Assembly: GCA_017544265.1 (NCBI GenBank)
Contig: JAFYEM010000030.1
Location: forward strand, 1-64,000
Reading direction: 5' to 3'
Length of the DNA stretch: 64,000 bases
From: Bacteroidales bacterium
GTDB taxonomy: Bacteria; Bacteroidota; Bacteroidia; Bacteroidales; UBA932
The notes beneath the pieces were generated by a model. It saw only the letters and a list, made by a program, of their open reading frames with translations, was not told the origin of the DNA and did no database searches. Shown in pieces: positions 1-64,000 of this stretch; the stretch's first letter is position 1, and every line of letters starts with the position of its first letter. Both the position numbers and the translations under genes were made by a program.

Positions 1-1729
<1,729 letters not shown>

Positions 1730-1764
1730 TCAAAAGGCTTTTGCGCAAGCCTCGCTATAAGCAT

Positions 1765-1773
1765 ACAAATATA
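1765..1773 (-). promoter_or_regulatory. Bacteroidota -7 box upstream of gyrB
   Basis: On the minus strand this reads TATATTTGT, matching TAnnTTTG. It lies 59 nt before the gyrB start. The leader contains a 6-bp hairpin (AGGCTT/AAGCCT, 6-nt loop, about 1735-1752) followed by TTTT, which may influence leader folding. Confidence 0.6.
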
Positions 1774-1818
1774 GCAAATCTTTCTGGTTTTTCCTACGGA
1801 AAAAAAGTAAATAACGAC

Positions 1819-3489
1819 CTAAAACGAGAGGGTTACACCTGCAGTGACGTAAGCACCTTTTTCGGCATAGAAGGGATTGCGCCATATTTTCTGGAAAAGG
1901 AGGTTGCCTCCCTTGAGCCAGAATCCCAGCCACGGCGTGAAATTATAGGCCGCATAAAGGCCGAGGTCGAAATAGCCGGGAAGGGTGTAAGAGCCGTCAT
2001 CCGCGAGTGTGGCGGTCCTGCCGGTGGCGAAGTCGAAATTGACGCCGGCATAGACCCTGCGGCGGTAATTATACACAGCGTCCAGACTACCCGTGAATGC
2101 GGCGGGAGAAAGCAGGCCCTCAACAGTGTCCACCATGAAGGCCTTGTTGAAGCTGAGGCGGCCGTCGGCGGAGAAACTGCGGCTCTTCCAGCCATAATCC
2201 AGATTCACCTTCACAAGGTGATAAGTCCCGTAGGCGACAGCCGGGAGGTAAACCCCGTCCGGTGCTGCCACCACTCCCTGCTCCAGTGAATTGGACTTGA
2301 AGCTGTAGGATGCCTCCAGGTCGTAGTGGAAACGCCCGGAGATATTCCCCTTGAAGCCGAGGGAGGCGAAAATACGGGTTATGGAGTTGTCCAGCAGCAC
2401 ATTCCCGCCGGCAATGCTGTAGTACGGGTTGAAGAAATGATTCTTTGCCAGAAGCTCGTCGTAGGCATTGATGGAGTTGCCGCCGCTCGCCTCGGTATAG
2501 AACACCACGGCGCCGTCCCAGGGATTGAAACTGATGAAGACGTCAGGACTCAGCAGCTGGACCCTGGTCTTGTGCATCGCCCCGTGGCCTTCCCTGTCGG
2601 TATCGTCCCCGCCGATGCGCACGGACAGCCGCGCCCCGAGCCTGAGGTTCCACGGACCGTGCGAGAAGATATAGTGCGGGGCGAAGCCCATGGTTCCGAC
2701 ATAGGAGACGAACATCCGGCCGAAATCCTGCAGGTCCAGGTCCACGTCCGCAAGAACCTTGTGGTCCGTGCCGAGAACGGGGCCGAGTTCGCTGTCCAGC
2801 TTGAAATGATGGAAGCGGAGCTGCTCGCCGAAGGTGGAGAAATTGTCCACGCCGTAACGGTAGTCCATCAGCACGTCATAGTAGAACTGGTTTGCGGGGA
2901 ATTCCACGCTCTTCAGATGGAAATCAGCCTCCACGGTGTTCAGGCAGCGTTTCTGCACATTGTCCCCGGTCACCAGGCTGCCGTAATTCACATTGAAGCC
3001 GAGCGAGCCGTCATCCCAGCGGACTATTCCGTCCGCCCCCGCCTTGGTCCACAGGTCGCGCCCGTCGAAAAGCTCGTCGGGAGTCACGTACGGGCCGATG
3101 TATGAACGGTGGTGGGCATAGACGTTGAGATTGAATTTTTCCCTGTCGAAGGGCGTGACGACCACGTCCGCCTCGGGATGGAGCCGGAAGCCGGCGCCTG
3201 CGCGGAGGAAGAAGCGTTTCCCGTCGTAGGGCCTGGCCTCGGGCCTGAGGTCTATCTTGTAGGGCTTGAAATCGTATGCGCCCTTGTAGTCGGTCGGACG
3301 GGCCTCGTAGTCATAGACCATGTCGAACTTGAGGACGGAATCCGGCACCGCCATTGTCTCCGAAGGCTTCGGGAGCTCGGAGGGCGGGGCGGCGTAGGTA
3401 TTGGTCACCTCAACCGTAGGATTCAGGTTCTGGGCCTGCGATATTGTGCAGACCAGCGCCGCGGCGAAGAGAGCAGTATATCTTTTCAT
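1819..3489 (-). CDS. Outer-membrane beta-barrel protein, TonB-receptor-like
   Basis: A 556-residue exported protein. Residues 1-20 are a signal peptide (MKRYTALFAAALVCTISQAQ). The rest is dominated by alternating hydrophobic/aromatic strands, and the C-terminus ends in VTLSF, the terminal Phe expected of a barrel folded by the BAM complex. No plug domain or CarboxypepD_reg repeat is visible, so this is not a complete TonB-dependent receptor. The start overlaps the stop of the upstream TPR gene by 4 nt, so the two are translationally coupled and probably act together at the outer membrane. Substrate unknown. Confidence 0.75.
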   Translation of the reverse strand: MKRYTALFAAALVCTISQAQNLNPTVEVTNTYAAPPSELPKPSETMAVPDSVLKFDMVYDYEARPTDYKGAYDFKPYKIDLRPEARPYDGKRFFLRAGAGFRLHPEADVVVTPFDREKFNLNVYAHHRSYIGPYVTPDELFDGRDLWTKAGADGIVRWDDGSLGFNVNYGSLVTGDNVQKRCLNTVEADFHLKSVEFPANQFYYDVLMDYRYGVDNFSTFGEQLRFHHFKLDSELGPVLGTDHKVLADVDLDLQDFGRMFVSYVGTMGFAPHYIFSHGPWNLRLGARLSVRIGGDDTDREGHGAMHKTRVQLLSPDVFISFNPWDGAVVFYTEASGGNSINAYDELLAKNHFFNPYYSIAGGNVLLDNSITRIFASLGFKGNISGRFHYDLEASYSFKSNSLEQGVVAAPDGVYLPAVAYGTYHLVKVNLDYGWKSRSFSADGRLSFNKAFMVDTVEGLLSPAAFTGSLDAVYNYRRRVYAGVNFDFATGRTATLADDGSYTLPGYFDLGLYAAYNFTPWLGFWLKGGNLLFQKIWRNPFYAEKGAYVTAGVTLSF

Positions 3490-6452
3490 TGCAAATTCTC
3501 AAGTTTACTAAGACGCAGCCGGACCTGGTCGGGGACATCATCAGATTCAGAGCAGGGGCTGTAGCCGGAAAGGATGCTTTCGAAGGTTTCCCTGGCCTGA
3601 CGGAAGTTGCCCTCCTCGGCAAAGGAGTCGCCGAGCACGATGTAGGCCTTGGCGAGCCAGTAGTTCTGGCCCAGCGCACCCGAAGAGAACTCATAGACCA
3701 TCGAAGGGATGGCGGCGAAATCTCCGGTATCGTAAAGATTCTTGATTACCAGATACTTCGCCTCGGCACCTTCATCCGTCGAAGGCTCGCGTGAAAGCTC
3801 TTTCAGGCCCTCCAGGGCCTCTGCCCGGCGGCCGGTCATAAGCAGTGATTTGGCCTTTATGAAATCCGCCTCGCGGCTCAGGTCGTCACGGGTGGCGGAA
3901 GCGGCGCGGACAGCCTCCGCAGCAGGGATGGCGGCAGAATAGTCGCGGCCCCTGTAGGCGGAGCGCATCTTCCCGAGGCGGGCGGCGGCGACGGTCTCGT
4001 CCATCCCGGCACTCTCCTCCAGGCGGGACCAGGCCTTGTACGCATCGCCGTAATGGCCGAGCTCATAGGATATGGACGCGAACGAGCCCATGGCCTGCTC
4101 GGCAAACGAGCCTTCCAGACCGGTATCTATTGCCCTGGAATACCAGTCAAGCGCCTCCGGGCGGCGTTCCGCCTTCCTGTGGCACTCGGCAGTATAGAAC
4201 ATGGCTTTTGCGGCATGGGTTCCGGAGGGATAGCGCTCCAGGTAGCCGCTGAACATGGAAAGCGCCTTCTCCCAGCTGCCGGAGAGGAACACCTGCTCGG
4301 CAGTGGAATAGTACATGCTCTCCTTGTCGGTTTCCGTCTTGCCGCCGCCTCCGGAAAGGCTCTCGACATAGGCTATATAGGCCTCCGGCTCCTGCTTGGT
4401 GCGGTAAATGCTCTCGATTGCAAGCAGGGCGTTCTCAGAGTATTCAGTCCCTGGCATAGCCGACACGACGCTCTTATAATAGCTCAGGGCCTGGTCGTTA
4501 TTGCCGCGGTTGCGCTCTATCATGCCGAGGTCTATCGCGGAACGCGCTGCGAAATCCGCATCGGATGTGGTATTGCGGAGGGTTTTCAGCGTCCGTACCG
4601 CATCCTCGTCATCGCCGGTTGCGATATAGGCGCGGGAAAGCTCATACATTGACTCCGAATACCACGCGGCCGTGGGGCTTGCCTGCAGGGCGTCCTCGAG
4701 TATATCGACCTTGGTCTTGTGGTCCTGCATGAGACCGGCTGCGATTCCGGCCCTCCAGACCGGATAAAGGTCCTGAGGATCTGCGTATTCGGCCTGCTTC
4801 CGGCCGTAGGAGGCGATGGCCCGGCGATAGTCCTTCCGGTAGAAATGGCAGTCGCCCATCCTCATGAGGGCGTCCGCGCCATACTCGTCGTGGGGCACTG
4901 CAAGGCTGTTCTCGAACCATTTCAGGGCGTTCGGATAGTCGCCCTCCTTGAAATAGCACCAGGCGATGTTGTATGAAATCCTCCGGCCCTCCGGCTTTCC
5001 GTCAAGCGCGGCGATATTGTAAAGGTCTATGAGCGTTGCTTTAGCATCCTGATACTTGCCGTCACGGAAATAACATTCCGCAATCCAGTAGCGTGAAAGC
5101 TGGTTGAACGGATCATGGCGCGAAGAGTAATAGGCAGCGGCCTTGAGGTTCGGGACGGCCTCGCGGTAACTGCCCGCGTCGATTTGCTGCTTTGCCCTGA
5201 GGAAATATGCCTTGCGGTAATTCCCCTTCATGCCCTCGTCCAGCACGTCTATCTTGTCATAAGCGGCGACAGCGCCCTCATAATCATGCTTATACAGGCA
5301 GGAGAGGGCCATATAGCCATAGATCTGGTCTCCTTTCGCGAGGGTGCCGTACCGGCTGACATAATCGTTGAAGGCGGCAGGATCCGAATTCAGGTCGAAG
5401 GACAGTTTCGCGTAGTTGTACAGCGCATCCTCCTGCAGCTCAGGGTCATAGTCCAGGTCCGCAGCATCCTTGAAAGCATCCATCGCGGCGACCTTGTTCT
5501 TCAGTTCTATATAGCTGCAGCCCATCTCGTAGGAAGCTACCTGCCCGAGGGAATCGCTGCGGGAGGTCATCTGCAGGAAATTGTCCACGGCGCCCTGCCA
5601 GTCCTTCACGGCGTAAAGCACGCTTCCGGCATAGAAATAGTCGCTTCTGGTCTTGAAAGTCTTGTTCTGGAGATTCTTCACATAATACTCCTTCGCCTTA
5701 CCGCTGTCCCCGAGCACGAGGTAGGATTCCGAAATAATCCTCGCAAGGTGCGGCTGGCGGTCCTCCGGAACCTTCTCGTAATAGTCCACATGGTCCACTA
5801 CGTACTGGTAGTCTTTCTCGAGGAAACGGCATTCCAGAATGTAGTATGCCGCAGTCTGGGTGAAGCGGGGATCCTTCATTGCCTCGGCAAAATATGACGA
5901 AGCTTCGCGGAAATTACCTTCAGAATAGCTTATGTACCCGAGGTTGTACTTGGCCGGGGCGGTGTAGTCGCCCATAGGCATGGCTTCAATCCGGTGAAAG
6001 GCGGCTTCAGCCGTGTCGTAATCCCCTTCGCTGAAAGCGGCGTAGCCCTTCTTGTAAAGGAAAGATGGAAGCTGATCCTTCTGGAGATACTTTTCTTCTA
6101 TCAGGTCCATTTCTTCGAGGGCGCGGGCGTACTCCTGGTCGTCGAAGGAGGCCATTGCAAGGGCGTAGCGCACCCTGGTCTGATATATGGATTCGGGATT
6201 TGCCGCGAGATATCCGGCGGCCTCCTCACGGAATCCGTAGGAGCGCATCATTATGGAGGACAGCACCGAATATGCCTCAGCTTTCGCGCCTCCGGCCTTC
6301 AGGAAGAGGACTCTGGCATGAGAGTACATTCCGGCCCTGTAAAGGGCGGCGGCCTCCTCGAGAAGGTCACCCTTCCCGGCATCCTGCCCGTATGCTGAAA
6401 CCACAAAGGAGAGCGGCAGCAGCGCAGCCAGCAATATATGTTTGAACCTCAT
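3486..6452 (-). CDS. Large periplasmic TPR-repeat protein
   Basis: A 988-residue protein with a signal peptide (MRFKHILLAALLPLSFVVSAYGQ) followed almost entirely by tetratricopeptide-type helical repeats, recognisable from repeating patterns such as YNLGYISYSEGNFREASSYF, YNIAWCYFKEGDYPNALKWF and MRMGDCHFYRKDYRRAIASY. TPR arrays are protein-protein scaffolds. It is the first gene of a two-gene operon with the beta-barrel protein at 1819-3489 (4-nt ATGA overlap), and a -7 box lies 24 nt upstream. A role in envelope protein assembly or as a periplasmic partner of that barrel is inference from context only. Confidence 0.85.
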   Translation of the reverse strand: MRFKHILLAALLPLSFVVSAYGQDAGKGDLLEEAAALYRAGMYSHARVLFLKAGGAKAEAYSVLSSIMMRSYGFREEAAGYLAANPESIYQTRVRYALAMASFDDQEYARALEEMDLIEEKYLQKDQLPSFLYKKGYAAFSEGDYDTAEAAFHRIEAMPMGDYTAPAKYNLGYISYSEGNFREASSYFAEAMKDPRFTQTAAYYILECRFLEKDYQYVVDHVDYYEKVPEDRQPHLARIISESYLVLGDSGKAKEYYVKNLQNKTFKTRSDYFYAGSVLYAVKDWQGAVDNFLQMTSRSDSLGQVASYEMGCSYIELKNKVAAMDAFKDAADLDYDPELQEDALYNYAKLSFDLNSDPAAFNDYVSRYGTLAKGDQIYGYMALSCLYKHDYEGAVAAYDKIDVLDEGMKGNYRKAYFLRAKQQIDAGSYREAVPNLKAAAYYSSRHDPFNQLSRYWIAECYFRDGKYQDAKATLIDLYNIAALDGKPEGRRISYNIAWCYFKEGDYPNALKWFENSLAVPHDEYGADALMRMGDCHFYRKDYRRAIASYGRKQAEYADPQDLYPVWRAGIAAGLMQDHKTKVDILEDALQASPTAAWYSESMYELSRAYIATGDDEDAVRTLKTLRNTTSDADFAARSAIDLGMIERNRGNNDQALSYYKSVVSAMPGTEYSENALLAIESIYRTKQEPEAYIAYVESLSGGGGKTETDKESMYYSTAEQVFLSGSWEKALSMFSGYLERYPSGTHAAKAMFYTAECHRKAERRPEALDWYSRAIDTGLEGSFAEQAMGSFASISYELGHYGDAYKAWSRLEESAGMDETVAAARLGKMRSAYRGRDYSAAIPAAEAVRAASATRDDLSREADFIKAKSLLMTGRRAEALEGLKELSREPSTDEGAEAKYLVIKNLYDTGDFAAIPSMVYEFSSGALGQNYWLAKAYIVLGDSFAEEGNFRQARETFESILSGYSPCSESDDVPDQVRLRLSKLENLQ

Positions 6453-6475
6453 TTTTACAGAATTCGTTATAACTT

Positions 6476-6484
6476 ACAAAAGTA
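6476..6484 (-). promoter_or_regulatory. -7 box for the TPR/beta-barrel operon
   Basis: Minus strand reads TACTTTTGT (TAnnTTTG), 24 nt before the start of the TPR gene, in an AT-rich intergenic stretch (6453-6534). Confidence 0.55.
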
Positions 6485-6534
6485 GTTATTTTCCGTCAAA
6501 AGTAAAAATTATAGTATTTCAGGAAGCAACTGCC

Positions 6535-7854
6535 CTACAGAGTAAGGGTGCCGCCGCGATAGAATTGTACGAGACGGGTCTGGAACAGGTACTCGTAAGT
6601 GGCCTGGACAGAGTCTGAACGGGCTTTTACGACCCGGTTGCGGGCCTCGTTGAACTCGGTGATGGTGGCCTTGCCGTTCTCATACTTCGCCAGGGTGAGT
6701 TCAAACGCATCTTCGGCCGCGGCGGAAGCATCCAGGGATGCGTCGTACTTGGCGCGTGCGGCCACAGCTCCGTTCCAGGCCTGCTGTATCTCCTTGTAGA
6801 GAGACTGCTGCACCTGATGGAGCCGTATCTCCTGGTTGCGGCGGTTGAGTTTCGCGCTGCGGACCTGGTTGCGGGTCGCCATACGGTTGAATATCGGGAC
6901 GTTGAGCGACAGGCCCACATACTGGCTGAAATTGGAGTTAAGCTGGTCCCAGAAGCCCTGGCCGCCGAAATTGGAGTAGTAGTTCGTACCCAGACCGGCA
7001 TTTGCCGAAAGCGAAGGATAATACGCGGACTTGGCAATGGCTATGGACCGGTCCATGCCCTCCAGACGGAATTTCTCCGCCTTCACGGCGGGCCTCAGGC
7101 CAACGGCATCGTCATAGATGTCGTCCGGCGTGCCTATATAGACATCCTCCACGGAGACCTCAGGACGGACTATTGAAAAGCCTTCCCAGGCGGGCAGTTC
7201 CAGCAGCTGCGCCAGGTCCAGCAGGGCCTCGCGTACGCTGTTGCCGGCCTGCACCAGGGTGAGCTTGCTCTGCGCCAGGGAGGCTTTCTGCTGCGAGACT
7301 TCAGCCGCAGAGGCCGCACCCTCGCTGAACAGGCCCTCCAGACGCTCCACCTGAAGCGAGTCAATGGAAAGCTGCTCGCGGGCGACTTCTTCAATCTGGA
7401 AGGCATACAGTATCTGGACATAGGCCTTGGCTACTGCTATTCGCACATCGTCCCGGGCCTTTTCCAGGTCTGCGGTGGCGGCATCCAGGTTCAGAGAGGC
7501 GAGTTTGATGCGGTTGGGCGTCGCAAGACCGTCGAAAAGGGTCATGCCGGCCCCCAGGCTGAATCCGGTAGATGAGGAATTGCCGCTCTCGTAGGTATTG
7601 TCCCCGCCAATTCCCCTGCCGAAGTTGAAGTTCTGGCTCACGCTGCCGCTTACCGACGGAGCGATGGACCAAATTGCCGTACTTTTGTCTATTTCAGAGT
7701 TTTCCACGGCCGCTTCCCGGCTGGCTACCGTCAGATTGTGTTCCATCGCCCAGTCGATGCACTCGTCAAGAGTCCATGGACGGGACAGGTCCGGAAGGGT
7801 CTCTTCCCCGGCGGCCGGGGCGCAGAGAGCAAGGGCAATCAGGAGTGCTTTCAT
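6535..7854 (-). CDS. TolC-family outer-membrane efflux channel
   Basis: A 439-residue outer-membrane factor for tripartite export. It begins with a short signal peptide (MKALLIALALCAPAAG) and WTLDECIDWAMEHN, the typical start of the first OEP repeat. Two long alpha-helical hairpins alternate with strand regions (SGSVSQNFNFGRGIGGDNTY, GLSLNVPIFNRMATRNQVRS), as in the two-fold repeated TolC protomer. It is the last gene of the export operon; its start overlaps the stop of the membrane-fusion gene by 4 nt. It should form the outer-membrane exit duct for the ABC pump encoded upstream. Confidence 0.9.
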   Translation of the reverse strand: MKALLIALALCAPAAGEETLPDLSRPWTLDECIDWAMEHNLTVASREAAVENSEIDKSTAIWSIAPSVSGSVSQNFNFGRGIGGDNTYESGNSSSTGFSLGAGMTLFDGLATPNRIKLASLNLDAATADLEKARDDVRIAVAKAYVQILYAFQIEEVAREQLSIDSLQVERLEGLFSEGAASAAEVSQQKASLAQSKLTLVQAGNSVREALLDLAQLLELPAWEGFSIVRPEVSVEDVYIGTPDDIYDDAVGLRPAVKAEKFRLEGMDRSIAIAKSAYYPSLSANAGLGTNYYSNFGGQGFWDQLNSNFSQYVGLSLNVPIFNRMATRNQVRSAKLNRRNQEIRLHQVQQSLYKEIQQAWNGAVAARAKYDASLDASAAAEDAFELTLAKYENGKATITEFNEARNRVVKARSDSVQATYEYLFQTRLVQFYRGGTLTL

Positions 7855-8948
7855 GGCTTCATCTTGTTAAGTATCTGGGTGCCGCGGACCTTGTCGCCCT
7901 CGGCTAGACCTTCCCGGACTTCTATAGTCACGCCGTCTGAAATGCCGGTAGTGACATTGCGGCGCTCATAACCTTCGGCGCCGGGAATATAGACATAAGT
8001 CGAATCGCCTTCATACTGGATGGCGCTTTCGGGGATGGTCACGACGTCTTCGGCCCTCTGGAGGACTATCTCTGCGTTGGCGCTGTAGCCGGAACGGATG
8101 GTGGTTCCGGAAGGCACCTTCACGGAGGCCTTGATTTCAAAGAGATTTGTGCCGTTGGACTCGGTCGCCTTCGGGGCGATGTACTCCAGCGTGGCGTCGA
8201 AACTCAGGTCCTGAAGGGCTCCTACGGTAATCCTCACAGGCAGTCCGACTCCGATTCGGCCGACCTCGGTCTCGTCTATATTGCCGTCGAAAATCAGGTC
8301 GTCCATATTTGCGACGGTGGCTATCGTGGTGCCGTCGTTGAAGGTATTGGAGTTGATTACGGAATTGCCCACCTTGACCGGGATATCCAGGATAAGGCCC
8401 GAAATAGTGGAACGGATAAGGGTGGAACTGCCGGAGGCGTTGGACGAGGAAACACCGTCCCGGATGATTTCCAGGGACTCTTTCGAAGATGCGAGTTCCT
8501 CTTTCGCCTGCTTGAGGGCCTGGTCCACCCGCTCGAATTCATCGGCGCTCACGAGGGCCTTGTCATATAGGGCTTTCTCGCGGTCGAAGTTGGTCTGGGC
8601 CTGTTTCATGTTCACTTCCGCAAGGCGGACACGGCTCTGGGCGGAACTCAGCTGGCTCATGTCCGGAATCACCTTGACCTTGGCTATAATCTCGTCTTTC
8701 GCGACCATCTGGCCGGCATCCTTGTAGAGGTTGCAGATAATCCCGCTTATCTGGGGCTTGATGTTAACCTCGTCGCGGGGCTGGATCTTGCCGGTTACCA
8801 CGGTAGCCTTGGTGATGGTCCCGATCTTTGCCTCAAGCTCCTGGTACTGGGCTTCTTTGGGGCGGGAACGGCGGTACAGATAGACAAAGGTCCCGACAAA
8901 TACTGCCGCCACCAGCACTGCGATAATGTATTTTCCTAACTTCTTCAT
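7851..8948 (-). CDS. Periplasmic membrane-fusion (adaptor) protein, MacA/HlyD type
   Basis: A 365-residue adaptor that links an inner-membrane transporter to the TolC channel. One N-terminal membrane anchor (about residues 7-27) is followed by a barrel-sandwich half (EVNIKPQISGIICNLYKDAG, residues about 60-80), a coiled-coil hairpin (residues about 100-170, rich in Lys/Glu/Gln), the second barrel-sandwich half and a beta-barrel domain. The C-terminal region has VVTIPESAIQYEGDSTYVYI, typical of RND/MacA adaptors. It lies between the permease genes and the tolC-like gene. Confidence 0.9.
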   Translation of the reverse strand: MKKLGKYIIAVLVAAVFVGTFVYLYRRSRPKEAQYQELEAKIGTITKATVVTGKIQPRDEVNIKPQISGIICNLYKDAGQMVAKDEIIAKVKVIPDMSQLSSAQSRVRLAEVNMKQAQTNFDREKALYDKALVSADEFERVDQALKQAKEELASSKESLEIIRDGVSSSNASGSSTLIRSTISGLILDIPVKVGNSVINSNTFNDGTTIATVANMDDLIFDGNIDETEVGRIGVGLPVRITVGALQDLSFDATLEYIAPKATESNGTNLFEIKASVKVPSGTTIRSGYSANAEIVLQRAEDVVTIPESAIQYEGDSTYVYIPGAEGYERRNVTTGISDGVTIEVREGLAEGDKVRGTQILNKMKP

Positions 8949-9025
8949 TGTATTGTATTTAAATTCTTTCTTGTCTTATAAATAGGCCATGGGCGGCCAC
9001 ATTCCAAAACGCTGGCAGCTTATTT

Positions 9026-10276
9026 TTATTCGTCACGCATGGCATCTACAGGTTTAATTTTCATGGCACGGGCTGCGGGCATGGCTCCTGCTGCGACACC
9101 AAGCACGGTAAGCAGCAGGGCGGCGAGGACCGCGACGCCGAAGGGCACCTGGAAGGCCGCCTTGAGGATGCCGTCGGTGGTCATGGCGAGTTCCACGACA
9201 GAGAGTATCCCTACGCTCACCACTATACCCATAAGCCCGGAAGACAGCGTAAGTATGACGCTCTCCTGGAGAATCTGCCCGAGAATCTGCCCCGGAGTCG
9301 CGCCGATTGCCCGCCGAATCCCGATTTCCACGGTCCTTTCCTTGACCGCCACCATCATTATGTTTGAAACCCCGACAACTCCGGCCAGAAGAGTGCCTAT
9401 TCCAATCAGCCAGATGAGGAAATTGATACCTTTGAACAGGTTGTCCACAATGCCGAAAATCATCTGGGTGTTCAGCACGAACATGGACTGCTCGTCAGTA
9501 GGGTCGATGTAATGGTTGCGGCTGATTATTTCACGCAGCCTCGGTGTGAGTTCGCTCATGGCGTAACCGTCCATGGCCACGACGCATACCATCTGCACCA
9601 CATTTCCGGTATTATAGGCCCGCCTGAGCTGCGTCAGGGGGATATATACCGATTCAGTGGCGCTGCCGTTTATAATCATTCCGCCCTCGTCTTTCCAGTC
9701 CACTCCGATGATGCTGTAATAGGTCCCGTCTATCTCGAGGCGCTTTCCGCAGGGGTCGCCGCCGCCGGGGAAGAGGGCTGTATAGACCTTCTTGCCGATA
9801 TAGCAGACTTTCCTCTCCTGCGCCACGTCGGAAGCGTTTATAAACCGGCCGTAATATGGCTTGGGCGCTTCCACATCGGCATAATCGGCACGAATGCCCT
9901 TGAGCACTCCCTGTGCGAAAACCTCATCGCCGAACTTGACGCTGCGGCCCCAGAAGGCGATTGTGGGAGTGACGGTCGAGAGCTCCGGCATCATGCTCCG
10001 GAGCCTGTCCACATCGCTGTACTCCAGATTCCAGTTCCGGCCCTTGCTGAAGCCCTTGTACGGCTTGGAAGTGGTTCCGGCGAAGACCATTCCGGCGTTG
10101 GAGGCGAAGCCCTCGAAATTGCCCTGGAGCAATTCCTTCAGGCCACCTCCTCCCCCGGAGAGCAGCATCAGCATAAATATGCCCCAGAACACTCCGAAAC
10201 CGGTCAGCAGGCTTCTGCTGCGGTTCCGAATTATGCTGTCAAGCACTTCGCGGAAACTGTCGGTGGAGAATTTCAT
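9026..10276 (-). CDS. ABC transporter permease, MacB/FtsX type (second permease)
   Basis: A 416-residue inner-membrane protein. An N-terminal membrane segment (LLTGFGVFWGIFMLMLLSGG) is followed by a large periplasmic MacB-type domain and three C-terminal membrane segments of the FtsX domain. The junction SNIMMVAVKERTVEIGIRRA and the final AMKIKPVDAMRDE are family hallmarks. It lacks an ATPase domain, so it must use the separate ATPase at 11535-12251. It overlaps the preceding permease by 4 nt; a 77-bp gap (8949-9025) with no recognisable promoter separates it from the adaptor gene. It probably forms a heterodimer with its neighbour, as mechanotransmission-type exporters do. Confidence 0.88.
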   Translation of the reverse strand: MKFSTDSFREVLDSIIRNRSRSLLTGFGVFWGIFMLMLLSGGGGGLKELLQGNFEGFASNAGMVFAGTTSKPYKGFSKGRNWNLEYSDVDRLRSMMPELSTVTPTIAFWGRSVKFGDEVFAQGVLKGIRADYADVEAPKPYYGRFINASDVAQERKVCYIGKKVYTALFPGGGDPCGKRLEIDGTYYSIIGVDWKDEGGMIINGSATESVYIPLTQLRRAYNTGNVVQMVCVVAMDGYAMSELTPRLREIISRNHYIDPTDEQSMFVLNTQMIFGIVDNLFKGINFLIWLIGIGTLLAGVVGVSNIMMVAVKERTVEIGIRRAIGATPGQILGQILQESVILTLSSGLMGIVVSVGILSVVELAMTTDGILKAAFQVPFGVAVLAALLLTVLGVAAGAMPAARAMKIKPVDAMRDE

Positions 10277-11535
10277 TCTGCTCTCAGGGCTTCAATAGGT
10301 TTGACATGTGTGGCTTTGCGTGCCGGAATCGCCCCGGCGACGGTACCCGCCACAATCAGCAGCAGAGTTGCGAGAAATGCTGTGTCTATGCCGACGGATG
10401 GATTTACCAGCATGCGTATTTCATCGAATCCGATGTTCACCGCGCGGGCCCCTATGGTCTTGTCCATGACCTCGCAGGCCACAATGCCGAGAAACATGCC
10501 GATGTAGCCGAAAATCGCGGTTATTGTGACGCTCTCGGCGATGATAAGTTTCATTATATCCCTCGGACGGGCGCCCAGGGCCTTGCGTATGCCGAACTCA
10601 TGGGTGCGCTCCCTGACCGCGATGAGCATTATGTTGGACACGCCCACTATACCGCTCACAAGCGTCAGCAGACCCAGTATCCAGAGCGCGATGCGGATTA
10701 TGTTTTCGGCCTTGGACATTTCCAGGTTGCCGGTGAAGCGGTTCCATATCCAAAGGCCCATCTCATCGTCCGGGGCAATGTCGTGGCGGGCCTTGAGCAC
10801 AGCTTTGTATTCATCTTCAAACGCCTTGTTATCCTCCAGGGTCTCCAGTCCGTGGAAGGAGAAACTTATAGCATCCACCTTGTCGTCGGAATTGAAAATA
10901 GCCTTGTAGGTGGTGTAGGGGATATTGACGCCCCTTTGCATGCGGGACTCGTCGGTATGGTAAATTCCGATTACCTGGAGGGATATGTTGCCGGCGCCTA
11001 TCCATTTGCCGAGCATAGATTCCGGATTGCCCCTGGAGAGTTCAGCCGCCTGGCCCGAGCCGATTATGATGACTTTCCTCTTCTGGGCCATATCCAGCGG
11101 GGAAATGAAACGCCCGGCGGACATCTGCACTTTTTCAAGTTCCCGGTAAGTATCGGTGACGCCGGTCAAATAACCATCGACACTCTCCCTCCCATAGGTG
11201 AGTTTGACCGAAGTTCCCTCGGTCTGCTTCGCCACGACGTCCACATGGTCGGAAAAGAGCGGCCCGGCGGTTATGTCCACGTCGCCTTCATCCAGATATA
11301 TCCGGCGGCCTTCCTTGTACCCGGCGTAGGGCTTGGAAGTCTGCCAGGACTCCACATGCATCGAGCGGCTCACATAATCGGACATATTTCCCATGAACGA
11401 ATTCATCAGCCCGTTTCCTGCGCCCAGAAGGCATATCAGCAGGAATATGCCCCAGCTTACCGCAAATCCCGTAAGGGCCGTGCGGAGCTTGTTCTGCGAA
11501 AGCGAACAGTAAATCTCGTAAAAAATGTCTCTCAT
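10273..11535 (-). CDS. ABC transporter permease, MacB/FtsX type (first permease)
   Basis: A 420-residue protein with the same architecture as the next gene: N-terminal membrane helix (ALTGFAVSWGIFLLICLLGA), periplasmic domain, and C-terminal FtsX domain with SNIMLIAVRERTHEFGIRKA and the ending THVKPIEALRAE. The pair is clearly paralogous but diverged, which suggests a heterodimeric permease. It overlaps the upstream ATPase stop by 1 nt (TAATG arrangement) and the downstream permease start by 4 nt. The substrate of the pump (drug, lipoprotein, peptide or glycolipid) cannot be read from the sequence. Confidence 0.88.
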   Translation of the reverse strand: MRDIFYEIYCSLSQNKLRTALTGFAVSWGIFLLICLLGAGNGLMNSFMGNMSDYVSRSMHVESWQTSKPYAGYKEGRRIYLDEGDVDITAGPLFSDHVDVVAKQTEGTSVKLTYGRESVDGYLTGVTDTYRELEKVQMSAGRFISPLDMAQKRKVIIIGSGQAAELSRGNPESMLGKWIGAGNISLQVIGIYHTDESRMQRGVNIPYTTYKAIFNSDDKVDAISFSFHGLETLEDNKAFEDEYKAVLKARHDIAPDDEMGLWIWNRFTGNLEMSKAENIIRIALWILGLLTLVSGIVGVSNIMLIAVRERTHEFGIRKALGARPRDIMKLIIAESVTITAIFGYIGMFLGIVACEVMDKTIGARAVNIGFDEIRMLVNPSVGIDTAFLATLLLIVAGTVAGAIPARKATHVKPIEALRAE

Positions 11536-12251
11536 TATTTGATTATGGGGCCGCCCCAGGCATTGTGCTGACGGTTTTCCTCAATACGGCCTATGACCCC
11601 GTCACGGATGTGGATGATCTTGTCTGTTTCGTTCGCCACGCCGCTTTCGTGGGTGACCACTACAATAGTGATTCCCTCCTGCGCATTGAGTTCCTTGAGA
11701 AGGTGCATGACCTCGACGCTGGTCACTGAATCCAGCGCCCCGGTGGGCTCGTCCGCAAGAATAATCTGGGGCGAAGTTATCAGCGCCCTCGCGATGGCGA
11801 CCCTCTGCTTCTGCCCTCCGGACATCTCATTGGGGAAATGGGAGGCCCAGTCGGCGATTCCGAGTTTTTCCAGGAAAGCCATGGCCTTTTCGTGCCGCTC
11901 CCGGCGGCCTACGCCCTGATAATAAAGCGGAAGTTCCACATTCTCCACCGCATTCTTGTATCCAATCAGATTGAAACTCTGGAAAATGAAGCCAATCATG
12001 CGGTTGCGGTACGAGGCCGCCTGGACTTCGCTCAGGTTCTTGATCAGTTTGCCGTCAAGATGATATGTCCCGGTGTCGTAATTGTCGAGGATGCCGAGAA
12101 TGTTCAGGAGTGTTGATTTTCCCGAACCTGACGCGCCCATAATAGACACGAATTCTCCCCTCCCGATATCCAGGTCTATGCCCTTGAGAACATGCAGCGG
12201 CTGCCCGTTATCATAGGTTTTGTTTATGTCTCTGAGTTCAATCAGCGCCAT
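11535..12251 (-). CDS. ABC transporter ATP-binding protein, LolD/MacB type
   Basis: A 238-residue nucleotide-binding subunit that energises the two permeases downstream. Walker A is GASGSGKST, the Q-loop region is IFQSFNLI, the signature is MSGGQKQR, Walker B is IILADEPTGALD, and the H-loop is VVTHE. These are the sequence features of the LolD/MacB/FtsE subfamily. First gene of the five-gene export operon, with a -7 box 31 nt upstream of its ATG. The short C-terminal tail after the H-loop (about 40 residues) is normal for the family. Confidence 0.93.
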   Translation of the reverse strand: MALIELRDINKTYDNGQPLHVLKGIDLDIGRGEFVSIMGASGSGKSTLLNILGILDNYDTGTYHLDGKLIKNLSEVQAASYRNRMIGFIFQSFNLIGYKNAVENVELPLYYQGVGRRERHEKAMAFLEKLGIADWASHFPNEMSGGQKQRVAIARALITSPQIILADEPTGALDSVTSVEVMHLLKELNAQEGITIVVVTHESGVANETDKIIHIRDGVIGRIEENRQHNAWGGPIIK

Positions 12252-12282
12252 TGTGTCTGCTGTATTAGTATCCTATTACACT

Positions 12283-12291
12283 GCAAAGATA
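12283..12291 (-). promoter_or_regulatory. -7 box for the ABC export operon
   Basis: Minus strand reads TATCTTTGC (TAnnTTTG), 31 nt before the ATG of the ATPase gene. Confidence 0.65.
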
Positions 12292-12388
12292 GTACAGATT
12301 TTTTTAACTCCAAATTTTTTTTACAATTTTTATACCTTTTTTAAATTTTTTATAAACGGTAGCAGTTATTTTTTTCCTTATTATTGAT

Positions 12389-12397
12389 TATCTTTGC
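12389..12397 (+). promoter_or_regulatory. -7 box abutting the ftsE start (leaderless candidate)
   Basis: Reads TATCTTTGC and ends only 6 nt before the ATG at 12404. With transcription expected to start a few nt after TTTG, the mRNA would begin at or within a few bases of the start codon. Confidence 0.65.
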
Positions 12398-12403
12398 GAA
12401 GAT

Positions 12404-13096
12404 ATGGAAAATGCACTGATACATTTTGCCGGCGCCGACATAATCAACGGCGAAAGCATTGTGATTTACGGCCTTGACATGGACGTGCTCAAGGGAGACC
12501 TCGTCTATATCGTAGGCAAGGTCGGAACCGGAAAGACATCTCTGATAAGGACTATAACCGCCGAGAACAAACTCCGGAGCGGAGAAGGCTGCGTCTGCGG
12601 TTACGACCTGCGCAATCTGAGGAAAAGGGACATTCCCTTCCTGCGCCGCCGCCTCGGCGTGGTTTTCCAGGATTTCCAACTGCTGAACGACCGCAGCGTG
12701 GAGGACAACCTGTCCTTCGTGCTGAAAGCCACCGGCTGGAAAGACGCCCATAAAATAGACGAAAGAATCGCTGAGGTGCTGGACGCAGTTGGAATGTCTA
12801 CGAAGGCCCACAAGATGCCTCACCAGCTTTCCGGAGGCGAGCAGCAGAGAATCGCAATCGCCCGCGCCATACTGAACTCCCCCGAGGTCATTATTGCGGA
12901 CGAACCCACCGGGAACCTGGATAAAGAGACCGCAGAAGGCATACTGAAACTGCTGAGCCGCCTCAACTCCGAAGGCACGGCCATAGTCATGGTCACCCAC
13001 AACCTTTCTATAGTCGAGCGCTACCCCGGCCGCGTTTTCGTCTGCGCCGACGAGCGCTGCAAGGAAATCGACAATGACCCTAAAAGCAAGATATGA
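12404..13096 (+). CDS. ftsE: Cell-division ATP-binding protein FtsE
   Basis: A 230-residue ABC ATPase that with FtsX couples the divisome to peptidoglycan hydrolases. Walker A is GKVGTGKTS, the Q-loop is VFQDFQLL, the signature LSGGEQQRIAIARA and Walker B VIIADEPTGNLD; the FtsE-like VEDNLSFVLKATGW follows the Q-loop. No ftsX is adjacent here; the next gene is nth, whose ATG at 13074 lies inside the ftsE 3' end (23-nt overlap). The assignment to FtsE rather than another small ABC ATPase rests on overall resemblance and the single-gene context, so LolD-like function is a minor alternative. Confidence 0.82.
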   Translation: MENALIHFAGADIINGESIVIYGLDMDVLKGDLVYIVGKVGTGKTSLIRTITAENKLRSGEGCVCGYDLRNLRKRDIPFLRRRLGVVFQDFQLLNDRSVEDNLSFVLKATGWKDAHKIDERIAEVLDAVGMSTKAHKMPHQLSGGEQQRIAIARAILNSPEVIIADEPTGNLDKETAEGILKLLSRLNSEGTAIVMVTHNLSIVERYPGRVFVCADERCKEIDNDPKSKI

Positions 13097-13706
13097 GGCC
13101 ATCGTAGGGTGGTTCCTGGAGAACCGGCCCCATGTGCAGAGCGAACTGGACTTTGCGGACAGTTTCCAGCTGCTGGTCGCGGTGGTTCTTTCGGCCCAGT
13201 GCACTGACAAGCGCGTCAATATGGTAACCCCGGAGCTTTTCCGGCGCTTCCCATCCCCGGCACAGCTTGCCGCTGCGACTCCCGAAGAAGTATATACATA
13301 TATAAAGAGCGTTTCCTACCCGAACAGCAAGGCGGAGCATCTTGTTGGGCTTGCGAAAGGTCTTGTGGAACGCTTCGGCGGGGAGGTCCCTTCGGACATA
13401 GACTCTCTGATGTCCCTTCCGGGTGTCGGGCGGAAGACCGCCAATGTGGTCGCATCCATTGTCTATAACCAACCGGTCATCGCGGTGGACACGCATGTAT
13501 TCAGGGTCGCCCGCAGGCTGGGGCTTTCGAAAGGCAGGACTCCGGAGGCCGTGGAAAAAGATCTCGAAAGACACATTGCCGCGGAGCACCGCCCCACTGC
13601 CCATCACTGGCTGATTCTACACGGTCGTTACGTCTGCACGGCCCGCTCGCCCAAATGTGAAGAATGTCCGCTCCGCGAGTGGTGCAAAGACTCCCCTGAC
13701 AAATAA
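13074..13706 (+). CDS. nth: Endonuclease III (DNA glycosylase/AP lyase)
   Basis: A 210-residue base-excision repair enzyme that removes oxidised pyrimidines and cleaves the abasic site. The helix-hairpin-helix motif LPGVGRKTANVV contains the catalytic Lys, and AVDTHVFRVARRLG supplies the catalytic Asp. A C-x6-C-x2-C-x5-C cluster at the C-terminus (CTARSPKCEECPLREWC) binds the 4Fe-4S cluster. The start at 13074 gives the usual N-terminus (MTLKARYEAIVGWF) and overlaps ftsE by 23 nt in another frame, so expression is likely coupled to ftsE. Confidence 0.96.
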   Translation: MTLKARYEAIVGWFLENRPHVQSELDFADSFQLLVAVVLSAQCTDKRVNMVTPELFRRFPSPAQLAAATPEEVYTYIKSVSYPNSKAEHLVGLAKGLVERFGGEVPSDIDSLMSLPGVGRKTANVVASIVYNQPVIAVDTHVFRVARRLGLSKGRTPEAVEKDLERHIAAEHRPTAHHWLILHGRYVCTARSPKCEECPLREWCKDSPDK

Positions 13707-13732
13707 AAAAACCCGGCCCTGAAGGACCGGGG
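13704..13732 (-). terminator. Rho-independent terminator of the ptb/ackA operon
   Basis: Read on the minus strand: a GC-rich stem CCCCGGTCC/GGGCCGGG-type hairpin with small loop (plus 13712-13732), followed directly by a run of seven T. It sits just past the ptb stop codon at 13741. On the plus strand no T-run follows, so it is unlikely to be an efficient terminator for nth. Confidence 0.75.
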
Positions 13733-13740
13733 AACGTTCA

Positions 13741-14649
13741 TTATTTCACGAACATCACGGCTTCTGCGATGCTCAGCAGTTTGGTGTCCACCGTATCCGC
13801 ACGGGAAGCGAGCACGCAGGGGACCTTGGTCCCCACCAGCATTCCGGCCTGACGGACGCCCTTGGCAAGTTTGGAATTGGTCTTCCAGAAGACATTCGCA
13901 GACTCGATATTCGGGAACAGCAGGCAGTCCGCATCGCCGGCTACCGGGCTGACCAGCTTCTTGATTTCCACGGATTCCCTGTCTATAGCGACGTCCAGCG
14001 CGAGCGGGCCGTCACCGATGCAGCCCTTTATCTGGCCGCGGTCGCACATCTTGGCGAGCATGGCGCCCTCGATGCAGGCCGGCATGGAATCGAGCATCTG
14101 CTCGGAAGCGGCGACAAAGGCAATCTTGGGCTTGTCTATGCCGAAACTGCGGGCTACGCCCACCACAAAGCCGGCCATCTTCACCTTCTGGCGGAAGTCC
14201 GGAGCCGGAATCACGGCCATGTCACTCATGAATATGAGCTTGTGATAGCAGGGATTCTCGAGCACTGCAACGTGGCTCAGCAGGCCCTTGGGAGGGAGAA
14301 GTCCGGTTTCCTTGTTGAGGATGGCGCGGAGGAATTTGTCCGTGGAGCAGAGGCCCTTCATAAGCACGTCACCCTCGCCGTCATGGACCATACGGACGGC
14401 CTCGGCGACGGCCTTCATCTCGTCCTTGATGTCCACGATATCGAATCTGGACTTGTCCAGGCTGCAGTCAGAGCAGACTTTTGCAATCAGGTCGGAGTCG
14501 CCCACGAGGGTAACTTTCACGAATGCGAGTTCCACTGCCTTGTAGGCAGCTTCGATAGTGTGGGAATCCACGCCCCACGCGGCAATCATTCTCTTGCAGA
14601 TACCTTTAATCTTGAGCTCCGCAAGCAGTTCGTTGAAATTCTTTATCAT
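13741..14649 (-). CDS. ptb: Phosphate butyryltransferase-type phosphotransacylase
   Basis: A 302-residue member of the PTA/PTB family, which interconverts acyl-CoA and acyl phosphate. Length and sequence fit Ptb (about 300 aa) better than Pta (about 330 aa): it begins MIKNFNELL, and has GDVLMKGLCSTDKFLRAILN, LSHVAVLENP and the strongly conserved DRGQIKGCIGDGPLALDVA. Its partner, 4 nt upstream, is a clear acetate kinase rather than a butyrate kinase. Acyl preference (acetyl, butyryl, isobutyryl) cannot be determined from the sequence; with AckA the pair would make an acyl phosphate and then ATP by substrate-level phosphorylation. Confidence 0.88.
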   Translation of the reverse strand: MIKNFNELLAELKIKGICKRMIAAWGVDSHTIEAAYKAVELAFVKVTLVGDSDLIAKVCSDCSLDKSRFDIVDIKDEMKAVAEAVRMVHDGEGDVLMKGLCSTDKFLRAILNKETGLLPPKGLLSHVAVLENPCYHKLIFMSDMAVIPAPDFRQKVKMAGFVVGVARSFGIDKPKIAFVAASEQMLDSMPACIEGAMLAKMCDRGQIKGCIGDGPLALDVAIDRESVEIKKLVSPVAGDADCLLFPNIESANVFWKTNSKLAKGVRQAGMLVGTKVPCVLASRADTVDTKLLSIAEAVMFVK

Positions 14650-14653
14650 AGTA

Positions 14654-15862
14654 CTACAGTTTACTTACAATGTGCATGGTGTCGCGGGCTATCACGAGTT
14701 CCTCGTTGGTGCAGATGAGAGCGCCCTTGACTGTTGAATCCTCAGCTGTGATGATGGCATCCTCGCCGAACGCCTGGTTGGCGTCGTAATCCACCTTGAC
14801 GCCCATGAAGGCAAGGCTTTCCAGCACGCGGCGGCGCAGGCGGGAATTGTGCTCTCCGATGCCTCCGGTGAAAACAATCAAATCCACGCCGTTCATCACG
14901 GCGATATACGAGCCTATGTTCTTGATTATGTCGTAGGTGTATTTCTTGAGTGCGAGTTTCGCCTTGGGATCGCCTTCAGCTGCAAGGTCGTTGAGCTCGC
15001 GGGAATCCGAAGTGACTCCGGAAACGCCGAGAAAACCGCTCTTGCGGTTGAGGATATCCGACATTTCATCCGGCGTGGTGCCCAGTTTCTTCATAAGGAA
15101 CAGGACAGCATTCGCGTCTATGTTTCCGACCCGCGTGCCCATTATCATGCCTTCCAGCGGAGAGAAGCCCATGGATGTGTCCACGCACTTGCCGTCCCAT
15201 ATCGCGCAGATTGAACTGCCGGCACCCAGATGGCAGGTGATTATCTTGGAGTGGTTAATGTCCAGACCCGCGAGCTTGGCGCCGACCCCGGCGACAAACT
15301 GGTGGGAGGTACCGTGGGCGCCGTAACGGCGTACGCGGTAGCGGTCATAGAACTCGTATGGAAGGCCGTACATATAGGCCTGCGGAGGCATGGTCTGATG
15401 GAAGGCGGTGTCGAAGGTGACGACCTGGGGCACGTCGGGAAGGACTTCCTTCATGGCGGCAATACCAAGCAGGTGCGCAGGATTGTGCAGCGGGGCGAAA
15501 TCCGAGCAATAGTCGATCTTAGAAAGGACGTCGTCATCCACGAGGACGCTGCCGGAGAAGAAATCGCCGCCCTGGACAATCCGGTGGCCCACGGCGTCGA
15601 GTTCTTTGAGGGACTTCAGGACACCGGTCCCGGGGTCCGTAAGGGCCTTCAGGATGAGCTGCATTCCGACCTTGTGGTCAGGAATGAAAATTTCACTGAC
15701 TATCTTATCCCTTCCGGCGGGAGCATACTGGAGTATTCCGTGGGGAAGACCTATTTTTTCGGCTATACCTTTGGCGATTACTTCGAAATCGTCATCGGAC
15801 TGCATCTTGAGCAGCTGATACTTGATGGAAGAACTTCCACAGTTGATTACAAGAATTATCAT
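14654..15862 (-). CDS. ackA: Acetate kinase
   Basis: A 402-residue ASKHA-fold kinase that transfers phosphate between acetyl phosphate and ADP. Visible motifs are INCGSSSIKY at the N-terminus, GHRIVQGG, FAPLHNPAH, FDTAFHQTMP, RRYGAHGTSH, CHLGAGSSI, DTSMGFSPLEGMIMGTRVG and FTGGIGE. The full 400-residue length and these motifs match AckA and not the shorter butyrate kinase. First gene of a two-gene operon with ptb (4-nt gap). A -7 box (15887-15895) lies 24 nt upstream. Confidence 0.96.
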   Translation of the reverse strand: MIILVINCGSSSIKYQLLKMQSDDDFEVIAKGIAEKIGLPHGILQYAPAGRDKIVSEIFIPDHKVGMQLILKALTDPGTGVLKSLKELDAVGHRIVQGGDFFSGSVLVDDDVLSKIDYCSDFAPLHNPAHLLGIAAMKEVLPDVPQVVTFDTAFHQTMPPQAYMYGLPYEFYDRYRVRRYGAHGTSHQFVAGVGAKLAGLDINHSKIITCHLGAGSSICAIWDGKCVDTSMGFSPLEGMIMGTRVGNIDANAVLFLMKKLGTTPDEMSDILNRKSGFLGVSGVTSDSRELNDLAAEGDPKAKLALKKYTYDIIKNIGSYIAVMNGVDLIVFTGGIGEHNSRLRRRVLESLAFMGVKVDYDANQAFGEDAIITAEDSTVKGALICTNEELVIARDTMHIVSKL

Positions 15863-15886
15863 TGGTTAAAGTTTTACACAACGTCC

Positions 15887-15895
15887 ACAAAGATA
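15887..15895 (-). promoter_or_regulatory. -7 box for ackA-ptb
   Basis: Minus strand reads TATCTTTGT, 24 nt before the ackA ATG. It is back-to-back with the comEC-like promoter at 15908-15916 in a 59-bp divergent gap. Confidence 0.65.
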
Positions 15896-15907
15896 CTAAT
15901 TTTTTAC

Positions 15908-15916
15908 TAATTTTGC
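15908..15916 (+). promoter_or_regulatory. -7 box abutting the comEC-like start (leaderless candidate)
   Basis: Reads TAATTTTGC and ends 5 nt before the GTG at 15922. It also decides the start: upstream in-frame codons (from 15862) would lie before the promoter. Confidence 0.6.
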
Positions 15917-15921
15917 ACCTA

Positions 15922-16941
15922 GTGAGAAGGATTGAGGCGATTTCGGCTGCGACAACTTTCGGAGTGGCGCTGGGAGTACTTCCCTTCATGGCTCACCCTT
16001 TGGCTGCGGTGCTTGCGCCACTGCCTCTTGCACTGTGCTTCCTGCTGCTTATGAGGGGCCGGCGGGAAATGCTGCTGCCGACTCTTTTCTTCGCCGGTTT
16101 CTTCCTCGGGGCCGCCTCGTCCATGCTGCCGCCCACTCAGGCCGGGCCCCTGACCGCGCTCGGGGAGCGGCTGCGCGGCCGGATAGACACGATTCCCTTC
16201 CGCAGCAGCGGTACGGCGGCTCTTCTGAAAGCCTTTCTGAGCGGGTGGCGGGAGGATCTGTCGCCTGAGGTCAGGGCGGTTTTCCGCAGCAGCGGGGCAT
16301 CCCATCTGCTGGCGCTATCGGGGCTGCACATAGGCATACTCTACACTATCCTGTCTAAATTGGCGATTGTGACGGGAAACTCCCCTGCCGGACGGATAAT
16401 AAGAAGCGTGCTGATTGTGCTGGCGGCGCTGGTCTTCACCCTTATGACCGGAGCGTCGCCTTCGATAGTGAGAGCATTTCTGTTCATACTGGCAAGTGAA
16501 ACGGCGAAGATATGCCATCGGTGGAGAGACCCTATGAAGGTACTTTCCTTCGCGCTGATGACCCAGCTGGTGCTGTCTCCGAGGGTTATTCTCTCCGTCG
16601 GGTTCCAGCTGTCCTACCTCGCCATGTGCGGAATTTTCATACTGTTCCCCATAATGAAAGAGTGGTTTCCGGGAAAGGAGTGGAACCCGCTCAAAAAGCT
16701 CTGGGACGCCGCCGTGCTGAGTATTTCCTGCCAGCTGTTCACCGCCCCGCTTGTGTGGATACGCTTCCACAGTTTCCCCAGGCACTTCCTGATAACGAAC
16801 TTGCTCGCCATCCCGCTGACAACGCTCACCCTGTCGTTTGGAATTCTCGCTGTGATTTTTCCCTTCGGCTGGCCTCCCAAGGCGGCGGAATGGTGCGCAG
16901 ACCTGCTGCTGAAGTGCCTGGAGATTATTTCGACGATGTAG
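15922..16941 (+). CDS. Short ComEC/Rec2-type membrane protein (Competence domain only)
   Basis: A 339-residue polytopic membrane protein starting at GTG 15922. The Competence domain is recognised by SSGASHLLALSGLHIGILY (near residues 125-145), FTLMTGASPSIVRAFLF and SVGFQLSYLAMCGIF. Full-length Bacteroidota ComEC is roughly twice this size, with an N-terminal soluble domain and a C-terminal metallo-beta-lactamase domain; both are missing here. ComEC forms the inner-membrane DNA channel in transformation; whether this minimal form does so is unknown. The 3' end overlaps the convergent lytic transglycosylase gene by 17 nt. Confidence 0.82.
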   Translation: MRRIEAISAATTFGVALGVLPFMAHPLAAVLAPLPLALCFLLLMRGRREMLLPTLFFAGFFLGAASSMLPPTQAGPLTALGERLRGRIDTIPFRSSGTAALLKAFLSGWREDLSPEVRAVFRSSGASHLLALSGLHIGILYTILSKLAIVTGNSPAGRIIRSVLIVLAALVFTLMTGASPSIVRAFLFILASETAKICHRWRDPMKVLSFALMTQLVLSPRVILSVGFQLSYLAMCGIFILFPIMKEWFPGKEWNPLKKLWDAAVLSISCQLFTAPLVWIRFHSFPRHFLITNLLAIPLTTLTLSFGILAVIFPFGWPPKAAEWCADLLLKCLEIISTM

Positions 16942-17524
16942 AGGGAAACAGAAGGGCGTACTCGCGGTACTTGTCCAGAACGCCTTCCACATAGGCTTTG
17001 GTCGCGTTGGACGGTCCCCCGGGGGACAGTTTGATTATTTCATCCCATCGGCTGCCGTCAAGCCCCCGGGCTTCGGCATTCTCAATGTTCCGGAGCATCT
17101 TGCCCTCCCCGGCATTATAAGCGGCGAGAGCGAATTTCAGACATTCCAGAGTGTCCGCGGCCATCGGGGAAAACATCTTCTGCATACGTCTCAGGTAGCG
17201 GGTCCCCACCTGGAGATTAGTCGCGGGGTCCAGCAGGGAATCCGGTTCATAGCGGGCGGAGCGGACCTGCATAAGCCCGGTTGCGCCGCGGTCGGAAGAT
17301 GCGCTGATATGGAAACGGGACTCGTGGTAGATTATGGCCGCCACCAGCCTCCAGTCCACCCCCGCGGCATCGCTGGCGCTGCGGATCATTTCGTCATAGA
17401 CACTTATGGGGCCCGGCTCGATGAATTCTTCCACGGGCTGCTCGGACAAAGGCTCCCGGTTTGCCGTAAACGGGACTGTCATCAGGCCGAGCAGGACCAG
17501 TATTATGCGGAAGGCTGTTCTCAT
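16925..17524 (-). CDS. Lytic transglycosylase, Slt/MltE-like
   Basis: A 199-residue exported murein-cleaving enzyme. An N-terminal hydrophobic segment (FRIILVLLGLMTVPF) is followed by a goose-lysozyme-like domain with the catalytic Glu68 in IIYHESRF, then GATGLMQV (about 81-88) and AYNAG (about 131-135), the three hallmarks of family 1 transglycosylases. The C-terminus has ATKAYVEGVLDKYREY. Its start overlaps the stop of the upstream porin gene by 4 nt, so the two are coupled. Confidence 0.92.
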   Translation of the reverse strand: MRTAFRIILVLLGLMTVPFTANREPLSEQPVEEFIEPGPISVYDEMIRSASDAAGVDWRLVAAIIYHESRFHISASSDRGATGLMQVRSARYEPDSLLDPATNLQVGTRYLRRMQKMFSPMAADTLECLKFALAAYNAGEGKMLRNIENAEARGLDGSRWDEIIKLSPGGPSNATKAYVEGVLDKYREYALLFPSTSSK

Positions 17525-20265
17525 CGCTGCATCATTCCGCCCACAGCTCCCTTGAGGCCACCCAGACCGCCGCCGAGTCCACCGCCTCCGCCCATTCCGG
17601 AACCGGCATGCTCGCTAAGCGTCCTGTTGCGTCCGCTCAGCACGTAGAACGGCCAGGAAATACCTAATTTTACGCAACGTTCGGTGCGTATATAGCCATG
17701 GGCCGAGAAATAGTCGTGCTTGTCCGAAGGCCAGCCCTGGCCGACGTTTTCAACCTTTATGAATACGCAGGCGCGCTTCCACTGGACATTCAGGAAAACG
17801 TCGAAAATCGGCACGGCGCCATAGACATAAGAATTCTGGCTGTGGAAAACGCCGGCTACGGGATTAAACGCCGGGGCGTTCCATTTGGTGGTGAAGAAGC
17901 CGTTCAGACCTATCTGCATCTTCATGACGTCTTCGCGGACAATATTGAACTGGACGTACCAGCGGAGGTTCAGAGCCAGCATCGGGAGTGGCAGCACATT
18001 CGGGTCCGAAGAAAGCTGGAAGAGTACTTTGTTGTCCAGATGGACTATTTTGCCGAAGGTGAAATTCTTCTCCAGGGAGGCGCTCAGCACGCTCATCGGC
18101 TTTGTATTCTGACGCACTATTCCCAGGGTATCGTAGTAAATGTTGTTTGCCAGCAGGGCATAGTCCGCAGACAGGGAAAGATGCCATTCGGGAACGCTGA
18201 ACGAACCTCCGACCTTGGTGGTGGAAATCTTCAGGAAGTCGTTGTCCCACTTGTAGTGGTTGGAGAAGAAATGCTGCTCGAAGAAAGTCGGTTCCCGCAG
18301 GTCCGTGGAGAAATGGGCCCTGATGGTCATAGGGCTGTCCGGACGGCGGCGGAAAGGATAGATATTCACGCCTGCGTCCGCCTTTACGAAGAAATCATTA
18401 CGTTCCTTTCCCGCGAAGGTGTACTGCCCGAGGGCGTTCCAGTCCACGAAACGGGAGATCTGGCCTTCCACGCCCGCATAGGTATAGACAGAGTTCCAGT
18501 TCGTATTGGAGGGCTTTCGGATATAACTGCCGGGGGCTGGCATGTAGTGCATCAGCAGTTTATCGCCTATACCGCCCTCGATTTTGGATACTACTGAATG
18601 TTCTCCCCACGGCTGGAAGCGCAGGAAAATGCGGTTGTCCAGACGCGCCACCCTCAGCGAGTCGGCGCTCTTGGAGGGATTTATGAAATAGTTGTCATGG
18701 TAATAGGCGGAGGCGGTCTTGTTGGAAGCCGACACGGCGTCGGTATAGCATTTGGTATAGACCGAATATTCTGTGCTGTGGCCTATGAAAACTGTTGTCT
18801 CATTGTTGTTTACACTGTCCGGCGGAGCGACGTAGGTGGAATCCTTCCTGCGGAACCAGTCCTTGATGGTGCTCATCGGCAGGCGGTAGCTGTGATCTAT
18901 GAAGAGGGTGTTTTTCTTGTAGGTGTTGGACGCCCCGGAAAGGTTCACTGCCACCTCGCGGGCATCGACGGTAGTATCCCTTATCCAGAAATTGTCCGTC
19001 ACACCGCCGTTCTCCTCGCGCTCCACCTTGTTGTGGATGAAGCCAGCATGGGCCAGATAGCGCTTGCCGAGGTAATTCGCAGCTATCACAGTGGCCTTGT
19101 TGACGGTCTTTTCATTGGTGAGGATACCGTTGCCCCCGTAACGCTTGTACTCCAGGGTGAAGTTGAACGAGGGGGTGATGTTCTGGGTGGTGAAGAGACG
19201 GATATTGTCGGATTCCTTGGAAGAGGTCGAAAGCAGGGTTCCGTAGTACTCCAGCTCAGTGTACGGAGTCTTGGTGTTGAACATCGGAAGCGTCTGCGGT
19301 GTATAGGTCCATGAAGAATAGGGTTCATAGAAAGGAACGCCTCCCTCATCGTCGGTACGCTTGAAATAATTGTAAGTCTGAACTGCGGAACCGGCCATAC
19401 CGAGCCAGGTGGCACCCAGGTCGCGCTTCATGAAGGGATAGTCGTTGAAACGGTAGTTAAACGTGGTATCCCAGTCTTCCAGCGTAATCCTGTTGAATTC
19501 CCTGTCATGCTTCCAGGAAATAAGGCGCTTGTAATAGTACTCCTTCGGCACAAAAGAACTCTCCAGAATCCGCGGAGTATTTTCGACTATGCTGTCCCGT
19601 ATGGCTTTGAGGCTGTCCCGCGCGCTGAGAATGCTGTCCTGGCGGCGCAGAAGTGCCGGAAGTTTCTGCTCATAGTCATACTTGCGGCGCTCTTTCTTGC
19701 TGAGTGACGAGTACCAGGCATTGAATTTTGCAATTGCCGCGGCGGTGGAATCGCTCAGATAAAGGGAGTCTATGATAACCCAGTCGGTGGAGTCGCCGGC
19801 AGCTTTCAGGGAATCGACCACGATGCGGTGGGTCAGCGAATCCTTCGTAGCGACATACCATTTATAGAGGAATGGGTCTATGGTTTTGAGGCTGTCGGGG
19901 ACTTTCATGGTGTCGCGGGCGGTGATTTTCGGCATCGTGTCCATGGCATCTTCTGCGAAAAGGTCGAAATCGTCATCGTCCGCCGTTTTGCTCGTGTAGA
20001 TACGCGCTTTTGTCGTGTCTATTCCCGCCTTTGTCGTGTCTATCGCGCCGGCGTCAGTGGTGTCCGCCGGGCCTTTTAAGGGTGTCGATGGCCCGGCGGA
20101 CACCACTGCCGCCGAGTCCACGCGCACGGTGTCGACAGACACACTTACCCCTTCGAATTCGAAGGAGCGGTGCTGCTGCTTCACCGGATGTATGCCCACG
20201 CTGTGCGCAAGCACCGTCACTACGGCAGCAATCGGCAAAGCTATATTCGACCAAAAAGCTTTCAT
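17521..20265 (-). CDS. Putative porin with disordered N-terminal linker
   Basis: A 914-residue outer-membrane protein of the Bacteroidota putative-porin type. A signal peptide (MKAFWSNIALPIAAVVTVLAHS) is followed by a low-complexity Ser/Thr/Asp-rich linker (residues about 40-130: repeated DTTKA, acidic DDDDFDLF), an all-beta barrel with many aromatic strands, and a glycine-rich tail (GMGGGGGLGGGLGG). The linker carries an 18-bp perfect inverted repeat around a 16-nt loop (20056-20107), one of the element family described here. It is co-transcribed with the lytic transglycosylase downstream, and its promoter box lies only 6 nt before the ATG. Transport substrate unknown. Confidence 0.8.
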   Translation of the reverse strand: MKAFWSNIALPIAAVVTVLAHSVGIHPVKQQHRSFEFEGVSVSVDTVRVDSAAVVSAGPSTPLKGPADTTDAGAIDTTKAGIDTTKARIYTSKTADDDDFDLFAEDAMDTMPKITARDTMKVPDSLKTIDPFLYKWYVATKDSLTHRIVVDSLKAAGDSTDWVIIDSLYLSDSTAAAIAKFNAWYSSLSKKERRKYDYEQKLPALLRRQDSILSARDSLKAIRDSIVENTPRILESSFVPKEYYYKRLISWKHDREFNRITLEDWDTTFNYRFNDYPFMKRDLGATWLGMAGSAVQTYNYFKRTDDEGGVPFYEPYSSWTYTPQTLPMFNTKTPYTELEYYGTLLSTSSKESDNIRLFTTQNITPSFNFTLEYKRYGGNGILTNEKTVNKATVIAANYLGKRYLAHAGFIHNKVEREENGGVTDNFWIRDTTVDAREVAVNLSGASNTYKKNTLFIDHSYRLPMSTIKDWFRRKDSTYVAPPDSVNNNETTVFIGHSTEYSVYTKCYTDAVSASNKTASAYYHDNYFINPSKSADSLRVARLDNRIFLRFQPWGEHSVVSKIEGGIGDKLLMHYMPAPGSYIRKPSNTNWNSVYTYAGVEGQISRFVDWNALGQYTFAGKERNDFFVKADAGVNIYPFRRRPDSPMTIRAHFSTDLREPTFFEQHFFSNHYKWDNDFLKISTTKVGGSFSVPEWHLSLSADYALLANNIYYDTLGIVRQNTKPMSVLSASLEKNFTFGKIVHLDNKVLFQLSSDPNVLPLPMLALNLRWYVQFNIVREDVMKMQIGLNGFFTTKWNAPAFNPVAGVFHSQNSYVYGAVPIFDVFLNVQWKRACVFIKVENVGQGWPSDKHDYFSAHGYIRTERCVKLGISWPFYVLSGRNRTLSEHAGSGMGGGGGLGGGLGGLKGAVGGMMQR
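20056..20107 (-). repeat. In-frame palindromic element, loop type B, copy 1 (porin)
   Basis: Perfect 18-bp arms (20056-20073 AGTGGTGTCCGCCGGGCC and its complement at 20090-20107) flank a 16-nt loop TTTTAAGGGTGTCGAT (20074-20089). On the coding strand it gives STPLK in the loop, flanked by AAVVSAGP and GPADTTDA. It lies in the disordered linker of the porin. The loop shares its last ten bases with the other type B copies. Confidence 0.85.
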
Positions 20266-20271
20266 AAACCT

Positions 20272-20280
20272 GCAAATATA
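20272..20280 (-). promoter_or_regulatory. -7 box abutting the porin start (leaderless candidate)
   Basis: Minus strand reads TATATTTGC and ends 6 nt before the ATG at 20265. A TTG at 20301-20303 (minus strand), 20 nt further upstream, fits the -33 element. The rest of the 77-bp gap to atpG shows no clear terminator. Confidence 0.65.
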
Positions 20281-20342
20281 ACATTTCTTTGCCGAATCCC
20301 CAATATTTGAACAGGGTGGTGACTGGAAGACGGAATGGATGG

Positions 20343-21308
20343 TTACATCCCGGAAGAAGCGAGATCGAGGATTTCAGAGGTGATTTTCTGCTGTCGAGCC
20401 TTGTTGTATTCGAGAGTTATTTCGTGCAGCAGTTCCTCACCATTATCCGTTGCAGTCTGCATAGCCACAAGCCTTGCAGCATGCTCGGCGGCGTTGCTGT
20501 CGAGAAGCGCTGCGAAGAGGCGAACTTTAAGCGTCAGAGGGAGAAGCCTGTCTATAGCTTCGGACGGAGAGGGTTCTATGATGTACTCTGAAGGCCAGTT
20601 ATAAGACGCGGCGTTGACGTTCCGGGGGGCATAGTCCCCCTGTTCAGCCCCACGGGGCGGGAGCGACGCGGTCGAAACGTCCGGGCCGAGGAAGATTTCA
20701 GTGAGGACCTCCTGGCGGGAAGTCGTAACAAAGTGATTATAGATTAGATAGACACGGCTGAAACGGCCGCGGGCACAGTCAGACATGAATTCGGAGGCTA
20801 AAACCGAAGCATCCTCGTATTTGGGCTTGGAGGACATCTGGTTCAGGTCCTTAGGGGAAGGATAACCGCAGCGGCGCATCGTATCCGCCATCTTTTTGCC
20901 TATGGAAAATACAGTCACGTCGCCAGACTGCGCTTTGGCACATTCCAACGCCGCCTTTACGGCATTTGCATTGAAACCTCCGCAGAGTGACGAGTTCGAA
21001 GCCACCGCGATTATTGCCACTGCGCCTGTCGCTGCTGCGTCAAAGGCACCCGCCGAACCTGAATAGGGTGTCGATGGTTCGGCATGTGCCTTTGCCGCAT
21101 CCCCGCCGCCGGAAGACATGGCGGCAGGAGCGGCGGATTGTAGGTCACGGAGCATTGAGGAGAGAGTATCGCGGTATGGCAGAAGGGCGCGGACGGACTT
21201 TTCCGCCGAAATCAGTTTCGCCGAAGCCACGAGCTTCATCGCCGAAGTAATCTTCAGCGTCCCTTTGACGGAATTAATCCTCACCTTGGTCTCCTTCAGC
21301 GTAGCCAT
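20343..21308 (-). CDS. atpG: ATP synthase F1 subunit gamma with two palindromic-element insertions
   Basis: A 321-residue rotor subunit, longer than the usual 285-290. The N-terminal helix (RINSVKGTLKITSAMKLVAS) and C-terminal helix (AARLVAMQTATDNGEELL) that form the coiled-coil shaft are intact, as is SNSSLCGGFN of the central fold. Two extra segments are seen. One, residues about 62-95 (SSGGGDAAKAHAEPSTPYSG), sits just before the first core strand. The other, residues about 210-230 (SLPPRGAEQGDYAPRNVNAA), sits in the loop before YIIEPSP. Both coincide with palindromic elements (21035-21100 and 20608-20669), so the inserts are extra surface loops in an otherwise normal gamma subunit. Last gene of the atp operon. 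Confidence 0.96.
   Translation of the reverse strand: MATLKETKVRINSVKGTLKITSAMKLVASAKLISAEKSVRALLPYRDTLSSMLRDLQSAAPAAMSSGGGDAAKAHAEPSTPYSGSAGAFDAAATGAVAIIAVASNSSLCGGFNANAVKAALECAKAQSGDVTVFSIGKKMADTMRRCGYPSPKDLNQMSSKPKYEDASVLASEFMSDCARGRFSRVYLIYNHFVTTSRQEVLTEIFLGPDVSTASLPPRGAEQGDYAPRNVNAASYNWPSEYIIEPSPSEAIDRLLPLTLKVRLFAALLDSNAAEHAARLVAMQTATDNGEELLHEITLEYNKARQQKITSEILDLASSGM
20608..20669 (-). repeat. In-frame palindromic element, loop type A, copy 2 (atpG)
   Basis: Arms 20608-20630 and 20647-20669 flank the 16-nt loop at 20631-20646, which reads TGAACAGGGGGACTAT on the coding strand. It encodes PRGAEQGDYAPRN. Pairing next to the loop is strong (GGGGC/GCCCC); the outer left arm is less perfect than in other copies, having lost the TGACG half of the TGACG/CGTCA pair. 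Confidence 0.88.
21035..21100 (-). repeat. In-frame palindromic element, loop type B, copy 3 (atpG)
   Basis: Nearly complete 19-bp arms (21041-21059 and 21076-21094; two mismatches), extendable by several bp outwards, flank loop TGAATAGGGTGTCGAT (plus strand 21060-21075). It encodes EPSTPYSGS. Stem sequence is entirely different from copies 1, 4 and 6 although the loop is identical to copy 6. The adjacent stretch 21088-21118 matches 27435-27468 next to copy 6 in manA. Confidence 0.88.
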
Positions 21309-21322
21309 TCAAAGATACAAAG

Positions 21323-22912
21323 TCAAATAATCAGCGTCGATACGACCTCGGCAGCAACCTTTTCGATGACAGCACAGATCTTATCATCCAGTTTCCCTTC
21401 AGAAAGCGGCTCCAGCACATCATCGGAATACATAGCATGCATCCTCTCAAGGAAAGCATCCTGGAACTCATCCACCTTCGAAAGCGGAAGGTCCGAAAGC
21501 AGTGCGTGCGTGCCGCAATAAAGCACCGCCACCTGCTCCCCTACCGTCATAGGCGAATACTGCGGCTGAACCAGCAGTCGGGCGTTCTTGCGCCCCTTGT
21601 CCAGCGCCATGGCAGTAACCTTGTCAAGATCGGAAGAGAACTTGGAGAACGCCTCGAGTTCACTGTACTGCGCCTGGTCAATCTTCAAAGTACCAGCGAC
21701 CTTCTTCATGCTCCTCAACTGGGCCGAGCCCCCCACACGGGACACCGAGATACCCACATTGATAGCAGGGCGGATACCAGCGTTGAAGAGCGAAGTCTCC
21801 AGGTAAATCTGACCGTCAGTGATGGAAATCACATTAGTCGGAATATAGGCCGAGACGTCGCCGGACTGCGTTTCTATGATTGGCAGCGCCGTGAGCGACC
21901 CGCCCCCGCGTACCTTTCCCTTCAGAGATTCAGGAAGGTCGTTCATCTGAGAAGCCACCGACTCCTCGGAAATAATCTTGGCAGCCCTTTCCAGAAGACG
22001 CGAATGCAGATAGAAAATATCCCCCGGATAAGCCTCGCGGCCCGAAGGACGCCTTAAAATCAGCGAAACCTCGCGATAGGCCACCGCCTGCTTGGAGAGG
22101 TCGTCATAGACAACCAGCGCATGGCGGCCCGTATCGCGGAAATACTCGCCTATTGCAGCGCCGGCAAAGGGCGCGTAATACTGCAGGCTGGCCGGATCAG
22201 CGGCTGTCGCGGCGACCACGACCGTATAGTCCATGGCCCCCTTTTCGCGGAGCGTATCCACGATAGACGCGACCGTCGAGCCCTTCTGGCCCACGGCGAC
22301 ATAGACACAATAGACAGGATCGCCCGCGAGGTAATTGCTTCGCTGATTGATGATTGTGTCTATCGCGATGGCTGTTTTGCCGGTCTGGCGGTCGCCGATG
22401 ATGAGTTCCCGCTGGCCGCGTCCGATGGGAATCATCGCGTCTATGGCCTTGATTCCCGTCTGAAGCGGTTCATTGACGCTCTGTCGGAAAATGACTCCCG
22501 GCGCCTTGCGCTCCAGCGGCATGACCACTTTCTCTCCGGCGATGTCGCCCTTTCCGTCAAGCGGCGTTCCGAGCGGATCCACCACCCGGCCCAGCATTCC
22601 TTCACTCACGCCTATGGAGGCAATCCTGCCGGTGCGGCGCACAGTCATACCCTCCTTGACCTTATCCACCGAACCAAGCAGCGCCACGCCCACATTTTCC
22701 GGCTCCAGGTTCATCACAATTCCGTTGATGCGGTCGGGGCCGAATTCCAAGAGTTCCCCCGCCTCGGCGTCCAGAAGGCCATAGACACGGGCCACTCCGT
22801 CGGAGACCTGAAGCACCTTGCCGGTCTCGTCGAAACGAAGTTCCCCCTCCATAGCCTTCAGCTGCTCAAGCAACACGTCGGAAAGTTCGTTGGGTTTTAT
22901 GGTATTCCTCAT
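21323..22912 (-). CDS. atpA: ATP synthase F1 subunit alpha
   Basis: A 529-residue F1 subunit carrying the non-catalytic nucleotide sites and the arginine finger. Walker A is [13 protein letters not shown], and the conserved region [20 protein letters not shown], the alpha/beta signature [17 protein letters not shown] and the N-terminal GIVMNLE are all present. It overlaps the atpH stop by 4 nt and is followed by atpG after 14 nt. No palindromic element is present in this gene. Confidence 0.98.
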
Positions 22913-23469
22913 ACGATTCTTCTGTTATTGTCTATGTATGTGCGGCGTATGTCCTCAAGGGCAGTGCGCACGCTCGCGTCCATCATATAGTCGTCTGTTT
23001 CAAAGACAAACCCTCCGATAAGGGTCGGGTCCGTCTCGGTGGAGATAATCGCCTTGCAGCCGGTGGCCTCATAGACCTTGTCCCGAATATAATCCAGAAG
23101 CTGCTCCGTCGGCGGAACCACCGACTTGAGATGCCCATAGACCAGTTTCTGCTGCCTGTGATACAGCTCTATGAAATCGTGGAACATAAGGCGGATAAGG
23201 CCTATGCGCTCCTGCTTGATGACAAGGCGGATGAAGCGTTCAGTCTCAGGGGCCAGGGCGCCGCTTCGGACCGCGGCGCGGAAGAGTGAAATCTTCCTCT
23301 CGGCGCTGACTCCTTCCGGGGCGTCCACCATCAAAGCAAAATCCTTTATGGAACTCAACGAATCCTGAAGACGCATAATATCATCGCACACCCTTTCTCC
23401 GCCGCCCGTACAGGTGACATACTTCAGAAGGGACAGCGCATAGCGCCTGGCAATGATACTTGAATCCAT
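22909..23469 (-). CDS. atpH: ATP synthase F1 subunit delta (OSCP)
   Basis: A 186-residue peripheral-stalk subunit that joins F1 to the b subunits. The N-terminal helical domain begins [18 protein letters not shown], and the C-terminal conserved strand region contains [30 protein letters not shown], typical of the delta family. Its start shares one base with the atpF stop region, and its end overlaps the atpA start by 4 nt. Confidence 0.96.
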
Positions 23470-23978
23470 TATTCCGCAGGCCTGGGTTTGGCGCAGGCCT
23501 CATCCACGATTTTGTTCAGATAGTCAGTCTGGGCCTCATCGGAAACCAGCCGGTCACGGATAATGCGTTCCGCGACAGCGACCGATACCACGGCGACCTC
23601 CCGCCGGATATCCCTGAGTGCAGCCTCCTTCTCCTCGGCGATTTGTTTGCGGGCGGTGGCGAGTATCTTCTGCGCCTCATCCTTCGCGTCCTCGCGGGCC
23701 TTGTCTATGATTTCGCGGCGGGACTCCCCCGCTTCGGCAATCATACGGGCCTGCTCGGCGGAAGCTTCCGCAAGAATCTTTTTCTGCTTCCGGACAGTCT
23801 CGTTGAGACGGCGCTCAATTTCCTCCGCGTCACGAAGCGATTTCTCGATCTTCGCATTCCGGTTCTCCACCATGGATGTTATGACGGGGAAGCCGAATTT
23901 AGCCAGCAGGAAGAACAGGAGGCCGAAAATGACCACCATCCAGAACAACAGACCGGTATCCGGAGTAATCAGGTTCAT
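23469..23978 (-). CDS. atpF: ATP synthase Fo subunit b
   Basis: A 169-residue peripheral-stalk subunit: one N-terminal membrane helix (LLFWMVVIFGLLFFLLAKFGFP) followed by a long charged amphipathic helix (NAKIEKSLRDAEEIERRLNE and onwards) that dimerises as a right-handed coiled coil. It lies between atpE and atpH with a 3-nt gap to the former. Confidence 0.96.
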   Translation of the reverse strand: MNLITPDTGLLFWMVVIFGLLFFLLAKFGFPVITSMVENRNAKIEKSLRDAEEIERRLNETVRKQKKILAEASAEQARMIAEAGESRREIIDKAREDAKDEAQKILATARKQIAEEKEAALRDIRREVAVVSVAVAERIIRDRLVSDEAQTDYLNKIVDEACAKPRPAE

Positions 23979-23981
23979 ATC

Positions 23982-24239
23982 CTACAGAATCAGGGTAAGG
24001 AAGCAGACGATAATGGCGAAAAGAGCGGCGCCCTCCACCATACCTGCGGCGATAATCATGGAAGTACGGAGATTGCCGGCAGATTCAGGCTGACGGGCAA
24101 TAGCCTCCATAGTGTGCTGGCCGATTTTGCCGATACCGAAAGCGGCGGCCAACGCGGCGACAGCTGCGCCGATGGCGGCGCCCACTTTTCCGAGTGCGGC
24201 ACCTGCAGCCGCCTGGAGAATAATTGCTGAAAGTAACAT
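23982..24239 (-). CDS. atpE: ATP synthase Fo subunit c
   Basis: An 85-residue hairpin of two membrane helices joined by the polar loop ARQPE, forming the c-ring rotor. The first helix is Ala/Gly rich. The ion-binding carboxylate lies in the second helix (GMVEGAALF). The Glu is followed by Gly rather than Ser/Thr, and the position equivalent to the Gln ligand of sodium-type c subunits is hydrophobic, so proton coupling is the likelier reading. Confidence 0.96.
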   Translation of the reverse strand: MLLSAIILQAAAGAALGKVGAAIGAAVAALAAAFGIGKIGQHTMEAIARQPESAGNLRTSMIIAAGMVEGAALFAIIVCFLTLIL

Positions 24240-24243
24240 ATCT

Positions 24244-25403
24244 TTAATGATTTTGTCTTGATAATCCTATATAAATAGATGAAAGCATGGTGAAGACATA
24301 GGCCTGGATAAAGGCCACAAGGCACTCCAGAGCATCCAGGAACACACCGAAAAGCACCGAGACCACAGTCATGGAGCTCCCAAGAAGCGGGCCGTACTTG
24401 GCCATTATGAATATCACGCAGACCATCGCAAGTATCATAACGTGACCGGCGAGCATATTCGCAAAAAGTCGTATCGTGAGCGAAACCGGCTTCATCAGGG
24501 CGCTGAAAACCTCTATCACAGGCATGATCGGCTTGAGGAAACCAGGCACCTCGGGAAGGAAAATTTCCTTGTAGTAGTGCTTGTTGCCAAAAAGATTGAC
24601 GGTAAGGAAGGTGGCGACGGCGAGGACCATCGTCACGGCGATATTGCCCGTGAGGTTGGCTCCGCCGGGGAAGAAGGGTATGATTCCGAGAAAGTTGTTC
24701 AGGAGTATGAAGAAAAAGGCAGTTTCCAGAAACGGCAGATAGCGCCTGTAGTCCTTGCCTATATTCTCGACAGCCATTGTATGGACCATCATCACCAGCG
24801 GTTCCAGCAACGCCGCCACCCCCCTGGGAGCCTCCTTCAGCACGTCGTGACGGCGGTACCAGCGCGCCGAAAGCAGCACCAGCAGCAGAAGCAGCGCCGA
24901 ACTCATCATCAGCGACAGCACATTCTTGGTGATGGAGATGTCGAAAGGCCTTTTTATGCCGTCAGGCGTAATTTCGAATATCTTTTCATCTTCGCCAATG
25001 AAAAAGCCCTGATACTGCTTTCCATCAAGCTTTTCGCTCGAAAAGCAGTGCCAGCCTGAGTATTTGCTCCAGACTATGACCGGCAGCGGTATAGCCACCG
25101 GGCGCCCCTTCCACTCGGTGATATGCCACTCGTGCGAATCGCCGATATGCGAGAAAATTATCTCCGCGATGTCCACTTCTCCCTCCGCCTCGTCCTGGTC
25201 CCGGCCGCCGGAAGACAGGGGCTGTTCGGCTGAATAGGGTGCCGATGCCGCCGGGGCACTGTCTTCCACCGTCTGCGCGGCAGTAGCGGCGGTGATGTTC
25301 CGGGGGGCATAGTCCCCCTGTTCAGCCCCACGGGGCGTCAGCGACGCGGCGGGAGACGACGCTGTGAAGGGCAGCAGAAAGGACAGTATGAGGGACAGGA
25401 GAA

Positions 25404-25407
<4 letters not shown>
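24244..25407 (-). CDS. atpB: ATP synthase Fo subunit a with N-terminal palindromic-element insertion
   Basis: A 387-residue membrane subunit forming the proton half-channels. As in other Bacteroidota, a signal-like N-terminus and a periplasmic extracytoplasmic domain (ILFSHIGDSHEWHI-like region) precede the membrane part; the latter contains the essential-Arg helix (SLTIRLFANMLAGHVM) and the C-terminal helix (FIQAYVFTMLSSIYIGL). Immediately after the signal segment lies a 48-codon insert made of a type A and a type B element (25204-25347), encoding SLTPRGAEQGDYAPRN and ASAPYSAEQPLSSGGR. The insert sits in a region that should be exposed on the periplasmic side. Its 3' end is 4 nt from atpE. 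Confidence 0.96.
25204..25273 (-). repeat. In-frame palindromic element, loop type B, copy 4 (atpB)
   Basis: Arms 25204-25230 and 25247-25273 flank loop TGAATAGGGTGCCGAT (25231-25246, plus strand). Paired core GGAAGACAG/CTGTCTTCC. It encodes ASAPYSAE. The stem resembles copy 6 (manA) but differs at positions on both arms. It is separated by 12 bp from the type A copy 5. Confidence 0.87.
25286..25347 (-). repeat. In-frame palindromic element, loop type A, copy 5 (atpB)
   Basis: Arms 25286-25308 and 25325-25347 flank the loop at 25309-25324, reading TGAACAGGGGGACTAT on the coding strand. It encodes SLTPRGAEQGDYAPRNITAA. Most of the 23 arm positions pair. With copy 4 it forms an A-spacer-B composite of 144 bp (48 codons). 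Confidence 0.88.
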
Positions 25408-27190
<1,783 letters not shown>

Positions 27191-27217
27191 CACAATTTTT
27201 TCTGCAATAACAACAGG

Positions 27218-28501
27218 TCAGAGGCTCACTACGAGGAGGTTTGCCTCAGGCGAAGGCAGCACCTTCAGGGAAGTGGCACAGGCGGGAATCATCAGGGTTT
27301 CGCCGCGGCGAAGCTCCGTCCGGTGCCCCTTCGTAGGGCCATCTGCAGGTATCCCGGTCTCGATTTCAGCACAGCCTTCAGTGCACATAAGCACCGTGAA
27401 CGACTCCCCTGCTTTGCAAGGCACCGTCAACCACGCCTTCGCGGCATCTGCCCGGCCGCCGGAAGACAGGGGCCGTTCGGCTGAATAGGGTGTCGATGCC
27501 GCCCAGCCCCTGTCTTCCGCCGTCTGCGCCCTAGAGCTGGCGGTGTTGACGTTCTGGGGGGCATAGTCCCCCTGTTCAGCCCCACAAGGCGTCAACACCG
27601 ACGCCGCGTGCAGCACTGAGACGTTAAAGTATGGACATGACACGATGGGTGTCAGGGTGTTCAGAGGAACGTCGGGATGGGATTTGGCATTCTCTACGAC
27701 GGAGAAGTCAGTCGCCTCGAGGGCATCGTCGATATGAAGCGCACGAGGGCGGCCGTCAAGCCCAGGACGATTGTAGTCATAGATACGGTAGGTGCAGTCG
27801 GAAGACTGCTGGATCTCCGCCACGAAGCAGCCGCGCCCGATAGCGTGCACACGCCCCGCAGGAAGGAAAAACACATCGCCCGGATGCACCTCGTAGCTAC
27901 CCAGCCGCTCCATAATGCCGCCGTCGAGCGCCAGGGAACGAAACTCTTCCGCCTTCGTCGGAACCGAAAAGCCGCTGAAAAGCCTTGCCCCCGGCTCAGC
28001 ATCCACGACGTACCACATTTCAGTCTTGCCGAAGGGAAATCCCCTGCGGCGCGCCATCTCGTCATCCGGATGCACCTGCACCGAAAGGTCATCGCCTGCA
28101 TCGATAAACTTGAACAGCAGCGGGAATCCCGCGGCGGTGACGTTCCGGGGAGCATAGTCCCCCTGTTCAGCTCCACGGGGCGTCAGCGACGCGGAAGAGG
28201 CGGGTGGCAGGGTTCCGGAGGCATCGACACACTTTTTAGCCTCAGGGGCCCTGCCATCCGACGCCGCGGAGCCTTTGCGCCCGAGCAGATCGACACCAAA
28301 GGCGTCAATGAGCTCCGGCAGAGTCTTCCCCTTGAGGGGCCCCTCCGCCACCACCGAATCATCCCCCGGAACGGCCGAAAGTTCCCAACTCTCGCCCAAG
28401 GGTTCGCCGGAATAGTCAATAGACTTAAATGCGGGAAGCTTATCGCCACCCCATACCTTACTCTTGAGTATTGAATTGAATTTAAGAGGATAGAGTGTCA
28501 T
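27218..28501 (-). CDS. manA: Mannose-6-phosphate isomerase with three element insertions
   Basis: A 427-residue class I enzyme that interconverts mannose 6-phosphate and fructose 6-phosphate; family members in this phylum are usually near 320 residues. Zinc-site and core motifs are intact: FKFIDAGDDLSVQVHPDDE, GKTEMWYV, PAGRVHAIGRG and CTYRIYDYNRPG. The extra length comes largely from two inserts: one between the N-terminal part and FPLLFKFID (SLTPRGAEQGDYAPRNVTAA), and a longer one near residue 315 (GAEQGDYAPQN then STPYSAERPLSSGGR) before the last beta domain. Both coincide with palindromic elements. The enzyme should still be functional because no active-site segment is interrupted. It follows the M3 peptidase gene by 6 bp. 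Confidence 0.94.
   Translation of the reverse strand: MTLYPLKFNSILKSKVWGGDKLPAFKSIDYSGEPLGESWELSAVPGDDSVVAEGPLKGKTLPELIDAFGVDLLGRKGSAASDGRAPEAKKCVDASGTLPPASSASLTPRGAEQGDYAPRNVTAAGFPLLFKFIDAGDDLSVQVHPDDEMARRRGFPFGKTEMWYVVDAEPGARLFSGFSVPTKAEEFRSLALDGGIMERLGSYEVHPGDVFFLPAGRVHAIGRGCFVAEIQQSSDCTYRIYDYNRPGLDGRPRALHIDDALEATDFSVVENAKSHPDVPLNTLTPIVSCPYFNVSVLHAASVLTPCGAEQGDYAPQNVNTASSRAQTAEDRGWAASTPYSAERPLSSGGRADAAKAWLTVPCKAGESFTVLMCTEGCAEIETGIPADGPTKGHRTELRRGETLMIPACATSLKVLPSPEANLLVVSL
27455..27524 (-). repeat. In-frame palindromic element, loop type B, copy 6 (manA)
   Basis: Arms 27455-27481 and 27498-27524 flank loop TGAATAGGGTGTCGAT (27482-27497, plus strand), with a perfect 13-bp core GGAAGACAGGGGC/GCCCCTGTCTTCC. 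It encodes STPYSAERPLSSGG. It lies 14 bp from the type A copy 7. Confidence 0.88.
27539..27602 (-). repeat. In-frame palindromic element, loop type A, copy 7 (manA)
   Basis: Arms 27539-27562 and 27579-27602 flank the loop at 27563-27578 (TGAACAGGGGGACTAT on the coding strand). The outer stem is a perfect 11-bp CGGTGTTGACG/CGTCAACACCG, where other copies have a different but also paired sequence. It encodes LTPCGAEQGDYAPQNVN. Confidence 0.88.
28131..28192 (-). repeat. In-frame palindromic element, loop type A, copy 8 (manA)
   Basis: Arms 28131-28153 and 28170-28192 flank the loop at 28154-28169 (TGAACAGGGGGACTAT on the coding strand). The loop-closing pair is GGAGC/GCTCC instead of GGGGC/GCCCC, a compensatory change on both sides. 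It encodes SLTPRGAEQGDYAPRNVTAA. Confidence 0.88.
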
Positions 28502-28507
28502 AGGCAG

Positions 28508-30511
28508 TCATATCAAACCACGCGAACGAAGTATAGACCCGGGATCAGGCTCGGAGCCGCAGAAACTGCGGAACAGAGTCATAGGCTCCTCGCTGCCGCC
28601 CTTCTCGAGGAAGGTGCAGCGGAACTCGCGGGCGAGAGCCTGGTTGAAGATACCTTCCCTCTCGAAACGCTCGAAAGCATTCAGGTCCAGCACCTCCGAC
28701 CAGAGATAGCCATAGTAGCCGCAGGCATAACCGCCGCCGAAGACATGGTTGAAATAGGTGGAACGGTAGCGCGGGATAATCTCGTCGATAAGCCCCATCT
28801 CTGCGCAGACCTTCTGCTCGAAAGCACGGATGGACTCAGCGTCAGTGAAAGAAGCAAGCTCTTCCGCGCTCAGCATGTGCCATTTCAAATCCAGAATCGA
28901 GGCGGCGCATAGTTCACCGGTCGTAAAGCCCTGGTTGAACTTGAGGGAAGCCTTGATTTTCTCCACAAGCTCGGAGGGAATAAGTTCCCCGCTGCGGTAA
29001 TCGCGGGCATAGAGCGAAAGAATCTCTTTCTGGAAAGCCCAGTTCTCGTTGAACTGGGAGAACATCTCCACGAAATCCCGCTTGACAGAAGTTCCGCTGA
29101 TATCCACGTAGCGGCACTGCGAGAAGAAACCGTGAAGTGCGTGTCCGAACTCATGGAAGGCCGTCTGGACCTCATCCACAGTGAGAAGCGAAGGAACTTC
29201 ATCCGTGGCAGGAGGGAAATTGCAGACATTCACGATAATCGGGCGGACACCCTCCTGCTGCTCGCGGAAATTGTTCATCCACGCGCCCCCGCGCTTAGAT
29301 TCGCGGGAGAAATAGTCAGCATAGAAAATACCGAGCAGATTATCCCCGTCATACAGCGCGAAAGGTTTCACCACAGGATTATAGACCTCCACTTCGGGAG
29401 CCGGCACCACGCGGATGCCATAGACCTTTTCTGCGGCGGCAAAGACGCCTTTTAGCACGCTGTCGGCACTGAAATAGGGCTTTGTGAGGCTCTCGTCAAG
29501 ATCGAAGCGGAGAGTGCGGAGCTTTTCAGCATAATAGAACCAGTCCCAGGGCTCGATCTTCGAGCCTTCAGGGAGAAGCCCGGCGGCAATGTCGGCGTCC
29601 ATAATCTCCTGCATCGCGGCGACATCCTCGCGGGCCTTCGCCATGGACGCGTCCATGATGGGCTTCAGGAAATTGTCCACCGCCACGGGGTCGCCGGCCA
29701 TCTTGTTGGAGAGCAGGAAAGAGGCGGCATTGGGATAACCCAGCAGGTCGGCCTGTTCGGTGCGGAGTTTCAGTATCTCCAGGCAGAGCAGGTTGTTGTC
29801 GTTCTCATTGCCGTTGTTGCCGCGGGAAGAATAGGCCCTGAAGGCTTTCTCGCGGGCGTCACGGTCCTTGCAGCTGGTCATATAGGCAGGATATGCGCTC
29901 ACCGTTACGCCGGTCGCGGCCTTGAAGGCGTTGTTCTCCGCAAGGAGGTTGTTGCCGAATTTCTGCTGAAGTGCCGCAAGCGAGGCGTTGATCTCCTTGA
30001 ACCGGGCCTGAGCCTCCGGAGCCAGGGCGACGCCGTTGCGCTCGAAGGTCTCATAGAGCTTGTTCACGAGCATCTGCTGCTCCCTGTCCAGGGAAGACAT
30101 GTCGTCGTGGACAGCCTTCACGCGGGCAAAGAAGTCGGGGTCCATGAAAATTTCATCGGAGGCGGGGGTGATAAGGGCCGTGATTTCCTCTTCCAAGGCC
30201 TGGATGGAGGGCGATGAATCAGATTCGGAAATATTGTAGAACACCCCTACGACTTTGGCGAGCAGCTCGCCGGATTTTTCATAGGCCGCTATGGTGTTTT
30301 CAAATGTAGGGGCATCGGGGCAGGCTTTGATTGCCTCGACGGCCTCTTTCTGCTGACGGATTCCCTCTTTGACGGCTGGGATGTAGTCGGCTTCACTGAT
30401 TTTGGAGAATGGAGGCGTTCCGAAGGGAGTGTTCCACTCCTGAAAGAAAATGTTGGTGTTACAAGCAGTTATCATAACCGCACAAATAATTACTGATGAA
30501 AGTCTTTTCAT
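28508..30511 (-). CDS. M3-family zinc oligopeptidase lipoprotein (Dcp-like)
   Basis: A 667-residue metallopeptidase that cleaves short peptides. The zinc motif HEFGH lies at residues 453-457 in TAFHEFGHALHGFFSQC, and the third ligand Glu lies about 25 residues downstream. The N-terminus (MKRLSSVIICAVMITAC) is a lipoprotein signal, so the enzyme is anchored in the envelope, probably facing the periplasm. Length and FNENWAFQKEIL, YFNHVFGGGYACGYYGYLWS are typical of the peptidyl-dipeptidase Dcp / oligopeptidase A group. No -7 box was recognised directly upstream. Confidence 0.92.
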   Translation of the reverse strand: MKRLSSVIICAVMITACNTNIFFQEWNTPFGTPPFSKISEADYIPAVKEGIRQQKEAVEAIKACPDAPTFENTIAAYEKSGELLAKVVGVFYNISESDSSPSIQALEEEITALITPASDEIFMDPDFFARVKAVHDDMSSLDREQQMLVNKLYETFERNGVALAPEAQARFKEINASLAALQQKFGNNLLAENNAFKAATGVTVSAYPAYMTSCKDRDAREKAFRAYSSRGNNGNENDNNLLCLEILKLRTEQADLLGYPNAASFLLSNKMAGDPVAVDNFLKPIMDASMAKAREDVAAMQEIMDADIAAGLLPEGSKIEPWDWFYYAEKLRTLRFDLDESLTKPYFSADSVLKGVFAAAEKVYGIRVVPAPEVEVYNPVVKPFALYDGDNLLGIFYADYFSRESKRGGAWMNNFREQQEGVRPIIVNVCNFPPATDEVPSLLTVDEVQTAFHEFGHALHGFFSQCRYVDISGTSVKRDFVEMFSQFNENWAFQKEILSLYARDYRSGELIPSELVEKIKASLKFNQGFTTGELCAASILDLKWHMLSAEELASFTDAESIRAFEQKVCAEMGLIDEIIPRYRSTYFNHVFGGGYACGYYGYLWSEVLDLNAFERFEREGIFNQALAREFRCTFLEKGGSEEPMTLFRSFCGSEPDPGSILRSRGLI

Positions 30512-30556
30512 TATTCTGTTCGTTTGAAATGACAGTGTGGGGAAAATTAAGCAAAA

Positions 30557-30581
30557 TGCCTTGCATGGTTACAGCAAGGCA
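30557..30581 (-). terminator. Possible terminator after the nucleic-acid scavenging operon
   Basis: Perfect 8-bp stem TGCCTTGC/GCAAGGCA with a 9-nt loop, followed on the minus strand by TTTTGC. It lies 46 bp past the stop of the DUF5689-like gene in the 116-bp gap 30512-30627. The short T-run makes it a weak candidate. Confidence 0.45.
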
Positions 30582-30627
30582 AAATGCATTATTTGTCAAT
30601 AATCAGGCATTTAACAATAAAGCGGGA

Positions 30628-31857
30628 TTACTGGATCACCATAGCGTCAGTCTCGGTCGGGTCTTCGATGAAGGTAATCTGCGCGGTCGGGCCGGAAGAC
30701 GGGGTGTAGAGGCCGAGGAGGCCACGTACAGTAATCTTCTTGCCGTCAAGTTTTGCTCCGGGCTGGCCGAGAACCTCGGCGGGAATCTTCTTGTCAGCGA
30801 ACTTGCCATAACCGCTGGAACGGACTGCGATTTCCTGTCCTCCGTTGATGAGGAAGTAGTGGCTGATGGACTGGGCAGTGGCGTTCTGGATGATTTCCTC
30901 ACGTTTCTTGCGGCAGAACTCTTCACGGTCCTCGTCGGTAATGGTTATACCTTCATCCTTCATGTCCTGCTCATAGGCCCTGAGATTAAGGGCAATTCCT
31001 TCACCCAGCGGGTCGTCGTAACGGTCAGGATTGCCCTCGATCCAGTCTTTGTCCAGTTGTCCGGCCTTCAGCATGCTGACCATCTTTTCTTTGTTGATGG
31101 CCCAGGTGTCTATGCTGTAGGTGCCGTCGGAAAAGAAGAAGCGGTTGGTGCCTGCCTTCTTGTCCTTCGCATTCGGGTCAACATAGATGAAGAAGAAAAC
31201 TTTTTTGTCCACATGGGTGTAGAAATCCCTCTTGCAGCCGTACTGCAGATCCTTCACTATCACGTATTTTCCCCAGAGAGGATCCTGTTTCCCGGCCTTG
31301 AGCGCAGCCTTGATCTGCGCCTCGGTCACCTCTATTGCAGGAATGACCTCGCTTCTGGGTCCTTTGAATATGTGTGCTTCGATTATGCTCTGCACATCGA
31401 TATAGGAAACCTCATACTGGGCGTTGGGGCCGGATTCGTCGGTGGCGAGTCCCAGCTGGAGCGTACCTTCATACTCCCCGAGGGTAAGGCTCTTGCAATA
31501 GATATAGAGCCACTGGCCGGGCAGATAGTCAGCATACATGGCGCTTCGGCCGACTTTTACGTCGAGGACACCGCTTTCATCCTGAATGAAGATTTCGCGG
31601 TACACATTACCGGTGCGGTCGCTGGAAATCACCTGGCCTTTTATCCAGATTTCCTCATCAATCGTTACCGGCTCCTTGTCCCTGACGTACAGGGCCTTGA
31701 ACTCGGCGATCGTGTGGGTAACCTTGTCATCCAGGTTGAGGAGTTCCTCCTCAGCAGGCTCCTTCGCAGGAGAGAAAACCGGCTGCCATTCTTCTTTCAG
31801 AGCCTGGCAGGAACAGAGGGCCGCAAGCGCGGCGATAATCAAAATACTCTTTTTCAT
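30628..31857 (-). CDS. DUF5689-like OB-fold surface lipoprotein
   Basis: A 409-residue lipoprotein (MKKSILIIAALAALCSC, lipobox Cys17). Residues about 45-140 read VTHTIAEFKALY, EIWIKGQVISSDRTGNVYRE and IFIQDESGVLDVKV, the pattern of the OB-fold DUF5689 domain. A second segment (SHYFLINGGQEIAVRSSGYG, KKITVRGLLGLY) looks like another OB strand set. OB folds often bind nucleic acids. It is the last gene of the operon with the TonB-dependent receptor (4-nt gap), so it may act as the receptor's surface binding partner. The family name is from memory of the pattern. Confidence 0.72.
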   Translation of the reverse strand: MKKSILIIAALAALCSCQALKEEWQPVFSPAKEPAEEELLNLDDKVTHTIAEFKALYVRDKEPVTIDEEIWIKGQVISSDRTGNVYREIFIQDESGVLDVKVGRSAMYADYLPGQWLYIYCKSLTLGEYEGTLQLGLATDESGPNAQYEVSYIDVQSIIEAHIFKGPRSEVIPAIEVTEAQIKAALKAGKQDPLWGKYVIVKDLQYGCKRDFYTHVDKKVFFFIYVDPNAKDKKAGTNRFFFSDGTYSIDTWAINKEKMVSMLKAGQLDKDWIEGNPDRYDDPLGEGIALNLRAYEQDMKDEGITITDEDREEFCRKKREEIIQNATAQSISHYFLINGGQEIAVRSSGYGKFADKKIPAEVLGQPGAKLDGKKITVRGLLGLYTPSSGPTAQITFIEDPTETDAMVIQ

Positions 31858-31861
31858 AGCC

Positions 31862-34813
31862 TTAGAATCTGAAATAAACGTTAAGCATGTAGTTGATACC
31901 TGACATATAGAAATACTTCGGGTCGAAGCGGTAATACTGCTCCTTGGAAACGGTGTTGTCCACGATACGGGTCTGTTCGTAACCGCCGGTCTTGACGAGT
32001 TTGTTGTTCAGCAGGTTCTTTCCGTTCAGGGAGAAACCAAGTTGGTATTTGTGCTTGATGAACCAGGACTTGCCGACCGAGATATTCATCATGAAGGCGC
32101 CGTCGAACTTCTCCTGGGTGGTCATGTACTCTATTTCGGTAGGGGTGACAATCTTGTCTGGACCTGCCGTGGCGTAATCGGTGCGGTAGAGCGGGTTCAT
32201 GTCCAGATAGGCCCAGTCGAAATACTGGAAGTCCAGTTCGAAGAACCAGTACTTGAAGAAATAGGTCAGGCCCAGGTCGGCGGCGAGCTGCGGCGTGGAA
32301 GGCACGTAGTGCTGCTGATAGTGGTCTATCTCGGGAGTGATGAATCCTTCGGGAGTCCTCTTGTACACGGGGCTCTTCGCCCAGTAGGCGACCTCGACCT
32401 TGCTTTCTCCGTTGAAAGTCACCGGAGCGGCGCTGTTGTCTATGGTCTGGGTCATGGTCGGATTGCCGACATACTCTGCGCGGCCCAGGGCAAGGGCGCC
32501 GCGTATATTCAGGTTCGGAAGCGGGGTGGGAGTGCGGAAACCGAGTTCCATGCCGTAGTGGCGCTCCCCGATGCCGGTAAGGACGAAGTTGGAGAAAGCG
32601 TTCTGTACGTCGTCGTAGGCACTCATCACCTTCGTGATGTCGTTTATGCGGGAATAGTAACCGGTCAGGCGGACATTGAAGCCGTTTCCGGAATACTGCC
32701 AGTTCAGGTCAGTCGCGAAGGTCTTCACAGAACTGATGTTCGGGGTGACGGTGTTGCGGGTGCGCGGGGAGATGAAGCACTGGTTGAAGGAGGGAGCGTC
32801 GCGGAAGTAACCCACGTTCGCATAAACCCTCATGTTGCCGCCGATGATGTAATTGAGATTGAGTTTTACGGCTCCGGTGGGCTTCAGCACTGCGTCAGAC
32901 TTGCCGTAGGAGGTGATTGCCCTGCCGCCGGCGTCAAGGGCGGGCTGCATATTGAGGCCATACTTGTCGTTGATTGCCTTCACCTCTTCCCATGTTCCGG
33001 GGAAGAGTCCCTTGCGAAGAAGCCCTTCCCTCCAGACTTTCTGGAAACCGACGCGGCCGCCGATGCTTCCGCTGAAGTTTCCGAAGACGAGTTTCATGTT
33101 GCCCCAGACGGAAAGGCTGCGCACCTGGGCGAGATAGTCATAACCGTATTTTTCGCCTGCGACCTTCTTCTGCGCGGTCATGTTGTGGGAGAGATAATAG
33201 TCCAGGTCGTTCTGGAGTTTCTCGGGATTGGCAGCGAAATCGCGCTCTGCGAAATTGTCTATGTTAAGGTAGTAAGAACCGCCGAGAAGGTCGGCGAGAA
33301 TCTTGTAGTTCTCGGTGGTGTTCATCCTGAACTGTCCGCCGCCGACAAGGGTCATCCAGCTCAGGGGGCGCCATTTCCCGTTTACTGCGAAATTGAAGTC
33401 CTTCTGGTCCACGTGCCGCTCCTCCTGGACATACTTGGAACGGGCCTCGCCGTCTTCGATATTGGCGCGGTTCACGTTGTAGAGACGGTCCCAGTTGATA
33501 TGGGCGGTGGTTGGATAATCATTCGGATGGCTCCATGCCTCAGCTGCCATCGCATATTTCGGAAGGTTGTCGCGGCCGTAGTCTTTGTTATCCATCCAGA
33601 AATAGGAAGGCAGGTTGCGGTAGTAGTCCGGACGCGGGTCGTAGGCGTCATACCAGTCGAGTGCGGTGTAGCCGTTGGAACCGAAGCGGAAGAGAGCCGT
33701 GGCGGATACGTTGAACACATCCGAGGGGGTGAAATCATATTTGAGTATGGCCACAGGCTCATGCGTCTTGCGGACGCGGGCGTTTCGGACCTTGCCGTTC
33801 TGATAACCCCAGTTGGAGTTGTACATATTGTCTTTCACAAGGTCATAGACCTCCTGCGTCGATGCGTTCTGCGCGCCCCTCTCGCCCGGAGTGGCGAAGA
33901 AGACGGCGCTCAGGGTGTGCTCGTCGCCGAAGTGCTTGTCGGCCGCGAGATAATACGCGAAACTGCGGTAGTACATACCCTTCACCCAGTCGTTGCCGCC
34001 CAGACGGGCGCTCACGTTGGCGGCGAAAGCCCAGCCGTTGTCCATGACGCCGGTGGCGTAGGACGCCATCACGCGGAGGCGGTAGAGGGCGGAGTTGGTC
34101 AGAATGCTGCCGCGAAGGCCCTTGCGGACCGAGGAGGCGGTGCCGGTCACGTTGGTGGTGCCGTTGTAGCCGCCTATATTGTAATCCGCAGCTCCGAGGC
34201 CCACGGAGGTGTCCTTGGCACGCATCGCCTCGTTAAGGCCGCTCCAGAGGGAGTAGGGGCCGTAACCTGTGAGCGCGTCGTTCATACGCACTCCGGCGAG
34301 ATAGACCTCCTGAGTCTCGCTGTTGTAGCCTCTCTGCTTGAAGCGGACAGACGAGAAGCCGAAACTCGCGACGTTGGCAAAGACGTCGTTGGCATCGAAA
34401 AGCACCGAGGGATTGTCCCCGAAACCGCTGTCGTCCATGTCCAGCTCGGCAGTGGCCGCGTCTTCCAGTTCGGCGAGTTTTTCCTGCCCGGTGAGCGAGA
34501 GAGTGAACATATTCTTCACGTAGCCGTCCACGACGGTGACCCCGACCTGCTGCTCCATGAAGTCAGGAGCGGTGATAATCAGGGTGTACATGCCGTCGGG
34601 CAGGTTCCCGATGAGGAAGGACCCGTCCTGGGCGGAGACGGCATTCGCCACCTCGCCGGCGCCCTGCATCAGGCTGAGGCGGGCGTTTTCGACAGGCTGC
34701 CGGTCATTTCGGTTGATGACCGTTCCCTTGACGCCGCCTGTGGGAGCATCCTGGGCGTACATCAGTACTCCCGTGACGAGGGCCGATACAGTTAACAATA
34801 GTTTCTTTAGCAT
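31862..34813 (-). CDS. TonB-dependent receptor with CarboxypepD_reg domain
   Basis: A 983-residue outer-membrane importer. A signal peptide (MLKKLLLTVSALVTGVLMYAQ) is followed by a carboxypeptidase-regulatory-like beta domain (GGVKGTVINRNDRQPVENARL, residues about 25-105), a plug region (VASFGFSSVRFKQRGYNSETQEVYLAGVRM) and a long barrel ending LNVYFRF with terminal Phe. It lacks the DPLYVVDGVP-type SusC signature and has no SusD neighbour. It sits between a secreted hydrolase and an OB-fold lipoprotein, which suggests uptake of nucleic-acid-derived products. Eleven nt after the EEP gene. Confidence 0.9.
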   Translation of the reverse strand: MLKKLLLTVSALVTGVLMYAQDAPTGGVKGTVINRNDRQPVENARLSLMQGAGEVANAVSAQDGSFLIGNLPDGMYTLIITAPDFMEQQVGVTVVDGYVKNMFTLSLTGQEKLAELEDAATAELDMDDSGFGDNPSVLFDANDVFANVASFGFSSVRFKQRGYNSETQEVYLAGVRMNDALTGYGPYSLWSGLNEAMRAKDTSVGLGAADYNIGGYNGTTNVTGTASSVRKGLRGSILTNSALYRLRVMASYATGVMDNGWAFAANVSARLGGNDWVKGMYYRSFAYYLAADKHFGDEHTLSAVFFATPGERGAQNASTQEVYDLVKDNMYNSNWGYQNGKVRNARVRKTHEPVAILKYDFTPSDVFNVSATALFRFGSNGYTALDWYDAYDPRPDYYRNLPSYFWMDNKDYGRDNLPKYAMAAEAWSHPNDYPTTAHINWDRLYNVNRANIEDGEARSKYVQEERHVDQKDFNFAVNGKWRPLSWMTLVGGGQFRMNTTENYKILADLLGGSYYLNIDNFAERDFAANPEKLQNDLDYYLSHNMTAQKKVAGEKYGYDYLAQVRSLSVWGNMKLVFGNFSGSIGGRVGFQKVWREGLLRKGLFPGTWEEVKAINDKYGLNMQPALDAGGRAITSYGKSDAVLKPTGAVKLNLNYIIGGNMRVYANVGYFRDAPSFNQCFISPRTRNTVTPNISSVKTFATDLNWQYSGNGFNVRLTGYYSRINDITKVMSAYDDVQNAFSNFVLTGIGERHYGMELGFRTPTPLPNLNIRGALALGRAEYVGNPTMTQTIDNSAAPVTFNGESKVEVAYWAKSPVYKRTPEGFITPEIDHYQQHYVPSTPQLAADLGLTYFFKYWFFELDFQYFDWAYLDMNPLYRTDYATAGPDKIVTPTEIEYMTTQEKFDGAFMMNISVGKSWFIKHKYQLGFSLNGKNLLNNKLVKTGGYEQTRIVDNTVSKEQYYRFDPKYFYMSGINYMLNVYFRF

Positions 34814-34824
34814 ATCAGGTTTGG

Positions 34825-35898
34825 TTATTTAGCCAGAATGATGTAGGTGGGATAGTGGTCGGAATAGCCGCCAATGAAGGCCCCGTTGGAGAAAGTACGC
34901 AGGGGGGTACCCTTGTACTGACCGCTCTGCTGGGTCATGAACGGCTCGTTGAAAATACGGCCGTAGAATTTCTTCTTGACTATCGGCTGAATCTGGAGGG
35001 TCCCCTCAGGGGCATGGGCAACGGCGCTGTTCACGAGTATGCAGTCGTAGATATTGCTTTCTCCGCGGTAGAAAAGAGAACTGTAACCGGCTTTGAGCAT
35101 CGGGAGGAAGGGCGAGAAATAATCCCAGGGGCCGACCTCGTCGATAGAGCCCTTTCCGCGAAGATAAACCGCCATGGAATCATCAGTGGGATTGTCGTTC
35201 ATATCGCCCATCACCACGCACTTGATGCCCGGATATTTATTCATCATGCCCACGGAGTGCTCATAGATGATTTCCCCGCCGCGGGCGCGCAGGTCCTGGC
35301 CCTTGCCGCCGATCCTGGAAGGAAGGTGGCAGACGTAGAAGGCGAAATGCTCCCCGTCTATGATGCCGTGGACCATGAGTATGTCGCGGGTGCGGAAATT
35401 GTCCTGCTGCTCCTTGTCCATGGAGAATTTTATCTTCTGCGAATTGAAGTCGAAGGGAATGGACTCGGTCTCCACCAGAGTCATCTGCTCCGGCTTGTAG
35501 AAAAGAGCTACGTCCACCCCGCGGCGGTCCGGGCCGTCATAATGGATGATCTGATAGTTCGCCTCCGCGATTTCAGGCTCGTTTACAAGGTCCTCCAGCA
35601 CGTGGCGGTTTTCCACCTCGGAAACTCCGAGTACGGTGTGCCATTTGCCGTTGGAAGCCTTCATCCGCGCTATTACATGGGCCATGTTGCGGAGTTTCTT
35701 CTGATACTTCGCCTCGGTCCACTCGTTGCCGCCGTCAGGAAGATATTCATAGTCGTTCTTCCCGTCGTCGTGATAGGTGTCGAAAAGGTTCTCAAGGTTG
35801 TAGAAACCAATGACATAGCTCTTCTGGGGCTTTTTTCCGTCACAGGCGGGCGAGGCCAGCAGAAGGACGAGCAGCAGGGTAAAAAGAATTCTTTTCAT
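34825..35898 (-). CDS. Secreted endonuclease/exonuclease/phosphatase-family enzyme
   Basis: A 357-residue exported protein; MKRILFTLLLVLLLASPAC suggests a lipoprotein with Cys19. The EEP fold is read from GFYNLENLFDT, GVSEVENR (metal-binding Glu), VVMGDMNDNPTDDS (catalytic Asp/Asn) and the C-terminal GGYSDHYPTYI (Asp-His pair). The family cleaves phosphodiester bonds in nucleic acids or phosphoesters of small molecules. Next to a NUC1 endonuclease and a TonB receptor, degradation of extracellular nucleic acid is the most economical role, though phospholipid or inositol-phosphate substrates are not excluded. Confidence 0.87.
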   Translation of the reverse strand: MKRILFTLLLVLLLASPACDGKKPQKSYVIGFYNLENLFDTYHDDGKNDYEYLPDGGNEWTEAKYQKKLRNMAHVIARMKASNGKWHTVLGVSEVENRHVLEDLVNEPEIAEANYQIIHYDGPDRRGVDVALFYKPEQMTLVETESIPFDFNSQKIKFSMDKEQQDNFRTRDILMVHGIIDGEHFAFYVCHLPSRIGGKGQDLRARGGEIIYEHSVGMMNKYPGIKCVVMGDMNDNPTDDSMAVYLRGKGSIDEVGPWDYFSPFLPMLKAGYSSLFYRGESNIYDCILVNSAVAHAPEGTLQIQPIVKKKFYGRIFNEPFMTQQSGQYKGTPLRTFSNGAFIGGYSDHYPTYIILAK

Positions 35899-35930
35899 TA
35901 AAGCGGTTGTTAGTTTTTTATATCATTCTA

Positions 35931-37148
35931 TCACCACCACCAGGAGATTGACTTTGGATTCTCCTCTTCAATAATCTTTGCCGTGGCGGCACCGACCTTA
36001 TCGGGCAGATTAACGAAAAAGTCTATGCCGGTCTTTTCTTCCAGAGCACGGACGGACAAGGACATCGACTTGGATATTGCCATATCCGCAAGGCTCTCGT
36101 CATGGTCCAGCCATACGGCGCAGGCATTGTAGCCGCCATGCCCAAGGGTGCCGGAAGAGGAAAGCCTGAGGACCGCCTTGTAATAAGCCGAAGGCTTGGT
36201 GACACTCTTTCCGACATTGTCGGTGACCTTTCCGCCGGGAGGGTCTATTATACAGCCCGTCACGACGTAAAGCGTATCCGAGGCCCTTGCCCATGCGCGG
36301 ACCTTGTCCTCCAGCCTTGCCCATACTCCGCTGTTGAAAGCGTGGTTCTGGGGCGTCATGTTGGTGCCGTAGAATGTCTCCATATTGGCCGCGAGGTTGT
36401 AACGGTCAGCCGAAGGAATCTGATGGCCCCTGTCAATGCCATATACCCCAAAGCCACTGTAAAGCACCGCCTGGTCGTCCTTCGGCATAAGCGGATCCAG
36501 GCCCCAGGCCTCGCTTCGCTTACCGGTGCCGCCGATAAGGCCGGTGTTAAGCGGATAAGCCACCCAGATGGCAACCCGGGCGCCGTAGTCAAAATAGTAG
36601 GAATAGTTGCGGGTGCGCTTCGCCCTTCCGCTTACCATTATGGTCATGGGATGATGGTAGAAGTCCAGGCCGTCATCCGCACTGGTGGCGGGAAGTTCCA
36701 GCCACTTGGGCGCAGCGGTGGGGGTACCCTTCCTCTTGGACGGGGTCACCTCCCCTTTCCCGAACTGGGAAAGGGTCACGGAAGAACTTCCGTCAGCTGT
36801 CTTAAGCTGCAGGGTAACGGAACGGGATTCCTCCGAGTCATTGGCCCCGCAGACGAAAATCGGGCTGGCGCTGCCGATTCCGGTCCTGGGATTCAGGCTG
36901 CCCCATTCGGCCGTTTCCGCCGGATAGGTGATTTCTATGCTCCACTCCAAGTCCTGGGCGACGGAAACATAGACGAACATCCCTTCCGACATGCCTTCAG
37001 AAGGGATGGACAGAGTCTCCGCGTCTATGGACGGAGGAAAGAACACCTTGTCCTTCTTTTCGTCCTTGCATGAAACAAGCGTCAGTGACAGTGCGGTCAG
37101 CACTGCCACCGGCGCAAGCAGAATATGCTTTATAAAGGGCTTCAGCAT
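35931..37148 (-). CDS. DNA/RNA non-specific endonuclease (NUC1) lipoprotein
   Basis: A 405-residue secreted nuclease. The signal peptide ends at a lipobox (LTLVSCKDEKK). Residues about 40-130 form a BACON-like beta domain. The nuclease domain follows, with the beta-beta-alpha-metal motif DRGHQIPSADR (His242 as general base) and NMTPQNHAFN supplying the metal-binding Asn. Such enzymes cut double- and single-stranded DNA and RNA without sequence preference. The ATG lies immediately after the stop of the upstream BACON/OB-fold gene, and the EEP gene follows after 32 nt. Confidence 0.92.
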   Translation of the reverse strand: MLKPFIKHILLAPVAVLTALSLTLVSCKDEKKDKVFFPPSIDAETLSIPSEGMSEGMFVYVSVAQDLEWSIEITYPAETAEWGSLNPRTGIGSASPIFVCGANDSEESRSVTLQLKTADGSSSVTLSQFGKGEVTPSKRKGTPTAAPKWLELPATSADDGLDFYHHPMTIMVSGRAKRTRNYSYYFDYGARVAIWVAYPLNTGLIGGTGKRSEAWGLDPLMPKDDQAVLYSGFGVYGIDRGHQIPSADRYNLAANMETFYGTNMTPQNHAFNSGVWARLEDKVRAWARASDTLYVVTGCIIDPPGGKVTDNVGKSVTKPSAYYKAVLRLSSSGTLGHGGYNACAVWLDHDESLADMAISKSMSLSVRALEEKTGIDFFVNLPDKVGAATAKIIEEENPKSISWWW

Positions 37149-40100
37149 TTATTCTGTGACTAACTTGTAAACTACAGGGTTGGCCTGAGTCCCTTTATAA
37201 AGGGAGAAACGTTCACTTCCCTTGGAAGTATTGTACTGAAGAGTATTATATTCCGGCTGATCCGTATGCTCACATTTAAACTGGAACGCGCTATTTGCGC
37301 CTGCGGTCACCTTGAAAGCGGTCTTAGCCGACGCCTCCGAGTACAGACGGCAAGTATTCTTGTTGCTGGAAGAACTGGTGCTGTTCCTTAGGCCCAGGTA
37401 ATTATCCCCGAGCTTGATATCGACGGCGCCTGAAACGGAACTGGCAGACATTTCAACAATGTACGCGGACACATCATCTACATCCGCCATATCTATTGTT
37501 CCAGTGCCGGAGGCTTCGGTGCTGGTTCCTGAGAAGATATATCCGTCTTTTGTTGTCGATGCAGTACCGGCATCGTTACGCATAGGGACAATCACACCTG
37601 AATTCGCGGTGGCCTCGTAACCGATGATGAAGCTTCCGCCGGAAGTAATATCGGAGACGCTGGCAACCCTCACCCACGAGCCTCCGGGCGTATCGCCCTT
37701 GGCCTTGGCGACTGTAATGGTCACGACTACATCACTTACGCCTTCTGCGCTCACGGTCACGTGATACACTTTCGCAGCCTCGGTGCTCTCGTTCACGGGG
37801 AATGAAACCATGACGACTCCCTCACCTGCGGTGGTGTAGTCAACTACGCACTCCTGATTGTCGGAAACGGCCGTCCAGCCTTCGACATTGGTGTAAACTA
37901 TGAAGGAAGTACCCTCAGCGTCCGCAGCCACATTGAGTGTGTTGTTATTTACTCTCAGGTAAGGAGCGGCTTCGCCGGAGATTTCATGGGACACATAGAT
38001 GAACTGGTGATAGTTGTTCTTGCTGTTCCAGGAATCGTAATAGCCGAGAACCGTCACCTCGTCACCTTCGTTGAACTTCTGCTTGTCGGCGTTCACCATA
38101 TCTGCAAAGGAGATGTAATTGTTCGCTCCTTCGGGAGTAAACTGAAGGTAATTGCCGTTTACTACTGTCTTCGCCGAGAAAGTGGCATAGAAAGGAGAAT
38201 TATTCGCAGGCGCGGCAAGTGAATTCAGGGTCTCACCGTCAAGTTCGATAGGAGCCGGATAAGGTACCTCGTTACCTTCCGACACCAGTTTCGTCTGGGG
38301 ACCGGTAATTTCAAGCAACCCGTTGTACCAGGAAACCTTGCCTGTAATATTTACCTTGTCGCCTATCTTGCGGCCATGACTGGTACTGTTCGCATAGATG
38401 TAAACAGCCGCGATTCCGTCAGTAACGATATAGTTTTTGTAAGAAACCGCGGAGACGAAGACATTGTACATTTCAACTTCGGCGTTATTGTCAAGCTCCC
38501 AGATTGTCAAGAGGTCTGTAGTCTGGGAGACATCGACAGCCTTTGCCTGGGTTATGGTGACGACCACATCATCCACATCATCACCCGAGATTGTAAGATG
38601 GGCCACTACGTCGCTCTCCAGGGACTCGTTTGCGGGGAAGGTAACAGTGACCTCCGCATTGTTTTCACCCGATGCAGGAGCCGCGACAAAGTCAGGGTTG
38701 TCGGAGACTATGCTCCAGGCGATGTTCGACTGGATATTGAACTTGGCGCTGGTCGCATCAGCCTTGACGGGGATGCTTGCAGGGCTCGCGGCAAGACGAG
38801 GTTCGGTAGCGGAATTCGGATCGTAGGTAACTGCAACTTCCTTCACTCTCCATTGCCCTGAACCGGAAGGACGGGTAATAGTGACTGCGTTCGCGGAGCC
38901 CGCCCATACGGCCTTGCTGTTCTCAGCGTCAATGGTCAGAGTGCCACCGTCCACGACATCGGTCGCATCAGGCATATAAGTGTTGTTGTTTTCCTTGGGA
39001 GCGAAAAGATACTCGATCTTCACTATCTTCAGGGGAGATTCAATCTTGAGGGAACCGCCGCCGTAGATACGGAAGCCGCTGCCGACGTCATAGTACTTTC
39101 CGTTGTTTCCGCCTCCGCCGAAGCTGAAGGTGGCGTCACCGATGGTAATCGGGGCTGAAGGGGCATTTCCATTGGTTATTCCGTTATCGTGGGCCACATT
39201 GGGAGATACGAACACGTCGTCACCCGTCAGAGTCGCGGGAACAGGATTCCAGGTCGCTTCGCCGGAAAGAGAAATGGCGAGAATCGGATGATATTCGTTA
39301 CTGCTGGTTGCAGTCTTGGCTTCCCAGGGAAGGAGATATCCAACAATTTCAACCTCATTGCCGTCCGAATATTCAGTTCCGCTTTCATCCTTGTACATCG
39401 CAGAATCCGCAAATGCAAGTGACAGCATCTTGTCATAACCTTCCACGATGAAATTGGTGTAGCTCCCTTCTTTCTTGACAGTTGCGGTGCACTTGACATA
39501 GATAGGGTACCACGGGCCGGTGTATCCCTTAGAATCCTCATCAGTGGGCGTGGCAACCCTGTATTCATTCAACTTTGCCGGAGTGAGTTCTTCCGGCTCG
39601 GGATATGCAGGTGTCGCGGTGCCGACTTTCTTCTGGCTGGCGTCCACAATCTCATATTCGCCCTTGTAATACTTGAACGTACCGATTATGGAAGCCTTGT
39701 CACCGATCTTAAGACCATGGTTGGCATCTTTCCCGATATAGACATATATATGAACCGTTCCGTCAGAGATGATATAACCTCTGGTGTTTACAGCGGTGAC
39801 GGTGGCGTTTGTCACGGTAACCTGAGTGCCGGGCGCAGTCTTGATAACATCGGCAAGGCTGGTAACATCCTCGGTGTCGGGAATCTGGTCACTCATGTCA
39901 AGGCCGAGGGACACGGCCTTGCTGAAGTCGAGGGCCTCTCCGCCGGCGGAGGCGATGAGCTTCATATCGTCTATGCTGTACTTGCTTGCCGCCTTGGTGT
40001 CCACAACCTTGAACACCACAGTGAGTTTTTCAGTGCCGGAAGGAACGGTAAATTTGCCTTCAGCCAGATCCCAAGCTCCGATAGGGGCCTCTCCTGCGGC

Positions 40101-40874
40101 GAAGGTGCAAGGGAGTTCGACACCCTTAACGCCATCGATGGAGACATAGACCTTGAATTCATTCCAATTGAAGGTATTGTCAGTATCATCCATGCTGTAG
40201 CGATTACCACCGAAGGAGAGGGCGAAGGAACTCTTTCCGCCGAGGGCTATTTCCTTCACGGCGAACATGGCGTTGGAACCGAAGAAGAGCTTGTTATGGC
40301 CGGAGCCCTCATACTTGGAGTATTTAGGATCCTTGTCGTTGGAAAGTTTGCCGCTCTGGCGGGCGCTAATCCCCTTGAATTCATATTTGACCTCCTCTTT
40401 CCCGTAGCCTTCTTCATTCTTCCAGCAATCAGATTTGTCCAGGGTGGGCCAGCCGCTGTTATCGACAGCGTCTTCTTTATCGAAGTTGTTCCTATAGACA
40501 AGGGCCTCTTCTTCGCTGCCTGCTTCGCCTTTCTGGCTTACGGTGAGGACAGCTTCCGAGAGGCCGATGCTGAATTTTACCTTGGCCGTACGGTCGGTGC
40601 CGGGATTTGCTTTGGCTGTAATAGTAACTTTCTGCTTGTCAGCGGAGGCTTCGCCGCCGTTAGGTGAGAAAGAAAGCCATGTAGCTGAGCTGGAGATGGA
40701 CCATTTACGGGTCGCAAGAAGGTCGATGGTCTGGCTGGATCCGGCTTCGGACTCCAGGGTAATCGATTCGGGATCAACCGAAATCTGGGCGGCGCCCAGA
40801 TCCTTCTCTTGCTTACAGCTTGCCGCAAACGCGGTCACGGCCAGGACTGTCATCAGAAAATGTCTGAATTTCAT
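37149..40874 (-). CDS. Giant multidomain BACON/OB-fold surface lipoprotein
   Basis: A 1241-residue lipoprotein (VTAFAASCKQEKD). Domains in order: BACON-like 1 (about 30-118, ISVDPESITLESEAGSSQTI), a beta-rich sandwich (about 125-315), OB-fold 1 (about 340-430, GTQVTVTNATVTAVNTRGYI), a second sandwich, BACON-like 2 (about 705-790), OB-fold 2 (about 800-885, closely similar to OB-fold 1: SYKNYIVTDGIAAVYIYANS), BACON-like 3 (about 985-1070), and a C-terminal module with YLGLRNSTSSSSNKNTCRLY. BACON modules often act as spacers or carbohydrate/mucin adhesion domains; OB folds suggest nucleic-acid binding. First gene of the operon with nucleases and a TonB receptor, so capture of nucleic acid at the surface is inferred. 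Confidence 0.8.
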   Translation of the reverse strand: MKFRHFLMTVLAVTAFAASCKQEKDLGAAQISVDPESITLESEAGSSQTIDLLATRKWSISSSATWLSFSPNGGEASADKQKVTITAKANPGTDRTAKVKFSIGLSEAVLTVSQKGEAGSEEEALVYRNNFDKEDAVDNSGWPTLDKSDCWKNEEGYGKEEVKYEFKGISARQSGKLSNDKDPKYSKYEGSGHNKLFFGSNAMFAVKEIALGGKSSFALSFGGNRYSMDDTDNTFNWNEFKVYVSIDGVKGVELPCTFAAGEAPIGAWDLAEGKFTVPSGTEKLTVVFKVVDTKAASKYSIDDMKLIASAGGEALDFSKAVSLGLDMSDQIPDTEDVTSLADVIKTAPGTQVTVTNATVTAVNTRGYIISDGTVHIYVYIGKDANHGLKIGDKASIIGTFKYYKGEYEIVDASQKKVGTATPAYPEPEELTPAKLNEYRVATPTDEDSKGYTGPWYPIYVKCTATVKKEGSYTNFIVEGYDKMLSLAFADSAMYKDESGTEYSDGNEVEIVGYLLPWEAKTATSSNEYHPILAISLSGEATWNPVPATLTGDDVFVSPNVAHDNGITNGNAPSAPITIGDATFSFGGGGNNGKYYDVGSGFRIYGGGSLKIESPLKIVKIEYLFAPKENNNTYMPDATDVVDGGTLTIDAENSKAVWAGSANAVTITRPSGSGQWRVKEVAVTYDPNSATEPRLAASPASIPVKADATSAKFNIQSNIAWSIVSDNPDFVAAPASGENNAEVTVTFPANESLESDVVAHLTISGDDVDDVVVTITQAKAVDVSQTTDLLTIWELDNNAEVEMYNVFVSAVSYKNYIVTDGIAAVYIYANSTSHGRKIGDKVNITGKVSWYNGLLEITGPQTKLVSEGNEVPYPAPIELDGETLNSLAAPANNSPFYATFSAKTVVNGNYLQFTPEGANNYISFADMVNADKQKFNEGDEVTVLGYYDSWNSKNNYHQFIYVSHEISGEAAPYLRVNNNTLNVAADAEGTSFIVYTNVEGWTAVSDNQECVVDYTTAGEGVVMVSFPVNESTEAAKVYHVTVSAEGVSDVVVTITVAKAKGDTPGGSWVRVASVSDITSGGSFIIGYEATANSGVIVPMRNDAGTASTTKDGYIFSGTSTEASGTGTIDMADVDDVSAYIVEMSASSVSGAVDIKLGDNYLGLRNSTSSSSNKNTCRLYSEASAKTAFKVTAGANSAFQFKCEHTDQPEYNTLQYNTSKGSERFSLYKGTQANPVVYKLVTE

Positions 40875-40924
40875 AATGTTAAAAGTTTTAAATAATTGTT
40901 GCGTTTTTATGCCTGGTTAGTCTT

Positions 40925-40933
40925 GCAAATATA
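40925..40933 (-). promoter_or_regulatory. -7 box for the BACON/nuclease/TonB operon
   Basis: Minus strand reads TATATTTGC, 50 nt before the ATG at 40874. It is divergent from the ygjP-like promoter in a 117-bp gap. Confidence 0.6.
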
Positions 40934-40978
40934 GGCAAATATTTTGCGAAATTCAACACCGCTTCGAATGATTTTTTC

Positions 40979-40987
40979 TATATTTGT
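40979..40987 (+). promoter_or_regulatory. -7 box abutting the ygjP-like start (leaderless candidate)
   Basis: Reads TATATTTGT and ends 4 nt before the ATG at 40992. It argues against the in-frame ATG at 40944, which lies upstream of this promoter. Confidence 0.6.
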
Positions 40988-40991
40988 GCAC

Positions 40992-41555
40992 ATGTTGGAA
41001 AAGACCCATACAGACCACGAACTGGGGCCGATTCTGCTTAGGAAAGGAGGGCGGTACCGCCGTGTGTCCCTGAGAGTCAGCCGCCGTAGCGGGATAGTCG
41101 TGACCATGCCTTGGACGGTGGCCTTTTCCTACGGGCTGGGCTTCGCCCTGTCCAGGAGAGAGTGGATTCTGAAAACCCGGAAAAAGCTTTCTGAATGTCC
41201 TGCAGAGTCATTCGGGGACATAGAAGCACTGCGGGAGAAGGCTCGGAAAGTGCTTCCTGCAAGGACCCTTGAACTCGCCCGGGAGTGCGGCTTCACGCCC
41301 TCGAAAATCACCGTAAAGGACAATCATTCCAACTGGGGAAGCTGCTCGGCCAAAGGAAATATCAACCTGAACCTGAGGCTTGCGGCTCTTCCTGAGCAGC
41401 TCAGGGACTATGTCATACTCCACGAACTCGCTCATCTGAAGTATCTGAACCACGGGAAAGAGTTCCACTCGCTGCTGGATGAGCTGTGTCTAAGACTGCT
41501 CGGCGAGAGCGAAGTCCGCCTTTCCGGAGAACTGAAAAAATACCGTCTATGTTAA
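40992..41555 (+). CDS. YgjP-like zinc metallopeptidase (DUF45/M48-related)
   Basis: A 187-residue cytoplasmic protein starting MLEKTHTDHELGPILL. The zinc-binding motif is HELAHLKYLNH (His144, His148, His154), and the family core NWGSCSAKGNINLNLRL precedes it. The family function is poorly known; homologues are annotated as putative metal-dependent hydrolases. The stop overlaps the aroK start by 7 nt, so the two genes are translationally coupled. Confidence 0.9.
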   Translation: MLEKTHTDHELGPILLRKGGRYRRVSLRVSRRSGIVVTMPWTVAFSYGLGFALSRREWILKTRKKLSECPAESFGDIEALREKARKVLPARTLELARECGFTPSKITVKDNHSNWGSCSAKGNINLNLRLAALPEQLRDYVILHELAHLKYLNHGKEFHSLLDELCLRLLGESEVRLSGELKKYRLC

Positions 41556-42049
41556 CTGCGCTGACCGGGTTTATGGGGTGCGGTAAAAGCACCGTTGGAA
41601 GGGCCCTCGCCGAGAGCCTCGGCGTCCCGTTCCTGGATTTGGACGAAATCATCGAAAAACGCTGCGGCGCTGCTCCGGCGGACATTATCCGGAGCGAAGG
41701 AGAAGCCGCTTTCCGCCGGAAGGAGGCAGCCGCGCTTAAAGATACCGTCGCCCGCTACGGCAGCTCCGACGCCATTCTCTCTCTCGGCGGCGGCGCCGTC
41801 ATAGACCCCGCATCATCGCGACTTGTTCACGATAAAACCCTCTGCATCTATCTCAGGGCTACAGTCGAAACCCTTGAAGAAAACCTTCAGATCTCCCCCG
41901 GTGACCGCCCCGTACTTCAAGGCACATCCGTCGCCGAACTGCTCTCCGCCCGCGCCCCCATCTACGAAGCAGCCGCCGGAGTCATTATAGACATCGACGG
42001 CCTAACGACTGAAAACATCGTTGACGAAATCATTATTTCAGTGCTGTAG
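41549..42049 (+). CDS. aroK: Shikimate kinase
   Basis: A 166-residue enzyme that phosphorylates shikimate in the chorismate pathway. From the ATG at 41549 the protein begins MLTALTGFMGCGKSTVGRAL, with the P-loop in the first 15 residues as usual. Other motifs are FLDLDEIIEKR (shikimate-binding Asp), FRRKEAAAL, ILSLGGGAV and DRPVL. A longer reading from 41486 would lie inside the preceding gene and is rejected. The gene ends 33 bp from the convergent recJ. Confidence 0.95.
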   Translation: MLTALTGFMGCGKSTVGRALAESLGVPFLDLDEIIEKRCGAAPADIIRSEGEAAFRRKEAAALKDTVARYGSSDAILSLGGGAVIDPASSRLVHDKTLCIYLRATVETLEENLQISPGDRPVLQGTSVAELLSARAPIYEAAAGVIIDIDGLTTENIVDEIIISVL

Positions 42050-42082
42050 GACGGCAGTTGGCAAGGATCCGGCGCGCGGCAA

Positions 42083-43810
42083 CTAAATAAGTTCCTCCCT
42101 CTCACGCATGTCGCGAAGGCGGAGCTGCACGGTTGAAGAACCGCGATAATAATTTTCCACTATGGAATAGCAGACATCAATCGGATTTCCAGCCTTGATG
42201 TAGTCGTAATATTCGGCCATATTGAAGGCTATCGCCGGAATCTGGCGGTATGGCTGCGACTCCTGGACAAGGTCCAGTTTAAGGTGAAGCCCGTCAGCTC
42301 CCACCTTGCGCGCAGCCCCGTTGTCATAGACATCCTCTGTCAGGAAGACAGGGTTGGCATTGTCCGGGCCGAACGGCTGGAACTGCTTGAGGATACGGAC
42401 GAACTTTGGGGTTATCTGCGCGAAATCCAGACGGGCGTCAATCTCCGTCACCGGAGTCAGGCTCACTTCCGTTATAGCCTTGGAAACGAAGGAGTTCATA
42501 CGGGTGCAGAACTCCCTTAGGTTTTCCTCCTTCAGGGTCAGGCCGGCCGCATAGACATGCCCTCCGAAATTCTCCAGCAGGGGTGCGCAACTCTCGATTG
42601 CGGCATACAGGTCGAAGCCCTGGACGCTGCGGGCGCTGCCGGTAATGAAGCCGTTGGACTTGGTCAGGACCACCGTTGGCTTATAGAAAACTTCCACCAG
42701 GCGCGAGGCGACGATACCCACGACACCCTTGTTCCACGAAGGATTATAGACAATGGTGACATTCTCCGTCTCCAGTGCCGTGCCGCTGCGGACCATTTCC
42801 ACGGCTTCCTGCGTGATTACCCTGTCTATATTCTTGCGCTCGGTGTTGTTGTCGTTGATTTTCTCGCCTATGCGGAAAGCCGAGACATCGTCCGTCGCCG
42901 TGAGAAGTTCCACCGCGAGGCGCCCCGATTCCATCCTTCCGGCGGCATTTATTCTCGGGCCGATCTTGAAGACTATATCATCTATGGAAAGGTGTCCGGG
43001 CTCCAGCTTGGAAAGGCTTATCATCGCGAGAAGGCCCTTGCGCGGGCTCTCGTTGAGCCGTTTCAGGCCGTAATGGGCCAGAATCCTGTTCTCCCCCATC
43101 ATGGAAACCAGGTCGGATGCGATGGAGACCACCTGAAGGTCCAGCAGCGGCTCCAGTTCTTCGAAAGGAATACCGTATTTCGCGGCATAGCCCTGGACGA
43201 ACTTGAAACCCACTCCGCAGCCGCAGAGGTCGTCGAAGGGATAGTGGCAGTCCTCCCGTTTGGGATCCAGCACCGCAACCGCCGCGGGAATAGTCTCCTC
43301 CGGCAGGTGGTGGTCGCAGATAATCATGTCTATGCCCTTGCTGCGGGCATATTCCACCTTGTCTATGGCCTTGATGCCGCAGTCCAGGGTGATAATCAGG
43401 CGGAAGCCGTTGTCAGAAGCCCAGTCTATGCCTTTGAAGGACACGCCGTAACCCTCGTCGTAACGGTCCGGAATATAATAGTCCACATCCCTGGTGAAGC
43501 GGCGGATGAAGGAAAGCAGCTGCGCCACCGCGGTGGTGCCGTCCACGTCATAATCCCCATAGACAAGGATTTTTTCGCCTTTCTCTATGGCGCAGTGCAG
43601 ACGCTCCACGGCCTTGTCCATATCTTTCATAAGGAAAGGGTCGTGGAGGTCTTCAAGAGAGGGACGGAAAAAAGTGCGGGCCTGCTCGAAAGTGGTGACT
43701 CCCCTTTGCACAAGCAGTTCGGACAAGACCTTGTCTATGCCGAGTTCGGCCGACAGCCTTGCCACCTGCTCCTGGGGAGCAGCCTCCTTCAATGTCCACA
43801 CTTTTTCCAA
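42083..43810 (-). CDS. recJ: Single-stranded-DNA 5'-3' exonuclease RecJ
   Basis: A 575-residue DHH-family exonuclease used in recombination and repair. Catalytic motifs are VYGDYDVDGTTA, ITLDCGIK, ICDHHLPEE and DPKRED, followed by the DHHA1 region with GIVASRLVE and SARSVQGFDL. The C-terminal OB domain includes RLDFAQITPKFV and QPFGPDNANPVF. It starts 9 bp after the pnp stop and may be transcribed with it. Confidence 0.96.
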   Translation of the reverse strand: MEKVWTLKEAAPQEQVARLSAELGIDKVLSELLVQRGVTTFEQARTFFRPSLEDLHDPFLMKDMDKAVERLHCAIEKGEKILVYGDYDVDGTTAVAQLLSFIRRFTRDVDYYIPDRYDEGYGVSFKGIDWASDNGFRLIITLDCGIKAIDKVEYARSKGIDMIICDHHLPEETIPAAVAVLDPKREDCHYPFDDLCGCGVGFKFVQGYAAKYGIPFEELEPLLDLQVVSIASDLVSMMGENRILAHYGLKRLNESPRKGLLAMISLSKLEPGHLSIDDIVFKIGPRINAAGRMESGRLAVELLTATDDVSAFRIGEKINDNNTERKNIDRVITQEAVEMVRSGTALETENVTIVYNPSWNKGVVGIVASRLVEVFYKPTVVLTKSNGFITGSARSVQGFDLYAAIESCAPLLENFGGHVYAAGLTLKEENLREFCTRMNSFVSKAITEVSLTPVTEIDARLDFAQITPKFVRILKQFQPFGPDNANPVFLTEDVYDNGAARKVGADGLHLKLDLVQESQPYRQIPAIAFNMAEYYDYIKAGNPIDVCYSIVENYYRGSSTVQLRLRDMREREELI

Positions 43811-43819
43811 GGGAGAATC

Positions 43820-46141
43820 CTAGAATACGTCGGGTTCTTTATTCTCGGGAGTTTCCTCGCTGCGGCGGGGGTGACGATCACCCTTTCCGGGACGGTCGCC
43901 ACGGCGGTCTCCGCGACGCTCGCCGCCCTTGCGGTCGGAACCGCGGCGGTCAGAACCACCTTCGCGGCGGGGTCCGCGTCCCTTGGGAGCGGGCTCCACA
44001 TAGCCTTCGGGCTTCTCGGTGAGAGCGCGCATGGAAAGGCGCATCTTGCCGGTCTTGGCGTCGATTTCGAGGAGTTTCACATCCACCTCGTCGCCCACCT
44101 TCAGCACGTCCTCGACCTTGTCGGTCTTGCCCCATGCGATTTCGCTCACATGCAGCAGGCCTTCCTTTCCAGGGAGGATTTCGATGAATGCACCGAACTC
44201 CAGGATAGACACCACCTTTCCGTGATAGACCTGTCCGGCCTCGGGGACTGCACAGATGTCCTTGATGCGCTGCAGGGCTGCGTCCATGGCTGCCTTGTCC
44301 ACGCCGAAGATATCCACGACACCCTTGGTACCGCCGTCCGCGGCAGGAACTTCCTCGATGGTGATGGTGGTACCGGTCTCCTTCTGGAGGCCCTGGATGG
44401 TCTCTCCGCCCTTGCCGATGACCGCGCCGATGAATTCGGAAGGAATCTCGATCTGGATGATGCGGGGCACGTGAGGCTTGTAGTCCTCGCGGGGCTCGGA
44501 GATGGTTTTGAGCATTTCGCCCATGATGTGGAGACGTCCCTGGCGGGCCTGCTCGAGAGCTTTCTCGAGGACCTCGTAGCTGAGTCCGTCCACCTTGATG
44601 TCCATCTGGGTGGCGGTGATACCGTCCCTGGTACCTGCGACCTTGAAGTCCATGTCGCCGAGGTGGTCCTCGTCACCGAGGATGTCGGAGAGGATGGCGT
44701 AACGGTCGTTCGGATGTTCGGCGTCGGTGATAAGGCCCATGGCGATGCCGGCTACCGGCTTGCGGATCTTGACGCCGGCGTCCATGAGGGCGAGGCAGCC
44801 GCCGCAGATGGAGGCCTGGGAAGAGGAGCCGTTGGACTCGAGGATATCGGAAACTACGCGAACTGCGTAGGGGAATTCGGGAGCCTTGGGCATAACGGCC
44901 TTGAGGGCGCGGTATGCGAGGTTTCCGTGACCGATTTCGCGGCGGGAAATGCCACGTGAGGCACGGGCTTCACCGGTTGCGAAAGGAGGGAAGTTGTAGT
45001 GGAGGACGAACTGTTGGGTATCCTGGATCAGGACCTCGTCCATTTCCTTCATATCGAGTTTGGTACCCAGAGTGACGGAGGCCAGGGCCTGGGTCTCTCC
45101 TCGGGTGAAAATAGCGCTTCCGTGGGCGCAGGGCAGATAATCCACCTCGCTCCATATAGGACGCACCTGGTCGGTGTGGCGGCCGTCCAGACGAAGGCCT
45201 TCGTCCAGGATGAGGTTGCGCATCGCAGCCTTCTCCACATCGTGGTAGTAGCGGGCGACCATTTTCTTCTTTGCTTCACGCTCATCCTCGGGAATAGTCT
45301 CGAGAAAGCTCTCCATCAGGGCCTCGAAGGCATCGGCACGCTCGTGTTTGGGGCGTGCGGACTTGGCTATGTCATAGGCCTTCTGATAGCAGAATGACTC
45401 GACTGCCTTGCGCAGATCTTCGTCCTGCTCGTCGCGGGGATAGTCCCTCTTGACCTCTTTTCCGCACTCCTTGTTGAGTTCAACCTGAACCAGGCAGTGC
45501 TTCTTTATCTCTTCGTGGGCGAACTTGATGGCCTCGAGCATGTCGTGCTCGGAAACCTCGTTCATTTCGCCTTCGACCATCATTATATTTTCATAGGTGG
45601 CGGCGACCATAAGTTCGAGATCCGCCCTCTCCATGTCGAAGAAAGTGGGATTGATGACGAACTGACCGTCAATGCGGCAGACCTTGACCTCGGAGATAGG
45701 GCCGAGGAAAGGCAGGTCGCTGGTGGCGAGGGCCGCGGATGCAGCGAGGGCTGCGAGGGCGTCCGGCTGGGTGTCCTTATCGGCAGAGATAAGATTGATG
45801 GTGACGAAAACCGCGAGGTGGAAATCGTCCGGGAACAGCGGCCTCAGGGCCCTGTCCACGAGGCGGGCCACGAGGACTTCATAGTCGGAGGCCTTGCCTT
45901 CGCGTTTCATGAATCCGCCGGGGAAACGGCCTGCAGAATAGAATTTTTCCTTGTAGTCAACCTGCAGGGGAAGGAAATCGACATCTTCGCCGACTTCTTT
46001 GGCGCAGGTTACGGTTGCGAGCAGCATGGTGCCGCCCATTTTGACGACAGCGGATCCGTCCGCCTGTTTCGCGAGCTTGCCGGTTTCGATTTCGATGACA
46101 CGTCCGTCAGCAAGTTCGATGGTCTTTTTGATAATGTTCAT
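43820..46141 (-). CDS. pnp: Polyribonucleotide nucleotidyltransferase with RG-rich tail
   Basis: A 773-residue phosphorolytic 3'-5' exoribonuclease. Two RNase PH domains ([51 protein letters not shown]) flank the all-helical domain. A KH domain ([20 protein letters not shown]) and an S1 domain ([20 protein letters not shown]) follow. Beyond S1 the protein has a highly charged tail rich in Arg, Gly, Asp and Lys (residues about 715-773), which could bind RNA or other proteins. It follows rpsO, the classic arrangement, with a terminator-like hairpin between them. Confidence 0.97.
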
Positions 46142-46181
46142 TTCGTTTACTTTATTACGTCTTACGTCTTTTATGGTAGTT

Positions 46182-46216
46182 AAAAAAAAGGGCAGGCCCG
46201 CATCGAACCCGCCCCT
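46182..46216 (-). terminator. Terminator-like hairpin between rpsO and pnp
   Basis: Minus strand: a GC-rich imperfect stem (AGGGGCGGG... with ...CCTGCCCT) at 46190-46216 followed by eight T (46182-46189). It probably ends most rpsO transcripts, with read-through into pnp; no separate -7 box for pnp was seen in the remaining 40 bp. Confidence 0.6.
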
Positions 46217-46224
46217 TATAGCAT

Positions 46225-46500
46225 CTATCGACGGAGGCCGAGCGCCTTGACGATAGCCCTGTATCTCTCAATGTCCACCCTCTGGAGGTAGTCCAGAAGC
46301 TGACGGCGCTTACCGACGAGGCGGAGGAGGGAACGACGGGTAACCACGTCCTTCTTGTTCGCCTTCACGTGCTCGGTAAGGTGAGCGATACGGTAGGAGA
46401 ATAACGCAACCTGGCTCTCTGCGGAACCGGTGTCGGTATTAGACTTCCCGTACTTCGCGAAAATCTCCTGCTTTTTCTCTGGCTGTAAATATTCTGCCAT
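46225..46500 (-). CDS. rpsO: 30S ribosomal protein S15
   Basis: A 91-residue 16S rRNA-binding protein. The start at 46500 gives [18 protein letters not shown], and the body has [24 protein letters not shown] and [19 protein letters not shown], all diagnostic. An in-frame upstream ATG at 46683 is rejected because it would add 61 unrelated residues and lies beyond the promoter box at 46555-46563. Confidence 0.98.
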
Positions 46501-46554
46501 AGTGCATGTGAGTTTTGGGGTTAATGCCTTCCGCCCACCGTGGGCAAAAAGCCC

Positions 46555-46563
46555 GCAAATATA
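46555..46563 (-). promoter_or_regulatory. -7 box for rpsO
   Basis: Minus strand reads TATATTTGC, 54 nt before the rpsO ATG. The predicted leader contains a GC-rich dyad that could be an S15 autoregulatory site. Confidence 0.6.
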
Positions 46564-46768
46564 GGTATTTATTACGAGAAAACAAATTTTAGTTTGAATC
46601 TGCGGGGAAAGCAGCCCGGAACGCTTCCACCGGCCCTGCGGAAAATCCACTTTATAGGCCTGAATGAAAAGTCTTCGCGGCATTGATTATCAATGATATA
46701 TCTTTCCATCGGGCCACAATCAGTCCACTTATTGCCCGCACGCACGTATTAATAAGGAGTATAATGGG

Positions 46769-46777
46769 TAACTTTGC
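46769..46777 (+). promoter_or_regulatory. -7 box for the polysaccharide utilisation locus
   Basis: Reads TAACTTTGC (TAnnTTTG), 28 nt before the ATG of the SusC gene. No regulator gene (HTCS, SusR or ECF sigma/anti-sigma) is next to it in this window. Confidence 0.6.
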
Positions 46778-46805
46778 TGCGGATTAACACCAAAATTTTA
46801 ACACA

Positions 46806-49784
46806 ATGAGAAAACTAATAACAGTTCTTGCGCTTGCAGCCCTGACAGCTTTCCTCTCAGCCGCCCAGAACAGGGCGGTTTCGGGAAGGGTTACAGATCC
46901 TTCCGGAGAGCCCGTCATCGGGATGAGCGTGCAGGAGCAGGGCACAGGGAACTTCGCAGTAACCGACACGGACGGCAGGTTCTCCATCAAAGTCGCCGGG
47001 AACAACTCGGTCCTGGTGTTTGAAGCTCTCGGCTATGTTGTCGATCCCGTTACAGTCGGTGATCAGAGCGAGCTGAGCGTCAGCGCCAGGGAAGACACCA
47101 TCATGCTGGATGCAGTAGTCGCCATCGGCTACGGTTCCGTCCGCAAGAAAGACCTCACCACGGCAGTTTCCATAGTCGGAACCGAAGACGTGGCCGTCAG
47201 GCCTATCACCGAGGCCTCCGGACTAATCCAGGGCAAAGTCGCCGGCGTGCAGGTACAGCAGACCAGCGGCCTTCCGGGAGCCGGCATGACCGTCCGCGTC
47301 AGGGGCAATTCCTCCATCGCCTCGTCCAACGACCCCCTCTACGTCGTGGACGGCGTCCCCGTGGGTGAAGGCGGTTACGCAATTGCCTATCTCTCCCCCA
47401 GCGACATCGAATCCATGCAGATTCTCAAGGATGCTTCTTCCGCGGCCATCTACGGTTCCAGGGCCGCCAACGGCGTGGTGCTCATCACCACCAAGTCCGG
47501 CGGAAAGGACCAGGCTCCGCACATCAGCTTCACCTCCGGCGTGGGCTTCTCGAACGTCTCCCGCAGCTTCAAGGTGATGAATACCCAGGAGTACCGCGAA
47601 TATGCCAAGGAGTTCAACATCAACATCCCCGGCGAACTTGTGGACAAGACAGACTGGTTCCGTGAGACCTACCGCACCGGCATCAGCCAGAACTACCAGC
47701 TCGGCGTGTCCGGCGGCAGCGGCAAGACCAGGTATTACATCGGCGCCGGCTACAGCAACGAAAAAGGCGTCATCAACGTGGCCTACGCCACCCGCTTCAA
47801 CGCCCGCGCCAATTTCGAGGCGGACATGTTCAAGTGGCTGACCGTGGGCGTGAACGTAGCCTATTCCAACTACAAGAACAACGGAATAATTTCCGGAACA
47901 GGTGCGAACCGCGCCGGCGTGGTGATCTCGGTGGTCACCACCCCCACCTACGCGCCCATCATGGACCCGGACAACCCCAAACAGTACTACAACAACTTCT
48001 ACGGCCTCGGCGGATACACTTCGCCCGCCGAGAACATGGCCCGTTCCAAGGACAACTACGACACTACCGACCGCGCCATCCTGACCGGCTTCGTCCAGAT
48101 CAACTTCACGAAGAAGCTCAATTTCAAGAGCACCGTCACCATGGACCGCCGCTGGGTGCACAACTACAACATGCTCGACCCCGTGTCCACTTCCTACGGC
48201 CGCTCGCAGCACGGCGAGGTTTCCGACTCGCGCTCCGACGACTGCCGCATGATTTATGACAACATACTCTCCTACAAGGATACCTTCGGCGGAAAGCACA
48301 ACCTGGACGTGATGGCCGGTTCCTCGGCTACCACATCTGACTGGAAGTCGCTCTCCGGCTCCCGTTCCTTGATCAATCCGGAGTACTACGACTCGGTATG
48401 GGGCTTCGCGGCCGCCAACAACGGCGGACTCCGCGGACAGGACACCGGATGGGCCCAGTGGGCCATAATGTCCTGGCTCGGCCGTATAGCCTACAACTTC
48501 GACTCCAGGTACTACCTGACCGTGAATTTCCGTGCTGACGGCAGCTCGAAGCTCGCCCCCAAGCACAAATGGGGCTACTTCCCTTCAGTTTCCGCGGCCT
48601 GGCGAATCTCCGGGGAGAAGTTCATGCAGAATGTCAAGTGGCTCAACGACCTGAAACTCCGTGCAGGCTGGGGCCAGCAGGGCAACCAGTCCGGCCTGGG
48701 CGACTACGCCTGGGTACAAGGCTACAACATCAACTACTTCAACTGGACCGAAGAGGCCTATTCCAAGGCTGTCCCCACCATAGGAAGCCGTTCCAACTTC
48801 GGCAATGAAAAGCTCACCTGGGAGACCACTTCGCAGGCCAACGTGGGTATCGACGCCAGCTTCCTCGGAAGCCGCATCACCTTCGCCCTGGACGCCTACT
48901 ACAAATACACCGACGGCCTGTTGATGAATGTCGCGCTCCCCGCCCCCAACCCGAGCATCTACCGCAACGAGGGCGCCATGTCCAACTGGGGTATCGAGTT
49001 CACTCTCAACACCGTGAACATTGTCAAGGGGGATTTCGAATGGACCACCGACTTCAACATCTCCATGAACCGCAACCGTCTGGAGAAACTCGATCTCCAG
49101 CAGGTCTATTATTACGTGAATCCCGAGACCATCGGAGAGAACATCGTGCGCATGGCTCCCGGCCAGCCGCTTTCCGGCTTCTGGGGCTACAAATGCCTCG
49201 GCGTGGACCCGGAGAACGGACTTCTCAAGTATGAGGACATCACCGGGGAAGGCGTCGTTAACGACAATGACAAGCAGTACATCGGCTTCGGCAACCCGGA
49301 CTTCATCTACGGTATGACAAATACCCTCAGCTGGAAGGGTCTGAGCCTGAGTTTCCTCATAACCGGCAGCCAGGGCAACAAGATATACAACGTCTCCAAG
49401 GTCGATATGCTCGGCATGCAGACGGGTGCCAACCAGCTCAAGGACGCCACCCGCCGCTGGAGGATTCCCGGCCAGCAGACGGACATCCCCAAGGCCGGCG
49501 AGCCCTGGAACGTGAAACCTTCGACCTACTGGCTTGAGGACGGCAGCTATCTGAAAATCAAGAATATCACCCTCTCTTACGACATACGCGGCAAATGGCT
49601 GAAGAAGATAGGCATTTCGAAGATATCGCCCTATGTCACCCTCTCGAACTTCATCACTTTCACCAAGTACAGCGGTTACGACCCGGAAATGAGCCAGTAC
49701 TCCTCCGCCACCAACATGGGCGTGGACTATGGCACCTATCCCAATGTCAGGACCGTCCTCGCAGGTATCAACGTAGATTTTTAG
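46806..49784 (+). CDS. SusC/RagA-family TonB-dependent glycan importer
   Basis: A 992-residue outer-membrane transporter. A signal peptide (MRKLITVLALAALTAFLSAA) is followed by the CarboxypepD_reg-like domain (SGRVTDPSGEPVIGMSVQEQ), and the plug with the SusC hallmark NDPLYVVDGVP and SIEDIESMQILKDASSAAIYGSRAANGV-type region (here ending AAIYGSRAANGVVLITTK). The barrel ends NVRTVLAGINVDF. It pairs with the SusD lipoprotein 3 nt downstream to form the pedal-bin import complex. First gene of the locus. Confidence 0.97.
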   Translation: MRKLITVLALAALTAFLSAAQNRAVSGRVTDPSGEPVIGMSVQEQGTGNFAVTDTDGRFSIKVAGNNSVLVFEALGYVVDPVTVGDQSELSVSAREDTIMLDAVVAIGYGSVRKKDLTTAVSIVGTEDVAVRPITEASGLIQGKVAGVQVQQTSGLPGAGMTVRVRGNSSIASSNDPLYVVDGVPVGEGGYAIAYLSPSDIESMQILKDASSAAIYGSRAANGVVLITTKSGGKDQAPHISFTSGVGFSNVSRSFKVMNTQEYREYAKEFNINIPGELVDKTDWFRETYRTGISQNYQLGVSGGSGKTRYYIGAGYSNEKGVINVAYATRFNARANFEADMFKWLTVGVNVAYSNYKNNGIISGTGANRAGVVISVVTTPTYAPIMDPDNPKQYYNNFYGLGGYTSPAENMARSKDNYDTTDRAILTGFVQINFTKKLNFKSTVTMDRRWVHNYNMLDPVSTSYGRSQHGEVSDSRSDDCRMIYDNILSYKDTFGGKHNLDVMAGSSATTSDWKSLSGSRSLINPEYYDSVWGFAAANNGGLRGQDTGWAQWAIMSWLGRIAYNFDSRYYLTVNFRADGSSKLAPKHKWGYFPSVSAAWRISGEKFMQNVKWLNDLKLRAGWGQQGNQSGLGDYAWVQGYNINYFNWTEEAYSKAVPTIGSRSNFGNEKLTWETTSQANVGIDASFLGSRITFALDAYYKYTDGLLMNVALPAPNPSIYRNEGAMSNWGIEFTLNTVNIVKGDFEWTTDFNISMNRNRLEKLDLQQVYYYVNPETIGENIVRMAPGQPLSGFWGYKCLGVDPENGLLKYEDITGEGVVNDNDKQYIGFGNPDFIYGMTNTLSWKGLSLSFLITGSQGNKIYNVSKVDMLGMQTGANQLKDATRRWRIPGQQTDIPKAGEPWNVKPSTYWLEDGSYLKIKNITLSYDIRGKWLKKIGISKISPYVTLSNFITFTKYSGYDPEMSQYSSATNMGVDYGTYPNVRTVLAGINVDF

Positions 49785-49787
49785 ATT

Positions 49788-51290
49788 ATGAAAAAGCTAT
49801 TAATAATAATAGGTGCCGCACTTGCGGCTGTCTCCTGCAACCTGGACCTCTACTCCCCGACTTCCCTGAACAAGGGTAACGTGAAGACTTCCGAGGAGGA
49901 CCCCGAGAGTCAGTACACCACCAGGGCGGACATAGAGGGTCTTCGCAACTCCTTGTACAACAGCTGGGTGCGCGACCTTCAGGAGAAGGGCCTGGAGGAC
50001 TGGCTGATTTACTCCGAATGCCGCGCGGACAACGCCTACTGCGGCACCAATACAGCCGAAATCATGGCCATCGAGGCCAACAAGATGGACGGAGCCAACA
50101 AGAACGTGGTCCGCGACTGGGACTGGTACCAGCAGCAGGTCTCGAACTCCAACCAGATTATCTGCAACATAGACCGCATCTGCGCGGAAGACGAGGACAT
50201 GACCGAGCAGGGAAGGGACCAGTGGAAGGCCGAAGCCATGATATGGAGGGCATTCTGCTTCTTCCGCATCACCCAACTCTGGGGGGACGCCCCGATGGTG
50301 CTGGAGATTCCTCCGGCAATCACCGTGGACAATGTCTCCGAGGTCTATCACCTCTATTATCCGGACCGCACTCCGATGATTGAGATCTACAGCCGGCTCG
50401 TCGAAGACCTGAAATGGGCCGCGCAATATGCTCCGGACCTGAATCCTACGAACAAGATGCTGTTGTCCAAGACTTTCGCAGAAGGCCTTCTCGCCAGGAT
50501 TTACGCCGAAAAGCCCATCCGCGACTGGGACAAGGTCATAGAACACTGCAAAAACGTAGAGGGCGCCAATCTGGATCTGGAAGAGAACTACGGCGACCTC
50601 TGGGGCTACGACGAAGAGGACGCCTTCCGCAATTCGAAGGAAAGCATCTTCGAAGTGCAGTGGTACGACAAGAGCCAGGGCAACTGGGTCTATATAATGT
50701 TCCACCGCGACGCCTACGACAACATGCGCGACTACACATGGGCCAAATGGGTCACTCCTTCCAGGGACCTTATACAGGCATACGAAGACGAAGGCGACGA
50801 GATTCGCAAGAACGCCTCCATCATCTGGGACAGCTGCTCATGGAGCAACTACTACCCTGCTGACAACTATGCCTTCATGCACAAGATGCCCACCAACATC
50901 AACAGCATCATAATGATGAGGCTCGCGGAGATATATCTGCTCCACGCCGAGGCGCTCGCGAAGACCGGCGATATCGAAGGCGCCGCAGGCTATGTGAACA
51001 AAGTACGCTCCAGGGCAAAGCTCGACGAACTGCCCGACACGGCCCTCTCCTCAGAGGACAGCATGATAGACGCAATCCTCAAGGAAAGGCGTCTGGAGCT
51101 CGCTTTCGAAGGCTTCCGCTTCTTCGACCTTGCCCGCCACGACCGCATCATCGACATTCACAACTCCATGAACGCCAAGGACGAGTACTGGCAGACACGG
51201 CTTCCTCTCACCGAGAGCCGCTACTTCCTGCCGGTTCCGACATCGGCCCTGGACAACAACCCCAACATGACTCAGAACCCCGGATATTGA
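49788..51290 (+). CDS. SusD/RagB-family surface glycan-binding lipoprotein
   Basis: A 500-residue helical TPR-fold lipoprotein (AALAAVSCNLDLYSP, lipobox Cys) that caps the SusC barrel. Typical features are AEAMIWRAFCFFRITQLWGD, MLLSKTFAEGLLARIYAEKP, MRLAEIYLLHAEALAKTG and ILKERRLELAFEGFRFFDLARH. Translated 3 nt after the SusC stop. Confidence 0.97.
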   Translation: MKKLLIIIGAALAAVSCNLDLYSPTSLNKGNVKTSEEDPESQYTTRADIEGLRNSLYNSWVRDLQEKGLEDWLIYSECRADNAYCGTNTAEIMAIEANKMDGANKNVVRDWDWYQQQVSNSNQIICNIDRICAEDEDMTEQGRDQWKAEAMIWRAFCFFRITQLWGDAPMVLEIPPAITVDNVSEVYHLYYPDRTPMIEIYSRLVEDLKWAAQYAPDLNPTNKMLLSKTFAEGLLARIYAEKPIRDWDKVIEHCKNVEGANLDLEENYGDLWGYDEEDAFRNSKESIFEVQWYDKSQGNWVYIMFHRDAYDNMRDYTWAKWVTPSRDLIQAYEDEGDEIRKNASIIWDSCSWSNYYPADNYAFMHKMPTNINSIIMMRLAEIYLLHAEALAKTGDIEGAAGYVNKVRSRAKLDELPDTALSSEDSMIDAILKERRLELAFEGFRFFDLARHDRIIDIHNSMNAKDEYWQTRLPLTESRYFLPVPTSALDNNPNMTQNPGY

Positions 51291-51294
51291 TTCT

Positions 51295-52857
51295 ATGAAA
51301 AAACTTTCAATCATTCTTCTTTCGGTCCTGTTTGCCGCAGCGTCCTGCTCCTGCTCGAGCGAGCCTTCTTTCGGTGAAATGTCCAAGCCGGTAAACGAGA
51401 ATACCGGCGGAAACGACTCTTCCGGAGACGAGGACGAACCCTCCGGAGGACAGGGCGGGGCAACGCCCCAGGAGGATGACCGTCCCAAAGCCACCGTATG
51501 GACCACCACTTCGGACCTTACACAGGACTTTGTGAAAACCACGGTCTATCTCGGAAATCCTTCCACCATGTCCACAAAGGTGGTCCGCTTCTCTTCAGAG
51601 AAATTCCAGAGCGTGGACGGCTTCGGCCTCGCAATCACCCAGGCCAGCTGCTTCAACCTGCTGAAGATGACAAAGAATGAGCGCACCCGGGTGCTCAAAG
51701 AGATGTTCTCCCGCACCGAAGGCGCCGGCAGTTCCCTGATACGTGTCTGCATAGGCGGTTCAGACTTTTCCATGAACGAGTTCACCCACTGCGACACAAA
51801 GGGAATCAGCAATTTCAAGATTCATTCTTCGGATGTCGAATACTTGTTCCCCATCCTTGACGAGATTTACAAAATCAATCCCGACGTGCAGATTATCGGT
51901 TCTCCGTGGACCTGTCCCAAATGGATGAAGATGGGCGTGGACGGCAACGGCACCCACGACAAATGGACTTCCGGAAGGCTCAACCCCGTCTACTATGAAG
52001 ACTACGCCACCTATTTCGTGAAATGGATACAGGCCTTTGAAGGGCGCGGATACAAGATTCTCGCAGTCACCCTGCAGAACGAGCCCCTCAACCACGGAAA
52101 CTCCTCCTCGCTGTATATGCCCTGGACCGACCAGAGAGACTTCCTCAACGTTGTGGGTCCTGCCTTCGAGGCCGCGAAAATCAAGGCCAAGATCCTTGTC
52201 TTCGACCACAACTACAACTACGACAACCAGCAGGACCAGCAGCAGTATCCCAGCAAGATATTCGCCTCCACGGCCGGCAAATATGCCGCCGGCAGCGCCT
52301 GGCACAACTACGGCGGCTGGGTAGGCGAACTGGACGGAATCCGCAGTTCCAACCCGGACAAGGAAATTTACTTCACCGAAGCGTCCATCGGAACATGGAA
52401 CTACGACGGCCACGGCTTCTGGGAGCAGACCAGGGAAGATCTCGAAAACATCTTCTTCGGCACCCTAAGCCGCTACGGCAAGGGCGTCACACTGTGGAAC
52501 CTGATGCTGGACTATAACCGCAAACCCTACCGTCAGGGCGGCTGCAGCACCTGCTACGGCGCGCTGAACATCAGCCCGGACAACTACAGCTATTCCTCCA
52601 TCAAGCGCTACTCGCACTGGTACGACGTCGCCCACTTCTCCGCGGCGGTACTGCCCGGCGCCGAGCGCATCGGCACGACCGGCTATAACAACGGCAACAT
52701 AGTCTCCATGGCCTTCCTCAACCCTGACGGCAGCCACGGCGTAGTGCTTCTCAACAAAGGCGGAAGCGACGACAATTACGTCTATGTCACCGAAAACCGT
52801 TCGCTGAACCTGAAGATACCTGCAAAGAGCGTAGTATCGGCAATTTGGAAAGATTAA
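51295..52857 (+). CDS. GH30-family glycoside hydrolase lipoprotein
   Basis: A 520-residue secreted enzyme. A lipoprotein signal (FAAASCSC) and a Gly/Ser/Asp/Glu-rich linker (residues about 25-65) precede a (beta/alpha)8 barrel of GH30 type. The predicted acid/base is Glu263 in VTLQNEP and the nucleophile Glu362 in IYFTEAS. QSVDGFGLAITQASCFNL and IIGSPWTCPKWMK are typical GH30 segments, and the C-terminal beta sandwich ends LKIPAKSVVSAIWKD. Related Bacteroides enzymes in loci of the same order (SusC, SusD, GH30, surface binding protein) act on beta-1,6-glucan, but GH30 also includes glucosylceramidases, xylanases and fucosidases. Confidence 0.9.
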   Translation: MKKLSIILLSVLFAAASCSCSSEPSFGEMSKPVNENTGGNDSSGDEDEPSGGQGGATPQEDDRPKATVWTTTSDLTQDFVKTTVYLGNPSTMSTKVVRFSSEKFQSVDGFGLAITQASCFNLLKMTKNERTRVLKEMFSRTEGAGSSLIRVCIGGSDFSMNEFTHCDTKGISNFKIHSSDVEYLFPILDEIYKINPDVQIIGSPWTCPKWMKMGVDGNGTHDKWTSGRLNPVYYEDYATYFVKWIQAFEGRGYKILAVTLQNEPLNHGNSSSLYMPWTDQRDFLNVVGPAFEAAKIKAKILVFDHNYNYDNQQDQQQYPSKIFASTAGKYAAGSAWHNYGGWVGELDGIRSSNPDKEIYFTEASIGTWNYDGHGFWEQTREDLENIFFGTLSRYGKGVTLWNLMLDYNRKPYRQGGCSTCYGALNISPDNYSYSSIKRYSHWYDVAHFSAAVLPGAERIGTTGYNNGNIVSMAFLNPDGSHGVVLLNKGGSDDNYVYVTENRSLNLKIPAKSVVSAIWKD

Positions 52858-52869
52858 AAACCACATAAT

Positions 52870-55584
52870 ATGAAAAAATTCATCCTTTTCGGCCTTGCCC
52901 TCATCGTGGCGGCCGTCTCCTGCAAACAGGAGCCCAAACAAACTGAATCCAATGGTCCGACCATGACCATCACCTGCGACGAGACCGCCCTCATGGGCGA
53001 TGTCTTCTCCTTCAAAGTGAACCTGGAAGACAACGTAGCACTTTCCACCCTCAAGGTCCAGCTCCTCTTCGACGAGGACGTCGTAGCCGAGAAGACCATC
53101 CGCACCGCCACCAACGGTGTCTATGAGGACGAACTCGACATTCCCTTCAAGAAGGACATCCCGGACGGCAACGCAAAGGCTGTCTTCACTGCACAGAACA
53201 CCTCCTTCGGCGTCACCACGGAGAACAAGACCGTGGCCGTAACCCGCCCGGACTTCCCGAAACTTCTCCTCCGTCCCGCACTCGGCGGCGATGACATCGA
53301 GATGGCGAAAGTCTCCCGCAACAACTACGAGGTGACCGCAGTCTTCGACGCCGTGATGGAAGCCAATATCATCACTCCCGCCTTCGGCAAGAAGAACCGC
53401 ACCATCAGCTTCGGCTACGGCGCCGCCGGAATCGAGGCAGGCGCCGCCGCGCCCATCCCCTTCAACGGCACAGCCGGAGAGTACACCATTTCCTTCAACA
53501 CCCTGACCTTCGAGGGCGCTCCTTTCAACACAATGACCGTGAACGGCGTTAATACCATACGCCTGGACAAGAACACCTTCGCGTGCGTACAGGAATTCAC
53601 CAAGGGCGGGGACGTCAAGATAGAGGGCTACGACGGCAGCTTCGCCGACTGGGTGATAGACCCCGACTACCTCGAGGAAGTTTCCGCCGGAAACTACAAA
53701 TTCCTTGCTCCCGACGGCAATTACCGCTTCACCATCCAGATTGACAAGAAGTTCTTCCTCGTGGAGAAAGTCAAGGCTGACGGCAGCTACGACACCCTTT
53801 CCGCCGACGGCAGCGGAACAGTATGGATCATCGGCAACCCTTCCACCTACGGCAAACCCGCCATCTTCACGAAAGGCACCGGCTGGACTCCGGATTACGG
53901 CCTTCCGATGGTTGAAAGCGAATCCAAAATCCACACTATCACCTTCATCGCCGGCGAGCAGCTCAAGAGCGACGCCTTCGAAATCAAATTCTTCTTCGAG
54001 AAAGACTGGAAAGCCGAATTCAACAATGATGAAGGCGAAAACCACTATCCTATCAGTGCAAAAGCCGGTGCTCCCCTCAAGATTGCAGGCGGCAACGTAA
54101 CGCTCAACGGATCCCCCCTCACCTACGGCGCATCCTACCGTTTCACCCTCGACCTGACATCCTTCCCGACTTCTGCAGTCCTTGACTTCGGTCCCGTGGA
54201 TGGCGGCGGCGGTCCTGCCACCTATGACTACTACTTCGGCGGCCAGGGACTCAGCCAGCTTTCCGCCACCACCTACCAGGCAACAGTCTCCCTGACCCAG
54301 GGTCAGAGCGTCTCCGCCACCGGTTTCACCGACATCGCGGACTGGACCATAGACTCGGATTTCTTCGAGACAGTTTCAGCCGGAAATTACAAACTCATCC
54401 CCGTGAGCGGCTTCTATAAAGTCACTGCTGACTTTGAGGCGAAATACTTCGCGGTGAGCCGCGCATCCGACGCGGCCGGCACTGACGCCACCCTCAATAC
54501 CGACGGCACCGGCGCAGTATGGATGATCGGTTCCGACTGCTTCGGAAAACCCGTAATCAATACTTCCAGCTGGAGTCCTTCAGACGGCCTCTGCTTTGCC
54601 GAGGTTTCGCCGAAGGTCTATCACCTTACCCTCGTTGGCGGCACTCAGCTGGCCGCTTCCGGCCTCAACGTCAAGCTGTTCTACCAGCAGGGCTGGGGCG
54701 ATGAATTTGGAAAAGCCAAATATTCCGGACTGGACGGTCTGATTGACTTCCACGCCACCGATGACGGCAACATTGTCTATGCTTCCGGCGCAAAGATCGA
54801 GCTCGGCGCGACCTATCAGTTCATACTGGATCTCACTGAAGGAATAGAGTCCGCTTCACTTGAACTTAAGAAAATCAAGGACAGCGACATAGTAGCCGAC
54901 GAGGTGAAAGTCAACGGAGTCAAACTCGACCTTACCGCCGAAGACCATTACGAAGGTATCCTGAGCATCGAAAAGGGCACCCTTATGGAGGTCACCGGCA
55001 TCAGCAGCATCAGCGACTATCTGGTCAACGCCGACCTGGTCGATGCAGACGGCAAATTCGCAGCAGTCTCCGGTTACTACAAAGCCGTAGTGGACCGTAA
55101 AGATAACTATATCACCGGCTACCGTGTGGCCAATGCCGCGGGCGACTCTCCTAATCTTTCCCAGGGCGGAGTGTTCCTGCTCGGCTGGGGCTTCTCGAAC
55201 ATCAGCCATGCCGATCAGCCCGGCTGGAATCCTGGCAAGGGAGCCCAGATGGTGGAGGTCTCACCCAAAGTGTTCCAGTTCACCGGTATCGCAGGTCCTG
55301 CAGAACCCGCAGTCGTCGGCGTACGCGTCCGTGACAGCGGCTGGGACTGCAAATACTTCTTCCAGGACGGCTGGGGCGGAGAAGCCAGCAAGGGCGTAAC
55401 CATCCTCGGCAATGCAGCCAGTAAGATCGATGCCGCAAAACAGGCCGACTCCGGCAACCTCGGGCTTGCCAGCGACCTTGAAGCCGGTGCTGTCTACCGC
55501 CTTACCATAGACTTCTCATCCTGCACTATCGACGGTGCTTCCATCACTGCAGGACAGGAAGTTCTCACATTTGAAAAACTCTGA
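52870..55584 (+). CDS. Multidomain surface glycan-binding lipoprotein (SusE/F position)
   Basis: A 904-residue lipoprotein (IVAAVSCKQEPK). The first about 240 residues form Ig-like beta domains (MTITCDETALMGDVFSFKVN). Three related units of about 210 residues follow, each with a pattern like FADWVIDPDYLEEVSAGNYK, ADWTIDSDFFETVSAGNYKL and SDYLVNADLVDADGKFAAVS, then a carbohydrate-binding-like part with YFFQDGWGGEASKG. The three-fold internal repetition suggests tandem glycan-binding modules. Its C-terminal about 100 residues are nearly the same as the end of the next gene's product. By position it is the SGBP of the locus; the DUF5125/DUF5121-type architecture is my best family guess. Confidence 0.8.
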   Translation: MKKFILFGLALIVAAVSCKQEPKQTESNGPTMTITCDETALMGDVFSFKVNLEDNVALSTLKVQLLFDEDVVAEKTIRTATNGVYEDELDIPFKKDIPDGNAKAVFTAQNTSFGVTTENKTVAVTRPDFPKLLLRPALGGDDIEMAKVSRNNYEVTAVFDAVMEANIITPAFGKKNRTISFGYGAAGIEAGAAAPIPFNGTAGEYTISFNTLTFEGAPFNTMTVNGVNTIRLDKNTFACVQEFTKGGDVKIEGYDGSFADWVIDPDYLEEVSAGNYKFLAPDGNYRFTIQIDKKFFLVEKVKADGSYDTLSADGSGTVWIIGNPSTYGKPAIFTKGTGWTPDYGLPMVESESKIHTITFIAGEQLKSDAFEIKFFFEKDWKAEFNNDEGENHYPISAKAGAPLKIAGGNVTLNGSPLTYGASYRFTLDLTSFPTSAVLDFGPVDGGGGPATYDYYFGGQGLSQLSATTYQATVSLTQGQSVSATGFTDIADWTIDSDFFETVSAGNYKLIPVSGFYKVTADFEAKYFAVSRASDAAGTDATLNTDGTGAVWMIGSDCFGKPVINTSSWSPSDGLCFAEVSPKVYHLTLVGGTQLAASGLNVKLFYQQGWGDEFGKAKYSGLDGLIDFHATDDGNIVYASGAKIELGATYQFILDLTEGIESASLELKKIKDSDIVADEVKVNGVKLDLTAEDHYEGILSIEKGTLMEVTGISSISDYLVNADLVDADGKFAAVSGYYKAVVDRKDNYITGYRVANAAGDSPNLSQGGVFLLGWGFSNISHADQPGWNPGKGAQMVEVSPKVFQFTGIAGPAEPAVVGVRVRDSGWDCKYFFQDGWGGEASKGVTILGNAASKIDAAKQADSGNLGLASDLEAGAVYRLTIDFSSCTIDGASITAGQEVLTFEKL

Positions 55585-55586
55585 TA

Positions 55587-58500
55587 ATGAATAGATTATT
55601 TTTCACCCTGGCCTTGACAGCCGTCACTCTTGGCGGCTGCAAGGTCGATGAAATCAACGAGAACGACACCATCGCTCCCGGCGGAGACACTACGCTGAGG
55701 GCCGTAATTGAAGACGGCAACCCAAAGGTGGCCTTCACCGATGATGGCGTGTTCTCATGGACAGGCAGCGAAGCCATCTCGGTCTATACCGATGCCGGCA
55801 GTTTCGTACGCTTCGACCTCACCGCCGGCGGCGGGACCTCGAGTGCGACCTTCACCGGCATGCTCGGCGAGGCAAAGACAGATAAAGTCGCTGTCTATCC
55901 CTACTCCGACGCCCACGCCCTCAGCGGCAAGGCCCTGACATTCAACCTGCCTTCCGAATACCCCTGGTCTTCCGACAGGAATGTCAACGCGCCGATGCTC
56001 GCCAAACTTGAAACCGGAGGGGAAAGCCTTTCCTTCCGCCATACGGGCGGCCTTGTAATGGTGAGATTCACAGATGTTCCCGACGAAGCACGTAAATTCG
56101 TGTTCAGCGTGGACGGCTACAAAATCTGCGGAGACTTCACCATTGCGGACATCACCGCGGACGATGCGGTGCTGACCACAGCTGAAAGCACCGAAGGCAA
56201 CAGCGTAAGCCTGACTTTTGCGACACCCGCAAAAGAAATGACCTTCTTCATACCGGTCCCCACAGGTTCCTATCCCGGATTCAGGGTAGAACTGCGCGAC
56301 GCCGCGGGGAGCACGCTTGTCGCCCGCAACAGGGCCAAGGCCTTCTCCATCGCCCGCCGCGATATGGCCCGCATGGGCAGTATAGACGGAGAAACTTTCA
56401 ACGGCCGTAAACTGCTCTTTGACTTTGGCCATAAGAACGACAGCAACTGCCCTCCGACCACATCCCCGGACAACAACGGCAATTACTGGAACAATATAGA
56501 GAAAAACAGCAGCGGTCAGAACGGACAGGGACTCACATTCGATTTGGTCTATTCCAACAATGACCCCACGCCTTATAAACTGACTCTTGTCACTAATTTC
56601 TGGAGCAATGGCTCGGCCAACGGCGGACTCACCGAAGCAAAATGGTCTGCTACTACTTCCACCTCACTCGGCGACCTAGCCGTTGGCACTGCCACCCAGG
56701 ATTATTTCTTCGCCCAGGGAGCCGATATGGTCTGCACCTTCCAGCTTTCCGGCCTAGACATAACCAAGGGCTACCGCTTCAAGTTCTTCGGAAGCCGTGC
56801 CGCCCAGAACGACAGCCAGACGCGCGAAGCGAAATACACCGTCAACGGCAACAATTCCTTCGAAGGCCTGCTGCTTATTACGGGTCCAGGCAACAATGTC
56901 CAGAACACCGATGATATACTGACCTCCAGCGTCATCTATCCCAAAGCCGACGGAACCGCTACCGTATCGATTTCCAGAGGCTCCAACACCCAAACCTCCA
57001 ACCACTATTACCAGCTCAACTGTATGAAGGTCGAGGAAATCGAGGGCGGTCTGATTCCGGTTTCCTACGATTTCAACTCCCTCGAAGTAACATCCGCAGA
57101 AGAGACCTTCCTCATGCACAGGGCCAATACCAACGGCTATGTTTTCGAGGGTGTATCCACCTTCTCCGCTGGCGAAGTCGACCTCAAGGCTGGCACCAGC
57201 GACGGCAGGGAAATAAACCTCAAAGCAGACTGTAATGTGGACGGACTCGCCTATCTGGTGGCAGATCTCGACAATATGGACTTCAGTTTCACCGCCATTT
57301 CCGATGTTCTGGCAGAAGGTTCCGCACTCAACGGCTGGAGCAACACCAACGGAGCCACACTGACATATCAGGGCAACGGCGTCTTTTCCGGAACGAACCT
57401 GACATTTGCAGGCACCAACTATAACTCCAAGACGGCTGTTTCCGACCCTGCCCGCTTCAACTTCCTGTTCAAGGGTTCATGGAGCCCTACCTTCCAGAGG
57501 CTGAACGGCACACGCCGGGAAATCGAGGCCAGCACCTACAATAATTCAGGAGCCATCCAGATCAACCCCGGTGTCTATGATGTCACGCTTAACCTTCGCG
57601 ACTTCACCTTCGACGTTGCAGCTTCCGCAATAGACCCCGACCGTATCACCGTTATGGGCTCATCCGTTCCCCGCGGAATCGGCGCCACCGACAACTACGG
57701 TTATATGTGGATGTTCAACGACATACTCGCAGCCCGCGGAAACTGGTACCTGTCGAATATATCGGTGTCCGGAAACAATACCCTCAACCTGCTTGAAAGG
57801 TATGACGAACTTGTCACCGACGGTGCTCCATACGTGATTTACGCACTTTCTCTCGGCAACGAAGGCATACATGAAGCATCTGACAAAACGGCCATCTACA
57901 ACCAGTGGAAGACCAATATGCAGACGCTCATCTCCCAGGCCCGCGCCGACGGCAAGACCGTCGTCGTGACCGGCAACTATGCCAGGGCCGACTTCGACGA
58001 TGCCGACTACACCGCTGTGAAGAACATGAATATGGAAATCCACGAGTGGGATATGCCGTCTGTGAACCTTCTCGGTGCCATCGACGACGGTCAGGGCCGC
58101 TGGGCGGCCGGCTACGATGCCGGGGACACCTATCACCCGAACACCGCAGGCCACACCGAACTGTCCTACACCATCGTTCCTTCGCTCTTCGATGCCCTCA
58201 AGGCTGGTAAAGCCCTTCCTACCCGCATCGACGGCGGAAGCAAGACTCTTTCCGGCAGGCAGGTAATTGCACTCGAGCCCGAAAACAGGATTCATCCGTT
58301 CACAATTTCCTTCGGAGTGAAGACTTCCGCAGCCGGTGCAATACTGACCTTCTTCGACGGCGAAACCGCAAAGAACATATCAGTAACCGATGCGGGCGTG
58401 CTTTCCTATGGAGGCGCCACCGGAGCGACGACTGTCGCTGACGGAGCCTGGCACCAGGTAACCCTGACGCATTTCTATGCCCGCGGCGAGACTCTTCTCT

Positions 58501-59474
58501 ACGTGGACGGCATCCTTCAGTGCAGCGTCAGCGAGAAAGTCATCACCACGGCTTTCTACGTGGGTTATGCCGCTGCCGACACCTCTGCCTCCTGGAGAGA
58601 AATCTTCTTCTGGAGAAGCGGTATGAACGCCCAGGAAATCGCAGCCATATCCGACGGGAAGATGCTTAAGAGCTCCCTTGAAATCTATGCTCCCCTTTCC
58701 GGCGGCAGCCTCGAGAACAAGGCCCAGAGCACCAATACCCTTTCCCTCGCGGACGGCTCCACCCTCGTTCCCGCAGAGGACACCACTCCCCGCCTCAACG
58801 GAGAGCCTCTCACCGAGAGCGCAGGCAGCCTTTCAATTCCCGTGATTTCCCTCACCCAGGGCTCCACGCTGACCCTTTCCAACGTACCCGGAGCCGTCTC
58901 CGACTACTGGTGGGATCCGGATTACTTCACGGTTTCCGGCAGCACGGTGACGTTCAATCCAGTCAGCGGCTACTACGGTTTCAGCATCTATACAGGTACA
59001 GAAAAATATGTCAGCGCCTGGAGGGTTACTGAAAACGGCAATAAGGCCAACCTGGAACAGGGCGGCCTATATGTCGCAGGCTACGGCATTGCCGGCTATA
59101 AGATGGCCGATGAAATCGGCTGGGCCGGCAACAACATGTACTGCCTTGCAGAAATCACCCCGGGAGTATTCCAAATCACCGGCGTGGCCGTCGTAGAGCG
59201 CGACCCGGATGTACAGGGCGGAAAATTCCGTTACGACTACTGGTCCGTGAAGTACTTCTTCCAAAGCGGATGGGGCGGCGAAGCGTCCAAGGGCGTGAGC
59301 ATCTCGGGTGGTGCCGCCTCCTCCCTCAAGCAGGGAAGCGACGGTAACCTCGGCCTTAACTCCAACCTGGAACTTGGCGGAACATACCGAATGAAGATAG
59401 ACTTCACCGGTGCCACCATCTCCGGGGCCAGCGTTACCTCCGGAACTGAAACAGTTATATTCGATAAATTGTGA
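55587..59474 (+). CDS. Multidomain fimbrillin-like / SGNH hydrolase / LamG-like lipoprotein
   Basis: A 1295-residue lipoprotein (LTAVTLGGCKVDE). Domains in order: fimbrillin-like (about 20-270, VFSWTGSEAISVYTDA), a galactose-binding-like sandwich (about 275-485), a SusF-like module (about 490-680), an SGNH hydrolase (about 685-870), a LamG-like sandwich (about 885-1040), and a C-terminal unit (about 1080-1295) matching the preceding protein (YFFQSGWGGEASKG). In the SGNH domain, block I is VMGSSVPRG rather than GDS, block III is SLGNEG and block V is DTYHPNTAGH, so the Ser and Asp-His parts of the triad are present. It may de-esterify an acylated glycan. Start is 2 nt after the upstream stop. 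Confidence 0.78.
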   Translation: MNRLFFTLALTAVTLGGCKVDEINENDTIAPGGDTTLRAVIEDGNPKVAFTDDGVFSWTGSEAISVYTDAGSFVRFDLTAGGGTSSATFTGMLGEAKTDKVAVYPYSDAHALSGKALTFNLPSEYPWSSDRNVNAPMLAKLETGGESLSFRHTGGLVMVRFTDVPDEARKFVFSVDGYKICGDFTIADITADDAVLTTAESTEGNSVSLTFATPAKEMTFFIPVPTGSYPGFRVELRDAAGSTLVARNRAKAFSIARRDMARMGSIDGETFNGRKLLFDFGHKNDSNCPPTTSPDNNGNYWNNIEKNSSGQNGQGLTFDLVYSNNDPTPYKLTLVTNFWSNGSANGGLTEAKWSATTSTSLGDLAVGTATQDYFFAQGADMVCTFQLSGLDITKGYRFKFFGSRAAQNDSQTREAKYTVNGNNSFEGLLLITGPGNNVQNTDDILTSSVIYPKADGTATVSISRGSNTQTSNHYYQLNCMKVEEIEGGLIPVSYDFNSLEVTSAEETFLMHRANTNGYVFEGVSTFSAGEVDLKAGTSDGREINLKADCNVDGLAYLVADLDNMDFSFTAISDVLAEGSALNGWSNTNGATLTYQGNGVFSGTNLTFAGTNYNSKTAVSDPARFNFLFKGSWSPTFQRLNGTRREIEASTYNNSGAIQINPGVYDVTLNLRDFTFDVAASAIDPDRITVMGSSVPRGIGATDNYGYMWMFNDILAARGNWYLSNISVSGNNTLNLLERYDELVTDGAPYVIYALSLGNEGIHEASDKTAIYNQWKTNMQTLISQARADGKTVVVTGNYARADFDDADYTAVKNMNMEIHEWDMPSVNLLGAIDDGQGRWAAGYDAGDTYHPNTAGHTELSYTIVPSLFDALKAGKALPTRIDGGSKTLSGRQVIALEPENRIHPFTISFGVKTSAAGAILTFFDGETAKNISVTDAGVLSYGGATGATTVADGAWHQVTLTHFYARGETLLYVDGILQCSVSEKVITTAFYVGYAAADTSASWREIFFWRSGMNAQEIAAISDGKMLKSSLEIYAPLSGGSLENKAQSTNTLSLADGSTLVPAEDTTPRLNGEPLTESAGSLSIPVISLTQGSTLTLSNVPGAVSDYWWDPDYFTVSGSTVTFNPVSGYYGFSIYTGTEKYVSAWRVTENGNKANLEQGGLYVAGYGIAGYKMADEIGWAGNNMYCLAEITPGVFQITGVAVVERDPDVQGGKFRYDYWSVKYFFQSGWGGEASKGVSISGGAASSLKQGSDGNLGLNSNLELGGTYRMKIDFTGATISGASVTSGTETVIFDKL

Positions 59475-59479
59475 GCCCT

Positions 59480-59611
59480 ATGAAAACTGAATATAAAACC
59501 CCTGCGATGCGTCTGCGGGATATAGATTTCGCTCGCAATTTCCTCGCCTCAGGGAAAGGCGAAAACACCAACCCTTGGGATATGGACTGGAACTATGACA
59601 GTGACAATTAA
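59480..59611 (+). CDS. Tiny peptide 1 (43 aa), Bacteroidota small-ORF type
   Basis: ATG at 59480, stop at 59609-59611. It begins MKTEYKTPAMRLRD, contains FLASGKGEN and ends in an acidic/Trp-rich tail (NPWDMDWNYDSDN). It starts 5 nt after the large lipoprotein gene. No signal peptide or membrane segment is visible. It shares the opening M-x-x-x-Y-x-x-P, length and acidic tail with two neighbours, so it is probably real despite its size. Function unknown. Confidence 0.6.
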   Translation: MKTEYKTPAMRLRDIDFARNFLASGKGENTNPWDMDWNYDSDN

Positions 59612-59633
59612 TTCTATTTATTTTATTATTGAT

Positions 59634-59768
59634 ATGAAACTAGTGTATTCAGCACCTAAGGCCGAGATGGTACCGGTGCTTGTCGAGGAAGGATTCCTCG
59701 GACTTTCCGGAGGGCAGGGAAATGCCACCGGAGAGGACATGACAGTAACAACTGAAGAGGATTGGTAA
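59634..59768 (+). CDS. Tiny peptide 2 (44 aa), same family as its neighbours
   Basis: ATG at 59634, stop at 59766-59768. It begins MKLVYSAPKAEMVPVLVEEG, continues FLGLSGGQGNATGEDM and ends TEEDW. The opening Y-x-x-P, the FL-x-SG centre and the GEDMT near the end are shared with peptides 1 and/or 3. It ends 3 nt before the 669-residue lipoprotein gene. Function unknown. Confidence 0.65.
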   Translation: MKLVYSAPKAEMVPVLVEEGFLGLSGGQGNATGEDMTVTTEEDW

Positions 59769-59771
59769 ACT

Positions 59772-61781
59772 ATGAAAAAATTACTTCTTATTGCAGCAAT
59801 GGCGGCGATAGCCGCAGGCTGCGCAAAAGAACCGGCCAATCCTGAAACAGAAAAGGTCAATGATTCTGAAGATGCTCAGGTCCCCCAGACAGAGCTTGTA
59901 AGCTACAGTTTTTCCGCCACCCTTGAGGCGCCCGTCAGCGACGACCCCGTGGAAGGAAAAGCATCTATCTCCGACGCAGGCGTATTCTCCTGGAGTGCAG
60001 GCGACGAAATCGCCGTCTGGAACGCTGCGGAGAGCGCATTCGTAACCTTTACCTGCAACGCGGGCGACGGTGTTTTCACCGCCAGCGCAACCCCCGGCGC
60101 CGAGTTTACCAAGGCATACTATCCGGCTTCGGTAGCCGTAGCGGGAAATCCCGACCAGGTCAATCTGGCTTCCAGCTACAGCCTTGCGGAATCCACCTCC
60201 GGCAAGTTCTTCCCCATGGTCGCTACCGTCAGCGGCAGCAACCTGGCTTTCACCCATCTGGGCTCCCTGCTCAAATTTACCATCAATGATGTCCCTGCTG
60301 ACGCCACAAGCCTCACCCTGACATCAGCGACGGCCGTTCTGAGCGGCAACTTCGCAGTCCAGTCCGGGCAGATCAATGCCGGCAGCGGCGCAGGAAGCGT
60401 CAGCGTCTCCATTTCGCACTCCGTGAAAGAGAACCTCGCTTTCTACTTCCCCGTCCCGGTCGGAAACTACAGCTACACCATCACCCTCGGTGACGGCACC
60501 ACCACCATGCTCACCCAGGCTACTACCAGTGCCAAGACTCTCGCAAGAGCTTCCTTCCATGGACTTAAGGCGCTGACGGTATCTTCTCCCACTACAACCT
60601 ACAGAGTTTGTGGTTGGTTTGCCTATAATGGAAATAATTCTGAATGGACTAACAACGAAGCCTTGACTGTCCCCTTTGTGGAATCAGATGTTTACGGCTG
60701 GCTGAAAGCCTGCAATGTGGGTACCCGCGACGGTCATGTTTCATTCAAACTTATCGAAGGCGTCGGCTCATGGGATAATTCCATAGGTACAACCGAAACA
60801 AACGGGCAACATAATATGCTTGGAACCATGCTGGGACTTGCAAATGCAGGAGGTGGCAATGATATTACTCTTTATACAACTAAAGTTGCCCTACTTGATG
60901 TTTACTATAATCCGTCGGAATCCAAACTATTCGTAGTAGAAGCCGGTACGCAAGTAACAAAACCAGTATTCCCTGCTATGGATACAAATATGGCATCCTA
61001 TACACTTATTGGATATCATTCAGAAGATTCATGGTCAAAAGATTACCTACTGGAAGGTGCTCAAGGCTCAACAGATTGGTGGGTCGCACGAAATGTTACA
61101 ACGGCTGGTTCGAATCCTCATATAGACGTTAAATTCAGAAAAGACGGTAATTGGACCACAAAACTCGGTTGCGTAAAATACGATGGAGTTAACGATGACA
61201 GCTGGAATAAAACAGCAGGGGCTCTTTTCGACCTTAAATCACACAACAATGATGCTGACAGTCACAATATCACATTCTACGGCGAAAGCGGCAGCTATAA
61301 CATTTATTTAAATTCCAACCTAACATCAGCAGTTATCCTTCCATCTAGCACTCCTTTCGTTGTCCCGTCCATTCATGAAGTTGCGCTCCATTATTCTCTT
61401 ACCGGTATTTTCAGCATTAATTCCACTGATTATAACTGGAATAACGGTGACGTTGATATCGATTTGGAATTGGTTGACGGAACAACAACATGGTTAGTCG
61501 CAAAGAATGTCAGTCCTCACTCAGACAACGCTAGTAGCGGCTATTTGAAATTTAAATTCCGCCTAGACAAAGCTTGGACCGACGGCGTTGCAAGTGTCGG
61601 TGACTCAAATAATGATCCATGGAAGGATGTCGGCAATTTTTACGATTCCAATGTCTCAACTTCTTCAAAGGACATACAAGTCTACGCACCTGCTAATGTA
61701 TGTCCGGTCGATGTGTATCTTAAAACCGATCTTTCAAAATTCGGAGTATTTACCCACGGTTCAGCCCCGGTATTTCCGTAA
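59772..61781 (+). CDS. Fimbrillin-like lipoprotein with tandem SusF-like modules
   Basis: A 669-residue lipoprotein (AAIAAGCAKEPA). Residues about 40-275 are fimbrillin-like (VFSWSAGDEIAVWNAAES, FPMVATVSGSNLAFTHLG, FYFPVPVGNYSYTI). Three related modules of about 110-130 residues follow, recognisable by YRVCGWFAYNGN, YTLIGYHSEDSWSKDYLLEG and YSLTGIFSINSTDYNW at their starts and VDVYYNP / YNIYLNS / VDVYLKTDLSKFGVF at their ends, resembling the binding modules of SusE/SusF. The fimbrillin part is GC-rich like its neighbours, while the module part (from about 60600) is clearly AT-richer, suggesting separate origins. Confidence 0.78.
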   Translation: MKKLLLIAAMAAIAAGCAKEPANPETEKVNDSEDAQVPQTELVSYSFSATLEAPVSDDPVEGKASISDAGVFSWSAGDEIAVWNAAESAFVTFTCNAGDGVFTASATPGAEFTKAYYPASVAVAGNPDQVNLASSYSLAESTSGKFFPMVATVSGSNLAFTHLGSLLKFTINDVPADATSLTLTSATAVLSGNFAVQSGQINAGSGAGSVSVSISHSVKENLAFYFPVPVGNYSYTITLGDGTTTMLTQATTSAKTLARASFHGLKALTVSSPTTTYRVCGWFAYNGNNSEWTNNEALTVPFVESDVYGWLKACNVGTRDGHVSFKLIEGVGSWDNSIGTTETNGQHNMLGTMLGLANAGGGNDITLYTTKVALLDVYYNPSESKLFVVEAGTQVTKPVFPAMDTNMASYTLIGYHSEDSWSKDYLLEGAQGSTDWWVARNVTTAGSNPHIDVKFRKDGNWTTKLGCVKYDGVNDDSWNKTAGALFDLKSHNNDADSHNITFYGESGSYNIYLNSNLTSAVILPSSTPFVVPSIHEVALHYSLTGIFSINSTDYNWNNGDVDIDLELVDGTTTWLVAKNVSPHSDNASSGYLKFKFRLDKAWTDGVASVGDSNNDPWKDVGNFYDSNVSTSSKDIQVYAPANVCPVDVYLKTDLSKFGVFTHGSAPVFP

Positions 61782-61794
61782 TCACTGATAACTG

Positions 61795-61818
61795 AAGGGC
61801 CGGTTCCGGCCGGCCCTT
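61795..61818 (+). terminator. Terminator-like hairpin between lipoprotein and peptide 3
   Basis: Perfect 9-bp stem AAGGGCCGG/CCGGCCCTT with 6-nt loop, followed by a short T-run (TTTC). It lies 13 bp past the stop of the 669-residue lipoprotein gene and 17 bp before peptide 3, so it may terminate or attenuate transcription. Confidence 0.5.
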
Positions 61819-61835
61819 TCAATTAAGGAAAGAAC

Positions 61836-61976
61836 ATGACAAAAAAGACCTACAACACTCCGGTAATACTCTGGACTGCTTGCCTTACTGAGAAAAGTTT
61901 CGTGGCATCTACGCGTGCCGAAGGTGAGGACATGACTGAAGTATCGGACCAGTATTCCGATTTCCTCAGTTGGTAA
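61836..61976 (+). CDS. Tiny peptide 3 (46 aa), same family as its neighbours
   Basis: ATG at 61836, stop at 61974-61976. It begins MTKKTYNTPVILWTACLTEK, continues FVASTRAEGEDMT and ends FLSW. It shares the Y-x-x-P opening, the GEDMT motif and the terminal acidic/Trp region with peptide 2. It precedes the next lipoprotein gene by 19 nt. Function unknown. Confidence 0.65.
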   Translation: MTKKTYNTPVILWTACLTEKSFVASTRAEGEDMTEVSDQYSDFLSW

Positions 61977-61995
61977 TGCTTTAAAAATCAAAACC

Positions 61996-64000
61996 ATGAA
62001 ATATTCAGCTTTGATTCTCCCGGCCATCCTCATGCTAAGCCTCGGATGCGCCAAAGAAAACAACAACCATGAAACTGAAGTCCCTGCAGGTGAGTTCGTC
62101 GAATACAGCTTCAACGCGGAAGGCGAGGCCGTCAAGGCGACCATAGACATGGACAACGGCGGTACGTTTGCCTGGAGCGCCGGTGATAAAATCGCCGTCC
62201 TCAACAGCATAGACAGTAAATACTACGTTTTCTCCGCCCAGGCCGCCGACGGCGTCTTCAAGGGCTCTGCTCCCGCAGGTGCCGACTTCAATACGGCATA
62301 CTACCCTGCCTCGGTGGTGCTTTCCGCCGAGGAAATCGCTGCCGGGGTCTCCTCCGCGGCAGTCGCCGACGCCAATGCCTTATCTCTGCCCGCAAGCTAT
62401 ACCCTCTCCGAGGCTTCCGCAGGGAAAGCTTTCCCCATGAGGGGAACTGTTTCCTCCAACAACATCAGTTTCACCCATCTGGGCGCGCTGATCCGCGTCA
62501 GCGTTAACGAAGTACCCGCCGACGCGACCACCATCACACTCTCCTCTTCAAAGAAAATCGCAGGTGAATTCACCGCCACCCTCTCCGGCAACAATTACTG
62601 CATCGCCGCCGCAGACGGGGCATCGAGCGTCAGCATAGACCTGAACCTTAACGCAACTGAGGACCTCGAAGTGTACTTCCCGATTCCGGTGGGCACCTAC
62701 AACCTTTCGCTTACGGTTTCCGCCGGTTCATTCACCCTGCTTTCACAGCCGGGCAGTTCTGACAGGACCTGGGAAAGGGCCAATTACGCAAAGATGGACC
62801 CTCTCTACATTCCCGAACTGACCACCGACTACAAGCTCATAGGACGCTACAACATAGGCGATACTGAATACAACTGGGGCACTGAATCCCTGGTGCTGCT
62901 GGAGAGCGTCACCGACCACTACGGCTGGTTCAAGGCCACCGTCAACGTGCCGGACTTCTATATAGACTTCAAACTCTATAAGGAGGACGGCGGCATCTAT
63001 ACCGGAAACTCCGTTTCCAACGGAAGGAAGATTGTCGGGACCATGATTTCCGTCGCTGACGACAGTCAGGGCGACAATTTCACCGTCTATACCAACCGTC
63101 ACGCACTGGATGTGTATTTCTCGCCGGTGCAGAGGAAACTCTTCACCCTCCCTATGGGTGCAGACTTCGTGGTTCCCACCACCGAGGCCGGCAGCGCCGT
63201 GGATGAATACGCCCTTATCGGCTGGCACGCGGACGACGGATGGGCAAGCGATTTCTTCCTCGAGGGCGTCTATGGCTTCGACGATTGGAGAGTCGTCAGA
63301 ATCGGCACAAATGCGGCTGATACTTCTGACGAGCCTCACTTCTCCTTCAAGTTCCGCCGCAACGGCGGCTGGAGCGAGCAGATCGGCGGTATCTATGACT
63401 ACAAGCGCAAGGCCAACACCTTCTGCTACGCCAAGACGAGCAACAATTCAGATCTGTCATTCTATCCCGGAGCAGCCGGAGAATACGACATCTACCTGAA
63501 CAAAGATCTTGCAGGACTGTTCGTACTCCCTGCCGGAACTGCCTTCAACGTCCCCGGACGCAAGGAACAGGAAGACCTCGTGTCTATCCTCTCCGTCATC
63601 GGCGGAATCAACGGCACCAACTGGAGTCAGGCATATCCTCTGGAATTCGCTTCCGCCGACAACCATGAATGGTACGCCCTCAAGGATGCCTATAAGATTG
63701 ACGGATGGGGCGCCATGGTGTTCAAGCTTTACAACGGCGGCTGGGGCAAAGGCTTGAATATCGGCTGGCCTGCCGCACTGGACGGTGCAATCGGTGACAT
63801 GAACACTGTCTATCCCCTCTGGCTCCGCGATAGCGACGCTGACATTCCGAACATCCAGCTCGGCACCGACGGCGGCCACGCAGATATCTATATCAAGGCC
63901 GATCTCTCCGAGATATTCACCCTTACCCACGGAGCTCCGTTCGCAGTGCCTTCATCTTCACCTGCAGTTGCGCCAAAAGCGGTTTTCATAGGCGACTCCA
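61996..64000 (+). CDS. Fimbrillin-like / SusF-like / SGNH lipoprotein, 3' end cut by window edge
   Basis: About 668 codons are visible. The lipoprotein signal is MKYSALILPAILMLSLGCAK. The fimbrillin-like part (FAWSAGDKIAVLNSIDS, FPMRGTVSSNNISFTHLGAL) is followed by three SusF-like modules homologous to those of the previous lipoprotein (DEYALIGWHADDGWASDFFL matches its YTLIGYHSEDSWSKDYLLEG). The last bases read AVFIGDS, the block I GDS of an SGNH hydrolase, so an esterase domain probably continues beyond the window. It starts 19 nt after tiny peptide 3. Confidence 0.8.
   Translation, partial: MKYSALILPAILMLSLGCAKENNNHETEVPAGEFVEYSFNAEGEAVKATIDMDNGGTFAWSAGDKIAVLNSIDSKYYVFSAQAADGVFKGSAPAGADFNTAYYPASVVLSAEEIAAGVSSAAVADANALSLPASYTLSEASAGKAFPMRGTVSSNNISFTHLGALIRVSVNEVPADATTITLSSSKKIAGEFTATLSGNNYCIAAADGASSVSIDLNLNATEDLEVYFPIPVGTYNLSLTVSAGSFTLLSQPGSSDRTWERANYAKMDPLYIPELTTDYKLIGRYNIGDTEYNWGTESLVLLESVTDHYGWFKATVNVPDFYIDFKLYKEDGGIYTGNSVSNGRKIVGTMISVADDSQGDNFTVYTNRHALDVYFSPVQRKLFTLPMGADFVVPTTEAGSAVDEYALIGWHADDGWASDFFLEGVYGFDDWRVVRIGTNAADTSDEPHFSFKFRRNGGWSEQIGGIYDYKRKANTFCYAKTSNNSDLSFYPGAAGEYDIYLNKDLAGLFVLPAGTAFNVPGRKEQEDLVSILSVIGGINGTNWSQAYPLEFASADNHEWYALKDAYKIDGWGAMVFKLYNGGWGKGLNIGWPAALDGAIGDMNTVYPLWLRDSDADIPNIQLGTDGGHADIYIKADLSEIFTLTHGAPFAVPSSSPAVAPKAVFIGDS

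Follow-up and report, generated by a model that had tools for sequence, protein, structure and literature searches.

Most of the known palindromes carried in frame within protein genes come from Rickettsia and Wolbachia, with occasional intragenic REPs besides. The Rickettsia (RPE) and Wolbachia palindromic elements, as the consulted sections of the source reports describe them, are short palindromes set in frame in unrelated genes at solvent-exposed positions, with several families per lineage (PMC3767692, PMC10969869, PMC6649704), and the Bacteroidales elements analyzed here resemble them in these respects, a likeness across phyla that is drawn from description. RPEs are usually 100-150 bp long, with single ones down to 84 bp in one table (PMC3767692), compared with 70-78 bp here, and the available text on the Rickettsia elements says that they lose repeat identity over time (PMC6649704), whereas here a conserved core persists and the stem is held as a shape.

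Other known palindromes share some of these features. The GTAG- and CGTC-tagged REPs, in the portion of the source consulted, are mostly intergenic, sometimes genic (DNA repair genes are among the hosts, uvrA for one), and the CGTC repeats are reported in Bacteroidetes, one of five phyla; their stems span 5-13 or 8-9 bp and end in a terminal tag, in contrast to stems of about 20-27 bp and a conserved loop here (PMC3733652). RAYT-associated REPs likewise spread as species-specific hairpins, and RAYT-like genes exist in the genus studied here, but the hairpins beside those genes are of other kinds. In Volvox organelle DNA, a loop (often TAAA or TTTA) recurs among differing stems, but it usually measures 3-5 nt and lies in noncoding landscapes, as far as the excerpts of that report go (PMC2670323). 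Nematomorpha mitochondrial genes carry coding inverted repeats whose arms stay matched; those arms reach 142 bp, however, and the sections seen of the report describe no common core (PMC6649704). Among the open-licence PMC titles and abstracts listed, none concerned such elements in Bacteroidales.

A palindrome family in the window and its genome

The window, the whole 64-kb stretch of DNA analyzed, contains nine palindromic elements in four protein-coding genes (Table 1). An earlier note had proposed eight hairpins with 16-nt loops; all eight lie where it placed them, each with a 16-nt loop, and its residue counts for AtpG, AtpB, and ManA are borne out. The three elements that it listed in manA are present, but its total for that gene falls short by one; element 9 directly adjoins element 8. 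When a 16-nt loop must be flanked by arms with 17 or more of 23 pairs formed, seven positions in the window qualify, all of them elements, compared with 0 or 1 in each of 20 base-shuffled control windows. Elements 2 and 4 fall under this cut and are recovered by a covariance model, which was built on 29 copies that include all nine window elements.

Table 1. Palindromic elements and their host genes in the window (E values from the covariance model built on copies that include these elements)
Feature	Position	Strand	Core	E value	Context
Element 1	20047..20116	+	20074-20089 TTTTAAGGGTGTCGAT	1.6e-13 (71.8 bits)	antisense within porin gene
Element 2	20604..20673	-	20631-20646	4.5e-12	codirectional, atpG residues 212-235; weak palindrome
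Element 3	21033..21102	+	21060-21075	6.3e-12	antisense, atpG residues 69-92
Element 4	25204..25273	+	25231-25246	1.0e-10	antisense, atpB N-terminal part
Element 5	25282..25351	-	25309-25324	2.8e-13	codirectional, atpB N-terminal part
Element 6	27455..27524	+	27482-27497	1.4e-14	antisense, manA
Element 7	27536..27605	-	27563-27578	7.5e-14	codirectional, manA
Element 8	28127..28196	-	28154-28169	1.7e-14	codirectional, manA, directly before FPLLFKFID
Element 9	28196..28265	-	28223-28238 TAAAAAGTGTGTCGAT	4.5e-14	codirectional, manA, adjoins element 8
Porin_10 family protein gene	17521..20265	-			914 aa
atpG (F1 gamma)	20343..21308	-			321 aa
atpB (F0 subunit a)	24244..25407	-			387 aa; elements upstream of Pfam domain (168-380)
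manA-like mannose-6-phosphate isomerase gene	27218..28501	-			427 aa; PMI_typeI_cat above cut-off, TIGR00218 below cut-off

The covariance model finds 66 places, a lower bound, in the genome, a draft assembly of 65 contigs. About half are genic: by codon score, 30 places are genic (the ORF is also accepted by whole-ORF scoring or Pfam for 27 of them) and 36 are not, the latter being mostly intergenic. Named hosts are atpG, atpB, manA, the porin gene, cysS, dnaX, uvrA, and miaA. The proposed absence of intergenic copies therefore holds within the window but not genome-wide; the nearest non-genic copies, arrayed as three units at contig positions 65446-65661, lie 1.4 kb beyond where the window stops. 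Element length is 70 nt, or 78 nt in a related family of congeners that has a 38-nt core. Like RPEs, these are in-frame palindromes in unrelated protein genes, at lengths short of the RPE range of about 100-150 bp, and the 29 aligned copies lack the short stem and the terminal tag of the GTAG and CGTC REPs. A phage or plasmid origin was considered and rejected, since neither core pattern has an exact match in viral contigs and the phage and plasmid records contain nothing that matches one three-unit array.

Core sequence and stem pairing

Across the 29 aligned copies, a set chosen partly by pairing and biased to that extent, both sides have changed at 26 of 27 pairs, with 174 double-changed cells, whereas shuffles give 63.5 and slid controls 37-66; the only invariant columns lie in the loop, and pairs extend to 27 bp. 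Unbiased sets give the same picture: 23 of 30 matches selected by loop only form 14 or more of the 23 arm pairs, and 29 of 30 loci selected by the 38-nt core only form 16-20 of 20. An element's own arms pair at 18.97 of 20 positions, and swapped arms at 9.82. Pairing stays at 0.83-1.00 up to 20 bp and then drops to about 0.3, the stems stopping at about 20-22 bp with a weak arm consensus and not continuing into host flank.

Between 52 copies of the window's genome, loop identity is 0.775 and arm identities are 0.53 and 0.56. Because their stems group into a few subfamilies, stem sequence is not unconstrained within this genome, and the variable stem of the earlier note stands only in part. In one congener (G019), 10 of its 13 copies show a core identity of 1.000, an arm identity of 0.50, and within-copy pairing of 0.965. 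A search of about 85,000 species genomes returned 34 exact core matches, 13 with 15-25 of 25 arm pairs, all in records titled Bacteroidales or Bacteroidia (8 MAGs), and the other 21 with only 5-13 of 25.

Genic copies in protein linkers

Full-length genic copies in the window's genome share one codon phase (27 of 28), as do 26 of 27 in the 38-nt-core family. TTAATAG loops, which place a stop in the used phase, occur in 0 of 30 genic copies compared with 14 of 36 others. The used phase encodes a peptide rich in Ala, Pro, Ser, Thr, and Gly and poor in Cys and Trp; a disorder score did not single this phase out (0.18 and 0.22, with other readings at 0.14-0.25).

The earlier note had also placed each insert in a linker or surface loop, a claim that we examined for AtpG and CysS. 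In the AtpG model, blocks with a pLDDT of 49-57 at residues 61-90 and 211-240, in a chain mostly above 80 elsewhere, contain the element-encoded residues, and the inserts are thereby predicted to fall in linker or surface positions. CysS inserts lie in the linker between the catalytic and DALR domains. Comparison with relatives shows that linker length varies in both proteins.

Placement in housekeeping genes, together with core conservation and stem covariation, might suggest that the hairpins have a function for the host, for example in regulation as RNA or DNA structures or in binding proteins, and are kept by host selection. RNA folding lends this some support: the folds of six window elements reach -26.5 to -56 kcal/mol and five beat shuffles, three with z below -6 (element 1, at -56 kcal/mol, has z -8.41) and two at about -2.3 and -2.5, whereas element 2 gains nothing over shuffles (z 0.26). 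Rfam, however, gives five matches in window positions 17000-30000, all below gathering cut-offs; the elements sit in both orientations to their genes (17 and 13 among genic copies; 14 and 12 in the 38-nt-core family); copy number within the one genus ranges from none detected to 66; and the same linkers carry different hairpins or none. We therefore regard a host function as very unlikely to explain the family.

Gain, loss, and proposed mobilization within the genus

Among 400 congener species, similar 16-nt loops occur in at least 18 others, and the family with the 38-nt core occurs in 39. A TTTTCCCAAGTTTTAT loop family exceeded its reversed control in G072 (17 and 0), G071 (13 and 2), and G023 (16 and 4). 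Depending on the species, the CysS linker is occupied by one family or another, in either orientation, and a given linker may hold different hairpins or none. Sister species differ at two intergenic sites, where the empty counterparts lack the core and both arms; possible target-site repeats there (CATA and AAATAA), one of the marks of a MITE along with the ends of an autonomous transposon, are at best suggestive. Of the presence/absence that the earlier note had called for, these two sites are the instances found; a clean empty site within a gene was not found at the DNA level, the nearest of the listed congeners being about 77% identical to the window. Occupied sites are not the same in all relatives and further copies exist, the reverse of both outcomes named as telling against the proposal, and the wider data support a family of in-frame palindromes in which the loop is conserved and the stem covaries, similar to RPEs but following another rule.

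The genomes are draft assemblies, which raises the question of assembly or binning artefacts. The elements, however, lie within intact conserved ORFs, in one phase and in several genomes, and close species have them at orthologous sites, making this explanation extremely improbable.

A further alternative is that template switching at replication makes and keeps hairpins in place without transposition, with local sequence as the template, which would make the stems locus-specific. One study reports that such switching gives rise to hairpins and maintains them (PMC8794818), and in the CysS linker of two congeners (G389 and G359), the first 22 pairs include three double-sided changes, two of them adjacent, and one one-sided change, consistent with this process; a matched 3-nt indel between these stems was considered and rejected in favor of substitutions. 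Yet template switching could not supply many loci with one and the same 38-nt core, the core and both arms are missing together at the two empty intergenic sites, and stems end at about 20-22 bp rather than following host flank. As the sole process it is disfavored, and we judge it quite unlikely. The related idea of target-derived arms arose in CysS, where the downstream arm overlaps conserved S-P-A-V codons like an inverted copy of host flank; it was not kept as a general rule, since pairing ends at that length, the weak arm consensus can itself encode S-P-S, and core and arms are all missing at the same two empty sites. Resident copies also decay, with one-sided stem changes in G163/G164 and G093/G359 orthologues.

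The elements could instead be REP-like repeats mobilized by the RAYT or IS200-IS605-type Y1 transposases of these genomes. PF01797 matches occur in 78 of 101 congener genomes, above cut-off in 70, and the available text of one source treats TnpA-REP and REP dissemination (PMC8266576). The mobilizer search, which covered PF01797 (Y1/RAYT-like), found none above family cut-offs in the window's genome: its sole match is weak (20 of 23 bits in Pfam), the ORF matches NCBIfam REP_Tyr_transpos at 30.1 of 80 bits, and some 4.2 kb separates it from the nearest element. Hairpins were present in 23 of 32 RAYT sources scanned (L099, the 30 best congener matches, and one G093 stretch), but none of these hairpins has either core, and eight short core-like motifs there have only 4-9 of 20 arm pairs. 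With cored hairpins in none of the 32, RAYT is not supported as the mobilizer, and we consider this route unlikely.

Taken as a whole, the data are best explained by short (70-78 bp) non-autonomous mobile palindromes, whose core is read by sequence and stem by shape and which are tolerated in linkers, and we think this reading probable. Weighing against it are the PF01797 search, which yielded no mobilizer above cut-offs, the at best suggestive target-site repeats, the one-sided decay of resident stems, the stem subfamilies of this genome, the disorder score, and the failure to find a clean empty site within a gene. The stem, about 20-27 bp long, would be maintained for its hairpin shape more than for its sequence, and the 16- or 38-nt core that it encloses would be recognized by sequence. 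Insertion would occur in both orientations, in genes and between them, and the genic survivors would be those in the single codon phase that adds an Ala/Pro/Ser/Thr/Gly-rich peptide to a length-tolerant linker. We infer that a putative enzyme acting in trans recognizes the hairpin once it is extruded as a single strand and inserts copies at other places, that the core variant of each species may track the enzyme of that species, and that template switching between the arms during replication may help resident stems stay paired. By analogy, the Bacteroidales elements would behave as RPEs do, although a different rule governs how they are built. More tentatively, they may be mobile palindromes of a distinct class, in which putative machinery that senses the sequence of the core but the shape of the stem would let stems diverge widely yet stay paired, and of which several families would have radiated in one gut Bacteroidales genus, lengthening linkers of essential proteins.

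If the core and shape rule turns out to govern recognition, it would imply a recombinase that reads hairpins and awaits discovery. The CysS linker, occupied by different families in different species, is a natural experiment in insertion tolerance. More broadly, with its more than 400 sequenced species, several related families, and closely related species pairs, and with elements both gained and lost, the genus offers many replicates, with which one can ask how the elements move, why one phase survives, and how essential proteins are reshaped.

Hairpin elements in the window and the source genome

The eight hairpins described in the earlier note lie where it placed them, with 16-nt loops and arms of approximately 18 to 27 nt in the reading frames of porin, atpG, atpB, and manA, and a ninth element directly adjoins the eighth in manA. 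Seven window positions, every one an element, have a 16-nt loop flanked by arms that pair at 17 or more of 23 positions, versus 0 or 1 such position per base-shuffled window (n = 20). The palindromes of the two remaining elements are weaker; both match the family model, in whose construction all nine elements were used. With up to three mismatches, the loop pattern gave 20 matches in the window versus a mean of 7.86 and a maximum of 14 in shuffles. RNA folding of six window elements yielded z scores below −6 in three and approximately −2.3 and −2.5 in two; element 2, in atpG, gave no improvement in folding over its shuffles (z = 0.26). A stemless loop-like sequence between porin and atpG is probably a chance match.

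The source assembly (1.87 Mb, 65 contigs, 90.5% complete), whose contig 10 begins with the window, contains 82 matches to the loop pattern with two mismatches, against 18 for the reversed control. From 33 candidates prefiltered by pairing, we chose 29 copies, which align without gaps over 70 columns, and used them to construct a covariance model comprising a 27-bp stem and the 16-nt loop. On its own genome, the model returned at least 79 matches (E ≤ 1), a lower bound because 150 of 1024 first-look candidates were scored. After removal of nine second-strand matches and a partial one, 69 places were left, and removing three marginal ones left 66, so the genome search proposed in the earlier note finds at least 66 places, those of the window included. 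A few of these are damaged or hybrid units.

Positions of elements and associated features
Feature	Sequence	Position	Remark
Elements 1-9	window	20047-28265	porin (1), atpG (2), atpB (2), manA (4)
Element 2	window	20604-20673 (-)	codirectional in atpG
Element 9	window	28196-28265 (-)	in manA
Loop-like TGAACAGGGTGGTGAC	window	20308-20323	no stem
Three-unit array	contig 10 (L073:1446-1661)	65446-65661	intergenic, 1.4 kb past window end; ~73 bp spacing; middle unit hybrid, arms mutually mismatched
Damaged or hybrid unit	contig 10	65523	
Damaged or hybrid unit	contig 31	80314	
Genic place, no accepted ORF	contig 4	99193	
Genic place, no accepted ORF	contig 8	157	
Genic place, no accepted ORF	contig 52	46984	
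Element triples (+,-,-)	contig 49 (L085)	12728-12950; 14306-14528	neighboring ABC ATPase and DnaX genes
RAYT-like ORF	contig 4 (L099:1399-2283)	near 103.5 kb	294 aa
Double hairpins of GCTGATGGTGGTCCA-like repeats	G359 contig 23	~8001-8093; 13655-13750	second missing at syntenic sites of G093 and G389

Stem, core, and reading frame

Pairing holds in 78.9% of stem cells across the 29 copies, both-side changes occur at 26 of 27 pairs, and double-changed cells number 174 versus 63.5 in shuffles and 37 to 66 in slid controls, figures that are biased in favor of covariation since the copies had been selected by pairing. They agree with two unfiltered samples, namely the 38-nt-core loci of other genomes, described below, and 30 loop matches that became loci. 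Of these 30, 23 have arms that pair at 14 or more of 23 positions; the others comprise three stemless loops, a half unit, a hybrid, and two units with a one-base offset. Among 52 copies of 70 nt, a copy's own arms pair at 18.75 of 23 positions, and arms swapped between copies at 11.60. Invariant columns of the 29 copies occur only in the loop and correspond to the fixed letters of T....AGGGKGNCKAT, save for departures in two or three copies.

Codon scoring, trained on the window's genes, classes 30 of the 66 places as genic (17 codirectional and 13 antisense). The ORF is also supported by whole-ORF score or Pfam in 27 (nine window elements and 18 other loci), and neither provided an accepted ORF for the remaining three. 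Four more elements, with codon scores below threshold, lie inside a GT2 glycosyltransferase and a DUF1573 protein. Pfam identified further hosts, namely an M20 peptidase, MiaA, CysS, an ABC ATPase, DnaX, an MMPL/SecD-like protein, and UvrA; one host protein of 673 aa had no Pfam match. The ABC ATPase and DnaX genes share their ordered element triple, as though one gene had received the block from its neighbor.

Among genic copies exactly 70 nt long, 27 of 28 share one phase, and the lone exception starts two codons inside its open frame. This preference is not explained by stop codons alone, because the six readings are stop-free in 18 to 32 of 52 elements, and the antisense reading in use has the fewest open copies (18). 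The used phase has the highest fraction of Ala, Pro, Ser, Thr, and Gly (0.58 codirectional and 0.68 antisense, compared with 0.38–0.49 in other readings) and the lowest of Cys and Trp, in per-phase figures that include the genic copies themselves; a disorder score did not set the used phase apart. Loops with TTAATAG, which place a stop in the used phase in either orientation, occur in 0 of 30 genic copies versus 14 of 36 others. Many of the nongenic copies are near gene ends, and many are grouped as two or three units spaced by approximately 73 bp.

The earlier note had assigned the inserts to linkers or surface loops. When window AtpG is aligned with 25 congeners (41–51% identity), both elements fall in the two most length-variable stretches. 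An AtpG structure model from 26 sequences has a mean pLDDT of 85, with block means of 49 to 57 at residues 61 to 90, 49 to 53 at 211 to 240, and 74 to 98 elsewhere; the elements encode residues 69 to 92 and 212 to 235. Among congener atpG loci, 7 of 29 carry a hairpin with a different loop within the matched gene. In AtpG of congener G019 (L104), the near-identical peptides MADQVGGDVSVMPGPDRAS and MADQVGHDVSVMPGTDRAS, one in each linker, suggest from their sequence another in-frame repeat.

Families in congeners, gain, and loss

The covariance model (E ≤ 1e-3) matched at least 21 of 400 genus genomes, own included, with 12 candidates scored per genome; an earlier scan had matched 2 of 61, own included. 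Hairpins are present in 26 of 28 loci examined, and those of 18 of 20 other genomes have a loop of type TDAAAAGAGGGCCGAT, mostly within long ORFs. G087 and G098 hairpins have a different loop of 32 nt.

The 38-nt core of a second family, GGAGCATTTGCCCGTACAGGGTCGCGAAGCGACGCGGA, is absent from the window's own genome. A 32-nt pattern from it (≤3 mismatches) identified 33 places, spread over 7 of 61 genomes (control 0), and a 24-nt piece with one mismatch matched 39 of 400 genomes (one reversed-control match). We examined 30 of the 33 loci; 29 have 16 to 20 of 20 arm pairs, and one (L165) has 8. Pairing in the 29 is 0.83 to 1.00 over 20 bp and declines beyond that to approximately 0.3. In G019, where 10 of the 13 copies were examined, cores are identical, arm identity between copies is 0.50, and pairing within a copy is 0.965; G069 (n = 6), G028 (n = 5), and G061 (n = 3) give core identities of 0.95 to 1.00, arm identities of 0.41 to 0.55, and pairing of 0.94 to 0.98. 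The stem of some copies runs into the core ends with matched changes, and the small inner hairpin, GTCGC-GAA-GCGAC, is also seen as GTTGC-GAA-GCAAC. The coding threshold is passed by 27 of 29 copies with an open reading, 26 of the 27 in one phase; genic orientation is codirectional in 14 and antisense in 12.

An exact 22-nt pattern (core plus three fixed arm pairs) retrieved 34 stretches from ≈85,000 species genomes. Thirteen, from eight MAGs all titled Bacteroidales or Bacteroidia, have 15 to 25 of 25 arm pairs; the other 21, from many phyla, have 5 to 13, eight of them being Prevotella, Prevotellaceae, Hoylesella, and Alistipes.

The earlier note had named presence and absence of in-frame copies between strains as support for a mobile family. 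Presence and absence is seen at two intergenic sites of the sister genomes G163 and G164, which are 81 to 93% identical over longer shared segments. At one site a 38-nt-core element is present in G164 and absent from G163, and at the other the reverse, with core and both arms missing; ten G163 loci were compared with 703 kb of G164, which covered flanks for two. Within one gene tail, G163 has an element where G164 has an Ala-rich stretch containing two ATCGGCCTTCTT motifs.

CysS matched in 98 of 101 genomes. The linker sample of 93 comprised 91 of these plus G359 and G389, known beforehand to bear elements; 82 linkers were parsed, of which 10 contain a strong hairpin and 72 none. The 16-nt-type core occurs in four (G389, G359, G093, and G101), the 38-nt core in four (two per orientation), and other loops in two; the window genome's own CysS, outside the 82, also bears an element. 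The elements of G359, G093, and G389 are apparently orthologs. Across the first 22 pairs, three both-side changes, two of them adjacent, and one one-sided change separate G389 from G359; two one-sided changes separate G093 from G359. The G163 and G164 elements differ by several one-sided changes. In resident copies, stems are therefore sometimes maintained and sometimes lost. The CysS linkers of G000, G088, and G081 contain another repeat, of type GTCATTTCGAGCG...GTCGAGAAATCT, read in frame as VISSxVEKS in G088 and G081; G359 has related repeats.

Probable mobility and relation to known palindromes

Of 101 congener genomes, 78 have Y1/RAYT-like transposase matches; in the 32 RAYT sources scanned, no hairpin contains either core. 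The RAYT-like ORF on contig 4 has its own hairpins nearby, AAGTGGGCACGGTTGG and a degenerate copy. Viral contigs contained no exact core match, and phage and plasmid records no match to the one element array used as query.

PMC3767692, PMC10969869, and PMC6649704 describe Rickettsia palindromic elements (RPEs) that, like the present family, are short in-frame palindromes in exposed stretches of unrelated proteins. According to PMC3733652, GTAG and CGTC REPs can also be intragenic, with uvrA among the hosts, and CGTC repeats are named in Bacteroidetes; as described there, these REPs differ in having short stems and terminal tags. The distinguishing rule of the present family is a core held by sequence and a stem held by shape. 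Likened by description and not by sequence, it resembles known in-frame palindromes in behavior, and we do not file it within the RPE families.

The family is best explained as a nonautonomous mobile element read as an extruded hairpin, given its conserved core, pairing-constrained stem, occurrence in both orientations, core variants that differ by species, and record of gain and loss. Creation and maintenance of hairpins by template switching is reported in PMC8794818, and this process probably helps alongside mobility. For a mobile hairpin, lineages still moving would have to retain the core plus a stem, and host genes would retain insertions in the tolerated phase.
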